A stretch of DNA of 64,000 bases from Cladosporium sp. IMV 00045. Lineage: Eukaryota > Ascomycota > Dothideomycetes > Cladosporiales > Cladosporiaceae. Shown here piece by piece: positions 1 to 64,000 of the stretch. The notes below the pieces were generated by a model, which made no database searches, was not told the origin of the DNA, and was given only the letters and a program-made list of their open reading frames with translations. Location of the stretch: contig MSJI02000897.1 of NCBI GenBank assembly GCA_001931905.2, forward strand, positions 124,001-188,000, given 5' to 3'. Position 1 is the first letter of the stretch. Each line of letters starts with the position of its first letter. Made by a program: the position numbers and the translations under genes.

Positions 1-2133
1 GGAAACACCGATTCCAAGCCCCGTGGTCCGGAGTCCGTCGCCTTGGACATCAGCTTCCCTGGCTACAGCCACGTCTTTGGTGCTGCCGAGCACACCGGTC
101 CTCTCAGTCTGAAGGAAACTCGTGGCGGTGAGGGCAAGTACGATGACCCATACCGTCTTCACAACAGCGACGTCTTTGAGTACGAGATGGATAGTCCGAT
201 GACTCTTTACGGCTCCATTCCATTCGTGCAGGCGCAAAAGAAGGATTCGACCGTTGGTGTGTTCTGGCTCAACACTGCCGAGACTTGGATCGACATCACC
301 AAGTCGAGCTCATCTGCAAACCCCCTTAGCCTTGGAGTTGGCTCACAGACTACTACCAACACTCATTGGATTAGTGAGAGTGGACTTTTGGACGTCTTTG
401 TCTTCTTGGGGCCCAAGCCGCAAGATGTCATTGGCGCCTATGGCGAGTTGACTGGGTACTCCCAGCTGCCCCAGCAGTTTGCCATTGCTTACCACCAGTG
501 CCGCTGGAACTATGTCACCGATGAGGATGTCAAGGATGTCGACCGGAAGTTTGATAGACACAACATTCCTTACGATGTCATCTGGCTGGACATTGAGTAC
601 ACTGATGAGAAGAAGTACTTCACTTGGGACCCGATGACCTTCTCCAATCCCATGGATATGCAACAGCAACTGGATGAACATGAGCGAAAGCTGGTGTACA
701 TCATCGATCCTCACATCAAAAACACCGGAAACTATCCCATCGTCGACGAAATGAAGTCCAAGGACCTTGCCACTCACAACAAGGATGGCAACATATACGA
801 GGGTTGGTGCTGGCCCGGCAGCAGCCACTGGCTGGACGCCTTCAACCCCAAGGCCAAAGAGTGGTGGAAGGGTCTGTTCAAGTACGCGAACTTCAAGGGC
901 ACCGCAAAGAACTCTTGGCTTTGGAACGATATGAACGAGCCTTCTGTGTTCAATGGCCCCGAGACCACTATGCCCAAGGACAACCTGCACTATGGCCAAT
1001 GGGAGCACCGTGACATTCACAATGTCAACGGCCTCACGTTTGTCAATGCTACATACGACGCTCTTCTGGCTCGTGACAAGGAAGAGGAGAAGCACAATGT
1101 TCGTCCCTTCATCTTAACACGCTCTTTCTACTCTGGATCTCAGCGCATGGGTGCCATGTGGACTGGTGACAATCAAGCTGAGTGGTCCCACCTCGAGGCT
1201 TCGATTCCCATGATCCTCTCTATGAACATTGCTGGCTTCCCCTTCGCCGGTGCTGATGTTGGTGGTTTCTTCGGCAACCCATCTTCTGAGCTTCTCACCC
1301 GCTGGTACCAAGCCGGTGCCTTCTACCCCTTCTTCCGTGGTCACGCCCACATCGACACCCGCCGTCGTGAGCCATACCTCGCGGGTGACCCTTACAAGGA
1401 TATCATTACCCAAGCTCTGCGACTCCGTTACTCTCTTCTGCCTGCCTGGTACACCGCGTTCCACGAAGCTTCCACCACTGGTGCTCCGATCCTGCGACCC
1501 AACTACTACGTCCACCCCTCCGATGAGAAGGGTTTCCCCATCGACGACCAGTTCTACCTCGGATCTACTGGCTTGCTCGCCAAGCCCGTCACCGCTGAAG
1601 GCGCTGTTTCGACAGAGATCTACCTCGCCGACAACGAGAAATACTACGACTATTTCGACTTCTGGACCTACCAGGGCCCAGGCTCACACAAAGTCTCCGC
1701 GCCCCTCGACGTCATTCCACTCTTCATGCAGGGAGGCCATATCATCCCACGCCGCGACCGCCCTCGCCGCAGCGCCGGCTTGATGAAGTACGACCCACTC
1801 ACTCTCGTAATCGCCATCGGCAACACCGGCGATGCCGAGGGAACCCTCTACCTCGACGACGGCGAAAGCTTCGACTTCCAAGAAGGCGCTTTCATCAACC
1901 GCCGCTTCCGCTTCGACGACGCCACCCGCGCCCTGACCTCCGAGGACCTGGCTCCCGCGGCCAGCGCTACGTCGAAGAAGGCGAAGGAATACCTCAAGAA
2001 GATGGAGAATGTGCGAGTCGAGAGGATCGTCGTCGTCGGCGCCCCGCAGAGCTGGGAGTCTTCGAGCGACGTCGAAGTGAGCGAGGAGCTCACCGGCGCG
2101 GCGAAGAGTCAGGGCACCAGAAGGCGCCGATAG
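1..2133 (+). CDS. Glucosidase II alpha subunit (GH31), 5'-partial, C-terminus frameshifted
   Basis: The frame is open from base 1, so the gene starts upstream of the window. Family GH31: the catalytic aspartate lies in the motif WNDMNEPSVF (about 930-960), followed by the GADVGGFFGNP and FRGHAHIDTRRREP blocks typical of ER glucosidase II alpha. This enzyme trims glucose from N-glycans of nascent glycoproteins in the ER lumen. The frame stops at 2131-2133 after an Arg run (TRRRR). From about 2115 to the TAG at 2223-2225 the next frame encodes a family-like end (KAPIEYHAQ ... RDPGVKIGGGWKVQF). A one-base loss near 2112-2118 therefore probably replaces the last ~36 residues. No splice sites explain the shift. 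It is either a sequence error or a real C-terminal truncation. Confidence 0.93.
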   Translation, partial: GNTDSKPRGPESVALDISFPGYSHVFGAAEHTGPLSLKETRGGEGKYDDPYRLHNSDVFEYEMDSPMTLYGSIPFVQAQKKDSTVGVFWLNTAETWIDITKSSSSANPLSLGVGSQTTTNTHWISESGLLDVFVFLGPKPQDVIGAYGELTGYSQLPQQFAIAYHQCRWNYVTDEDVKDVDRKFDRHNIPYDVIWLDIEYTDEKKYFTWDPMTFSNPMDMQQQLDEHERKLVYIIDPHIKNTGNYPIVDEMKSKDLATHNKDGNIYEGWCWPGSSHWLDAFNPKAKEWWKGLFKYANFKGTAKNSWLWNDMNEPSVFNGPETTMPKDNLHYGQWEHRDIHNVNGLTFVNATYDALLARDKEEEKHNVRPFILTRSFYSGSQRMGAMWTGDNQAEWSHLEASIPMILSMNIAGFPFAGADVGGFFGNPSSELLTRWYQAGAFYPFFRGHAHIDTRRREPYLAGDPYKDIITQALRLRYSLLPAWYTAFHEASTTGAPILRPNYYVHPSDEKGFPIDDQFYLGSTGLLAKPVTAEGAVSTEIYLADNEKYYDYFDFWTYQGPGSHKVSAPLDVIPLFMQGGHIIPRRDRPRRSAGLMKYDPLTLVIAIGNTGDAEGTLYLDDGESFDFQEGAFINRRFRFDDATRALTSEDLAPAASATSKKAKEYLKKMENVRVERIVVVGAPQSWESSSDVEVSEELTGAAKSQGTRRRR

Positions 2134-2225
2134 AGTACCACGCGCAGGTCGAAGGACGCGCCGCGTGGGCTGTGGTGCGCGATCCTGGCGTGAAGATCGG
2201 CGGTGGCTGGAAAGTGCAATTCTAG
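2134..2225 (+). pseudogene. Out-of-frame C-terminal segment of the GH31 gene
   Basis: This is the continuation of the GH31 reading frame after a one-base shift. The codons give an ending like family members (RDPGVKIGGGWKVQF then TAG at 2223-2225). It belongs to the preceding gene and is listed separately because the sequence as given does not translate it. Confidence 0.7.
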
Positions 2226-2337
2226 ACGAAGAAGGAGGAAACCGCCGGATCTTTCAAAAAACGCATTTTAGACAATAAGAGTGGAAATGTACAGAGGAAA
2301 CGCTAGAATACGAAATCCACGCTTTCCACCCAACCTC

Positions 2338-3054
2338 TCAAACCCCACCCACCTGCTCCCTCGATCCCTCACCACCCACCTCCCTAACAAGCATAAACTC
2401 CTCATACCCCATCTCACCAGGCATGACCACCCTCCTCCTCTCCCCAAACCCGACTTTAGGATACATCCCCCTCGCGCTCGCATTCGCCATCACAAAAGTC
2501 GGCACACCCGCTTCGTCCGCAATCTCGCACGCCTTCCGCAGGAGAAGTTTCCCCAACCCCTGCCCTTTGAACGCGTGGTCGACGCCGAAGAGCTCGATGG
2601 CGAAGTGCGCCGAGTCGTTCATTAGTTCTTCTCGCGCGGTGGCGAGGTTGCGTTCCACCGCGGCGTAGGAGGCGGCGTCGTGCGAGGGCGTTGGGGGGTG
2701 GGTGGTGTAGAAGCCTGCGCCCGGGGAGTGGGGTGGGAAGAAGGCCATGGAGAGGACGCCGAGGGTTGCTTCTGTCTGGGATTCGTTGGTGGGCTCGTTG
2801 TCGTTGTTGTTTTTGCCGTCTTTGTGGTTGGTTTCCGAGCGCGTCACGACCAGGAGGTGCGAGGTTTTGGGTTCGGGCTGGGTGATTCTGGAGGTGAAGA
2901 TTGCGCTCCACCATTCTTTGAGGAGAGGCGTGTCTGGGAAGAGCGTCTGGATGTAGGGGTTGGTTGGGTGGAAGGAGCGCGGGACGATGGTGGTTAGGGT
3001 GGGGAGGTCGGAGAGGAGGGCGGGGCGGACGGTGAAGGGGGCGAGGGTTGTCAT
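2338..3054 (-). CDS. GNAT-family N-acetyltransferase
   Basis: Single exon, 238 aa from the ATG at 3054, which has the favourable context CCAACAATGACC. An in-frame ATG at 3147 would add 31 poorly conserved-looking residues. The GNAT acetyl-CoA-binding motif A (V/F-x-G-Q-G-L-G-K-L-L-L) sits about two thirds along, followed by a helix and MYPKVGFGERR, the usual motif B region. The N-terminal FTVRPALLSDLPTL strand-helix is also typical. The substrate cannot be told from sequence. The Asn/Thr/Glu-rich insert (about residues 75-100) is low complexity. The gene is convergent with the GH31 gene, with ~110 bp between the stop codons. Confidence 0.8.
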   Translation of the reverse strand: MTTLAPFTVRPALLSDLPTLTTIVPRSFHPTNPYIQTLFPDTPLLKEWWSAIFTSRITQPEPKTSHLLVVTRSETNHKDGKNNNDNEPTNESQTEATLGVLSMAFFPPHSPGAGFYTTHPPTPSHDAASYAAVERNLATAREELMNDSAHFAIELFGVDHAFKGQGLGKLLLRKACEIADEAGVPTFVMANASARGMYPKVGFGERRRVVMPGEMGYEEFMLVREVGGEGSREQVGGV

Positions 3055-3147
3055 TGTTGGGGGGTGTTTTTCGAATCGTCCTTTTTCCGTGCAAAAGTGA
3101 CAGTGATGGGTTAATGGTAGTGTTGTTTGAATTATGTTGTGATTCAT

Positions 3148-3770
3148 CTAGGGTACATATGAGTCTTTTTAGAATTCGTAGTAGGGCGCGGTCAGCATCC
3201 GATGCTCCACAAGTAGTGTCGTCGATGCTATCCATTTATCGGGTTTAATGTTGCCTGTCTTCGTTTCTGTGCGATTCGAACCTGTCTCTTTCCCGCAGGA
3301 GACGCAACTTTAACATGGCATTCGTATGTGTTATCACACACTGAAACAAACGCCACTCTGAACTTGAGTACATCGCGGAAGGATTTTGAGCTGATGCATC
3401 TGGGCAATGATCATCATATCATGTATTTTTATCGTATCCTCTCATACATCCTCAAGAACGTATTAGTCGGACATCAAAGAACCAGAGTCGATTGCTTTCT
3501 CGACGGCTTGAATTTCTCGAGGTCGTTTATATCAGGAATCAAATACCTCATTTCTTCTGGGCCAGCTCGACACCGCCGCCTCATGCTCTCAAGAGGGACT
3601 CTACTCGGTTGAACGAGATTGTCAACGCCGTATATAGATGTCTAACGTTTAAGCTTCCCTCTTGACTCTCGGCCGGCGTCAGGCCAAAAAGCTGTTGACG
3701 ACTGTTTCCGACCAAATGTTAATGGAACAAAAGAAAACCACATCGTAGACTCAAGAGGATTGGCAAAAAT
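3148..3770. other. Intergenic, no gene seen
   Basis: Only short open frames without recognisable protein features. It lies between the GNAT gene and the tRNA. Confidence 0.5.
3765..3770 (-). terminator. Pol III T-run terminator of tRNA-Gly
   Basis: On the minus strand the tRNA 3' end is followed immediately by ATTTTTG, a run of five T, the usual RNA polymerase III stop. Confidence 0.7.
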
Positions 3771-3862
3771 GCATCGGCCGGGAATCGAACCCGGGGCTAG
3801 CCGACATCTGAAGTGTTCACTTCCAATGGCAACGGCTAATTTTACCACTAAACCACCAATGC
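3771..3862 (-). tRNA. tRNA-Gly (anticodon GCC) with a 22-nt intron
   Basis: Read on the minus strand, 92 nt folds as a tRNA. The 7-bp acceptor stem is GCATTGG/CCGATGC with one G-T pair. There is a 4-bp D stem with loop AGTGGTA, a 5-bp anticodon stem AGCCG/CGGCT, a T stem CCGGG/CCCGG and T loop TTCGATT. The anticodon loop is TTGCCA-T with GCC, interrupted after position 37 by a 22-nt intron (TTGGAAG...CAGATG), the canonical eukaryotic intron position. The mature length would be 70 nt before CCA. A TTTTT run directly downstream on the minus strand fits a Pol III terminator. Confidence 0.92.
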
Positions 3863-4010
3863 TATATGTGATTGCATGATACAAGAAGAGACAAAACTAA
3901 ACATTCAAATAACAATATTGATTCCAATGAAGTCGGCATGGTTCAGGTGCGTGAAGACTATGGGTTGACAGATTCGTACAGATCCTGGCAAGCTCTGGGC
4001 CGTTGACTGT

Positions 4011-5183
4011 CTACATCGCGTATGGAGGACCACATGACCCTCCAGGAAGGTAATCGGCGCCTATGTCTCCCTCTAGGAACTCATCCATCTCGTCGATGCA
4101 GCAATCGAACCAAGCGCCAGCAATTTGTTCTCAATCTTCAGGCTGAACGCGCGATTCTCGCACCGTCCGCCCGCAGTCGTCAAAGAAGACAATGAGTACT
4201 GTCCCGGTATCGAGCGCCACCTTGTCAGCGACGAACATGTAGTTGCAGATAGCGTCATAGTGTAGTCTCGCAGTCGCTTGTTTGAAAGCATCGGTGTTAG
4301 CCACCGCGTCAACGTCAGGCTTTCTTTGCGCTTCTCGAATGGGTGCCTCGTGCTTTTCTGGAGTGTCTCTCATGTCGGCATCGTCCAGCGATTCTTCAAA
4401 CAGCCGTTCAGGTGCGACTTCGAAGATGCGGCGCCAGTCGTCTCCGTAGTCATAGAGCGCTGCATCGCCTAAGATGTTCTCTTCAACTTCGAGCGCAAGC
4501 TATTCGTTGAGTACATTTAGCAGTTTCTGGTGCACTACATCGGTGCCTTCGTCGTAACACGTTCGCAGCCAAATGATACCCCAGCAGTGGCCACCAAGGG
4601 TCTGGAAGGAATATGGTGAGGCGAGCTGGCGTTGGAAGTCTGTACGTAATGGCGCCAGGATACTCTCCCAATCCGCCTGAGGTGGTAGGTCAAGGTCAGA
4701 TTGGTTAGCCGAACGGACGGCGTGCAGCTGTTGTTGGACGTCAGGAGAGAGCTTTCGTGAGATATCATCTTTGACAAGCACCCACAAAGCGGCCGGGATA
4801 TCCGATTTTGGTGAATTGTTGCGCAAGCTGGCGTCTGCGCTTGTCAAGATCATCGGTCGTAAGACTGGTCCAGTGCGACAGAACGTAAAGCTCCAGTGGT
4901 AGAGAGCCCCATGGCATCCGTTTGCTGGATGTCATAGTAGATGAAGCGAAGTTATCTTTGAGGGCCTGCACCACGGCCAAGCGAGATGGTTGCCTTCAAC
5001 CGGCAGAGTGTAGAGCTGAAGTTGACAGAATACTACATAATTGCCGTTACGGCCTTGGCACAGAACCAAAAGTACTGTGCGTGTTTTGTTGAAGGCGCGA
5101 ATTGACTCATATTGCTTCATTCTTTGAGACGTCGACACAGTTGCAATCCAGCCATGGTCAGAGAAAGAAGAGCGTAAATTCTG
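4011..5183 (-). pseudogene. Decayed protein-coding gene, function unknown
   Basis: Four overlapping minus-strand segments join into one ~380-codon frame if four lesions are allowed. Two are in-frame stops with plausible coding on both sides: TAG at 4500-4502 (…LLNVLNE | LALEVEENILG…) and TGA at 4131-4133 (…RVQPED | EQIAGAWFDCC…). Two are one- or two-base frameshifts, near 4985 and near 4805. The frame ends with TAG at 4011-4013. No ATG begins the first segment; a CAG acceptor near 5181 suggests a lost or upstream first exon. I do not recognise the family. The stops are single C-to-T changes from CAG and CGA. Several independent lesions make sequencing error unlikely. Confidence 0.6.
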
Positions 5184-6285
5184 AGATCACGTGTTAATTA
5201 GACTCCAAGACTATCGCCAGGTCATGTCGTAGTGCTAGGTGTCCATCATGGTAGCCCTGTGGCTGGGCGATTTGATAAACATGCCCCGGCAAAACTTGCC
5301 CCGCCTTGTCAGAGAAGTATGTCAAATATATTGAGCCGGCGCCAGCTCATGTGGATCGCACGTGGAATATATGTAAAAGCCACTGGAACGAGGCCCTATT
5401 GCATTAGTGTTGTGATGCGTTTCGTCGCTATCAGAAGCTCACAGTCTGTGCTCTGCCCTTGAATTCCAAATCCACCAACCTCTCGACTGCACCTTCTGTT
5501 TCCTTTCGCTCGCCTCGTATTTGAAGCGAGAACTAGCAAAAGGGAAGAGCAGTTTCATCGATATCAGCAATAGCGAAGGTTCATTAACGGACAGGACAGT
5601 TGATCCTTCGATGGCTCTGTTTTATACATCGGGACGAGGCGGCCATCTTTAGCGAGGAATATTTGGAATATCATCAAATTCCTCCACGCCACGGCAAGTA
5701 TCAAATCCCAACCATCCTTCCCGAGCATGCGTGCTGGTCCAAGATCATCAAATCATCTTTCCCCTGTCATCAATACGGTGTGGTCTCTCACACCGACAGA
5801 GCGGATCGCGAGTGTTTTGCTCATGCGCTCCTGGAATTTGTCATTTTTCCGGCCCCGCGACTCATGACGCTTCACACCACACAACGTCTTTCGCGTCGCC
5901 GTTGAGTTGACGACCAACGGGAGCCGGATGAGACCCTCCCGAGCCTGCTTACCGACGAGAAACGCCCATGGGTACGCCTCTCAGCTGCTGGTCACGGTCT
6001 CATATTGACGACACAATCCGGAAACCGTTAGGCAAAATGCCCAAAACTGCAATTACATTATTGCTCTGTGAGTGGATCTGTCACGCCGTGCATTTGGGGC
6101 TGCGTTTCTCCTCAGTCTTACTATGGAAGGGGGGCTATCAGTCATAGGTAGTCTCTGACAGCAGTGCAGCGTGATACTCAAATCATTCGATCCACCGTAA
6201 CGCAAAGAGATTATGGCTTCGCAACTTGAAGCATGCCCTAATCACGACATATCCTGACAGAACGGTGTAGATGGATCTCACATGA
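5184..6285. other. Intergenic or degraded sequence
   Basis: Small open frames only, for example 5600-5905 on the + strand; none shows a family motif or splice structure. It may contain further remnants of the same decayed stretch. Confidence 0.4.
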
Positions 6286-6793
6286 ATGTATTTAGTTTGC
6301 ACTGCCCCCACATCCTTGTTTGCGCTACCAACATTCGCAAACCATCTCATCGTGCATCAAGACGTTCAGCGCTGCTTCTCCATGGCTCAACCAGTGTGTA
6401 AGCCGGGCATGCCGTCCTCCGCATCCTCATCTACTTCAGCATCGGAAAGGAGCAACAAGCAACGATACGTCACTGAAGACAAGGCGAAAGCCATACAACA
6501 ATGGAACGCACAAGTCGCCACTGGGGTGTCGCACCATGATTCTTCCATCTTGTCGGACCCCTCCGTTCAGGCATACATGGAGGCAAAGATGGCATTACTG
6601 CAAAGCCTAACATCAGCAAATTCGTTGCCATGTTCTCGAGCCACGTGAAGTCAATTCACAAGGCATTAAAACATGTCATCTCATTGGATCATGTCGAAGT
6701 GTCGATGCGACTCTCAAGATTGAAGTTCAGAAAGCCGGCACCGTGCAGGGGCAAACATCCAACCGGCTTTGTCGCTTTGGTCATCAACGCTGA
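6286..6793 (+). pseudogene. Decayed small gene, function unknown
   Basis: The frame from 6286 (or from an internal ATG near 6382) encodes a Ser-rich start and a helical stretch VQAYMEAKMALLQSL. It then loses sense after about 6612, while the next frame continues as NISKFVAMFSSHVKSIHKAL. A second shift near 6704 leads to DATLKIEVQKAGTVQGQTS, ending at TGA 6791-6793. Each shift is one base and has no intron signals. The family is not recognised. It is called a pseudogene because the amphipathic, coding-like text moves through three frames. Confidence 0.4.
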
Positions 6794-7352
6794 AGGCAAG
6801 CAAGATGAGAACTGAACTTGCCACGATGACTGCGCGCTTTGAGATCTCGCGGCGTGCGACACATTCAATCTCGGTCAGATACGTCTTCTCGTTCCTAGCG
6901 CCGGGTCTAATCACTTGGAATCGTCGCTTAACATATGGTCAATCCTCTGCGACCCAAAAGCCTCTTCCATGCGCCCTGAGGGGCGCGACGAGAACCGAAA
7001 ACCAAACTGCAGGACATCGCTTTATCCATGTGCAACTCCGACCGCGGTCCGTTGCAAACCTATCTATGGACTGGACCTCTCACAATAACTACAAAGGGCA
7101 TCACATTGCCTTGTGACTTTGCGCAAACCACAGGTCGCAGCCTGAAAGCCCGCAAAGGTCGTCTTCAATGGCATACCCGCAGCAGTCATGCCCATATCGA
7201 CATCTCTCATTGACTGCTTGCTTGCTCAGCCCTGTGCGATGGAATTCAGTCTGAGAGTATACAAAGATGGCCAGTCTTCGTATGGACGGTGTTTCTGCGG
7301 ACCTCGCTGTTTCTTCTGGACCTCCTGGAATCTCTCATAACTACTTTGCAGG
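6794..7352. other. Intergenic, upstream of the 7TM gene
   Basis: No convincing gene. A short + frame at 7028-7213 has a protein-like stretch but no support beyond that. Confidence 0.4.
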
Positions 7353-8641
7353 ATGTCCGTTGAAGGTGGAGCTTCAAACGATACGCAAATCGACATTGCT
7401 GATTGGGCGCCAACACCCATCAGTACGAATTTCGGAGCAAAAGAGATCGGCTGGCAAGCTCTGGGCCCTGCTATAGGATGCTCAGCGCTTGCTACAGTCG
7501 TCGTCATTTTGCGATGGTACACACGATGCCGGATTGCCCGGTGTGTCGGCGTGGATGATGTTGTCATCGTCATCTCAATCGTATGCACCCGCGTTCGAAA
7601 GCCTTGTTTACTTCTGCGGGACTGACTGACGACAACAGGTACTCTCCTGGTGCATGTGTGCCATCATTGGGGCAGAACTGAACGAAGGACTTGGTGTCTA
7701 CCAGGGTGGCCGCGTGGTTGACGCTGAGCACCTGGCCAAATTGATCATCATCAACAACAACCTTTGGGCTCTGGCCGTGAACACAACGAAAGCATCTGTC
7801 CTAGCTCAGTATCTTCGGATCTTCAGCAGCCGCAACACTAGAATCTGCTGCTACATCCTGTTACTACTCTTGGTGCCTGCAACCTGTTGGAGCATCTTTG
7901 GCGGCACCTTCCTTTGCCGGCCCGTAGCAAAGCTGTGGAATCCCTCAATCCCAGGTCAATGTCTGGATCCGCGCCAATACTGGCTGTCTGCTGCCGGGGT
8001 CAACATGGGGATGGACTTTCTAGTATTGCTTCTCCCTCTGCCGGCTATCACACAGCTGCGCCTACCTCGCAAACAGAAGCTCTGCCTTGTCCTCATGTTC
8101 CTGCTAGGCTTCTTCGTCTGCGTGGTCAGTGTGGTTAGACTCGCAACAGTCTACATGTTAGAGAGGAGTGGCCGTCTAGTCGGTAAGAACTTTTCCATCT
8201 CCTTAAAAGCCAAGCTCAACCGCAACTGACAACCCATCAGAGTCTGGCATACAAGCAGTGACATGGTCCGCCATAGAAGTCAACATCGGCATCGTCTGCG
8301 CCTCTCTCATCGCCCTAAAGCCACTATTCGCACGCTTCTGCCCTAGTCTGCTCGATGACCCCGGCGTGCCACAACACTGCATGCGCCTCCCCATGGTACA
8401 AACGAATGACGAAGAGGCCAGAACCTTGCGCATAGAAACACCGAGCACATCTGCACCGACATCGCCGGTGTTTCCGCCGTCGGCTGAAAGCAAGAGCAGT
8501 GGCAGTACACTGCGGCGAGCAAGTGCTGCTGTTACCTTGCCTGGCATGCCACCGCAAACCGAGGGGTTGAGCTTCTTGGAGATGCTTGCTGCTGGGCCAA
8601 ATCTTGGGACGGGTGCCTTTGGGCGATCGAGTCGATCTTGA
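7353..8641 (+). CDS. Fungal rhodopsin-like 7TM integral membrane protein
   Basis: Three exons, 7353-7580, 7639-8182 and 8241-8641, with two 58-nt GT...AG introns, give 390 aa. Hydrophobic segments fall around residues 35-60, 68-90, 120-145, 155-180, 205-230, 240-262 and 275-300. This is the pattern of the fungal rhodopsin-domain family of plasma-membrane proteins related to the Pth11-like group. Family-like landmarks are WYTRCRIARCVGVDDVVIVISI, the Cys-Arg-Pro-Val-Ala segment after TM4, and AIEVNIGIVCASLIALKPLF in the last helix. The tail after ~305 is Ser/Thr-rich and probably cytoplasmic. There is no CFEM domain at the N-terminus. The ligand is unknown. Confidence 0.85.
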
Positions 8642-8872
8642 GCGAAATATATCAGCAACAGTATGAGCGCGCTTATAGCGTGAGATGTTAATGGATTACT
8701 GCATGAAGGGCTACATAATTATTCATAATCTTAATACGAAGGTCAAACTAATCATCACTGAGTTATTGCAAGGTGTGTCTTGGATGTAATATCTCTACCA
8801 CATGCGTTTGTCTCTGCATCGGGCCTTCGATAGATTCATTGATCCTATCTATCTAAATCTCAAGCTGGCTAG

Positions 8873-10370
8873 TTAAGGCCTTCTATATCCACCCTTGGGC
8901 CTCACCCAGTCTTGCACATTGCCAAAATCACTCACAGCTCTCGCCAGAGGGAGTCTGCCATTGGCAATTGTAGCTCCCGCTCTCGTGTCACCAGATCTGT
9001 TGCGACTGCCAAGCGAAGGAGCCTGCGGTCGCTGGTATTCGCGTATCTTCGACGGCATCCTCCTGAATGGGTTATGCCTTACAGTCGACGTATCGCAAGA
9101 ACGAACGTCCCGATCCTGCTGATTCATAACGACAGGCCTATCCAGTACAGGAGTATGCTTGTCACCACTAACGCTCCGACTGTAAACACTGGACAGAGAG
9201 TCGTTGCTGGCACTCTCGACCAAAGCCGGCGACCGCGGAACAGCACGCAAGGTTCCCTGGCTATCGTCTCTGCGAAAAGTGTACGCTCGACGAGGCTTCG
9301 GCGGCATCTTCTGAACCGTAGAAGTCTTCCGATACTTCTCCGGATTATAAACAGGCAGGGCGGCAAAGGCGAAGACTCCAACGGCCGACGACCCAGTGAT
9401 GTCTGACTTCTGATCTTCTTCAGGAGGGTCGGGGTGTCAGAAAGCTTGGTGTCGACGACTTGGGTGCGTAGATTCCAAAACCGTACGCCTTTTCTGGTCG
9501 CGTCGGATAGAGGGTGTAGAGGGTGTCTTCGTTGGAATCAACGAGGGTGTAGGTTGAGAAAGACGATGTGGAGCGGCACTTGAAAGACATTTCGGAGAAC
9601 ATGGGGCGGTCGGCGGTCTTGTAGGGGAGGGCGAGGGAGAGTAGTGCTGGTGGTTTGTTGACGCCTAGCAAGTGGGCGAGGTAAGGGTCTGTCGTTTTGA
9701 GTGTGAGTATGAAGAGGGCAATCGAGGTGATGCTAGTTGATGGGTGTCAACAACGACTCGTTTATAGATGAGGAGGTTTACCATACAATGCCAATAGACT
9801 CGCAGCAACGCTTGCTCGTTGCACCATGCATTGTGTCCCGACATCGATCGCCGGAGAATACTTTATCGCTCGAGCAGAAGTCAGACAGAATGGCTGCCGA
9901 GCAGTAGTAAAAGCGATCGCAAGGCCCGACGCCACCGCCCAAGCGATCATGACCACCCTTAGCGAGCCCTTCGATAGTGTTTCCAGACACACTGGCGATG
10001 TGATGAAGCTCCTTCCGAAAGGCCTGCTCAAACGCCAGGCTGTGAGTTGCAGACGGCGATGGTGATGACCGTTGCACAGCCCTGTCCTTGTCAACTATCG
10101 CTCGAAGTTAACACTCCATGTAGCCCTTACCGAAAATAAGAGAACCACGGCCAAGGGCAACAGACCTTTGGTAATCACACCAATACGAACGAGACAAGCC
10201 GTGCTCGCAAGCACATAACCAGAGCTCAAGAGTAACAAATGCTGGCAAGCGACGATGGCAGCATGCCCGCTCAACAGCCTGGTCGTTTCCTTCTTCTCCG
10301 TCGGCATTCGTCTGATGAGTTTGCGTCCCATGATCGTTTGACGTTTTGTAATGGATGAGACTCGTCGCAA
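8873..10370 (-). pseudogene. Polytopic membrane protein gene with frame breaks
   Basis: A minus-strand gene with introns near 10095-10130 (donor GTAAGG) and 9740-9793 (donor GTATGG, acceptor CTAG). The reading passes through hydrophobic segments (HAAIVACQHLLLLSSGY, RIGVITKGLLPLAVVLLF, VVMIAWAVASGLAIAF, SIALFILTL) to a basic, Ser-rich tail beginning MPPKPRRAYTFRR. Continuity needs at least two single-base corrections: an extra C in the run CCCC at about 9431-9434, where SSTPSFLTP should lead into DPPEEDQKSDITG, and an extra A near 9957 (TIEGLA to RVVMIAW). The phase across the first intron also does not match, so a third error or a different exon 1 is possible. Family unknown. It is either a pseudogene or a locally poor sequence. 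Confidence 0.5.
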
Positions 10371-10618
10371 CTCTGCGAGCTGAAACCCACTTCTCCATCA
10401 TCATGTACCCTTTCTGCTCGGTGGCGGACATTTCTTTCAGCCTGGCTGGTCAAGTGCGTGCAGCATAAAGCTTGGAATTCTGCCAACCGCGATGCGCGTG
10501 AAGAACATGTGGTAGAGTGGTTGCATGGGATACATTCCAGTGGCGTTGCGATATGCAAGGCGGCGTTTGACCAGCCACGCTGCATTTCTGAACGACGTCG
10601 AATTCTTTGTATACCACG

Positions 10619-12332
10619 CTATAGTTTCGCTTTAACTGGTGTATTGCTGAGTCCTTTTGCGTCTTGCGCTGCCCATTCGCGTATGACTTTGCGTTGAATC
10701 TTTCCACTGGGTGATTTCGGGACTTCGTCGACAAACTGCGAAATGTCAGTACTGCGGCTCCCGACACCTAAGAATCAAAACATAACTTACCTTAACGCCG
10801 CCACTCAAGCGCTTATGCTTTGCTACTTGCTTCGCGACCCATTCTTGAATGTCCCTCTCCGTCGTTTTGCCCTTCGACTCATCCTTCAGAGAAACATACG
10901 CACGAGGCAACTCCTCGTGGTCTCCCTGTAGAGCGACCACCGCAGCGTCGGCAACATGCTCGTTCTCGAGCAAGACAGCTTCGAGCTCAGCAGGGGCGAC
11001 CTGGAAACCTTTCACCTTAATCAGCTCCTTCTTGCGGTCCACGATCCAATACCAGCCTTTGTCCATAATCGCAACATCTCCCGTGCGAAGAAACCCTTCT
11101 TCGTCGAAAGTCTCCTTAGTAGCCTTCTCATTACGCCAATAACCCAGACAAATGTTTGGCCCTCGAACGCAAATCTCACCACGCTCGCCGGCCGCGACTT
11201 CATTCCCATCCTCATCGACGAGTTTCATCTCGCTGTTCGGATCGATGTACCCGACGGAGCCGGAGCGATCGTCCATGCCTCCGGGAACGTGTAGGCAAGA
11301 GCAGGTGACTTCCGTCATGCCCCAAGTTTGGACGACTTTGAGCTGGCACTTTTCGGAGACTTCGTTCTGGAGTTCTTTTGATAGAGGTGCTGCTCCGCAG
11401 AGGATGTTGACGAGAGAACTTAGGTCGTACTTCTCTGTCTCTGGTCGTTTGGCAAGCATCACCAGGATAGGCGGTGCGGTTTGGATGTGTGTGATCCGGT
11501 GGTTTTGGATGTGGGAAAGCCACTTTTCGTAGTTGAAAGACCGCATGTAGTAGCACGGTGTTTGGTTGATGGCTGCAGCAGTGATAGACCATAGCTGACC
11601 GTAGGCGTGATACAAAGGCAGGAACCCGAGCCAGCGTTCTGGAGGTGCTTCGCCTGGAGGCTGTTCGAGGCGTCGCATGTACAGCGACTGCTCGACATTG
11701 GCGATCACGTTCTGGTGTGAAATCATGACACCTTTAGGAAGTCCTGTGGTGCCGCTGGAGTAGTTGAGGACCGCTATTCTCGTCTTCGACTCCTCTGGAC
11801 CCATGCGATGCCATTGCCAGGTTTCGCTCTCGGCAGTTGTACCCAGCATATCAAGCCAGCATCTCACGCCTTGCTGAGACTTTGCCGGTTCATCGCTGAA
11901 AAGATACAAGCGATCGCGAGGGAAGTTGACTTTCGACGCCGCTTTGAGCACAACGTCTAGAAACTGCGGCTCGACAAGCACCATTTTCGCACCGGTATTT
12001 TCAAGCTGATACGCCGTCTCATCGACTCCGTATGCCGGGTTGCAACCCGTGAATATCCGTCCCGACCCAGCTATTCCCAGATATGCAACAGGCACGAAGA
12101 TGTGATTGCTGCTATACATCAAAACCGCCTCATTTTGCTTGATGCCTAGACGATCGAGGCCGACGCCTAATCTCTTCACCCATTGTAGAAGCTGAGCGGG
12201 CGAAAGCGATCGACTCGTATCATCTGCGTCGATCCATGTCGGTTGGTCTGACGGAGCTGTGTTGAGTGGGAAGATATAGCTCAGGACATCGGTTTGGGGT
12301 ATGTCGATCTGGAAGGGCGATTTCTGAGGCAT
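10619..12332 (-). CDS. Acyl-CoA/4-coumarate-CoA ligase-like enzyme, peroxisomal
   Basis: Two exons, 12332-10791 and 10735-10619, with a 55-nt intron (GTAAGT...CGCAG), give 552 aa. ANL superfamily: the AMP-binding P-loop is YSSGTTGLPKGV, the TWGMTE motif follows, and the hinge and C-terminal lobe carry YWRNEKATKETF, RTGD and KGFQVAPAELE. The short second exon supplies PKSPSGKIQRK with the catalytic lysine. The last three residues are AKL, a type 1 peroxisomal targeting signal. The enzyme would activate an aromatic or fatty carboxylate as acyl-AMP and then acyl-CoA. Close fungal families include 4-coumarate-CoA ligase-like proteins for side-chain beta-oxidation; the substrate cannot be fixed from sequence. 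Confidence 0.93.
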
Positions 12333-13499
12333 GGCCGACGAGCTTCGAGATTCAGCTCAGAAATGTAGATGGGCATTGTAGCAGAAGTGTTTCGTCTTTA
12401 GCATTCGACGTGAATAAATGTCACAACGCCAGGTCAGGTTTGACCGAGGTTACGGATAAACGCCAAAAGGTTGTTGCCCGCGACATGGATCTCGTCATTG
12501 ACGTGGGGAAGCAAGATGGTGGAGAGACTGGGGATCTACGATTTACGACCATTGCAGATCTTCATACTCGGCATTTCGGGTTTTGGCACGCGTGTGAAGG
12601 TGATTCATCTGCGACAAGTTTTGCATAGTTTTGTTTGATGATTGCGCAAAACCAAAAGCTGGGACGCAGCTGTCGAGGTCTCCTTCGCTTTAGGTGCAAA
12701 GATGAGCATCAAGCATACATTCGATCAAAAGCTTAATGACAACCAATCATCACTCTCGAGAAACACAGCTGAATCTGACGACAATCTCCTTAATCATCAG
12801 CTATTATAGAATGATGGTTCAAAAGATGTCACAACTTCCAAAAAATTTGCAAAAGCGAGCAGCCTCGCATAAGGACACGAATGTACGGGGAAGTCTCTGG
12901 AACAAACCCCGAGAAACCCGTACATACGAGATCACCGACTTACAACCCACAATCAAGAAATTGTCACATCTCACAACCCGAGACGCCTTCACAGGATCGA
13001 CATGCAGATTTTCCAAGCGAACCCCGCAATCGCATCCTCCACACAAAGTGCTCACCTCTAACTACAGAAGAGCTAGATCTCAGGGCTGACCATGCAAGGC
13101 ATGTCAGATGCTGGCTTCGATCTAAGTGGAAGGCATGAAGGATTTTTGAAGCCATTGCGAGGGCTGAGAAGCGGGCTCAATCCTGGCTTGTACAAGCAAC
13201 GTGACACAAGGCCAATGTGGGACGAAGCTGTGTGCTCGAAGGATCTGACGAGCACACCCTTCAGACTTGATGCGTTTAAACAAAGGCTGAAAGCTGAATA
13301 ATCGTTGCGGGATTACGGATGTTTTGAATATCCCGTCTCCGAGTCTTGTGAGACTTGCAATGTCACTCGCGGTCTCACATTTAAAAGCGTGTTGATGTCT
13401 TCTATCAATCGCGACTGTTCACTATGGTTACTTTCTTTGAGTCACAACTCAAGAATCATCTGAAGCTCAGCTTGCCACCACAAAAACATCACCGCAGAC
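12333..13499. other. Divergent intergenic region between ligase and aldo-keto reductase
   Basis: About 1.17 kb with no convincing gene on either strand. It must hold the promoters of both flanking, divergently transcribed genes. Confidence 0.5.
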
Positions 13500-14694
13500 A
13501 TGGCATCTCATGACTCAGTCAAAGTCGTGCTCGGCGCCGGCCACATCGGCGACAAGATCGTCGGCTCCGACCTCGACGAGTATGTTGGAAGCTTTCGCAA
13601 ACACGGACATGTCGAGATCGACTCTGCTGCGACGTATCCGATACAAGATTGGGGCATGAGTGAGAAATTGCTTGGCCAGAAAGACCTCGACTGGGCACAG
13701 ATCAGCACCAAGATCAGCGGCATGGGTGAGCGAGCGCATTCCCGGGAGAAAATTCAAGTGGCCATCGAGGCGAGCTTGAAGAGCCTTAATGGCCATGCGA
13801 TTGACATATACTACTTCCATCTGCCGGAAAACGTGACGCCGCTTGAGGAGCAGTTGGGAGCCATTGACGAGGCGTACCGAGCTGGCAAATTCAAGAGGTT
13901 TGGCATCAGCAATTTCTCGCCGCAGCAAGTGGAAGACATTGTGGCGGTGGCTGAAAAGCATGGTCGGTATCCCTGGATGTGGCCTATGCGTACATCACTG
14001 ACTTCGACAGGATATGTGAAGCCGAGTGTCCTTCAGGGCCAATTCAATTGCCTGGCTAGGAAAGGCGAGGAAGAGTTGCTGCCCTTGTTGCGAAAACATG
14101 GCATAGCTTACTATGCCTACTCGTAAGTGCAATAGGTGGAAGCGCCCGAGAAAAGACATGTGGTTAATTCGAAGCCCGTAGTCCCGCTGCTGCAGGATTG
14201 TTGGCCGGGAAGGTCGGTCGCGAGACGTCGAATCAGTCTGGCAGCCGCTGGTCAAATGAGCACCTTGCTGGCCAAATGTATTCTGCCAGTAAGTCGTTCC
14301 TGATGATACTTTCGGCAACAAAAGCTAATTTTGAGAACCAGACTACTTCAAAGATCCAATCCTGGCAGCGTCGCAGAGCATACGAGACGTTGCCGAAAAG
14401 CACGGCATCAAGGGCCATGCAGCCAGTCTCAGGTGGTGCCTTCACCATTCAGCGTTGTCGAGCAAGCATGGAGATGCTGTGATCCTTGGCGCAAGTAGCG
14501 TTGCTCAGCTTAAGGACAATTTGGAGATATGTGATGCAGGCCCATTGCCGGAGGAAATTGTTCAGACGATTGAAGAGGCCTGGCCGAATATCAGAGACGT
14601 TGCGCCATGGGCGTGGATCCAGGTCACCAAACCTGTCGAGAGCATGAGCAACGTCGAAGGTAAAAGTCTCGAAGAATTAGGAGTCTCGCAGTAG
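13500..14694 (+). CDS. Aldo-keto reductase, AKR7-like (aflatoxin aldehyde reductase type)
   Basis: Four exons, 13500-13962, 14011-14122, 14182-14288 and 14342-14694, give 344 aa. The catalytic tetrad is visible: Asp in EIDSAATY, Tyr in the same block, Lys in ISTKISG, His in YYFHLPE. The barrel continues with RFGISNFSPQQV, GQFNCLARKGEEEL, YSPAAAGLLAGK and GASSVAQLKDN, the NADPH-binding end. Intron 1 is 48 nt with the weak donor GTCGGT. It is phase-neutral and stop-free, so retention would insert 16 residues. Likely role: NADPH-dependent reduction of aldehydes or ketones. Its 3' end overlaps the convergent PSI-domain gene by 18 bp. Confidence 0.9.
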
Positions 14695-15355
14695 TCGTGA
14701 GCGCTCGGTGGTTTGATCTTGTTCGCTGTAATGCGTCAAGTATTTTCGTTGGAAGAGAGTGCCAAAAGTGAGAGTCCAAGTCGGCCGAGCCCAAAGTTTT
14801 CCTCTTCTGCCACCGTCATCAGCAATCTCAAGTTCCCAACCGCAACGGGACCCAGTGCCGTAGACGCGATTGACGAATCGAGCACACAAGAAGATCGAGT
14901 AGAGAATCAAGATTGCGAACAGGGTGGCGACGAGCGAGATGATTATGCTGAGTAAAGTCGCAGTCGAGCATCCGCAGCCGAGGGTTTTAGTGCGCAATTC
15001 GAAACGATCCTCGGCGAGGGGACATAAACTTGGCTTGAATACCGGGTCCAGGAGGGTGGACGCTGGCACGCAAGTGGCGCTCTGTGCTTGAGGTCAGCAT
15101 ATAGGGTTGAGAAAATGGATACGTGCTCATTAAGAACATATTGGGCCGAATTTGACAGGTCCTGGTATAGTAGCGTTGCTATCTGATTTTCCGGCTTTTG
15201 CGGTCAGGCGAGACAAGGCTACATACCCGGGCACACCAGCCGCAGCCATGACTGCTGCGAAGGCATGAATCGCATTTCTGTTGCTTCCAGCACTCGGCCA
15301 AGGCAGTAGTGTTCTGTCGCACGTGGCTTGTAGGATCTAGTAGCGGCGTGGCCAT
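14677..15355 (-). CDS. Small single-pass membrane protein with PSI (plexin-type) cysteine domain
   Basis: Two exons, 15355-15227 and 15081-14677, with a 145-nt intron (GTATGT...CACAG), give 177 aa. The first exon ends in a cysteine-rich stretch (ECWKQQKCDSCLRSSHGCGW) and the second begins CVPAS. Joined, they form a PSI-like module (C-x5-C-x2-C-x6-C-x2-C) of the kind found in fungal PSI-domain proteins. Further cysteines (SLCPL, GCGC) precede one transmembrane helix (LLSIIISLVATLFAILILYSI). A cytoplasmic basic tail follows (RKYLTHYSEQDQ, RSRLLRDS). There is no classical signal peptide, so insertion is probably through the single helix with the N-terminus outside. Function unknown. Confidence 0.75.
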
Positions 15356-16123
15356 GACGATGAGACGAGCTGGCGGAGAGAGTGAACCAGCCGTTGAGGT
15401 CGCGTAGGTCAGCGGTTAGTGAACAGTGGCCAAAGCGAGAGAACTGACGGGCGGCAGATGGCGTATCTGCTCCTATCTCTGTCTTCTTTCGGTGGAGACG
15501 ACGGATGCTTGGTACAGTAGTAGACTAGTAGGAGAGACCATCAGAGATAGCCCAAAAGAACCGGCGGCCTGGAGATTGCTAGGGGAGACCTTCCGTGGTG
15601 ACCTCTACTCTCGTCGAGACCACGCAGCACCTGACGACCAGGGTTTCTGAAACTGCGGAGGCTGTCGCAGTTGCTCGCTTCCGAGGGCAACGCCTCTAAG
15701 CAAAAAGCTTGGCGGCCCAGACCTAAGTCCAACTTCACGCTATCGCTCCCGGACTTCATCTATCTGACAACGCGACGGCATGCCTCTTACTCGGCGATAG
15801 CACTACTCTCCCTAGAACCATGCTGTCTACCGCTTGCGGCTGTCACAGCCTTGCTTCATCAATTCCAACATGGATTCCAAGCGACTTCAGGTGGGTCAGC
15901 GAAAACTCAAGCTCGCCCGTTGCTTCACGGGCGGCACGGTGCAACGACTGAGACAGAAGACATATATACACCTCTGGCTCGTTGCTCTGCACAGTGAGAC
16001 CACCAACGCTCTCTTTTCGTTCTTTCTCTATATCTCTGCTCTTTGATAGAGCGTCCGTTCGCTTTCCCTTTCGATCCCTCCTTGTTCATCGTTTCTGCAT
16101 ACTAACCCTCCCGGCGAGGCAAG
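15356..16123. other. Intergenic, promoter side of cellobiose dehydrogenase
   Basis: No gene recognised. TATA-like ATATATAC at about 15961-15968 and pyrimidine-rich stretches (16016-16120) lie upstream of the dehydrogenase start. Confidence 0.5.
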
Positions 16124-19035
16124 ATGCAGCTCATTACTACTCTTCTCCCCGCTTTTTCCATCATTTCTGGAGCCTTGGCTCAATCCTCCCTCAAGTGGTC
16201 CTCTTTCACCGACGACAACGACATCGAATTCCAGAATGTCAACATCAACAGCGATGTTGGCTCCGGCGACGCGCAGTTCGGCGTGGTGCTGCCTCCTGCG
16301 GACGCGACCGACGTAGCCGACGAGTACATCGGCCGTCTGGTCGTCCCTATCCCGGAGTCTGGCACCTGGTTCGGTCTTGCTCATTCCAGCGGAATGACTA
16401 ACAACCTCATTCTCTTGGCCTGGCCCAATGGCGAGGACGTTATGACCGATTTCCGCTACGCGACCGGATACACCTCTCCCTCGCGTTACGACGGCAACGC
16501 TACTCTTAGCAAGATTTCAAGCTCAGTTAACGAGACCCATTTTGAACTTACCTACCGTTGCGAACACTGTTGGGTTTGGAACCTGGAAGGCACTGACGGA
16601 AACAAAATTCCCAGCACCACTGAGGGAGCTAGGCAGATTCTTGGTTGGGGCCAGGCTGCTGCTGGACCGTCCGATCCTACGGATGCGGGCAGCGCCATCG
16701 AGCAGCACGCCTCTGCCAACATGCTGGCTTTCCCCATCGTTGACGCCCGCAACCCTGCCTACACCGACTACACTTCCCTGGCATCGGCCCCGGAGTCGCC
16801 CACCCCTACTGGTACCTCCGGCGGTAACTCTACCACCTCTGCTGTTCCCTCCAGCACTGCTGTGCCTACTGCCGCTTGCCCCTCGAGCGGCCAAGCTAGC
16901 GCCAACACCACCTACGACTACATCATTGTTGGCTCCGGTGCAGGCGGTATTCCGGCTGCCGCTAAGCTCGCGGAGTCTGGTAAGAAAGTCCTCCTGATTG
17001 AACGCGGCCCTGCTTCTTCTGCCCGCCACGGTGGCACCATGAGGCCTGACTGGCTTGTTGGCTCTAACCAAACCCGTTTCGATGTTCCTGGTCTTTCCAA
17101 CGAGATCTGGGCCCACTCGGACGGCATTGCATGCACTGACTACTCTATCATGGCCGGATGCGTTCTCGGTGGCGGTACTGCCGTGAACGCTGGTCTTTGG
17201 TGGAACCCTACCCCCCTTGACTTTGACGACAACTTCCCCGAGGGTTGGAAGTACGCAGATATCGAGCCCGCTATTCAGCGCGCTTTTGAGAAGATTCCAT
17301 ACAACGAGCACCCGTCGATGGATGGCAAATTGTACAGGCCTCAGGGTTACAACGTTGTTGGTAAGTAGACACGTTCTCTGTTGAATCGACTGAAACATGC
17401 TGACCACGCATTATAGCCGGCGCTCTCGAGGCCGCTGGCTGGAAGAACGTCTCCGCCGGTGCGCAACCTGACGAGAAGAACCTCACCTACTCTCTGCCGA
17501 ACCACATGTTCGCTCACGGTGAGCGTGGCGGTCCCATGGCCACTTACCTCGTCGACGCCAAGGAGCTCCCCAACTTCACTCTTATGGTCAACACCACTGT
17601 CAACCGCGTCATTCGTGACGGCAGCGATGCTACCGGTGTCGAAGTTGAGGCATTCCTGCCTGGTGGCCAGTGCGGAAACATTAACCTGGCCACTGGCGGC
17701 AAGGTCATCCTTTCTGCCGGCACTTTCGGTTCTCCCAAGATTCTCTTCCGTTCTGGCATTGGTCCCCAGGACCAGCTTGAGAATGTCCAGAAGGCTGAGG
17801 GTGACGCCATGATCGATGAGGCTCAGTGGATCAACCTCCCAGTCGGCGAGAACCTTGACGACCATGCCAACACTGAGATTGTCATCACCCACCCCGACGT
17901 GTCTCTCTACGACTACTACGGAGCCTTCCAGAACCCCATCGCATCTGACAGCGAGGCGTACCTCGAGGACCGCACCGGAATTCTTACGCAAGCTGGCGCT
18001 AACCTCGGAGCTGTCTTCTGGCACGATTCCGTTGGCCCAGACGGTATCTCTCGCACCAGTCAGTGGACCTCTCGTGTTGAGAGCAGCCACGGCATCAAGG
18101 GAAACAACACGATCAGCTTGTCTCACTACCTCGGTCGCGGCAAGACCTCTCGTGGTCGCACCACCATCTCTACCGGTCTGAACATGATCGTTGCTGAGAC
18201 GCCCTACATCAACAACGACGATGACCTCGCTGCGACCAAGGACGCCATCAGCACTGTCCTTGCCGCCCTGAAGGCCAACGAGCAGGTCAAGGTCGTTTTT
18301 CCCGCCGGCAACACGACCCTCGACGACTACCTTGCCGACTACTCTCAAACCACTGGCTCGCGTAGCGCCAACCACTGGATGGGAACTTGCAAGATGGGTA
18401 CCGACTCCGGTCTTGAGGCCGACGGTACCGCTGTCGTCGACACCGACACCAAGGTCTACGGCATGGACAACCTGTTCGTCGTGGACGCTTCCATCTTCCC
18501 CGGCATGATCACCACCAACCCCAGTGCCCTCATCGTTTCCGTCGCCGAGCACGCGGTGGAGAAGATCATGGCTGTCGAAGGTGGCAGCACCGGCAGCAGC
18601 AGCAACAGCACCATCGTCCAAGGTGCGAAGAACGAAACCGGCGCTGTCACCCCGGTTGTCGAGACAGAATCGACTGCTTCGGCAGGCAACAGCACTGGCT
18701 CAGCCGCTCCCTCCGGCTCTGCCGCACAAGAACCTGCAGTCTCTAGCGCCCCAGCCAGCAACGCCACCTCTGCCGCGCCCGCCCCTACCGGCACCGCCAC
18801 CGCTGAGCCCCAGAACCCCACCGCCAGCGTGACCGTTGAGGACACCGCTCCCACCTCCTCCGCTGCCGCCGCCGCTTCTCCCTCCGCTTCCAGCGCGGGC
18901 AGCAGCAGCGACAGTGGTGCAGTGGCCCAGAAGTGGCAACAGTGCGGTGGTAACGCCGACTACTCTGGCCCGACGACCTGCGCCGAGGGCTCGACCTGCA
19001 AGCACTGGAGTGACTACTACTCCCAGTGCGTGTAG
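16124..19035 (+). CDS. CDH: Cellobiose dehydrogenase: cytochrome + GMC flavin domain + CBM1
   Basis: Two exons, 16124-17360 and 17417-19035 (56-nt intron), give 951 aa. The signal peptide is MQLITTLLPAFSIISGALAQ. Residues ~21-215 form the AA8 b-type cytochrome; heme ligands are probably Met91 (SSGMTNN) and His195 (IEQHASANM). A Ser/Thr/Pro linker follows. The AA3_1 GMC oxidoreductase starts with the FAD Rossmann motif GSGAGGIPAAAKL and holds NHWMGTCKMG and TTNPSALI with the catalytic His and Asn. After a long Ala/Ser/Thr/Pro linker, the last ~37 residues are a cellulose-binding CBM1 (WQQCGG ... CKHWSDYYSQCV, four Cys). Role: extracellular oxidation of cellobiose, passing electrons through the heme to lytic polysaccharide monooxygenases. 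The class with a CBM1 (IIA) is typical of ascomycetes. Confidence 0.97.
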
Positions 19036-20169
19036 AGGCCGGCGCAATGAACGCTGACGACTTGCATTGTTTTTGTGTTGTTGTTGCATTTACACATCCT
19101 GGTTTTTAACACCGGAACTTCATATTCGATTCTTGCTGTGCAGTACCTTTTTTGAGCGGCGCGTTTTATACCTTTGCTGATGTGAGGGGGATTGAGCCCC
19201 CTTGGGAAACAGAACAGATACTATTACTTCATCCAATTGACATTCTTCAACAAATCATTTCCATTTCCTTTCAATATTTTTCTTTTCGTTCCACTTCCTC
19301 ACTGAATACCATCTTGCATATGACAGCCGAAAGTCGTTGATCCGTACTATGGTGCAAGCCAATTTTCTGAACAGAGAAGGGTGCGTGCAAGGTAACTAGC
19401 AAAGTTCTTGCAACAGCTAAACTAGCGAAGCCAGGCAGCGATGTGTTCCTCGCCAGATTTTGCTCAAATAGACACCAACAATACCATAAACAGCACTTCT
19501 TACGTCGTGCACGATGCACAGCGGCGCGGTACGTTTTCCAGGTGGGGTCGCAGAACTCCAGTCACATGTACCTAGCTCTCGTCTCCTAATTCTAGATCAA
19601 AATTGAATTGAGTTCGAACAGAGCATCAAACGTACTAAGGCGAAAGCATTGGGTCTTGCACATCCAAGAAGTCTTGATACTGTGGAGGTACCGCTGCCGG
19701 CTTCCCAATCAGGCAAGCCGCGCGCGCCGGAGATGTCAACCTCAGCAAAAACTGACAATTTACTAGCGCGAGTCGGATCTGGCAAATAGGAGACAGGCAA
19801 TCCAAATCACATCACTTCCGCATCAACCTGCGAATGAATATAATGCGCGTCACTTCAAAAAGACGCTATGGATCATTCGCAACACATATAGACACATTGG
19901 TAACACGAAAGATTGCTCTATCGTGCACAATCAACTCAGGACAACTGGTAGGTAAGCCGAGACCTCGATTTCCCCTCTTCCATCTGAACGTAGCTCTTTG
20001 AGCTTCGTCCTGTCCATAGATCAACCACTGGATTGAGACTCGCGCCCTTATATATCTCAGAATCAGAATCAAAATGCAACCATACCTGCGCCCGCAAGCC
20101 CGCCTCACGCCCGCGACAGATGACACAGGTCACCAAATCGCATAACAGCAAGCCGAACGATCTCATAAC
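19036..20169. other. Intergenic between CDH and broken dioxygenase
   Basis: No supported gene. It contains the left copy of a 34-bp repeat (19314-19347). Confidence 0.5.
19314..19347 (+). repeat. 34-bp direct repeat, left copy
   Basis: Core TGACAGCCGAAAGTCGTT at 19321-19338. The copy at 21211-21244 matches at 31 of 34 positions in the same orientation. The two copies frame the broken dioxygenase gene. Confidence 0.75.
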
Positions 20170-21167
20170 ATGGCCGCACTCGCATGCGAGGCTGTCCATA
20201 CATGGGCTGCTCCTCACTCGACTGCATCGACTACAGGAGATCCAGCAAACGGACAGGACGCCATACGCCCTGACGTGCACTTTCTCGGCCCAGAACTCCC
20301 TATCGCCTTGCTAGAGCCTGGAATCAAGCCCCCGTTCATAGCCATGCAAAGGCTGTTCGATCATCTGCGATCGAATCCCGAAGAAGCTGCAGCACTAAAC
20401 GCCATATATCCCCGCAGAGGTATTCACAAGACGGCTGCGATGAGCAACCCGAATTCGGATCAGAAGTTCACTATCGACATCTCTCCTCACCGCACTGGAC
20501 TAATCCATCCAGAGCTTTCTTCTTCTCCCGCCAAGCACGGTCTAGACGAGATCCTCACATTCTTCGACACCGTGATTCAAGCTTGGGTGGGCCGCATCAT
20601 GGACTTGCTGCGCGACCTTGCCGGTGTTGACTTGACGCCGGCTCACCAGCAAGCCCAGCTCAACTTCCGCATCTGCGACTACAATCCTATCACAGCATCT
20701 CCAGACAGCGATAACGGCTGTGGCGCTCACACGGACTACGGGACCTTCAGTATCATCTTCCAGGATGGCACGAGCGGCCTTGAGTTCGAGGATCCTAATT
20801 CGAATGACACCTGGATCCCTATTCCGGGCCATGCAACCGTCGTTCTCGCTGGCTAGTGCGCCGTCATACTCACTGGTGCAAACGTGGTCGCTGTGCGCCA
20901 CAGAGTGCGCCGCACCCCGGGTGTCCGCCGGCTAAGCGCTGTGGTGTTCGTGGCGCCGAGCCCTGAGTTGTGCTGAGCCCTCTCATCAAGACGCCTGCTC
21001 CCGCAAGGCCATTCTCGAAGTTTGTGGAAGATGGTATGCTGACCGTGGGGTGGTTCAAAGAGTTCATGGGGAAAAAGTGGAGGCACCGGGAAGGTAACGA
21101 TGAGGCGGACGTTATGGGTGGACATGTGTCACAAGACGATGAGATCAAACGACTGATCTGGGCTTGA
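20170..21167 (+). pseudogene. 2-oxoglutarate/Fe(II) dioxygenase gene, broken
   Basis: The frame from ATG 20170 encodes 228 aa of an isopenicillin-N-synthase-like dioxygenase. The double-stranded beta-helix contains the HxD iron ligands (GAHTDYGTFSII). It is cut by TAG at 20854-20856, directly after VVLAG, where the family has Gly-Trp or Gly-Glu; TGG to TAG is a single G-to-A change. The frame then continues CAVILTGANVVAVRHRV, which would supply the distal iron His and the 2OG-binding Arg. After a one-base shift near 20970 it ends as PFSKFVEDGMLTVGWFKEFM ... to TGA 21167. The encoded fragment lacks the third iron ligand, so it should be inactive. Confidence 0.8.
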
Positions 21168-21210
21168 AAGGTGTGGACGGCATGACCATGCGCTTCTGTA
21201 AATACATGTT

Positions 21211-21244
21211 TTGCAAATGACAGCCGAAACTCGTTAATCCGTAC
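21211..21244 (+). repeat. 34-bp direct repeat, right copy
   Basis: Core TGACAGCCGAAACTCGTT at 21218-21235. Three mismatches to the copy at 19314-19347. It lies 44 bp past the end of the broken dioxygenase. Confidence 0.75.
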
Positions 21245-21434
21245 AATGCATCAATGCATCGCATCAATTCCCATCAAGCAGACCAAGCAAGACTAGTATC
21301 AGGCGTACAATCAAACTCAACTCCATCATCTGTCCCACGCTGCAAATGGGACGAACCAACCACCAAATTCTCCCCCCAAATCGCACAGTTCTTCGTTCTC
21401 TCAAAAATTCTAAAGAATAACAAAGGCAATCTCA

Positions 21435-22763
21435 TCACTCCTCCCCCATCCCCTGCAAAATTTCCATAGCGTCCTCCAGTTCCTCCTCATAAACAACTAC
21501 ATGCCCCGCCCTCGCCGTGCTCAAATAACTCATCTCAAACCCGCCCGCCATGCCCATACCCATGCTCATACCCATGCCCACGCCAAACCGCCCCTTCATC
21601 CCCTCCACCAACCGACTCGCAACCCCACACACGATCCCCGTACTCTGCAACGGCAGCGAATGCAAGTCGAGAGTCACAGGCACCTGCGCCGGCCCGTCCA
21701 TGCCGAGCACAACGTCCTGCGGGAAGAAAGCGTGGAGCAAGTCGCGCTCGAGGGTGAGGGAAGCGGAGTCGGAGTCGGAGAGGGTGAGGGAGAGGAAGCG
21801 CGGGGGTGTGGGGGCGGTGAGGAGGGTGAGCAGGCTGTGCTGTAGAGTTGTTTGGGTGGTGCTGCTGGGGTGCGGGAGGGTGGATTTAATGCCCGCGCAG
21901 GTTACGAGGGAGATGGAGGGGTCGACGGTGGGGGTGATGCGGTGCGTGCGCAGGAGGGTGAAGGTCCGTTGTTGCAGTTCGGAGACAGTTCGGGGCGGAG
22001 GGGTGGTGGGGGTGGGTGGGAAGTCGTAGGAGTTGGAGGAGGTGGGGCGGTGCAGGAGGGGGGAGGCGGGGTTGGTCATTAGGCCTGCTTCGTTGGTTGT
22101 GTTGGTTGGGTCGGACGCTTCGAAATGGAAGCCGCGTTCTTCGAGGGCGTGGATGACGGTTGGGCGGGATTTGAGAGGGACGAGGATGAAGTCGGACCAG
22201 TAGCTTGTGATGAAGAAGATGGGGCTTGAGTGTGTTAGTGAAAGTGGGAAGAGGAAGGCAGGCAATGGTCAGGCTTACATCTTTGCGAGTGCCAAAGGAC
22301 TGCTGAGATCCAGCACTCGTTGTCCGGCTTCAAGGCCTTCTCCACCAATGACAATCACAGAGTAGTCGTCTCTACTGATCGAGATTCCCTTCTGCAATTC
22401 AGGTTTCAATCCTGCAATGACTGGCACGAACAGCTCGTCCGCCAATTCACGCGGACATGTGATCGAGCACTCATTATGCGCGATTGAAATGTTGACGAGC
22501 GGGTGCCAATATTCCCATGATCTTCTTGGCTCTATGGGTATGCCTTCGCTGTCAAAGTTGTTGTTGTGTAAGAGGAGTTGCGAGATCGGGTGGAGGAAGT
22601 GGGCGTAGGCCGTCATGGGTATGTGGATGAGGGCAACATGAGTATTCTGCTGAAGGATTAGTTGATTTGTCAGTACAATTTCATAATTCGTCGTCTCACT
22701 CACGAGAAAGTTGATTTGTGCATTGAGGAGTGTTTGAGACTCGCACATCATTGGGGAGTCCAT
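21435..22763 (-). CDS. ACT-domain protein, CASTOR-like
   Basis: Three exons, 22763-22704, 22646-22279 and 22224-21435, give 405 aa. The first 20 codons are a short exon ending LLNAQINFL. The next gives HVALIHIPMTAYAHFLHPIS, then WEYWHPLVNISIAHNECSIT and PRELADELF. This arrangement resembles ACT domains of the CASTOR-type amino-acid sensors. The third exon begins PIFFITSYWSDFILVPLKSR, a second ACT-like strand pair, followed by a Pro/Thr-rich linker (about residues 190-215) and a third similar unit. The glycine/methionine-rich GVGMGMSMGMGMAGG is low complexity. Intron 1 ends in the tandem acceptor CAGCAG, so one Gln may be present or absent. Ligand and partner unknown. Confidence 0.7.
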
Positions 22764-24594
22764 GATGGGTCTGAAAATGGCAAAAAGGCGGTCGAGCTGC
22801 GTTGAATGATTCTAAACGGTAGTTTTGAATTCAATCGACTATGTTCTCGAAGCGTTGTATGAAATGAAGGTTTTGCGACCAGATGATGGACCACAGGCTA
22901 CCCACGTCTCTCAGCGGTTGACCTGTTCGACGGGCAGAGGATACTCGGCGTAAGTGACAGTCTGAAAGTTCATGTCGAGGGTGCAAGTCAGTCGGCTGTC
23001 GTGTTGTCGTGAACTGAAGCTATACTATGACACTCGTTGCGAGCAACGAGATGATCGCTAGAAAAGGCTCTCGCAGGAATGCGCTGGCATCAAGTATTGG
23101 GCCTTGATGTATAGCGGTAAAGGGCAAAGAGGTCCCTCAGCTAACGCAATGGCAGACGTCAGAGCAGGTGGACACCAGCGGGCCAGGTGAAGACAGTAGT
23201 CAGGTAAGGTAAGGTAGCTGTGGTAGTAACGCCTAGTGCCGGTCTCTTCGACTTGCGCAGGTGGGAGTACCTCCGCAGTAGTGTGGCAGCTCTTTTCGCT
23301 ACGTATGAAGTGGCGGCGAGTCCAGGTCTGGGGATGGCGTTGAAGCGTGGGGCCTTGCGTGGTCGGGACGAGCGATGGTGCTATGCGAACCAGTTGGAAC
23401 GGTCTCTCCCCTCTCGCCAAAGCTGCAATGTGATCCTGACGGCTCGGAGACGAGGGTGTTGGTGACTTGCAGGTGCAGCGCGGGATGATCGTTTTTCGCC
23501 GAGGTGAGTGTCGTGGCGTTCTCTCTTGCAGTCAAGTTGCTCGTTCACTCGATCTTGGCTCCGGCAGGCGGGCGAATAGTGTGATATATGCATGAGAGGT
23601 TGTCTTTGAAGAAATGGCCATGGCGCCCTTACCTCTCCGCGCTGTGGAGTCGTTCGCATGCGAATGCCTTGCTGGACTCACTACTGAGGTGCTACTTTTT
23701 CTGGTGGCTCCCTTATAGGATTGGACCGAGATAACGTTAGACGCCCGGTGGAGCAATCTCTAAACTTTACTTAAGCTTGATAAGTAAAGAATTCACTAAC
23801 TCCTACCTCCTCGGCGCAATCCGCCGTCTCGAAAGTGTTGGTCGTGTGGTTTCGACAGCTCGTGTTGCTCACGCACCAGGGCAGATGAAGTGTCAGCAGA
23901 CATCATGTATCGGATGAATGCCCGTGCCAATGAATGCACAGGTACACTGCCTGTACCCACGATTCCATCACGCCGCAGACATGCACGAGGAAGGATCACG
24001 AGATGATGTTGGGTGGAAGAGAGAGGGGTCCAAAAACTCGCTTGCGGCGCGCAACGCTCGGTGCAGCACCCGAACCGCCCGCAGACAGTTGAGATAGCTT
24101 ACCTGAGGGACAGTTTTCGTGCCGACACTAGCCTATCTGCGTTCTTGCAGGGCTAGATTTCTTACTGGTTCAGCATTCCCATGGCGCCGTTAGAACAGAG
24201 GACATATAGCAAATGCAAAAAGCAATAGAGGTTTGAGGTCCAGGTCGGCCATACGTCAGTGAAGCATTGCAAGGATGCGCCATCCCGTGCATCAGGGACC
24301 GGAACATGCGGTTCATGCGCGATCAAAGCGGTACTGCATGCAAGTGTGGGAAAGCAGATGTGTGCATTAGGCCGAAAGGCTTGTCCCGGACAGGACGTTG
24401 GTGGTTTGGCCTATCATTGCTATCGTCAAGTGCCAGCGGGGGGTTGTACAGAGAGCATCACACATGGTGAGGACAGTCCGCCACTGGCATCAATGTCGGC
24501 CTAAGAGCTGTATGATCCCATACGCATCAAAGATGATGTAGTAGCTGGGGATTCTGCTGACGTCGCTGTTCTGAACAGCCTGCGTTGCTGATTA
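22764..24594. other. Long intergenic stretch, no gene seen
   Basis: 1.8 kb with many short open frames on both strands but no family motifs, signal peptides or coherent splice structure. An unrecognised or non-coding transcript cannot be excluded. Confidence 0.4.
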
Positions 24595-25178
24595 CTATCC
24601 CATTTCACTCCTCCCGAATGCTCGGTCCATCGCGTCTCCCAGTTCGTTCGCCGTCCTCTGTTGCTCTTTGGCTTTGCTCACGTCGGCCTCTGCCTCTGGT
24701 TGATCTATCAAATCTCGTTCTTGATTGCTGCCTTGCTTCTTCTCGGGTTGTAGCAATTTACTCTCGCTATCCAGCCATCCTGGCGCCTTTCTCCTCTTCT
24801 CTTGCAAATCTCTCTCTTTGATGCCTTCCTCCCAGGCGCGTACTTTCTCTCCAGCCGTACGTTGTTGCGATGAGATCTGCTCCAACAATGCTCGGTTCTG
24901 TGCTATTATAGTTGAAGGATGTGCAGCAAAGCCCGAAGATGACGTAACATAGGCTGGTAGCTCAGGGTTGGACGGCGCTGGCGCTGCGTGTATGGAGGAA
25001 GGCGGTAGAGTAGATGGCAAGGAGGCGTAGTTCGGCGGAAGAGTGGGCGGTTTAGGCAGGTCAATGAATGGGTTGACACTCAAGGGCGTCTGCTGGAGGA
25101 TAGGATGTGATCCTAGAGCGCAGTCAGCGATAGTCGTAGTGACGTTTGACTGAATTCAGACGTACTGTCGTCGTGCAT
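24595..25178 (-). CDS. Conserved small hypothetical protein with coiled-coil region
   Basis: Two exons, 25178-25166 (only MHDD plus one base) and 25112-24595, with a 53-nt intron (GTACGT...CTAG), give 176 aa. The N-terminal third is Pro-rich (VNPFIDLPKPPTLPPNY). The middle, about residues 75-120 (STIIAQNRALLEQISSQQ, then KVRAWEEGIKERDLQEKRRK), looks helical and coiled-coil prone. The tail is charged. No catalytic motif is seen and the family is not recognised; a structural or adaptor role is a guess. The reading frame is long and fits a 5' mini-exon, so the gene is probably real. Confidence 0.65.
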
Positions 25179-25358
25179 CTTGGCGGTAGTGTTTGCTGCG
25201 ATACCGTTTGTGCTCGCTGCTGATTGTTGGCTCGACTGCTGGCTCGAATGGACAAGACAGCTGCCAACGCGCTTCGGCTATTGACAGCTGTGGCTGTGCT
25301 CTTGTCGGTTGAGTGCCTCAGGCATTCAATATTTCATGGTCTTTCCCTTATTCTTCGC

Positions 25359-26122
25359 TCACAAGGTGATAGCGAGGACCAGTAGCAAGATCAAGACGAA
25401 TATCAAGACTCCAATGCAGCAGCTTGACCAAGTATCTGTAGCGGTCTAGTTAGCGGCCGTGTCCCGTAATCAACGATGAAATCATCATACTCACCCTCAT
25501 TCTTCCTGATCACAAACCCGATCTTCTTCATACCCGTCTGTAGCTTCCCTCCAACTCTCTCGGTAATACTGTCCACGTCCTCCAGCATATCCGCCTGCTC
25601 CTCCAGCTCGCGTCCCATAGTATCAGCCTGCATGCGCAGATTTCCCACCGTCTGAAACACACCATCGAGCGCCTGATCTTGCTCATGCATAATCTCCATC
25701 TGCCTCTGCTCCTCAAACTGCCCGTACTCGTCATCCTCCTCGTCCTCTCCATCCGCAGCGCCAAAAGAATCAGGATGAGCCAGCGGTGCCTTGCTGACCG
25801 TCTGGTTCAACTGTCGGTGCATGTCTTCGATTTCCGCGCCGATGTCTTCGACCAGCTTGCGCCGCCGCGACACCTCGTCGATGTCGATGCCATATTTGTA
25901 AGGGTCGCCATCGACGGCTTTGACGCTGTCTATCAAGTCGTGCAGGTCGGTCGAGAGGTCTGTGAGGTTGGATTCTAGCTCCTGGCGGGCTTCGACGAGT
26001 TGCGGGTTGGATGGAGAGGAGGCTGAGGAGCGGATTCTTAAATATGAGGTGAAGAGTGGTCGCGTTGAGTCGAGGAGGGAGAGGACGTCTGCTTGGACTT
26101 GGAGGAAGGGGTCGTCGGACAT
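25359..26122 (-). CDS. Qc-SNARE of the syntaxin 6/Tlg1 type
   Basis: Two exons, 26122-25495 and 25435-25359 (59-nt intron), give 234 aa. The start is the ATG of MSDDPFLQVQADVLSLLD, a typical syntaxin-6 N-terminal helix. Residues ~145-205 form the SNARE motif (EIMHEQDQALDGVFQTVGNL ... DVDSITERVGGKLQTGMKKI) with the central-layer Gln. The second exon encodes the C-terminal anchor SCCIGVLIFVLILLLVLAIT, leaving no lumenal tail. It would act in membrane fusion at the trans-Golgi/endosome. An acidic stretch (GEDEEDDEYGQFEEQ) separates the N-terminal helices from the SNARE motif. Confidence 0.9.
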
Positions 26123-26852
26123 GATGGGCGGTAGGGAGCCGTCGGTGGTTGATGGGCAGCTCTGTCGCAAAGAAGGGAGTGGTTCTCTTTGGGGGAACCG
26201 ATTGGAGAAATCGCAACAATTGCAGTAATGAGTGTCAAGCGAGCAATGAGCTCTAGTTAATGCGGTAGAGACGAAGGGTTTAGTTTGATCAACATGTCGG
26301 AGGCCGCGTTCACATCTCCAGCTCGGGGCCCGTGTGGCTGAGCGGTCGAAGCGCCACTGTTCGTCCTAACATCCACAGAACATCCTACACGATCACACCG
26401 TGCAATCAACATATACCTGATACTTGAGCCAAGGGTTTGAATATTCTCTGCATTCGACTTCTGGGTGTTTACTTCAGACGCTGAACATTGACCTTCTTTC
26501 TTTGCGGACTAAAAGCACCGGAGGTAGGTCATCTTACAGGTGCAACATCATCTCATAAGATCTAATCACCAAGCCATCATGCATCGCCGGCTACCTCCTG
26601 CCGTTGGCCATAGCAATCAGACTCATTCCGGTTCAAGGGCAAACAGACCTGCTCAAGCGAGATCAGACACTACACTCTATATAGCCATGGGAAGGTCAAC
26701 ACACGCAAGCGCCCTATTGCGTGATCTCAGCCATGCTCTTTCCGCCCCGCCCAGATTGAGATGTACAAATACCGAAAGGTTCTTCTGGTTTCGTTAATCA
26801 TAAAATCAAACATCCATTGACTACGCTACCGCTGTATCACAGGAGACACAGT
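26123..26852. other. Divergent intergenic region between SNARE and sulfatase
   Basis: No gene supported. A tRNA A-box-like block lies at about 26335-26346 without the rest of a tRNA. Confidence 0.4.
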
Positions 26853-28710
26853 ATGAAGGCCACCCAAGCACTATTATGGACATCGCTCCTCGGCCTGTCA
26901 TCTTCAACGGATGAACAAACCAAGAAACCGAACTTCCTCTTCATCCTCACAGATGATCAGGACTTGCACATACAATCGGTTGACTACATGCCATTGCTCC
27001 ACAAGCATATCATCAGCCAAGGCACGACTTTTGAGAAACACTATTGCACAGTCTCTATCTGCTGCCCGTCTCGCGTCAACCTCTGGACTGGTCTAGCCGC
27101 GCACAACAACAACGTCACCGATCTCAGCCCTCCCTATGGTGGTTATCCCAAGTTTGTCCGAGAAGGCCTGAATGACAATTGGCTCCCTGTCTGGCTACAG
27201 CAGCTTGGTTATAATACTTACTACACTGGCAAGCTATTCAACTCTCATAATGTTGACAACTACGATGATCCTCCGGTCAATGGCTTCAATGCATCCGATT
27301 TCCTCCTAGATCCGTAAGATACTGGTTTATCCATACGGTCACATGAAGTTGCTGACAAGATCAAGTTTCACATATGAGTATTGGAATGCCACCATGACAC
27401 ACAATGGCGAGCCTCCAGTCAGCTTTGAAGGAAAGTATTCGCCGGATGTCATGGCTTCTCAAGCCCTCGGATTCATAGATGATGCAGCATCTCACGACGA
27501 TCCCTTCTTCGTGGCTGTAGCACCTATTGCACCGCACTCGAACATGCGGCTGCGAGAGCCTAGGCAGTTCGATCTTCCCGAATATGCAGAGCGCCATGCT
27601 GGCCTGTTCAAGGACTACAAAATCCCAAGAACCGAAAACTTCAACCCAGATATCCCGAGCGGCGTTTCTTGGGTGCGAGAACTACCCAAACTCAATCAGA
27701 CCCTGCTGGACTATCACGATGAGTTTCAACGCTCGAGACTCCGTGCCCTGCAATCGGTCGATGAAATGGTTGACGGCCTCGTACAATCTCTGGAACGCAA
27801 AGGTCTACTGGACAACACGTACATCATCTACACCACCGACAACGGCTACCACATCTCACAACACCGCCTGCCACCGGGCAAAGAATGCCCTTTCGAAGAA
27901 GACATTCACATCCCCCTCATCGTCCGCGGCCCCGGCGTTCCAGCAGACAGCAAAGCCAGCATTGTCAGCTCGCACACAGACCTAACACCCACCATCCTCA
28001 AACTAGCAGGCATCGACCGCCCCGATCTCGACGGCTCCCCCATCCACCTCAACCAAGAATCTCTCTCATCCCCCTCCTCCGTCGAACACGTCAACGTCGA
28101 ATTCTGGGGCTCCGCAGGCCTCGAAGGGAAATACGGCTCGCCCTTCTCGGACCCCGCAGCCACTTCGAACAACACCTACAAAGCCCTGCGTCTCGTCGGT
28201 GAGAATTACAACCTCCTCTACACGGTCTGGTGCACGGGCGAAAGAGAATTCTACGACCTCGCGCGCGACCCGTCGCAGATGCATAATTATTTCGACCCGG
28301 CGCATGTCATGACGCAGGTTCATTACGAGCTTCTCGGCCGACCCTTCAAGCATGTCATGAACCGTCTGGACGCTCTCTTGATGGTCACGAAGTCCTGCAA
28401 GGCTGAACAGTGTCGCCAGCCATGGGGCACGCTGCACCCGCAAGGTGATGTTGGTAAGCTTTCGCAGGCCCTGGAAAGGGAGTTTGATGCGTTTTATGAG
28501 GCACAGCCGCGGGTGAGTTTCGCGTTTTGTGTGAAAGGGCATGTTGTTAGTGCGGAAGGTCCGCAAGATGTCAGACAGTGGAGTGATGAGGATTTCACTG
28601 GCGGTCGAGACTATGCTGGAGTCGCAGACGGCGCTCAGGGCCCGTTGCTCCCTGGCACTGCTCGAAAGCCGAGTTTTGAGAAGGTTGGTCGTTGGAGCGA
28701 CTGGGTGTAG
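26853..28710 (+). CDS. Arylsulfatase-type sulfatase
   Basis: Two exons, 26853-27313 and 27366-28710 (52-nt intron), give 601 aa. The sulfatase signature CCPSR at residues 70-74 provides the Cys converted to formylglycine (C-x-P-S-R). The metal-site Asp pair is in FLFILTDDQD (residues 28-37), and a second metal/substrate block is YIIYTTDNGYHISQHRLPPG. An N-terminal hydrophobic stretch (ALLWTSLLGLSSS) suggests secretion. Substrate class (aryl, choline or carbohydrate sulfate) cannot be assigned. The next gene downstream is a Zn2Cys6 regulator in the same direction, a possible local regulator. Confidence 0.93.
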
Positions 28711-29105
28711 ATATTGGAGTGCAGATTCGATTGGAATCATAGATAGTCTTAAATCTGCAGATTCTGAGTCCACCTTTCGCATGGTCTCATGAAGCCAGTG
28801 ACCCTTAAATCATAGAGTCGCGCTCCCTCAACCTTCTGGGAACATCAGCTCAGTCATCTTTGTCATATTATCCAGTAGTCATCGTGGGCCGAACACGCCA
28901 TGATCTATTATAGACCTGCTCAAGTGAAGAGAGCCACGCCTTTGTACTTGTGGTCTAAAGGATGGTTATACTTTCGTCGCTGGCCAATGGAAAGCGAATG
29001 CGAGCTCTCCCATGACGAACTCCATCTCAGCCACAGGCGCTTGATCGTTTGCCTGCGACATTCAAACATCAATATCCCATTGATTCATATCACAAAATTT
29101 CAGCA
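28711..29105. other. Intergenic, upstream of Zn2Cys6 gene
   Basis: No gene seen in this ~400-bp gap between co-oriented genes. Confidence 0.5.
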
Positions 29106-30550
29106 ATGGGGACACTCTTAAGCACAAGCGATAGCAATGCCGAATCGCGCAAAAGACGAATCAAAGCCCATCGCAAGTCACGCGGTGGATGCTCAACGTG
29201 CAAAACGCGCAAAGTCAAGGCAAGCTACATCGCGCCACGCAATGATCGAGACTTTCATTCTCATTTTGTCTACAATTGATAGTGCTCCGAATCTCGACCA
29301 CGATGTGACAACTGTATCAAACTGGGCTATGAATGCGTCTACACATCACCACCACAACAACAAGGAACGAAAAACCTCGTCCGCTTCGGCGCGCCACAAC
29401 GAAGCGCAACGGGCTTTGAATTGAGAGATCTTCGATTCTTTCATTCTTTCCTTACGGTTGCCTACCCGACCTTTCCATTGGAATGCGAGCGTGCGTGGGT
29501 TCATGATGTGCCCGTGATAGCGCAACAAGTGAGTTAATCCTCAATGGCATGCTCTTACTAGCTATGAGATACTCATCGATGGAATGCATAGTTCGACTAT
29601 CTCAACTCCGCCATCCTCTCCCTAGGAGCCGCCCACCTCCACGCAACAACAAATCTCGAGCTTTCACAAACCGTGCAGAAATACCGCTTCTCAGCAATCC
29701 AAGGCGTCAACCTAGCCGAAAGCCTCGAGCTCGAGAATGCACAAGACCCATCCATCAGCGACCGCGCCACAGCAATTCTCGGAGCTTGCTATGCGCTGAC
29801 TTTCGTATCGCTATACATGGGCGATCCAGTCGCGAACTTCATCGTCTTAGTGCGAGGCTGCGCTTCACTTTCTCAGCGCATGCTGCAGGCGGGTTTGACT
29901 TCGCCGTTCTTCCCAGCTGAGGAGTTCATCGTCGCGAATGACCCGAATACCGCGATTGTGAAGAAACAGCTGCAGTGTGCGCAACCTTTGGAGCCTGCTG
30001 TAACGGCTCGGTTGCGCGAGTCGTTGCGGTTGATAGAAGAGCTGTGTGATTTACGGCCTTTTGAGAGAGAGATGCTGGATCGCATGCAAGCTGTGGTGGC
30101 ATTGACTAGTGGTCCGATTGAAGGTGAGTCATCAACCCACGCCTCACTCCACGAAGATATTTGTGGCTCATGGGAGCTACCACAACCATCACAGCTGCGA
30201 ACAAATACCTATCAGTCTGGTATATGTTCATCGAAATGGATCCCCTCGAATTCGATCACTTTACGAACCGGTACAATATGACAGGGGTGGCGTTGCAAGT
30301 GCATTTCCTTGCGCTTGAGATGGCCATGCGTCCGTGGCTGAAAGTTGGGAACGTTGCTTTTCATCAACATCACAATGATGTTCTGAGGAACACGGTGGGA
30401 TCTTTCCTCGGTGGCGGTTCAAGTGATGATGCAGAGCGGTTTGAGAGGCTGATTAGTTGGCCGAGGAGCTACTTGGAGAGCGGTGGTGAGGCTATCGGGA
30501 CGTTTAAGAGTTTGAGTGAGCAGTCTCCGAATAGTTCATGGGCGTCTTAA
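29106..30550 (+). CDS. Zn2Cys6 transcription factor with a GC-AG intron
   Basis: Four exons, 29106-29219, 29283-29528, 29592-30123 and 30195-30550, give 415 aa. The zinc cluster spans the first junction: CSTCKTRKVK joined to CSESRPRCDNCIKLGYEC gives C-x2-C-x6-C-x6-C-x2-C-x6-C. That junction uses a GC donor (AAG|GCAAGC) with a normal TAG acceptor; no GT donor restores the zinc cluster. The remainder (FDYLNSAILSLGAAHLHA ... EFDHFTNRYNM) resembles the C6-regulator group with the fungal-specific DUF3468-like middle region. It is nuclear, and probably regulates nearby genes such as the sulfatase (inference from proximity only). Confidence 0.88.
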
Positions 30551-31134
30551 CAGGACATGTTGAATCGATCTATGATCTTGCTGGATGTTCATGTAGGCTG
30601 CGAGATGCAATGGCGTAAATTCATTCATGGATTTCCAGCTCCAGAGATCGATCGATCCGGGTGCGATGCAGGCACGTGTTTTTCGATCTCACAGAACCAA
30701 TTGCTGTTATTTATTATAATTATTACATTCTTTGGTGGGTACCTATACTGAGCCACCGCACTAGCGCAGCACCCACAGATATATAAACAATGCAGTCCCC
30801 CAGATACTCCCTCGACTTCTTTCTCCACTTGATTTATTATTATTATTTCATTCATCACTCTCCTCTCCTCATAAATCACCCAGAGTACCAACTCACAGAG
30901 TTGACATCAGTGATAGTATAGCCGGTAGGCACTTTGACCAATAAGCTTAGTACTGAAGATAACAGAAGTATAGTAATAAATTTATAATTATAATAAAAGA
31001 TTAAGACACTTCAGACCATCATATTCCCCTCGCGGAACATAGCAGTTGCATCTGAAAAGCTCCCACGCCTGATTCTATCACAAGCTCAAGAAACATAGAC
31101 TCAGCCAACCTCCGAGAGACGCTCAGCACCCAAT
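30551..31134. other. AT-rich intergenic stretch
   Basis: Contains AT-rich runs at about 30710-30735, 30830-30855 and 30955-31005 made of TTA/TAT-type words. No gene recognised. Confidence 0.5.
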
Positions 31135-32338
31135 ATGGACATTATGGCTGGCTCACTCAAAAGGCCGTCTGATGCATTGCAGGAGGTCGTCAACCCAGGG
31201 GAGCAGACCCTTGATGTACCAAACAATCTGGACACACGCGTCAAGTTCATTGAGCAGCAGCGCAGCAAAGTGATCCAGATGCTTTGTCTGCAATCCGCGA
31301 GAGCTAAGGGCATACCTGATGCCACGAAAGAGCCCACCAAATCCTTGCTGCCAAGCCTGGAGCTCTTCATGCGCTGGCTTGAGACTAACGTTGAGATCAC
31401 ACCGGTTCTCAAAGAGCGCTCCAAGATCGATCAAGCTCCGCAGTTGATTTACGCGAACGACAAGTACCACTTCGAACCGGGAGCGCGCACGTCAGTTGTA
31501 TCACAATTGGGAGGCTCAGAACTGGGGCCAAGGAGAGGTGTTGGATGAACCCAGCGACGACGATGGTGGCGCTGCCAGTATTGACGAAGTACCTGCTGAT
31601 GGGAAGAAACGTAAGACATCAACAATCTATGCGTCCTCAAAGAGCAATGCCAGCCTAGAGATCGCCCCCACAACCCTCCGCCCTCCACCTACCAGCCACC
31701 CCGTCTTCGGCACATCCGGCATCATGCATGGTGTCGTCCCCAAGATCAGCAGCCGACGCAAAAACTACATTCTCGACTCTCGATACTCCAAGCGCGACGC
31801 GAAAGTCTTCGGACACAACGGCCTGACGGTCGGCGACTGGTGGCCGATGCAACTCCTGGCCCTATTCCACGGCGCCCACGGCGCGCGAATGTGCGGCATA
31901 GCTGGGGATGCTCAGACGGGCGCCAACAGCGTCGTCACAGCCGGTGGACCCTACGAAGATCTCGATCAAGATAAGGGAGATGTGCTTTTCTACTCAGGCT
32001 CGCGCAGCCACGATAACGAAGATCCAAAGCAACCCTTCCCTTCAAGCAATGCGACGCTTGCTTTGAAGGCGTCAATGAGGCTGAGCAGACCGGTGCGCGT
32101 GCTGAGGGCGGCGGGTCTGGCTAGAGGTAAAAGCACCTTGCGTCCTACCGCCGGAATTCGGTACGATGGGTTGTATAAAGTGGTTGGTATGAACCTGAAG
32201 ACTAACACCAAGGGCGGCTTGTATGAGCAATTTCGTCTTGAGAGATTGGGCGACCAGCCTGCTCTTAGCTCAGTCGCTTCGTCGAGGCCTTCGGCTGCTG
32301 AGGTTAGAGATTTCTATAGGAGGGAGGATAGATATTGA
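31135..32338 (+). CDS. SRA-YDG domain protein (UHRF1-like domain) with one frame break
   Basis: The first frame (31135 onward) gives an N-terminal helical region to YANDKYHFEP. From about 31481 the next frame carries on with ERARQLYHNWEAQNWGQGEV and contains the SRA-YDG domain: FGTSGIMHGVVPKIS, GDWWPMQLLALFHGAHGARM, the binding loops GDAQTGANSVV and DVLFYSGSRS, and RYDGLYKVVG. The span is 1204 nt, one more than 401 codons. A single extra base, probably in the GGG at 31479-31481, explains the break; no intron signals are present. SRA domains bind hemimethylated or modified DNA, and fungal YDG proteins are implicated in DNA-methylation readout. No RING or PHD domain is present here. Confidence 0.8.
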
Positions 32339-32705
32339 GGTCCTGAACCATTGGTCTGGAGAAGAGAGTTCTTTATCATCACTAGGAAATCTGGAGCTGT
32401 GGAATGAGCCCGAGCAAACGAAGATTGGGTCATGCCATCGATGGAAAACATGAATGGACATGGAGATAGATGAGGAGTAATGTCAGAGAGTCTCGTTCAA
32501 AACTCATGCCGTCGATAGGAGAAATGAATTCTTCATTTACACCATACATGATGTGGGTATAGAGTTTCGGCAATTGAACGAATCATTGACGTAACTTCAA
32601 ATGATCCTCGATATATCGCCCAAACAGAAACATACCCATCCCCACCAACGTTCTGAACTCCACGTCCAAGTTTCCCTCACACACAAAGCTGTCTTCCATT
32701 AAACA
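32339..32705. other. Intergenic
   Basis: No gene seen; promoter region of the binding-protein-fold gene. Confidence 0.5.
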
Positions 32706-33825
32706 ATGTTCACACGAAAAGCCTTCCAAATGGCCTCGACCGGCACGCGCAGCTTTTCCACGACGCCAGAGCGCCTGTCAAAGCTGCGCATAGGATACAT
32801 ACCCGGTAAATATCACATCGACCCTCAGCAGCAACGACTTTCCATGCCCTCAAAACTGACCGACCCCAACAGAACACTTCTCCACCCCCCTCGCCTTCGC
32901 CCAACAACACTTCGCCCTCGACGCCGACCTCATCCCCATCCCCACCGGCACCGGCGACCTGACCAAACGCCTGAAAACCTCCGACGAAGCGGACAAAATC
33001 GACGTCGCCATCGGGCTGACGGAAGGCTTCGTCGCGGACCTTGGCAAAAGTCGCGCCGCGGCGCAAGAGCCTGGGTATGGCCTCGTGGGAACTTACGTGG
33101 AGAGTCCGCTGCGTTGGGCGATTTCGACGGGCAAAGAGAGGCAAGATGTTAATGGCGTGGGAAACTTGAAGGGGAGTCGGGCGGGGGTTAGTAGGATTGG
33201 AAGGTGAGTTTGCAGAGTTCTTGGAGGGTTTAAGAGAAAGTTTCGATATCTGGGAATGCTGACAACGAACAGCGGCTCATACGTAATGGCCTACGTGCTC
33301 GCGGACCAACAAAACTGGCTGTCTTCCTCCAACGAAAGCGAGCCCTTCAAAATCGTGCCCTCGGGCGCTTTCGCCGCCCTGCGCACCGCAGTGCGCCAGC
33401 AGCCCACGACCGCCGATTTCTTCATGTGGGAGCACTTCACGACGAAAGCCTACTGGGACAACGGCGAGCTGAAGCGGATCGGGGAGATCTACACCCCGTG
33501 GCCGAGCTGGATGATCGCGGCGCGCGAGCCGTCGGACCCGGCGCTGCAGACGCTGGCGGAGAAGCTGAACGCGGGCGTGCAGTACTTCTTGGACAGTGAG
33601 GAGGAGGCTGTCAGGCATATCACGGGGACGATGGAGTATTCGGAGGAGGATGCGAGGGAGTGGTTGAAGACTGTGCAGTTTACGAGGAATGTGAGGGGTG
33701 TGGATCCGGGGGTTGTGAGGAAGACGGTGGGCATTTTGAGGAAGGCGGGTGTTTTGGATGAGAAGGCTGGGGAGGGTGATGAGTTGGTCGCTGTTAAGCG
33801 GGCGGAGAGGGGGAGAGAAGAGTAA
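32706..33825 (+). CDS. Periplasmic-binding-protein-fold protein (Ca3427-like), probably mitochondrial
   Basis: Three exons, 32706-32805, 32873-33203 and 33273-33825, with introns of 67 and 69 nt, give 327 aa. The N-terminus MFTRKAFQMASTGTRSFSTT is Arg/Ser-rich without acids, as in a mitochondrial presequence. The rest follows the type 2 periplasmic-binding fold seen in the fungal Ca3427-like family: LRIGYIPEHFSTPLAFAQQH, DVAIGLTEGFVADLG, RAGVSRIGSGSYVMAYV, then DFFMWEHFTTKAYW and RIGEIYTPWPSWMIAA. Bacterial relatives are NMT1/ABC substrate-binding components. The physiological ligand in fungi is not established. Confidence 0.85.
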
Positions 33826-34025
33826 GGATGAAAGGATAGCGAGGTGGACTCCACTGACAGAACATACACTTGGCTCTCTCAATGCAGCGCAATGGACGAC
33901 AAGCACGCGCGACTGAAGTTTGGCCGAAGGCAAACAGGAAACAGGTAATGGTCATGACGATTTCATGGACGATCTACATATCAGACCGCCTTCCTTTCTG
34001 GAGTGACGTTCAACGCCAACTCAAT

Positions 34026-34792
34026 CTAGCAGGCGCTGTTAAGCACATCGCTCAAAGCAGCCTTCTCCAAGCTATCCACGCTGAGGCCATAGTACTGCTT
34101 AACCTGGATCCACGCGCGGACGTATTCGCACTGGTACGCGGTGCGCTCCGGGAGCCATTCGGCAGGGTCCCTATCGCCCTTGGAGCGGTTGCTGCTGGCG
34201 CTGACGGACAGAAGTTGAGGACGGGTGAGGCTAGAGAAACCGAAGTGTTAGCACTGCTCGTCACTGGAATGGGTTATTTCAGTAAAACTCACTCGTTGGC
34301 GAACTGGTCACGACGAGCGTTGGTCCAAGATCTAGCGCCGGATACCCAGGCTTCTCTCTGCGATGGTGTTAGCAAGTCTAATACAACTCTCAAAACTATA
34401 CAAAGCTTATTAGCTATGATATCCGCGCCTACCAAAGGAACCATATGATCGATGTCAAGATCGCTCGGGTCGGAGAAAGTCTCGCCATCGTAATCACTGT
34501 ACCACGAGCCGGAAGTAGCGCAGGATCCCCCGACGTTGCTGCCATCGCGACGCAGAACTTCGTCGCGTACGTCGCAGCCGCCGCTGGTGGACTGCCAGCT
34601 GGCGAAGAGGTCGCGGTCGTACGCCGGGCTGTTGCTCTCGGCCTCGACGGTCAGCTGGGAGAGGTAGGAGCGCGCGGTGGAGGCGGCGATGGGAGTGGGA
34701 AGGTTGCCGCGGCGGGCGAGGGGGCGGTCGACCGGGGCTGCGACCGCGGCGCTGGCGGCCAGGAGGACGGCGAGGGCGGTGGTGAGGATCAT
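34026..34792 (-). CDS. Secreted HNH-family nuclease
   Basis: Three exons, 34792-34433, 34357-34293 and 34230-34026 (introns 75 and 62 nt), give 209 aa. The signal peptide is ILTTALAVLLAASAAVAAP, followed by a possible dibasic processing site (LARR). The HNH core is DLDIDHMVPLREAWVSGA, then ANDLTRPQLLSVSASSNRSK and WLPERTAYQCEYV, matching secreted fungal HNH endonuclease-like proteins. Cys pairs (GGCDVRDE, GSCATSG, YQCEY, NSAC) could form disulfides. Expected role: extracellular nucleic-acid degradation. Confidence 0.9.
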
Positions 34793-35653
34793 TGTGTCTT
34801 GTCTGAAAAAAGCGAATGGTTTTTGAAACGAGAGTGGACAGACGACAATGGATCCCTTGCCTTTGGTGAGGAAGCGATGGAGACTGACTGAAGAGCGAAA
34901 GAGCTTGAATCATTGCTTACAGTAGTGCTTTATATGTCTGATACAGCACCGGATTAGCACGAGCGCATTGGGAAGGTGCCACACCTTCATGCATCCACGT
35001 GTGTTCCAGCAGCATTCTTGCTTGCTGTTTGATTATTGTAGCGAACTAGCAATCTGGATTGCATTTATTTGAACAGCTCTCGAGAGCCAAGTGCTGCATG
35101 TTTGTCGATCACTCGCCAAAACTAAATACCTCGGCAACATGCTGAGCCAATCGCATCCCCATGGGCCGTTAAATAGTATGGGATCAGCAATCTCGCAGGC
35201 GTACCGCGCCGAGCGAGATATGTGGGCAGGTCAGTAGCTCGAGTAGGACTTGGAGGGCTGAGAGCTGAAGGACTTCCTCCACCCACAGATATACACGTGG
35301 GGGGCCCCGGCCGAAGAATCCCCGGCCTGCCTGTCTTTCTCGTGCTAGCCTTGTCTGCGGCCAAGGGCACTATCACACCTTCATTGATAAGACCAAGTGG
35401 GAACAGTTCATGCTCCGACCAGCTTCTGGTAGCGTGCAGAGCTGCAAGGACAAAGTCAAGCTTGACCAAAAAGCCGCATGTTCCATCCTCCGTGCATCCT
35501 GAATGCGGTGTAAAATCCGCAGCCCTACATGGCACGAAAAGGCGTTCTTGACTAATCGGCACGTCGTACCCGAACGACATAGGCGAATCCCGTCCAGAAA
35601 GGAGTGATCGTTCCAACTTCTATGGAGGTTTGCATTCATCGATACAATCCCTG
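34793..35653. other. Intergenic
   Basis: No gene supported; short open frames only. It includes the nuclease promoter and the 3' flank of the Zn2Cys6 gene. Confidence 0.5.
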
Positions 35654-37613
35654 TCAGAAGCCGAAAGTGTTGTTGAACGCTGCAGGATCCGGCACGCTGG
35701 CATACTGATTTTGTTGTGCGGACATGACCAGATTGGGGTTTAGGAACATGTCCCATTCGAAAGGCATATCCATATTCCAGTCGACGTTCGGCGCTTCGGT
35801 CATGCCGCTTGTCGAGCCGATGCTGGGAGGGTTCTCGAAGGGAGGCACGTCGGGTAAGGATTGCAACGCTTCGAGCTCTTTTTCTTTGCGCGAACGGCTC
35901 ATTCTGACCATTGCGATCGCCTGATTGTTTGCTTCGCGTACCATGTGGGTGGGATAAGCTTCTGATATCTGCTGTAGAAGCGTCATTGCTTCAGAGATGA
36001 GGCTGAGAGATTTGGGCGTGCTGACAGCCAGGGCGACGTTTACAAATTGAAACGGGACGTGCAGAACATTCCACCAGGGCGTTCTTGTGTCGAGCAGCGC
36101 CTTGGAAGCGGTGAGTGCAGACCTGCCGATGTTCAGAATCGACTCGGCGCGGTCTTTGGCATCCGTCAAACTCATAAGCCATAGTCGTCGATAGATAGCG
36201 AAGGCCAGATCGGCCTTGAGAAGTGTCATAAAATTTGACTCTGTGGACATCTCTTCGATTCGGGTCAAGGCGTTTCCAAGAGCCGCCGGCGGGTCAGGTT
36301 CTCGTTCACGATCAACAAAGTCGCTTGGTAGTAGATCGGCCAGTTCCACGAACTGATGTGCGTGTCCATTTACATCTGGGGCTGGCTTCTTGGTTGTTAT
36401 CACATCGAAGTTGACCCTAGAGCGACCGTATTCGAAAGCGAATATGATGTTCAAGGCGCGAGCGATCCAGAATAGCTTTCGCCGCGTCTTGACGAGTCGA
36501 TGATCGGCGGCGCTGGCTGCTGGGTACACGACAGCGATAGTCTGCATCTCTTTGTGGAGACCGCTTGCTTCTGCTTGGTGCATGGCGATAGAGCTGGCCA
36601 GCCATGAGCCGTGAGGCCTGTGAAGAAGTTAGCCCCAGACGTTAAATTTGTTGACAAATTGTTTGCATACCTTCCAGTACATCGCATGTACATCGTGATC
36701 AATATCCAAGTGGCTGTAGTATTAGGGGATGGGTTGATGCTGAGCCTTCGCCACGTCATGATCGTTTTCGTCATTCGGACGCACTCAGCCTCCTTTGGGT
36801 GAGGATTGGGCGAAAAGAATGAACCCAAGGCTGCAACCATAAGCAAGATAGGATCAAGCTCATTGAAGCCGCTTGCCGTGTCTGCATATCGGGCAGAAGC
36901 TCGTTCCAAGAAATCAGCTTCCTCCAGCAGGCCAAGCTCGGGCTTGACGATGGTGAAGTAGACCGCGGCGAGACGCTGCATGTCAACCCACGACACGAGG
37001 GTGCTGATGTCGAAGACGGGGTCTTGCTCCTCCTGGCGGATACCCATACACCATCCGAAGCTGTGAAGGCGTGGAATGCTTTCAGATTCCATGTCCATGC
37101 CAAGGATGCGAGGGAAGGCGATGGCCGAATTCGCCCGCACGAAACGAGTTTTGACAGGATCCAGGATACTACGATGATGGAAACGCGCACCAGGCGCGGT
37201 CAAAGGGTGAGCCTGGAGTTGGATGACATTGGGTTTAGTATCGTGAGTTTCCGGCCAACTGGGTTGCTGGTGAGCGATTTCAGGCGGATTGTCGCCGTTG
37301 AGGTGGTGAGTCGAACTGCGCTTGCCCGGGGCGTACTCGCACTGGTATTCATAGCGCACACAAGTGCCGCAAGGCATCTTGCCATCGCACTTGCGCTTCC
37401 TTTGGCGACCTGCGATGGATGTGAGCCTAAGGATGGACTTCTCGCCGCCGTAGGGCTGAACCTGAGCAGCAACCTAATAGGGAGCTGGGCGCGAGCGCGC
37501 GCTTGGAGACTGGACTTACATGGTGCGCAAGCAGCGCGAGACCTCTGACGGCCCTGATGGTCGCCGTCTGGCGTCGCCGACCGCGACCGCTTATTGTCAC
37601 CGTCGCTGGGCAT
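35654..37613 (-). CDS. Zn2Cys6 transcription factor with fungal-specific TF domain
   Basis: Three exons, 37613-37520, 37409-36671 and 36617-35654 (introns 110 and 54 nt), give 598 aa. The zinc cluster is assembled over the first junction: CAPC joined to RQRKRKCDGKMPCGTC then VRYEYQC, spacing C-x2-C-x6-C-x5-C-x2-C-x6-C. The fungal-specific transcription factor domain follows (YFTIVKPELGLL, LVAALGS-type helix, TGRPHGSWLASSIAMHQAEA across the second junction, KTRRKLFWIARALN). The tail is rich in Asn, Pro and Phe. It is divergent from the SDR gene, with ~590 bp between starts, so it may regulate it (inference). Confidence 0.92.
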
Positions 37614-38205
37614 GGTTGGGATTTTTCGCGCTCGCTCAAGCCGGGAGTGGATGGGCTCGAGATGCTTTTTTTGCTTTTTCTTTCAGGGCTGGCAGGACCT
37701 GGGACGCGACGACTTCGATGAACAGGCTCGAGCTCGTCTCCCTAGGGCCTAAGGCTTGGCTAGCCTACTCCCGAGCACACGCAACGCAATACTTGCCGAC
37801 CGATGCACGCCGATTACTGTACATGCTCATGGTACCATCCTGTGTGATACCGGTACTGCTGTGTGTTGCACGACAGCAGTAAAGAAATGCCTGAGGCCGG
37901 ATGTGTCGCTACCGGCGGATTGGAAGGGTTATAGAGCATTTAGTGGGCGAGATGTTTGCACAGCCTCGCGGACCATGCCGTCCATGGGTGTCCTGTTATA
38001 AATAGCACATGACGTGCTGGCTGTAAGTGAGAGAACATGTGATAACCTGAGGCATCAGTATACTCCAGAGCAATTGCCGCCAGACGCCGAGGGTGTTTGA
38101 GATGGATGCTGTCTTGCTGCGGGGAATGATCGAAGGCGATACGTTCTATATCGTGGTAGCAGTCGCAGAAATTATTCCTGTTGACTCAAATCCAGTGTAG
38201 CAACC
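37614..38205. promoter_or_regulatory. Divergent promoter region, Zn2Cys6 factor / SDR
   Basis: 592 bp between two divergent start codons; no gene inside. Presumed shared regulatory DNA. Confidence 0.5.
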
Positions 38206-39081
38206 ATGGTCGTCGACAACGAGATCAAGGGCAGACTCGCGCTCATTACGGGTGCATCAGGCGGGTGAGAGCAGCCGATATACTTCACTCGATTTCAGGA
38301 CGCTCACTCATCGAAGAACATAGCATTGGAGCAGCGTGTGCCCGCGACTTACTCGCCAACGGAGCCTCCCTAGCACTCACGTACAGCACCAACAAAGTCA
38401 GTCTGGACCAGCTAACATCAGACCTCAAACCGCAAGCCGGAGACAGAATCATCTCATCCCACCAATGCGACGTCGGCAAAGAAGAAGATCTCCAGCGTCT
38501 CTTCGACGAAGTCAAACAGCAACATGGCCAACATCCTGATATCCTGGTCGTCAACGCGGGCTACGGTAAGCGTGTGAGCAGCATTCTCGACATCAGCCTC
38601 GAGGAGTGGGACTATACGATGAATGTCAACCTTCGAAGCTCGTTCATCATCACAAAGCTCGCCGTGCCGCATATGCTTGACAGAAGTTGGGGCAGAGTCA
38701 TTTACATCTCATCGATTGCAGCTGGAGGCACGAGCATTAATGGATGCCATTACAGCGCATCGAAAGGTATGTTCTTGTAAAGTAAACAACCCTCTTCGAT
38801 TGCTAACAATAATCACAGCTGGCGTGCAAGGTCTGGCGAAGAATCTTGCCAATAAGATGGGCAAAAGCGGGATCACGTTCAACGATGTCGCTCCGGCTAT
38901 GATCACTGGAACAGGAATGATCCCATCGGAGGAGCAGCTCAAAGGCACCCCGGGCGATGTAAAGAACATTCCAGTCGGTCGAAGTGGGAGCACGGAAGAG
39001 TGCGCCAATGCCGTCACAATGCTCTGTCGGACTGGGTATATGACAGGGCAAAGCTTGCTTTTGTCCGGAGGATTGAAGTAG
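38206..39081 (+). CDS. Short-chain dehydrogenase/reductase (3-oxoacyl-ACP-reductase-like)
   Basis: Three exons, 38206-38264, 38324-38766 and 38819-39081 (introns 59 and 52 nt), give 254 aa. The nucleotide-binding motif TGASGGIG spans the first junction, and NAGYGKRV follows. The catalytic residues are Ser in YISSIAAGG, Tyr and Lys in HYSASKAG (across the second junction). The C-terminal TGYMTGQSLLLSGG is the usual SDR end. Classical NAD(P)H-dependent SDR; the substrate is unknown. Confidence 0.92.
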
Positions 39082-39366
39082 CTTAGTTTCCTGAGATTAA
39101 TGCATCAATTCCAAGACTTTTGTTCAATGGTGAGATTTGTTGGCTATTCTACTGGTTGGTAAAGACCAGTAAAGGTGAATGTACCGTTTCGCGGCGATCG
39201 TTTCCCAAGTGATCTACCGTAATATCGCATTGGCTTCGAAGTTGTACATGAACAAGGTGGGGCAGATTCAAGAGCTGACCAAGCCGTCTGGCAAGCTCTT
39301 TGTCAGCCAGAGGTCTGCATGTGATATTTTCACACTTCTTCCGAAAAGTGATATGTGGAATCAACA

Positions 39367-40539
39367 ATGTCAAAGCAGCTGCTGAACCAAGCTACACGGT
39401 GTGTTAGCACGTTGGAGAGCTTCAATTGCTTCAGCAGACCATTGGGAACCGCCTGGCCTGTTGCTTCAAGAGCGAAACAAGCTTACACACCACAAACATC
39501 GCTTTTGCAACGCGTTCAGCACCTTCGAAAAAGCTTATACATCTCAGATCACTACCGAAGCATGGCTTCACTCACCGTTGCTGGATCAAGAGTCCCAATC
39601 GAACCGCAGGCCGTAGATGCCCCTCTGACCAAATGCGCCATCTTCCTCACCCTAGTGTTTACGAAAAGCGACCCCAACGCCATTGAAAAAGTACAAACCG
39701 GACTCTCCAGCGTCAGCGACCTTTCCAAGAACGTCTCCATCAGAGATCTCAGCGCCAATTTCGCCTGCACAGCAGCAATCGGAAGCGACGCCTGGGACGA
39801 AGTGACCAGCTCAAAACCACGCCCTGCCGAATTACACCCCTTCAAAGAATTCAAAGGCAGAAAACACACCGCCGTGTCTACACCTGGAGACCTCTTCTTC
39901 CACATCCGCGCCGACCGCCATGACTTATGCTTCGAATTTGAGCGTCAGCTCCTCGACGTCTTTGGTTCAGCAGTCAGCACTGTCGACGAAACGGTCGGCT
40001 TCCGCTACTTCGACACGCGAGACCTGCTCGGTTTCGTCGACGGCACGGCCAACCCCGCAGGACAGGCTGTGAGTGCTTCCACCCTGGTAGCAGCGGGAGA
40101 GGGAAACGACAGCGCGGTAGGAGGCAGCTATGTGGTAGTGCAAAAATACCTGCACGACCTGGCCGCCTGGCGAAAGCTATCGGCAGAGCAACAAGAGAGC
40201 ATCATCGGGCGTACAAAAGTCGAGAACATCGAGCTCGACGACGCTCCCACAGGCCAGCAATTGGCGCACAAATCGCTAGCCACTGTGGAGGACGAGGAGG
40301 GCAACGAGCATGACATCTTGCGCGACAATATGCCGTTCGGCTCGCCAGGTTCGGCAGAGTTTGGCACGTATTTTATCGGGTATTCGAGCAAATTGTGGGT
40401 GACGGAGAAGATGCTGGAGAGGATGTTTGTGGGCGAACCGGAAGGAATGCATGATCGGATTTTAGACTTTTCGAGGCCAGTGACCGGGGCGACATTCTTT
40501 GCGCCTAGTGCTGATGTGCTGGATAGTCTTGGTGGCTAA
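39367..40539 (+). CDS. DyP-type heme peroxidase (YfeX-like)
   Basis: Single exon, 390 aa from ATG 39367, or 325 aa from the internal ATG 39562 (MASLTVAGSRVPIEP). The peroxidase domain begins after the second ATG. The 65 residues before it are Arg/Ser/Gln-rich with few acids, which looks like a mitochondrial presequence. Signature residues: distal Asp in GFVDGTANP, probable proximal heme His in QQLAHKSL, distal Arg in DILRDNMPFG, and the C-terminal FSRPVTGATFFAPS. Overall it is closest in layout to B-type DyPs such as YfeX. Expected reaction: H2O2-dependent oxidation of dyes or porphyrins; the natural substrate is unknown. Confidence 0.93.
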   Translation: MSKQLLNQATRCVSTLESFNCFSRPLGTAWPVASRAKQAYTPQTSLLQRVQHLRKSLYISDHYRSMASLTVAGSRVPIEPQAVDAPLTKCAIFLTLVFTKSDPNAIEKVQTGLSSVSDLSKNVSIRDLSANFACTAAIGSDAWDEVTSSKPRPAELHPFKEFKGRKHTAVSTPGDLFFHIRADRHDLCFEFERQLLDVFGSAVSTVDETVGFRYFDTRDLLGFVDGTANPAGQAVSASTLVAAGEGNDSAVGGSYVVVQKYLHDLAAWRKLSAEQQESIIGRTKVENIELDDAPTGQQLAHKSLATVEDEEGNEHDILRDNMPFGSPGSAEFGTYFIGYSSKLWVTEKMLERMFVGEPEGMHDRILDFSRPVTGATFFAPSADVLDSLGG

Positions 40540-41463
40540 GACGATTTGAAACATGTTGTTATACCAGAGTCGAAATAATTGGGTGAGAGCTTTTGGTTTG
40601 CATGGAGTCAGTGGAGGTCTCGAATTCAGCCTTGTCGGTTTTGAATCATCATCAAATCATCAGATGCACAGGAGGATCAGATTGCCAGGCAAAGGTAAAA
40701 ATTGCACACGCCTGACAAGATGCCGGACGGCACAGTGATTAATTCGACCAGGTATCCCGGCTTCCGGCTGATAAGATCGACATCGCATCAGAGTCACAAG
40801 GATGTTCTCTCCCGTGAAGGCCAAAGTGTCAAAAAATCAATCCTTGAGCCCGCCCCACCCGACGTGCCCCCGCAAGCGTCGTAAACAATCGATTTTTTCG
40901 ATGTTGATTTGGTTGTGTGCTGTGTCAACGGAATTCCATTGACAGAACTGTCCTCGTGTTTGGTATACAGGTTTCGAGCTGCCTCTCTTGTATAAAAGAG
41001 AGAGTTCGAGCCCATTCGTCAGGTTACCTAGTTACACGACTGCGTTCATGCCTTGACACTTGCCCTGCATCTTCACGCGTGACTTCATCGCGGAGATGGC
41101 CTGTGGAGAATCGGTTGGAGGGCTACGTGCCTTGTGTGTTTTTCTCCTCTACTTTCGCCTCCCAAGCATTTCGTCATCTGTGGCACGCCGTGTGTACATC
41201 CGACGATGTATCTCACCTCGAAGGAAGAAGGGGGTCGGTGGCGGTGCTATGGCACAAACATGATCATCGTCATGTGTATATAACAGGCTTGATCCCTCCA
41301 GCTCGCTCAGTATACCTAACACCTATGTACCTACCTGCTCAAAAACAGACTTCACATTCCACAAATATTCGCGAATCACATACACATACTATTGGAGCAG
41401 CAGACAAAGCTCGCATCTCGAACTGCATATACACAATATCAAAACTCTAATCTATCTACCAAA
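40540..41463. other. Intergenic
   Basis: About 0.9 kb without a supported gene. TATATAAC at 41277-41284 may belong to the promoter of the small gene downstream. Confidence 0.5.
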
Positions 41464-41818
41464 ATGCCCGACATCGCACCCGAAGGTCCTCTCGACCAGC
41501 AGAAGGTTCGTCCCTACCACTTCCTTTCCCAAACACCCACACACAACCACCTCCTAACACACTCACGCATAGGGCCCCTTGAGCGTCGTCGGCGACCCCC
41601 TCGGCCAAGTCCTCGACAAAACTCTCAAACCCACCCTCGGTCACATCACCGGACAAGTCGGCCGCCCGGCCGGCGAGGCTTCTGAGAAAGTCGTCAACAC
41701 CGCCAGAAACGCGCACAAGTGGGAGGGTGACAAGGAGAATGTGCAGGAGAAGGACTTGCCGGGCGGAAAAAGGATTGGTGGAAATAGGCAGACGGCTGAG
41801 AACCCGTTGGGTTTGTGA
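41464..41818 (+). CDS. Conserved small hypothetical protein
   Basis: Two exons, 41464-41505 and 41573-41818 (67-nt intron, GTTCGT...CATAG), give 95 aa. The protein is Gly/Pro/Asp-rich and hydrophilic (PLSVVGDPLGQVLDKTLKPT, ITGQVGRPAGEASE) with no membrane segment or signal peptide. I do not recognise a characterised family. Similar-looking small proteins occur widely in filamentous ascomycetes, but that is from memory rather than a search. Confidence 0.65.
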
Positions 41819-41879
41819 GAGGGGAGGGAGGGGTGCTTCTGTTTGATTGATGATGCGTTGTCTTCCGACTTGGCTTTCA

Positions 41880-41901
41880 TTTCTTCTTCTTCTTCTTCTT
41901 A
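41880..41901 (+). repeat. (TTC)n microsatellite
   Basis: About seven TTC/CTT units in the 3' flank of the small gene. Confidence 0.85.
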
Positions 41902-42110
41902 CGGTTGTACGATAGCGAGCGTTGTTGCACTTGGGTTTTTAGCATTCGTTTGTTCCGTGACTGGATGAGGCATGATTATTGGCACTAGCATAAGTTCACG
42001 TTGTGGTCACGAATGTAACGGTCGAAACAACATCATTTATTAAAAACGCCGTCCCAGCTTGAGCCAAGTATGCATACAATATCTTAAGTGTATCTTCTTC
42101 ATATCCTCCC

Positions 42111-43175
42111 TTACGCCGCAGCAGTGGGCTTTCCACCGCTAGAAATCAAATCCAGGAAACCCTGCTTACTCATCTCGTTCATCCTCTCCTCCCTCTTACC
42201 AAGGCCGACCACACCTTCCTGCTTCGCCGCCTTGATAGCGCCCTCAGCCTTGACCTGGGCCGCTCTCACAGCGTTGAAAAGCTTCACCACACCTCGCTGC
42301 GCCGTCTTCTTCAATCTCTTCTCCTCCTCCATTACTTCACCAGTGGCTACATTCTCGTTCTCCAATCCTAGCACATCCTTGACACGACCCTTCTCAAGCA
42401 AAGCCCTCTTCTCGGTCTTGATTTGCGCGCGAGCCTTAGACTCGAGTCGCGAGTCTGCTAGGGACTTGTTCGCGTCGGCTGCAGACTTTGATCTACTGAG
42501 CACCGGGTCGGATCGTTTCGCTGTGCTGAGTTTCGTGTCGAGAATCTTTGACATGCTCGTTGCGAAAGCGTTCGGGTCGTTGCGCTTCTTCTTCTCAGCG
42601 GCCGCGTTGCTTGAGCTCATCGATGTCTCTGATTCCAAGTCGGAGTCTAGTTCTGGCTCGTCGTTCTCGTCTTCGTCTTCGCCCTCGTCTTCGTCGTCAT
42701 CCTCGCCCTCGCTGCTTTCACCCGTCGCGGGCTCGTCTTGGTCCTCCATGTCCTCATCTGCATCGCTCTCGTCCACCGCAGGTCTTGCGTTCAGTGCCGT
42801 GTTCGTCGCAGTGTCTTTGGTGTCGTCATCTTCGCTGTCGCTAGCCGGTGCAGGTTTCCTGGACTTGGCGGAAAGAGTGTGCTTAAGTATGGGCTTCGCA
42901 GGTGTTCCCTTGGGCTTTGCAGGAGTCTCGCTGGGTTTCTCGACGGGCTTCTCGGGCTTCGTGGCATCCGCAATAGATCTTGCTCGGAGTTCATCGTTCT
43001 TCTTCGAGCCTCTGGGTTTCAAGGGAATCGCATTTGATGTTGTTGCTGCATCCTCGCCTTCGTCTTCAGAAGAACTGTGGTATTGATCGAGTTTGTGCTT
43101 CGAGACGCGAATCTTTTTCTTCTTGGGGCGCACTTCGTCTTCAACCCTTCTACGCTTATGCTGTACTGGCGGCAT
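42111..43175 (-). CDS. rrp15: Ribosomal RNA-processing protein 15 homologue
   Basis: Single exon, 354 aa. The N-terminal half is a basic start (HKRRRVEDEVRPKKKKIR, nuclear localisation) followed by a long acidic, Ser-rich stretch. The Rrp15 domain occupies the C-terminal half: DPNAFATSMSKILDTKLS, KRALLEKGRVKDVLGL, RLKKTAQRGVVKLFNAVRAA and the terminal SKQGFLDLISSG. Nucleolar factor of the pre-60S particle needed for 27S pre-rRNA processing. Divergent from srp54. Confidence 0.92.
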   Translation of the reverse strand: MPPVQHKRRRVEDEVRPKKKKIRVSKHKLDQYHSSSEDEGEDAATTSNAIPLKPRGSKKNDELRARSIADATKPEKPVEKPSETPAKPKGTPAKPILKHTLSAKSRKPAPASDSEDDDTKDTATNTALNARPAVDESDADEDMEDQDEPATGESSEGEDDDEDEGEDEDENDEPELDSDLESETSMSSSNAAAEKKKRNDPNAFATSMSKILDTKLSTAKRSDPVLSRSKSAADANKSLADSRLESKARAQIKTEKRALLEKGRVKDVLGLENENVATGEVMEEEKRLKKTAQRGVVKLFNAVRAAQVKAEGAIKAAKQEGVVGLGKREERMNEMSKQGFLDLISSGGKPTAAA

Positions 43176-43467
43176 CTTGAAGGAATTACTTCTTTTGCGA
43201 AATCAGTAAGTAAACCTGAATATCTCGTCTGCAACTCGATCTTCTGCAAGCCAAAAATTAACGAAGCCTGGACCATCAAAGCGGAATCGAACCGCACTCG
43301 GCCTGGGCCGGCCGTGACTTCCCCGCCTGCCGTCTGTGGGGTGCTTGATTTCACTATTGCTGTCAACTTGTAGATGTGTCGCGCACTTTAGGATCTCGCA
43401 CTTGTCCATGTAATTGCGCCTCTTTCAACCCGACAACATCTCCTAGCATACGTGCAAAACCGTCATC
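43176..43467. promoter_or_regulatory. Bidirectional promoter region, rrp15 / srp54
   Basis: 292 bp between two divergent housekeeping start codons, short enough that regulation is probably shared. Confidence 0.55.
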
Positions 43468-45075
43468 ATGGTTCTCTCCGATCTCGGGCGGCGTATCAAC
43501 TCCGCCGTCACCGACCTCACCCGCTCCGCCACCCTCGATGAGAAGGCCTTCGATGGCATGATCAAGGAGATCAGCAATGCCCTCGTGGAAGCCGACGTCA
43601 ACATCAAACTGGTCACATCGCTCAGGAAACAAATCAAGACCGCCGTCAAATTCAACGAGCTACCTGCGCACGCGAACAAGAAGCGCATCATCCAGAAGGC
43701 CGTCTTCGATGCGCTTGTCGACATCGTCAACCCGCACCAAACTCCCTACAACCCCAAGAAAGGAAAGAGCAATGTCATCATGTTCGTCGGTCTCCAGGGT
43801 GCGGGTAAGACGACGACTTGTACCAAGCTGGCTAGATGGTACCAAGCCAGAGGTTTCAAGACTTGTCTGGTCTGCGCGGATACTTTCAGAGCTGGTGCCT
43901 TTGACCAGCTGAAGCAGAATGCTACCAAAGCTAAGATTCCCTATTACGGTTCGCTCACGCAAACGGACCCTGTGGTTGTGGCTAGAGACGGTGTGGAGAA
44001 GTTCAAGAAGGAGAAGTTCGAGATTATTATTGTCGATACTTCTGGTAGACATCATCAGGAAGAAGCTCTGTTCTCGGAAATGCAGGACATTCAGGCGGCA
44101 GTCAAGCCTCAGCAAACAGTCATGGTCTTGGACGCCTCTATTGGTCAGGCAGCTGAAGCGCAGAGCAGAGCTTTCAAGGATGCAGCAGACTTTGGTGCTA
44201 TCATTATCACCAAGACTGATGGTGCGGCGGCAGGTGGTGGTGCGATTTCTGCAGTTGCTGCGACGCATACTCCTATCGTTTTCATCGGTACCGGTGAGCA
44301 TCTTCTGGACATGGAGAAATTCAACCCGGAATCTTTCGTTTCAAAACTTTTGGGCATGGGCGACATGCAAGGCCTTGTCGACCACGTGCAGAGCTTGAAG
44401 CTGGATCAAAAAGAAACCATGAAAAACATCACAGAGGGCAAATTCACCGTCCGTGATTTGAGAGATCAACTGCAGAACATCATGAAGATGGGACCTCTGT
44501 CAAAAATGGCCGGCATGATTCCTGGTCTCAGCGGCATGATGGCCGGCATGGACGACGAAGACGCCAGTGGCAAGCTCAAGCGCATGGTTTATATTTGCGA
44601 CTCAATGACGTTGAAGGAACTGGACTCAGACGGCAAGATGTTCGTCGAGCAGCCCACACGCATGACAAGAGTGGCTCGTGGATCCGGCACATCAGTACGC
44701 GAAGTCGAAGAGCTCCTGACGCAGCAAAGGACCATGGCCGCAATGGCCAAGAACATGAAGGGCATGGCAGGAAACGCACAAAAGGCAAAGGCCGCAATGG
44801 GCGGTGGCAACAAGCAGCAACAAATGGCAGCGATGCAGAAGAAAATGCAGAGTATGGGCGGTGGTGGCCGTGGCGGCATGCCTGATATGAGCAGTTTGAT
44901 GAACATGATGGGCGGCGGAGGAGGAGGCGGCGGCGGTGGAATGCCGGATATGAGTAGTCTGATGAACATGATGGGTGGTGCTGGAGGCGGTGGTGGCGGT
45001 GGCATGCCTGACATGAGCCAGATGATGAAGATGTTCGGCGGTGGTGGTGGTGCTCCTGGTGGTGGAAGAAGGTAG
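43468..45075 (+). CDS. srp54: Signal recognition particle 54 kDa subunit
   Basis: Single exon, 535 aa. The N domain helices ([17 protein letters not shown]) come first, then the GTPase G domain with G1 [16 protein letters not shown]3 [11 protein letters not shown]4 [11 protein letters not shown]. The methionine-rich M domain binds signal sequences and 7S RNA ([33 protein letters not shown]). The C-terminal ~80 residues are three imperfect copies of a unit GGMPDMSxLMxMM separated by glycine runs, longer than in yeast. Binds signal peptides at the ribosome and targets them to the ER through the SRP receptor. Confidence 0.98.
44875..45055 (+). repeat. In-frame coding repeat in srp54 tail
   Basis: Three tandem, imperfect units of about 54-66 nt encoding GGMPDMS(S/Q)(L/M)M(N/K)M(M/F) plus a poly-Gly spacer of variable length. 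A site expected to vary in length. Confidence 0.8.
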
Positions 45076-47162
<2,087 letters not shown>

Positions 47163-47837
47163 AGTAATGAGGCAGAATCTTGTCGTGCAGTTAATGCAGA
47201 CCCCAGATCAGCATGCATATAGGTCTCATCTGGTCAACGTCTGTAATTTTAGACATATATGCCAACTAAAACTATGGAAACGGCTTGGGATTTTGTAAGC
47301 TTCTATGAAACAGCAACCTACAAGATCTCGTTTCGCGTTTCATTGAATCTAATCCAATTTCAACGAAGGTAGGTGATCCCACATGCTGGATGAAGGGATT
47401 AGTGATCCCGGATGTAGGATGCTTACGAACGTCTCCTGATCCTCGGCCTGGTCCAACTGTAATGATGACAAGCTTGTGTTTTTGTAATAGTACAACGAGT
47501 CACATTGAAAGTGCTTAGCTTTCAGAAAGATGTACTTACATGTGAGTAGATTTATGTGCGGGAAGCAACCGCATCAGGAGACTCAACGGCAGAGACGTAT
47601 GTTACTGATTGGAACGGCAATCAGCGGATGCCGTGCTCGATTACAATTAAAACTTAACACGAGAAGAGTTCGTGACAGATCGAGTTCCGTGAGGATGCAA
47701 TCCCATCTTTTAGTAACATACTCACTTTGAGCATTGACAAAGAATATAAGAGTCAGAGCGTGCCGCAAGACATCTCAATCCAGACCTGACACCCATTATC
47801 ATCAATCCTGATCTTGCAAGAACCACTCTTACTCAAA
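47163..47837. other. Intergenic
   Basis: No gene supported; short open frames only. Confidence 0.5.
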
Positions 47838-48611
47838 ATGGCTTCCAGTCCCATCAACGAGATGCTGTCTCGGAACAGGCAAGCCTCAATCGGGCCTCCC
47901 TATATACAATGCGCGCAGATTCTGACACCTTCTCCTCACATGCAGCAAGTTCGCGAAAGCTCACCAGCCTTCACCTCATATCCTCCAGATGACACCGCCG
48001 ATTCGAGCGTCTGGACAGGGCATGATCGTTATTTCCTGTGCAGATCCACGAGTTCCGTGCGAGCAGATCTTAGGGTTCGATGAACAGATCAGTATGCCTT
48101 CCATGGAACGGATTAATAAGATTCACGTCTGATGGTAAGCTTCCCAGATCCCGCCGTGATTCGAAACGCGGGTGGACGAGTATCCGACGCCATGAGAACG
48201 ATCGCGGTCATGCAATCAATCATTTCCCCAAGTTATATCATCGTCATGCATCACACAGGTATCTGCAATCTATCAATGATATCTCTCGCAGCATGATGGT
48301 ACTGACACGCTACACGCAGACTGTGGCATGATGCATTTTCTCGATCCAACAGTCCGCGAGACCTTGCTCAAGATCTCGCCGTCGAGCAAGAATGAAATTG
48401 AAGCCATGAAGTTTGGAGAGATCAGAGGCTCGTGAGTTTTACCAAAGTCGATACAGAAGTGCCCTCGGCATAACATAGTGTTCACAGGATCGAGGACAGC
48501 GTGAGAGAGGACATTGACGCTTTGAGAGGCTCACCTTTCATCAAGAAGGGCACCCAGCTGATTGGAATGAAGTACGACGTGGAAACTGGCAAAGCCACTA
48601 TTGTTGAGTGA
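47838..48611 (+). CDS. Beta-class carbonic anhydrase, five exons, GC-AG first intron
   Basis: Exons 47838-47878, 47946-48091, 48148-48258, 48320-48431 and 48488-48611 sum to 534 nt, 177 aa. Zinc ligands: Cys in VISCADPRVPCEQ, then His and Cys in IVMHHTDCGMMHF across the third junction. The Asp-Arg dyad is in CADPR, and VIRNAGGRVSDAMRTIAVMQ precedes them. The first intron starts GC (AACAG|GCAAGC) and ends at TGCAG; without it the conserved frame cannot be reached. At 177 aa it is a short beta-CA of the type common in fungi beside the longer Nce103 forms. Reversible CO2 hydration; no targeting signal seen. Confidence 0.88.
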
Positions 48612-49187
48612 TCGCTTTTCGTGATGGCTAGGCATACGGCCGATCATGCTTGGAAGAATAGTGATCTTCGTGAGGGCTGAACTGTTGCGAGTCATAGGAC
48701 AGCGGTACAAGTAGTACTCTTGAGTTCTTCGGAAAGTTGCCAATTCCTTCAGATAACATCTTACCTCATGACATAGCTTTTGATTGTTCATCGATTTGCT
48801 GAACACTCTTTCACGCTGCTGGTACGGTCCCTTTTAACTCGAGTATGTGATGTGTCGTGGCTGTTTGGTAGCCTTTGCTCAAAGCTTCATGTGGAAACAC
48901 TAGCTGGTCGTAGAACGTTGCCAAGTTCAACGACATTATTGCGGAAAGTTTCCAACGGCATCAATGCGATTGATGAAGCTCAGAAGGAGTTGACTTAGTC
49001 AGTATCTTCACAGTTGGAAGAACCCCGGCCTGACATGATCGACACTTAGCAAAACTTGATCGACAGCTAAAGAACCCCTGTATATTTCAACGCTCGTCAC
49101 AAAATATCTATTTAAGACCATTGCTCTTGATCTTGCTGGATGCTCATTTCTGAACATCACCCTTATCTCAATAGAAAACCACACACC
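48612..49187. other. Intergenic, upstream of the CFEM gene
   Basis: No gene supported. Confidence 0.5.
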
Positions 49188-49513
49188 ATGAAATCCTTCT
49201 CACTCGCCATCATCTTCGGCTTTATCGCTGCCACGCAAGCCCAATCGATCGAAGAACTCCCAGAATGCTCCAGGCCATGCGTATACGGTAGCGTAGCCTC
49301 ACAAACGAACTGCTCTCCCAACGACTTTGGTTGTCTTTGCGCCGATGACAACCTCAAAAAGATACAGTCCGACGGTGCCAACTGTGTCCTATCAAACTGT
49401 GGAGCACAGACTGCTTTCAGTGAGGAGTCACTATCATCTCTTGGTGTTTCTTGCTAACACACATATCCAAAGACGAAGTCGTCCCTGCAATGAACAGGCT
49501 GTGTGGCCTCTAA
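49188..49513 (+). CDS. Small secreted CFEM-domain protein
   Basis: Two exons, 49188-49419 and 49473-49513 (53-nt intron, GTGAGG...CAAAG), give 90 aa. The signal peptide is KSFSLAIIFGFIAATQA. The CFEM cysteines are all present: LPECSRPC, TNC, FGCLC with the Asp of FGCLCADD (the axial heme-iron ligand position in Csa2-like CFEM), ANC, SNC and RLC. There is no GPI-attachment tail, so it is a soluble extracellular CFEM protein; such proteins act in heme capture or as effectors. If the intron is retained, the frame reads on to a different 105-aa end that also finishes with a cysteine (LGVSC). Confidence 0.9.
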
Positions 49514-50003
49514 GTCCGAATCTGGACAAAGGCCCTGATTGAAACTTTTCATGAGCAACTACTTTGCAGCACTCAGCTATACTATTGCTTGAATGGTTGG
49601 AATTGTGCTTGAATCGACGAAGCAGCAGCGGTCTCGGCGCGGGGTTGGAATATAGCCTCTTATCGATGTGTTTCAACAACATTAGCATGGCAATAGAGCA
49701 TTTGTCACAAAGCTCCAAACAAGCGATTTGACTCTGATGTCGCTGCCAAATTTCATCGGTCTACCCATGCCACAATGAACCCACGGCTAGGATGCGTCAC
49801 GGACAGATTATGGAAATCACATCGTACCGCGATCATTGCCCGTACTATGGCCTTCGATAGGCCACACCTGTTACCTTCCGCATGGTCCCTTGGCGGCAAG
49901 GCCCGAAGAAGAACGATTCTCCATGATCATATTGTGTTCGTCAATCATAAGTCGGGCTAGACACAGGATCCAGCTGCCGCAAGAACGCAGCGTAAAGGTG
50001 TTT
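49514..50003. other. Intergenic
   Basis: No gene supported. Confidence 0.5.
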
Positions 50004-51637
50004 TCATGAAAATGGAATCGGTGTTTTCACCTGCCACCGGAACGCGTCGGGTGCTCGCTCTAGCCAAGTGACATCGCGGCCATTTCGCTGATAGAATATC
50101 CACGTGTAGTTCCCGTTCTGCATGGCACTCATGTGAGTACCCGATGAACCCGAAAGACCACTTGCAGGCGATGAGGCATAACTGCCAGCGCGCGTATAAA
50201 AGTCGTGCCAGTTCATTTCTGCGACTAACATTGTGTTTGCACCGTTTTCCGGATAAAAGGCGTGTTCGCGGGTGAATGAAAGTGATGATGCGGGATGGAC
50301 GTTGGGGACTTCATATTCCGCTGCAAAAATTGGTCAGTTTGGTTGCCGAAGTAGCAAGCAAGTGGGTACCAACCTTTCTGCCATTCTGCTTTTGTATCAT
50401 CGGTTGGCTGGTACCAGAACTCGAGTCGGTTGCTGGGACGCACAAGGCCCACGTATCTGTTGTATCCAACGCCGGTATGGCAACCAACGCCAGCAGCCGC
50501 ACTGTAGTCTGGCCAGGTCTGCTGCCAGACCCACTCGTCTTCATTGGCCTTCCAAAGGTACTCTTCGAATGATGTACTGTTAAAGGCGTAGAAAAGCCTG
50601 ATAGGAATGCTTTCGTTGATCGCGCTATCACATGCTGCCAGCCCGACCAGATCGCCATTCCATGCGGTCAATCTGGTCTCTGATATCGAACCTTCAGTCC
50701 ATCGATTGTTGCCAGACCGTTGCCGTATGTAGTCATCGGAGTCAATGTCTGATCCAGCTATTAGTACAACATGAGGAAGCATTTCGGCGCAGATGACAAA
50801 GTTTCAAAAGAGCACCAACTTACAAAACACGTTCCAGTAATTCGTGCCATTCGAGGTATATTGCACTGCAGAAATTGGCGTGCTGTTTCTGGCATCCGTT
50901 GCGACTACTAGAAGGCCTTGTGGGCCTTCTTTCCATGAGAAGTCTGAAGTCTGACGCATCCAGTGGATCTCGCCGGAATGATGTTGAAAGTACACCACGT
51001 GGCTGTTTTCATTGGTAAAGAGAATATCATCCCAGTCTTGAGTGAAGTCTTGTCAGATGTACGCGATCCCGGATCCGTTCCATGCCCCAGATTTGGTGTA
51101 GTATGACGGATCTATACCACCACCAATCTGGAGCAGTTCGTTCGCAGTAGGCGTAGCAGAAGAGCCCGGTGTTGGAGAGGTGGTTGGGGAAGCAGTATGT
51201 GATGTCGGCGATGTAGAAGACGTCTCGCCTGACTGCCGCGAAGAAAAGCCTACTCCCAAGCCTATTGCGAGCGCGGTCACAAGCAGGACCGCAATTAGGA
51301 GGGTCCAAAAAAATGTTCGTTTCATTCCGCATATTCGACGGCTGGTGTTGGGCTTGTGAGATTTGTAGCCATGCCAGTCTGACGGGACAGAAGATCCGAC
51401 AAGCCTATCATTGGAAGGTACAACTTCTTTCTCCTCATGGTTGAATACTTGTTTCTCGCCTTGGTCAACATTGTTGACAATGTGTTTATCGTTTTCATGA
51501 GCCAGCGTTACTTCAAGGCCAGGATGTGCGAGGGGATCCTTCAGTACGGATAACGAGGGCTCTTGTGCCTCCGGCGCGTGATGCTGGTCGAAGGTGCCAT
51601 TGAGGTATGCATTACCGTCTTGAGAGCGGTCAACCAT
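50004..51637 (-). pseudogene. Membrane-anchored fungal fucose-specific lectin gene with in-frame TGA
   Basis: Three exons, 51637-50824, 50748-50374 and 50320-50004, total 502 codons in phase. Order: acidic cytoplasmic N-terminus, one transmembrane helix (TFFWTLLIAVLLVTALAIGL, about residues 105-128), a Ser/Thr/Pro stalk, then a beta-propeller like fungal fucose lectins (blocks VVYFQHHSGEIHWMRQ, PISAVQYTSNGTNYWNVF, RLFYAFNSTSFEEYLW, LEFWYQPTDD, WIFYQRNGRDVTWLER). Codon 195, at the start of the propeller, is TGA (51053-51055), between GSGIAYI and QDFTQDWDDILFTN. No intron with usable sites removes it. CGA to TGA is one transition. As written the product is a membrane stub without the lectin. 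Recently inactivated, or read through. Confidence 0.8.
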
Positions 51638-53968
51638 GCTGGGAGATAGATCGAGGTGCAATGTCAATGACGCCACTGAGGGGCGCAGAGGGGCTCTGCC
51701 GATACAAGAAATTGGCAACAGTCCATGAGATCGTATTGAAACTTCTAAGGAGGCTCGTCAGGGCTGTATATCTCCGAAGGAAGTTCCAAGATGCATTCAT
51801 TCAGCTGAGGCGCAACTGGTGTGTGATATAAGGGACCGAGTATGGTTTAATTGGACAAGCTCCGCCACGCGTGCATCGAAGGATTCTCAGGTGCAAATAT
51901 AGTTTGAGTCGGGTCTTGAGCTTTGGTGCAAAGCTCTTGTACATCATTGCAGCACCATGATTTTGGTCTCCATTAGGGCCACCTATACGCAAGATTGACT
52001 GACTTACACATCCAAGCAATTGCGATATGCGAACAAGCAACACATCTTCCCACGTAAAGAATTTCGAGCGTTGACCCTTTTGTAGGATCACCGTGGCGCA
52101 CAAAGACTGACTCTTGGAAACAGGATGGCTGTACGGTGGTAGTACATCATCTGCTGGCGCGGCTCACAGCAGGCATGTCCCTGTTTTTGTTGGGTATTGC
52201 TGCGCTGGTGAACACTGGCCTAGCCGAGTAGCCAATGACTAGGCTTCTTGCAGAGTTGCACAAACGCCTTTTCGAGGAAGAGCACGTGAAGTCGACTGTT
52301 GGCAAGGATGGAGTGTGGATTGTCTTGGAGCAAGAGGGAGGAGGTCAACTGTCTGGATGCCGGAGAGGAACAGACGAGAGTTTCTGCCTCAGGCTTTCAG
52401 CTGACCTCGCAACTTCCTTCGCTCCACTGTTTCTTTTCCTGTCACGTCTCCTGTCCTACTATCAACCAACTTACAGCACTGCTCACATCTTATGGAATGC
52501 GAGATTTGCAAAACTGTCTTCTTGAACCATGTCTTAGCTACGGGAGTTATGCTTCTGGTGGAGCTTCCACCTCTTGTGACCGACGAAAGCGAGGATCTGA
52601 CACCCGATCTTGCATAGACTTGCGAGTGTCCATAACTAGATATTGATGCTATGGCCGAGCCACGTGCTGCGCCTCAACCTATGAGGCTGATTGTTCGTGG
52701 GGCATCCATGTCTTGCAGGCAAATTTTAGTACATCAAAGGCACATCATTCCTTACTTCAGTAAGCCTGCTTACCTTATCTCCTTCTTCGCTAACGCTCAG
52801 CCTATGCAGTGACTCTACGAGTAACAAACCCATGAAGTCGATCCGCTTGATATTCTGCATCAGGGCTATTCTCTTGAGCCTGGACGTTCTAGCAGACGCC
52901 ACTACCCATACACAAGGCCGAACCCAAAGAATCGCCATGGCACTACAGCTCTGGATTCCATTGGGGGCCAAAAGACATATACATTGAGGCCAGTCTATGC
53001 CCGATATTGTCGGATGCAGATGTCTAGCATGATAATGCCTGATTTCGTTTCATAGCGTAGAAAGCACCTTTCCCGATCGCTGGAAGGTCTCAAGTCGCCA
53101 GGTCCATTAGATATATCGCTCGGCCAGATATTGGGCAATACATCGAGTGGGTACAGAGGTCTCGAACAGGAAACACTTGCGACATATCAAACTGGTAACA
53201 GTTGGAGTTGAACAATCCTAACAATACTCCTTTTAAGGACTTGCGGTGAGAATGTCATTTGCATAACACTGATGAATCACAGCCCTAGTTGCTCGAACGT
53301 TCGTAGCGAATTCTTCGCGCTTGCCGAAGGAGTTCAACAACGAACGATACTGCCTGGATGACATGTCCATCGCTTATTTTTTGGATCATTCACCAATTGA
53401 GATATTGAACGCATTTTAGCAATTCCCTAATGCTCAATATAGCTTAGCTTATGCAGGGGTATTGGAAAAGCATGCAGCCCACGTGTGCAACATACTGGAT
53501 CGCGAGTCAGTTGTAGATATTGCACCAAAGAAGGTTGTGGCTGTAAACATAGATGAGGTCTGAAGCGTAGACCGACAATCAGGCCGCCAACAAAATCCTT
53601 GGCTTAGATCGATAAACACGAGCTGGATGCAACGAACCTATTAGGACTCATCAAAATCGAAGGACAATTTCTCGGAGTTCTTAGGATCAAGGCTGAGTTT
53701 TCCAAAACCAGAGACGACAATGCAATTGGAGATAATGTGTCTGTTGGTTGGATTCAAGGAATTACGGACCTCCCAAAACGAGAATAGCACTCTGCGTTCT
53801 ATTCATCGGAATACTCAATGTGACAGCAGGTGGTCCACCACCTAAGACAAGTTGCTCAGTCCGAATGTCTATAAGAGAGCATCCCGAACACTACATTTTT
53901 GCTCGTTCATCACACAAAACATATCTTCCAATTCCATCATCCGATAAGAACGACAAGACACTAGCATC
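51638..53968. other. Long intergenic stretch
   Basis: 2.3 kb with no supported gene on either strand; gene-poor compared with the left part of the window. Confidence 0.45.
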
Positions 53969-54580
53969 ATGAAACTATTCGCCCTTGTTATGTTTGCTAC
54001 AGCAGCTATGTCTGCTGCCACTCCGGGCTCAGGCGACATCGAATCCTTGGTCGAGCGGGACGACAGCGACCTGGGCTCCGAACTCATTCCTGGTGAAGGC
54101 CTCCCGTCGCTGGAATCCCTGGGTTTGACTACTGCGGACCTGGAGGATCCCGACTTTGCGTCTAAGCATGGCCTCGAGGACGACGATGAAGAGCTCGAAG
54201 CTTACGAGGCACGATTCGACACTTTCACGACCGCCGCGAGCGCCCGGTTCCCAAACCAATGCCGGCCTCGTTACTTTGTTCCCACCCCCCTCAGAGGCAT
54301 CAGGTCATGCCGCAACTATCTCAGGAAGCTCGGTAACACGATGTGCAGGCTTGGTGGAGAACTACCTGGTGTGCCTGGCACTGCACAGACTACCTTCTGC
54401 CACCACGGTATCGCTCATATCTACGGCCACGGCAAACCTCGCACAGCCAGCTATTGCAAGCATGTAGCACGTGGTGTCACCTGGGGACTGAAGAACTGCG
54501 TCAAGAACAAGAAGGTGGCCAGTCTTGCAGCAGCTTACGGCAATGGAGACTTACAGGTAGCTGCTCAGAAGTGGAACTGA
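53969..54580 (+). CDS. Small secreted cysteine-rich protein (candidate effector)
   Basis: Single exon, 203 aa. The signal peptide is MKLFALVMFATAAMSAATP. An acidic propeptide-like region (about residues 20-85, Glu/Asp/Leu-rich) ends near YEARFDTFTTAASARF. The C-terminal ~115 residues are basic with six cysteines (NQCRPR, RSCRNYL, NTMCRL, TTFCHHG, ASYCKHV, LKNCVKN), enough for three disulfides, and a GVTWGLKNC motif. The arrangement signal-acidic pro-basic cysteine core fits a processed secreted protein. No characterised family recognised. The neighbours are lectin, HET and NACHT genes. Confidence 0.75.
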   Translation: MKLFALVMFATAAMSAATPGSGDIESLVERDDSDLGSELIPGEGLPSLESLGLTTADLEDPDFASKHGLEDDDEELEAYEARFDTFTTAASARFPNQCRPRYFVPTPLRGIRSCRNYLRKLGNTMCRLGGELPGVPGTAQTTFCHHGIAHIYGHGKPRTASYCKHVARGVTWGLKNCVKNKKVASLAAAYGNGDLQVAAQKWN

Positions 54581-54940
54581 GGCAACTGCTTGAGCATAGC
54601 AGCTGTCCGAGGATCTTGTGAAATGGAGGTTTGGTAGTGCCGATGGCGAGGTGCAGATGGCTGTTCCAAAATCGTGCGAGGAGGGCGGTTGCTCAAATGT
54701 AGATAAAACCGGAGCTGACCAGCCATTCAACTGGCTTTGAGTTGACGTTGAGTTCATCGGCCATTCAACTGGCGGATCTAGAATTGATGTTATACAACAC
54801 TGTATCTATTGAAATTGATCCGGAAATGCTCCAATATCATGCTTGTCCAATACATCCCTGGATACCATGAAACATAGGTCGATCATGTACATCATTGCCT
54901 GCTAAGACGTGAGTGATCCACTAGAAATTAGGATCCGCTG
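54581..54940. other. Intergenic
   Basis: No gene seen. Confidence 0.45.
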
Positions 54941-55260
54941 AACTAACCATCCATAATGATGCATCTCCCTCTGTCGACTGATCTACTGCACAGTGCGAGA
55001 TCCGCTGGGCATTATTCCCGCTCCGATACAAGTTGGACAGGCAAGCAGCCTCAACGCTGCACGTAACCTGACTTACAATGCGGAGTGTTTGACAAGATCC
55101 TGTGGGCCTTCCTGCCATGACAAGTCCGAAGTCTGAGGCACGCAGTAGATCTCGCCGGAATAATTGGAAGTACGTCACGTTGCTGGGATGGCTGTTAGAG
55201 GGAAGATCATCCCAGTCTTGAGTGAAGTCATCGTAGTGGTGCATAGAGACTCCTGAAAAC
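54941..55260 (-). pseudogene. Fragment of a second fucose-lectin gene
   Basis: On the minus strand, from about 55230 down, the DNA repeats the propeller start of the lectin gene at 50-51.6 kb. GACTTCACTCAAGACTGGGA is identical in both. The following codons stay alignable (NSHPSNVTYFQ against ENSHVVYFQ), then one or two bases are lost and the alignment resumes in another frame (SGEIYCVPQTSDLSW-like against SGEIHWMRQTSDFSW). Only one blade or so is left, with no start, membrane anchor or remaining blades. A decayed tandem duplicate. Confidence 0.7.
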
Positions 55261-56113
55261 AGGGTTGGCTACAAGAGGAAGGTGTTACACCATCACCTGC
55301 CAAGATGCTACTGGCAATAAGCATGTACATGGCGAGACTCTCCATTTTAATTGGGTAGAGGATCACATGACCCTGAAGACTAGAGACCAAGAGATACACG
55401 ACACAAGCCTGTCTTGTCATTTTTCATACTGTCTCCGTATGATCGTTAGCGCCTGGTATGCTTTGTTGCAACCCCTACTTGCCGGACCTTCTGTGTAAAG
55501 TGGGTTTTGTTGCGTCTCAAGTCTCTAACTCGCCATCTTTCACAGTCGAGCTCCAATTATTATAATTGCTCTGCTTGCGCAGTCGATGGCCAACGCGAAT
55601 CATGCCCTGCTGATAGCTATGAATAGGTGAAGCGCAACAGACGAGGCATAAGAATCAACGTGTAAGGAAAGGTCTAACACATATTGTCAAACAGGTCGCG
55701 GCAAAGCATCTCTCTTCGAATCCCCGGGCTCGAAACGGTCTATCTACTTATTAGTAATGATGCCTGCCGTTAGAATATGCGCGGCAAATGGGCAGAGCAG
55801 ATATATTCTTGTCATTTGGTTTGCAAGCCTGTAAGACCTGCACTCATCTGTGAAACATTGCAACGTGGCCGACACAGCTTGTGCTCAGGCTGCATATGCA
55901 GCTGCGGTAGCCTTGGTCAGTGTCGTGGTCAGCTCATGATAGCCAGAATTAGGTCTCTGCATTTACATCTTCGCATCCGAACGGAGTTACAGCTACGGTC
56001 AAGCTGGGAAGTTCTGGACGCTCGACAAGAACCATACAGGATCCACGGCGCGACAACTTCCAGCGTTCTACCAAACATACCCTCTAAGTTGGCATTTCTG
56101 GTTATCTCCTAAC
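55261..56113. other. Intergenic, upstream of HET gene
   Basis: No gene supported. Confidence 0.45.
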
Positions 56114-58644
56114 ATGCCCCTGCTGTCAGTTATGCCCAGTGAGTATTCGCAAAGCATAGCCTAGTGAGTAGGCGCTGAACGCAGGACTAGACACCTATGC
56201 TGTGATCGAACCCACCGAACTGCCAGAAATTATCTCGCAGGGTGAGCCGTGGAAAATCTATGAAGAGCTTAGAGCTGAACATTGTCGACCTTGTGAGCAA
56301 AGATACAACGCTTTTGAGAGACGGAAAGGGTGCATCAAGCAAAGGTTCAGTAACCTGGAGAGAAGAAAGATCCGGAGCGCTGAACGGAGCGATGATTCTC
56401 AGCGGATGGATGAAGCTCGAAAGATGTTGCATGTGGACCAAGCCTCCGTCATTTCACCAGCAGGTTCACGTTGCAGAGCATGTGATGTTCTCTCGACCAT
56501 CTCCCGAGGCGTTCTTGAAGCATATGGCATTGTGTACTCGGCGAACATCTCGCTCGAATGGTTCGCTCACCGTTCCCAGTTGCTCGTGAAGGGCCCGAAT
56601 GAGAGCCAGGCCAGACTGTTCCAAATCTTCATACCAAGAGGTGAGACTGCCTGAGGTGAATATCAAGGTGGCATCATACTGAGATACAGCAGGAGGCGGT
56701 CTGCCTGTCCAAGGTTTTCGCCAGTGCGGGACTTTACACGGTGATACTTCGAGAAACGAATCCCTCGATCGTGCCAAAGTGTGGATCGATCATTGCGAAC
56801 GCCATCACGGCTGCGGCAGCCATCGCGACGATCGCAAATTGCCAGGTAGACTGCTCGATCTTACGCCAATTGAACGCAGCTCCAACGCCCCATCTGAGCA
56901 CACGAAAACGAGATCGTGGTGGCATCGGAGATCGTTCAAAAAAGGCCCGCGAGACTTGCTTTCTGATCCAGCGAGTACATCCCAGGGCATCAAGATCGTG
57001 AACTCGTTTCCCAGAGATGTCAAATGGGCCAGTCTTTCCCATTGCTGGGGAGAGACCCAGAATCCTATCATGTTGAACAGGAAGACCTATCAACAGTACC
57101 ATGACTTTATAGATACTGAAAGACTGCCCAAGTCGTTCCAAGACGCCATTCGCATCTCACGCTACCTTGGTCTAAGGTATCTTTGGATCGACTGTTTTTG
57201 TATCATACAAGGCAGTCCCGTTGACCTCGACGTGGAGGGAAGCAAGATGGCTGATGTATACCGTGACAGTTACGTTGTGATCGTCGCCGCAGCCTCGAAG
57301 GATTCACATGGTGGATGTCTAATCGAATCCGACCCAGACAAATTCCTCCGCATCACAATCGCGGATCAACAGAACCTCTACTTTGGGGTGCGACAATGCA
57401 AGTTTACAAAAAAACTTGAGAATTCGAACGACATCTACAACGATTTTCCAACGTACCAAAGAGCTTGGTGCTATCAAGAGCAAATCTTGGCACAGCGACT
57501 CCTCTATTGCAATCCTCAGGAACTCGCTTTTCAGTGCCGGTATAAGCGTACATGCGAATGTGGCACACCGACCATGGCACCTCATATCACTCTTTCTCAC
57601 GGTGGTTACGCTGCAGGGGAGCTTGTGTCAATGAGAGACGAAAGATTGATCGCGACACTGAACCAAATTCAGGGTATTCCATACAGTCTCGCGGACATCA
57701 ACAAATGCTGGGAGACGGCCGTCTCATTGTACTCGAGGCTGGGTTTGAAGCGTCCTAAAGACCGACTTGCCGCCCTGTCAGGTCTGGCGAAATCGTTCCA
57801 GACTCTGCCGGGCCAAGCGACGTCCGACAATACATATCTATCGGGACTATGGCGGAAGAGTATCAGAGCGAACCTTCTATGGCGAGTCCCGGACCCTTGG
57901 CATGAACAAAATGGGCGCCCTCGTACATTCAGAGCCCCTTCGTGGTCTTGGGCAAGCGTTGACACACCCAATGGCGTAGACTTCCAGCGACGCTCATGTT
58001 ATCAGAACTCCTGGCTCGATATGTCGGACTGGGAGGGTTTCCTAGTCGATGCCAACAGTGTCCCAGCCGCAACAGACACCACCGGAGCCGTCAAATCCGG
58101 ATTCCTGCGTTTCGAGACACATCTGCGAAGAGCTCATATACGCATGGTTTGTGGTTACTGCAAGAAAGGCATCAAGCATAACGCGAATGGCAAGCGGGTG
58201 CATCTGGAGACCGACAACTGGCAGCATCTGTGCACTTTTCGGGAAGAAAGTGTACAGACTTTTGGAGGTGACTTCAAATTCTTCAATGACTGCACGCTGA
58301 AGAACAGTCCCGGTGTTTACTGGAAAAGTGCAATCGGCCCTGCGAAGTTCAGCAAACGCTGCATGCTGGCAGAAATCTTTTTACTTCACGTGGCGGAGAG
58401 CGTGGCCCAAATGAATCGCGTTGATCACTTTTTGGCTTTGAAAAAAGCAAAAAGGCCGTGGTGGAGGGCAGCATGGCGATATCTTTGTTCGTTTGTGACG
58501 AGAAAACGCTGTCATCCAGAGTATCAAAGGATTGGCCTGGTGGTCATGGTTCACAGAAAGTCTGAAACCAGAAAAAGATGGTTTGACGTCGTTTGGAAGA
58601 CGGCATTAACATCAAAAGACAAGATTTTGATTGACTTGGTGTGA
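56114..58644 (+). CDS. HET-domain protein (heterokaryon incompatibility), 811 aa
   Basis: Three exons, 56114-56138, 56185-56640 and 56690-58644 (introns 46 and 49 nt), sum to 2436 nt. The N-terminal ~200 residues carry the usual HET leader with CRACDVLSTI, ARLFQIFIPRG and VWIDHCERHHGC. The HET domain (about residues 245-400) has all three blocks: VKWASLSHCWGE, LPKSFQDAIRISRYLGLRYL followed by WIDCFCIIQGS, and AWCYQEQILAQRLLYC. A C-terminal region with RAPSWSWASVDTPNGVDF follows. HET proteins trigger programmed cell death when incompatible hyphae fuse. Intact here, unlike its neighbours. The 5' mini-exon is the least certain part. Confidence 0.88.
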
Positions 58645-59313
58645 TCATAGAGAGCTATGGGGCGATTCAATGTGCGGCTTGTTGTATCACTTCTGATCCG
58701 AGAACGAAGTTTGCCAGAGCTTGTTATCAGCGCATCCCAGAGCTCGTGCTACGTGCAGTGGAACAGTTTCTGCTGGCTAATACAGACGCGACTATGGATA
58801 GCTTCAAGCATTCGGATAATGCTGCTATGTTACGATACTGAGCTTTCCCTAATAACACCGCAAATTCTCTCGAAACAATTTCGTGACACTCATGATTCAC
58901 CAGTGTCATTGCCGGGTTTTCCTGATCTTGTCACCTTCGCATGAGCTGCAAGGTCTTGTGGCATGCTGATGGTCATCGGCACTGGCTCAGACTGTTTCCT
59001 GGACAGTAGCGCCGTGAGCGCTAGCAGTTGTGGCGACCTATCACGGCATGTACAAGATTGAACCAAAGTGGTGACACCGGGGGACTGAGCTGAGTGTCGA
59101 CTTTGCTGACTGCAGCTTCTGGCAATCTACGGCTCGCCGCAAATGAGTGGTTGCCTTGATTCATATGCAGCCAATATGAGTTGCATGCAGCTGTAGCTTC
59201 AGCTTTGGTTATGTAGCGTCAGCTCCATCACAACCTCTGCTCATTTTCTTTGCCTTGGGTGCCAACGGTCAAACTACGTACCGAGCTACTTTGCTATAAC
59301 TCAATGCCTACTC
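58645..59313. other. Intergenic between HET and NACHT genes
   Basis: No gene supported. No in-frame ATG is present here that could start the NACHT gene. Confidence 0.45.
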
Positions 59314-61737
59314 GTGGATCCTTTGACAGCATTCAGCCTGGCAGGTACCGTCATCCAGTTCGTGGATTTCACTTCGAAGCTCATCTCGACTACCCGACAG
59401 ATAGCTGCGGAAGGTGCCAGATCCGACTACCTCGATATCAAGAAGCAGACTCTGGGATTCAAGTGCTTCTCGGAGGATCTGCAACCGAGGATTGCGATCG
59501 ACCCAGTCAAAGCATCTCAAGGTGACCACGACCTTTGGGAGCTATGTCGACAAGGGCAAGAGATTGCGGAGCGCATGCTGAAAGTGCTTCAAGGCTGCCA
59601 TTCGGACCAGGCTAGCGGCAAAGTCTCACTCGACATTTTTGTGCGAGCTGTGAAGAGTAAATGGCATCATGCTGGACTTCAAGAGCTTCAAGCCAAACTT
59701 GATCAGATTAGCTTGAGGGCGCAGCCCTTCATCGTGAGAAGCAATCACATTGAGCTGATCCAGAAGCTCTCTAAGCTTGAAGCATTTCTTCAGGAGCTCG
59801 GAGCAGATCGTTCCGCCAACCTGAGAGGTTTGCAAGAAGCACTTGAGGAACTCCGACACGCCAAGAATGACACCTCCGACCATTCGAGAGTCATTCGGAG
59901 GTTGACGACAGGCAGTGGTCTTGCTCACAAAGGACATGACTACATGGTAGAGGCCGGCGTTCTCGAACAACTGAGATTCAAAGACATTGACCGCCGATTG
60001 CAGCAACTTGAGCAAAGACCTGCTCACAGGAAGTCATATCTCTGGATGCACGAAAGTGATCAGCAGAACTCAATAAAAGGTCGAGCACCATCAAACTTTC
60101 ATCCTTGGCTCATGTCGGACTTCAAGCTCTACTGGATTACAGGCAAGCCAGGAAGCGGAAAGAGCACCTTGATGAAGTTCCTCTACCAAGATCCGGAGAC
60201 CGTCAAAGCATTACAAATCTGGGCTGAGGGGAATGAGCTCCTGATCGGAGCGTACTTCTTCTGGGAGGTCGGTAAAATCCCTCTGCTTCGAACGAGAGAG
60301 GGCTTACTTCGCACACTGCTCTTCCAGATCTTGAGACAGCAACCCCATCTTATCAAGTCCATGTATCGTGACCTGTGGTCTGTGTACGGCATGAATGTTT
60401 CTCACATTCCAGGTGGAGAGCATGACTTCGATGGGCTCGAGGTGTCGACCAGCTACTCAGACCTTGTGTGAAGGATGCAAATTGCGTGCGAGTCGATTGC
60501 CGTGTCTGGAAGATACCTTTGCTTGTATGTTGATGGCCTCGATGAGTATGGTGGTGATTCGGATGATATACTGTGGCTCCTGAAGATCTTCACGGAAATT
60601 CGACATGTGAAGATCTGCGCGTCGAGTCGACCAGAGAACGCTTTCATCCAGGCTTGGGAAGAGACCGGAAAAAAATTGTACATGGAACACTTCAACGACG
60701 CCGACATCAGCGCTTATGTTCGCGACACCCTTGAGGCTGACCCCAATTACCAGGATATGGATGATCGAGGCATCGCGAGAATTGACTTGGCCCAAGAGAT
60801 TGTCTCGCATGCCAAGGGAGTGTTCTTGTGGGTACATCTGGTTCTTGTAGATCTCAAAGAGGGACTGAGAAACCGAGATACCCTCGATCAATTGTGGCGG
60901 AGACTTCATGATCTGCCCAAGGATCTTGAAGACTTTTTCCTGCACATATTGTTCAAGCGCATCCCTGAGTTTTACCGACAACGGTCAGCCGCCATGTTTC
61001 TCATATCGTTAGATGCCGTGGACCTGCTCCCTGTGATTGCCTGCTGGTACATCACTGAAGGCTCATCCGAGCTCGACAAAGATCGTGATGTCAGACAAGC
61101 CACGATGCTGAGCAATAACAGACGTCGCAAGGAAGTCCAAGCACGGCTGAACGTGGACTGCAAAGGCCTCCTCGAAGTACAACACCAATCGCTGCCCGCT
61201 AAACTTGAATCATTAGCAGGCAGTATCCTCTACAGCCAGAAGGTGAACTTCTTGCACCGGACCGTCCGAGAGTTCTTGTCAAAGCCAGAAGTGAGCCGTC
61301 AACTAAGCTTGTGGTTGCCAGCTTCAGTGGATACAGATGAGATGATATGCAAAGCATTGCTTGCACAGATCAGTACTTCCCCAACTACGGCAGAATTCTT
61401 CTCATCCGAAGGGCCGATCTCAGACCTGGTCGAAATGTTTGTGAGCCATCATGCAAAGTTACAAAAGAGGTCAAGACAGGCGACTGCAAAGCAGCTCCTT
61501 CAGCAACTCGCATCAGTGTTGCCATCACAGAGTGTCACCAACGGCAACACGCTGGCATCCAAAATGCAGGACAACTCAACGCCTGCGCCAAGTGACCTCG
61601 GTTCCTGCGTCGGAGTGCCTCAGACTAATGGATCCAGCTGCAGCAAGTCTCCAGACAAGTCTATCAAAAGTTCGGAGCCTAGAATTTGGTTCCACAAGGG
61701 ACTTAGCAAGATAGGCTTGCGGAACATGGGAGACTAG
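59314..61737 (+). pseudogene. Helo-like NACHT STAND receptor gene, start lost and in-frame TGA
   Basis: One uninterrupted frame of ~808 codons apart from a single TGA at 60469-60471. The N-terminus DPLTAFSLAGTVIQFVDF is the fungal STAND N-terminal (Helo-like) domain. The NACHT P-loop is ITGKPGSGKSTLMKFL (about residues 270-285). After the stop, the frame resumes with Walker B LCLYVDGLDEYGGD and sensor ICASSRPENAF, then VFLWVHLVLVDL. There are no WD, ANK or TPR repeats. Two lesions: the codon where the family has its first Met is GTG (59314), with no usable in-frame ATG upstream, and CGA-like to TGA separates the Walker A and B halves. As written no full NTPase can be made. Otherwise clean, so inactivation is recent. 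Confidence 0.85.
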
Positions 61738-62397
61738 ATTCCACGCATTAGCGCTGGCTTCGTACCCCTCATAGCCAATGTCAGTCCAATAATGATGACA
61801 CTCTACCGTCGGACTATCGTGGTCTACTAATGTAGATACCAGCTTCTCGCTGGCACGAATAGATGGTCACCATCCTTTATCATTTGTGTCACGCAAGGAC
61901 ATAGGTTTCAGGCTCTCCCTTCTCCAGCTCCGCCGCTTCCCCATGCATGATGCCAAGGACAAAGCATTCCCCAACAAGAATAATTGTTGGTGAAGTCACG
62001 CACGCTCAAGTTTCCAAAGCGGCAATCACGCAGAAGGACCAATGTAGATTGAACCGAGACCTGGTGGCTTTGCAAAGAGTTTCGTAGGGCGGCAATAGTG
62101 AGCATTGTCACAAGAGTTCCTGCCTTCACGTAATTGTATCGCCCATACAAGCAATGAGCTCTCACCGCAGACGACAACAGATCCCAAGAGATGGCGACCG
62201 AGTTGAGAAACAGGCTCGGCTTTTTGGAAGATAAAATGTCCCCAGCGTTCCAAATGCTGAAGCGGAATAGATGTTAGTTCAACTGCAAAGGTAATGCGCG
62301 GTATGACTTTGTTCAAACCTTTCAGACATAAAATCTTCGAGAAACTTGTTGACGCAATCCCACACATTTTGCTCGACGTCAGCTGATGACCATTTCC
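61738..62397. other. Intergenic with possible remains of the HET-like gene
   Basis: On the minus strand about 62270-62390 has a protein-like frame (KWSSADVEQNVWDCVNKFLE) that may be the displaced continuation of the truncated HET-like gene. Confidence 0.4.
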
Positions 62398-62970
62398 CTA
62401 CAGCAATTCGTATCGCTCGTGATAGAGAGCCAGGTCGGTACTGGTGATTTTAGGGCTTCCGTGGAGTACACTCGAACCGAGAGGGTGAATGACATGATCT
62501 TGGGAACTTTCTGTGTCGAACACTTGCGCTCGACAGAACATCTCGCCAAGCGTCGCAAGCTCGATCAAGAATAGTCTTGATGCCTCCGACAAATCTGCTG
62601 TACTGAATAACAGAGTCTCAGTAGCTGCCCGCAGTATTTCATGACTCCATGCAGCTGAGTAATCTTCATAGCCGATGCAGATCTCTTCGACCCAGAAAAG
62701 GGTGTGGCCTCGCGGATTCTTTCGCAAACTCAATAGACGCGTATACGATTTTTCGCGTATGACCAGATGGGCATTGTTACATATGATTTGCACAGTGCCG
62801 AATGTGACTAATTGTTCCGGCAAGGCCGCGAAAGGTGGTGCACTCTGTAAAGGAATAGAGATCAGCCGAATCTCCAGAGGGTCGTTCCGGTCGCCGCAGG
62901 GTATGATTTCAAGCAAGCGTATCTCCCCTGGATCGAGATCAAGATATTCGTAGGGTCTCGTGGCTTCCAT
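62398..62970 (-). pseudogene. Truncated, divergent HET-like gene
   Basis: The start is probably the ATG at 62970 (MEATRPYEYLDLDPGEIRLL); 190 codons to TAG at 62398. The opening YEYLDLDPGEIRLLEIIPCG and LEIRLISIPLQSAPPFAAL is the standard lead-in of HET proteins. The second block is degenerate, LFWVEEICIGYEDY where HET has LWVDAICINQxD. The frame stops soon after, and the adjacent frame carries further protein-like text. At under 200 aa it is far shorter than usual (500-800). A decayed or minimal HET gene on the opposite strand from the intact one. Confidence 0.55.
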
Positions 62971-63801
62971 ATCGCGCGTTGCGCGGCCAGCCGGGCCTCG
63001 CTCGTTTCGCAATTAGGGAAAAGTGCGTCTTTGTGAAGGCTGGAGACCGGAAGGCTGTGATCATGTCATAGCTGCCAGAGATTCTCGAGAGATTTCCAAA
63101 AGCTGAGCAAGAGTCGTCTCTATCTGCTGCCACCCCCATTGGAGCTCAAGCGGTCAGCCGCATATGGTGGCTTTGTCATGTGTCACCTATCTGATGTGTG
63201 CCCGTCCATGTGACAGCGAAAAGCCAGTGTACTTGGGGCACAGATGCAAATAGAGAGGGCCGTGAACGGCAGCATCTTGAAGTGCAGCTTACGCCTGTCC
63301 TCTCGTCTTACATGCATGCCCAACATGATTCCAGACAAAATTCAGACAAGCAAAACATGGTCGTTGTCCTTGAACTCCACGATCCTCCAGATTAATTGCA
63401 GATTGCAGTTTCAGAGTTCAGGTTTTGGCATGCTTGACAATCAACGTAGCTTTTCCCGATAACATTCATCAGCCTTGATTCGTAGCATTCGAAAACCAGA
63501 TTCCAGGTGTCAGAAGTCCAGACTCAGGAGTTTTGGTAACAGTGATAAGAGATTTGGGATTTGTGATGATGTCTTTGGTGTCGCAGCTAATGAACGGATC
63601 ATGTGTGTAGAGGAAGAATCAGAGTTGGCTCTCGCCACCAAATTTGCTGCGTGGAGAAAACTTCGCACTTCACCAGTAGAACTCGTTGCACACTCTCTCC
63701 AACAACTGTTATGGCATCCAAAAACAGCATACAACAGCGAAAACATTGCATCTTAATGCTAGAAAGAATTTCATTTGAAGAGACCCTTACAATTTTCAAA
63801 C
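62971..63801. other. Intergenic
   Basis: No gene supported. Confidence 0.45.
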
Positions 63802-64000
63802 ATGGGCCAATATGACCGCAAAAAGCAATCTCAGCCAAAACACGGAAAGCCCAGCGATAGCGGTGCATCCAAAGCCCCAGTACGACCAACTCGAAACTTG
63901 CCTGGATGGAAAGGTCCCAGCTACGTTCCCAAAAAGAAAACTACTGTGAAACCAACACCATCGGCAACACCAGAGTCGCCCAGCTTAAACCATGCTCTCC
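63802..64000 (+). CDS. 5' end of a gene, truncated by the window edge
   Basis: An ATG at 63802 (MGQYDRKKQSQPKHGKPSDS) opens a frame with no stop to the last base, 66 codons. The text is Lys/Pro/Ser-rich and basic (NLPGWKGPSYVPKKKT), like a disordered N-terminus. No domain is visible yet. Confidence 0.45.
   Translation, partial: MGQYDRKKQSQPKHGKPSDSGASKAPVRPTRNLPGWKGPSYVPKKKTTVKPTPSATPESPSLNHAL

What the first reader, a model, noticed from the sequence alone, without database searches (positions are those of the whole stretch)
49188..63012. Allorecognition-type island: lectin, secreted protein, HET, NACHT STAND and HET-like genes side by side
Within ~14 kb there are a CFEM protein, a membrane-anchored lectin, a small secreted Cys-rich protein, a second lectin remnant, an intact 811-aa HET protein, a Helo-like NACHT STAND gene and a truncated HET-like gene. 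HET and STAND proteins are known fungal death/immune modules; a surface-exposed sugar-binding receptor beside them suggests, by inference, a sensing-plus-execution unit. Four of these genes are broken while the HET gene is intact, which fits birth-and-death or balancing selection at incompatibility loci.
Basis: partly seen in the sequence, partly recalled or inferred. Interest (0 to 1): 0.8.

Follow-up and report, generated by a model that had tools for sequence, protein, structure and literature searches.

The report
Fungal immunity-gene pocket, mostly decayed
In a small fast-changing stretch of a fungus's chromosome, a surface-lectin gene and an immune-receptor-like gene have broken independently in two diverged copies of the stretch, while a secreted protein that may be shaped like a fungal killer toxin has been kept almost unchanged; it looks like gene turnover, not a working self-recognition unit.

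The parts
49188..49457 (+). CFEM secreted protein, 89 aa, intact here; the C173 copy has an in-frame stop near its C-terminus
   Evidence: Pfam CFEM E 6.6e-11; alignment with C173; dN/dS 0.09
50004..51637 (-). membrane-anchored lectin of the fungal fucose-lectin kind; exons 51637-50824, 50757-50374, 50320-50004; one in-frame stop at codon 196 here; the C173 copy has instead a frameshift in the membrane segment
   Evidence: gene model; relatives; both lesions seen; dN/dS 0.25
53969..54580 (+). secreted protein, 203 aa: N-terminal part 1-91 (signal and acidic stretch by inspection; the split is mine) and a 111-residue C-terminal domain with six invariant cysteines, predicted KP4-like alpha/beta fold; intact in both copies
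   Evidence: C-terminal part 0 replacement and 12 silent changes against C173; alignment A1; models and fold comparison
54957..58732 (.). block found in this copy only; stands where C173 has a membrane-protein gene
   Evidence: no homology to the 20 kb of C173 in hand apart from the lectin scrap
55094..55229 (-). lectin scrap, about equally distant from the window lectin (80.9%) and the C173 lectin (81.8%)
56114..58644 (+). HET protein, 811 aa, intact; exons 56114-56138, 56185-56640, 56690-58644
   Evidence: Pfam HET; best-scoring own-genome paralogue 31% identical; three relatives at 60-64% in unnamed metagenome or read-assembly records, then 31%
58733..58796 (+). scrap of the membrane-protein gene that stands whole in C173 (20 residues, 80% identical, same strand)
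   Evidence: DNA match bit score 57.2 against at most 29.2 in 60 shuffles; tblastn
59314..61737 (+). NACHT (NPHP3_N) plus DUF7791 STAND gene, 807 codons, GTG at the start position and one in-frame stop at 60469; the C173 copy has ATG and one stop elsewhere
   Evidence: dN/dS 0.21 over 804 codons with no indel
62000..62970 (-). HET-like gene with degenerate HET region (lower end approximate); in-frame stop at 62395-62397 and 3' deletion relative to C173
   Evidence: dN/dS 0.53 over 190 codons

Best explanation
This is a dispensable turnover pocket between better conserved genes in a fungus with an at least partly duplicated, probably hybrid, genome. Shown: the lectin and NACHT genes changed under purifying selection after the two copies diverged and each copy carries a lesion of its own; a HET gene stands in one copy where the other has a membrane-protein gene, with a scrap of that gene beside it; the secreted protein's C-terminal domain was kept identical. 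Inferred: the lesions are recent; HET replaced the membrane-protein gene; the secreted protein acts outside the cell as a KP4-like antifungal or effector protein and is the part with a current job; the HET protein is an ordinary member of its family that would trigger cell death when its own unknown trigger appears, without needing the lectin or NACHT genes next to it.
Confidence: 0.72

Rival explanations
1. One reading: a real allorecognition locus, in which the surface lectin senses and HET and NACHT execute, kept polymorphic by balancing selection.
For: HET and NACHT are known death or recognition modules; HET is present in one copy and absent in the other, and presence/absence and idiomorphic architectures are described for het-V and het-Q of Podospora (PMC10890737, section 15 read). 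Fused HET-NACHT genes exist in this genome and lift the proximity count over chance when counted in. Another lectin relative lies about 3 kb from a HET match on C811.
Against: Both sensors broken in both copies; proximity of separate HET and NACHT genes at chance level; dS not raised except to the SRP54 level in the last part of NACHT; the C811 case alone is expected with probability 0.14; the HET haplotype carries a scrap of the other gene, so the two do not look like old idiomorphs.
Confidence: 0.1
2. Disarmament after hybridisation: two diverged haploid genomes fused, recognition genes at this locus were harmful in the joint nucleus, and both copies of NACHT and lectin were inactivated by selection, not by drift.
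For: Two different lesions for the same gene, one in each copy, after long purifying selection; internal stops in 14 of 86 HET and 22 of 133 NACHT domain matches, none in 19 short-chain dehydrogenase matches, the 19 scored of 413 candidates. Hybrid diploids with differing HET sets are described in Hortaea werneckii (PMC9535773, passages read).
Against: At equal rank the excess of stops over the control family is not significant (6 of 38 against 0 of 19, P 0.16), and some stops may be intronic. The HET gene itself is intact. Lesions are not dated against the hybridisation, and hybrid origin is itself inferred.
Confidence: 0.12
3. The breaks are artefacts (assembly or sequencing errors) or are read through, and the genes work.
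For: One lesion per gene copy in otherwise open frames with low dN/dS.
Against: The window's NACHT gene also lacks the ATG of its C173 copy; lesions differ in kind (stop, frameshift, deletion) between genes and copies.
Confidence: 0.06

Closest known systems
HET-domain genes clustered with lineage-specific genes in Neurospora crassa (PMC10684091, abstract read)
   Same: HET genes mixed with lineage-specific genes of unknown function
   Different: There most lineage-specific genes lie next to telomeres and cluster with 61% of the HET genes; here the pocket lies between better conserved genes and proximity of separate HET and NACHT genes is at chance level
KP4 and Zt-KP4 killer-toxin-like proteins (PDB 1kpt, 8acx)
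   Same: Small secreted protein; first-ranked fold match for two family members
   Different: 7-11% identity, no Pfam KP4 hit, six cysteines (KP4's ten is recalled, from no call); a long acidic N-terminal part
Podospora het-B, HET plus lectin-fold protein (PMC10890737, abstract and sections 12 and 15 read)
   Same: HET and lectin folds linked with recognition
   Different: In het-B the lectin fold is part of the HET protein; here it is a separate, membrane-anchored and broken gene
Toxin, HET and NACHT genes induced in Podospora incompatibility (PMC3689799, passages read)
   Same: Genes of the KP4, Hce2, HET and NACHT families belong to one response
   Different: That is genome-wide regulation, not one locus

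Membership tests
HET-domain protein | Pfam PF06985 domain over its whole length | tested here: met
   E 1.2e-25, profile 1-146 of 146, gene intact
Heterokaryon incompatibility locus | alleles that cause cell death when unlike strains fuse | not testable with these tools
   needs strains and crosses
Heterokaryon incompatibility locus | signature of old balanced polymorphism (raised divergence) | tested here: inconclusive
   whole-gene dS 0.15-0.31 against 0.43 in the flanking SRP54 gene, last part of NACHT 0.45; one pair of copies only, no population
Fungal NLR (STAND with effector domain, NOD and repeats) | NACHT-type NOD | tested here: met
   NPHP3_N E 2.2e-13, P-loop GKPGSGKS
Fungal NLR (STAND with effector domain, NOD and repeats) | HeLo-like effector domain at the N-terminus | tested here: inconclusive
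   no profile hit at E up to 0.1 (window) and 1 (C173 copy)
Fungal NLR (STAND with effector domain, NOD and repeats) | C-terminal WD, ANK or TPR repeats | tested here: not met
   no repeat profile at E up to 0.1 in the part after the stop, which ends about 115 residues after DUF7791
Fungal fucose-specific lectin | PF07938 profile match | tested here: inconclusive
   own sequence no hit; 10 of 49 relatives, at 29-36% identity, carry it
KP4 killer toxin | Pfam KP4 profile match | tested here: not met
   0 of 6 family members match at E up to 10, though HMMER's filters drop most matches above 0.1
KP4 killer toxin | KP4 alpha/beta fold | tested here: inconclusive
KP4 killer toxin | growth inhibition of other fungi | not testable with these tools
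   needs protein

The most novel reading that the evidence does not exclude
A hybrid fungus disarmed a recognition locus: selection for living with two diverged genomes in one nucleus broke both copies of the surface lectin and of the NACHT gene separately, while a killer-toxin-like protein at the same locus was kept unchanged and a new HET gene took the place of a membrane-protein gene in one copy only.
Probability: 0.12. Interest if true: 0.65.

Novelty: new member of a known kind. Interest (0 to 1): 0.36.

Why it matters
It turns a guess about an allorecognition island into a history read from two copies: which gene came, which gene went, which broke twice, and which was kept. If parallel breakage proves common in this genome, it would make testable how hybrid fungi escape their own incompatibility systems. 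The secreted protein belongs to a small family with no Pfam match here, whose predicted fold and strict conservation make it a candidate for a new KP4-like protein.

Tried and rejected
Repeat-induced point mutation as the cause of the stops: C-to-T type differences between the copies show no CpA preference (223 before A, 289 before G, 265 before T, 204 before C) and the dinucleotide indices of 48-64 kb lie within the range of the rest of the window, apart from small differences. Mobile element carrying the HET gene: comparing 600 bases at each end of the block gave one 10-bp match only; no search for transposase genes was made. Idiomorph reading of HET against the membrane-protein gene: rejected because the HET haplotype carries a scrap of that gene. 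The species: a Hortaea-like diploid was considered; the genome has 86 HET domain matches, against up to 43 proteins of the HET and Het-C kind in H. werneckii diploids (PMC9535773, passages; different methods), and the 98% relative of the secreted protein comes from read assemblies only, so the species is left open. One search (DNA search of 25-44 kb) found no second copy, but one search found the RRP15 gene on C173 at 97%, so negative DNA searches with this tool are not trusted; glucosidase II was found once only. Fold searches: Foldseek gave no significant match in PDB for either model or in BFVD for the Aspergillus model. Families not listed by the second look are not excluded. No PDB relative by sequence of lectin, secreted protein or HET. 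A literature search on pseudogenes and NLR genes in hybrids (10 of 17 listed) gave nothing to the point. Names of the flanking genes (SRP54, RRP15, glucosidase II, amine oxidase) are recalled from the sequence; no family search was run on them.

Full report
What is there. The window lies at G000:C893:124001-188000, in an assembly of 49.87 Mb in 954 contigs. The HET gene is intact: three exons, 811 codons. The lectin is a single three-exon gene with a membrane segment and one in-frame stop. Its own sequence passes no Pfam cut-off, but a search found 49 relatives, 10 of them carrying PF07938 and others named fucose-specific lectin. The second lectin is a scrap of about 135 bp. The NACHT gene has GTG in place of the diverged copy's ATG and one stop. 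'Helo-like' was not confirmed.

A second copy. A DNA search of 45-64 kb found a diverged copy on contig C173 in the same order; laid out from loci already in hand (20,231 bases), it covers 43498-45370 (90.5%), 46173-52507 (84.9%), 53797-54956 (87.7%), 58819-61974 (86.8%) and 62015-64000 (82.3%). The gene upstream of SRP54 also has a 97% copy on C173. Among the 60 HET and NACHT loci in hand (30 best of 86 and 30 best of 133 matches), 20 pairs align over 900 bases or more, 18 of them at 76-94% identity; two pairs are copies on one contig. Another family shows paired matches too. The genome is thus duplicated at many loci; glucosidase II alpha was found once only, so it is not wholly duplicated, or not fully assembled. 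That it is a hybrid is inferred.

What differs between the copies. The lectin has a stop in the window and a frameshift in the membrane segment on C173. The NACHT gene has one stop in each copy at different codons, no indel over 806 codons, and dN/dS 0.21. The lectin's outer domain has dN/dS 0.25 over 378 codons. Ten of the 20 other pairs were tried; nine gave 0.10 to 0.53 and one was out of frame and dropped. So these genes were kept for most of the time since the copies parted, and each copy then broke on its own; that the breaks are recent is inferred from this. CFEM is intact in the window and shortened on C173. The HET-like gene has a stop and a 3' deletion in the window, dN/dS 0.53; on C173 it is longer but spread over two frames, where an intron is not excluded. 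Double breakage may not be unique: the HET pair L008 and L019 has stops inside the domain match in both members.

HET as a newcomer. The block 54957-58732 has no counterpart on the C173 stretch apart from the lectin scrap; the HET protein finds nothing there better than E 0.16, and none of the 86 HET matches is on C173. There C173 has an open frame of 652 codons, 636 from the ATG that I took as its start, with three hydrophobic segments in a crude count, no Pfam hit at E up to 1, found once in the genome. Directly after the block the window keeps a 56-bp, 82% scrap of that gene, in the same strand and order; the match scores 57.2 bits against at most 29.2 in 60 shuffles. The simplest reading is that the ancestor of the window copy had the membrane-protein gene and the HET block took its place. 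The HET gene's best-scoring paralogue in the genome is 31% identical; outside, three relatives are 60-64% identical, all in unnamed records, and the next is 31%.

Is it a unit? The genome has 86 HET and 133 NPHP3_N matches (125 after merging; 150 of 171 NACHT candidates were scored). Leaving out five fused HET-NACHT genes, 3 pairs lie within 5 kb (2.2 expected), 6 within 10 kb (4.3), 9 within 20 kb (8.6). With the fused genes the counts are 8, 11 and 14 (P 0.002, 0.005, 0.06); four of those five have identical scores and may be one gene repeated. The expectation ignores contig ends. Lectin relatives lie on eleven contigs; C928 and C183, without stops in their matches, have no HET or NACHT match on their contigs, while on C811 a lectin relative with a stop lies about 3 kb from a HET match. 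At least one such case among nine loci is expected with probability 0.14. Stops inside the domain match occur in 14 of 86 HET and 22 of 133 NACHT matches and in 0 of the 19 short-chain dehydrogenase matches scored out of 413 candidates; at equal rank the difference is not significant, P 0.16. Matches were made without regard to introns, so some stops may be intronic.

Divergence. dS between the copies is 0.43 in SRP54, 0.32 in the amine-oxidase-like 3' part, 0.24 in CFEM, 0.31 and 0.15 in the inner and outer parts of the lectin, 0.29 and 0.16 in the two parts of the secreted protein, 0.19, 0.25 and 0.45 along NACHT, and 0.31 in the HET-like gene. Nothing stands clearly above the flank, as an old balanced polymorphism should.

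Known context. In Podospora incompatibility, genes of the KP4, Hce2, NACHT and HET families are induced (PMC3689799, passages). Only 4 of 132 Podospora HET genes are incompatibility genes (PMC10890737, section 12), so an intact HET gene is weak evidence for an incompatibility locus. KP4-like genes of Fusarium graminearum are induced in contact with another fungus (PMC9506348, abstract).

Verdict. Observation right; unit and balancing selection unsupported; birth-and-death right and now seen in detail. The most interesting lead is twofold: double breakage of recognition-type genes in a duplicated genome, and a strictly kept, perhaps KP4-like, secreted protein.

Noticed in passing
G000:C811:5096-6054 and 9265-9696: A lectin relative with an internal stop about 3 kb from a HET match that is itself among the better-scoring paralogues (30%) of the window's HET gene.
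   Followed up: partly
G000:C676:7855-9132, C154, C155, C503, C685: HET and NACHT matches within 1 kb in open frames of equal length: fused HET-NACHT genes, four of them with identical scores.
   Followed up: no
G000:C2:30178-49710 and C687:26449-46176: Two contigs, each with HET, a distant glucosidase relative and NACHT in the same order and similar spacing; the NACHT match on C687 has a stop, that on C2 none.
   Followed up: no
window 46018-47162: Amine-oxidase-like gene (name recalled, no family search run) spread over two overlapping frames in both copies; dN/dS 0.23 in its 3' part with one stop set aside.
   Followed up: partly
window 1-2130: Glucosidase II alpha (name recalled) has no second copy in the genome search, unlike SRP54 and RRP15.
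   Followed up: partly
window 25001-44000: The DNA search missed the C173 copy of the RRP15 gene and of the start of SRP54, so its negatives are unreliable.
   Followed up: yes
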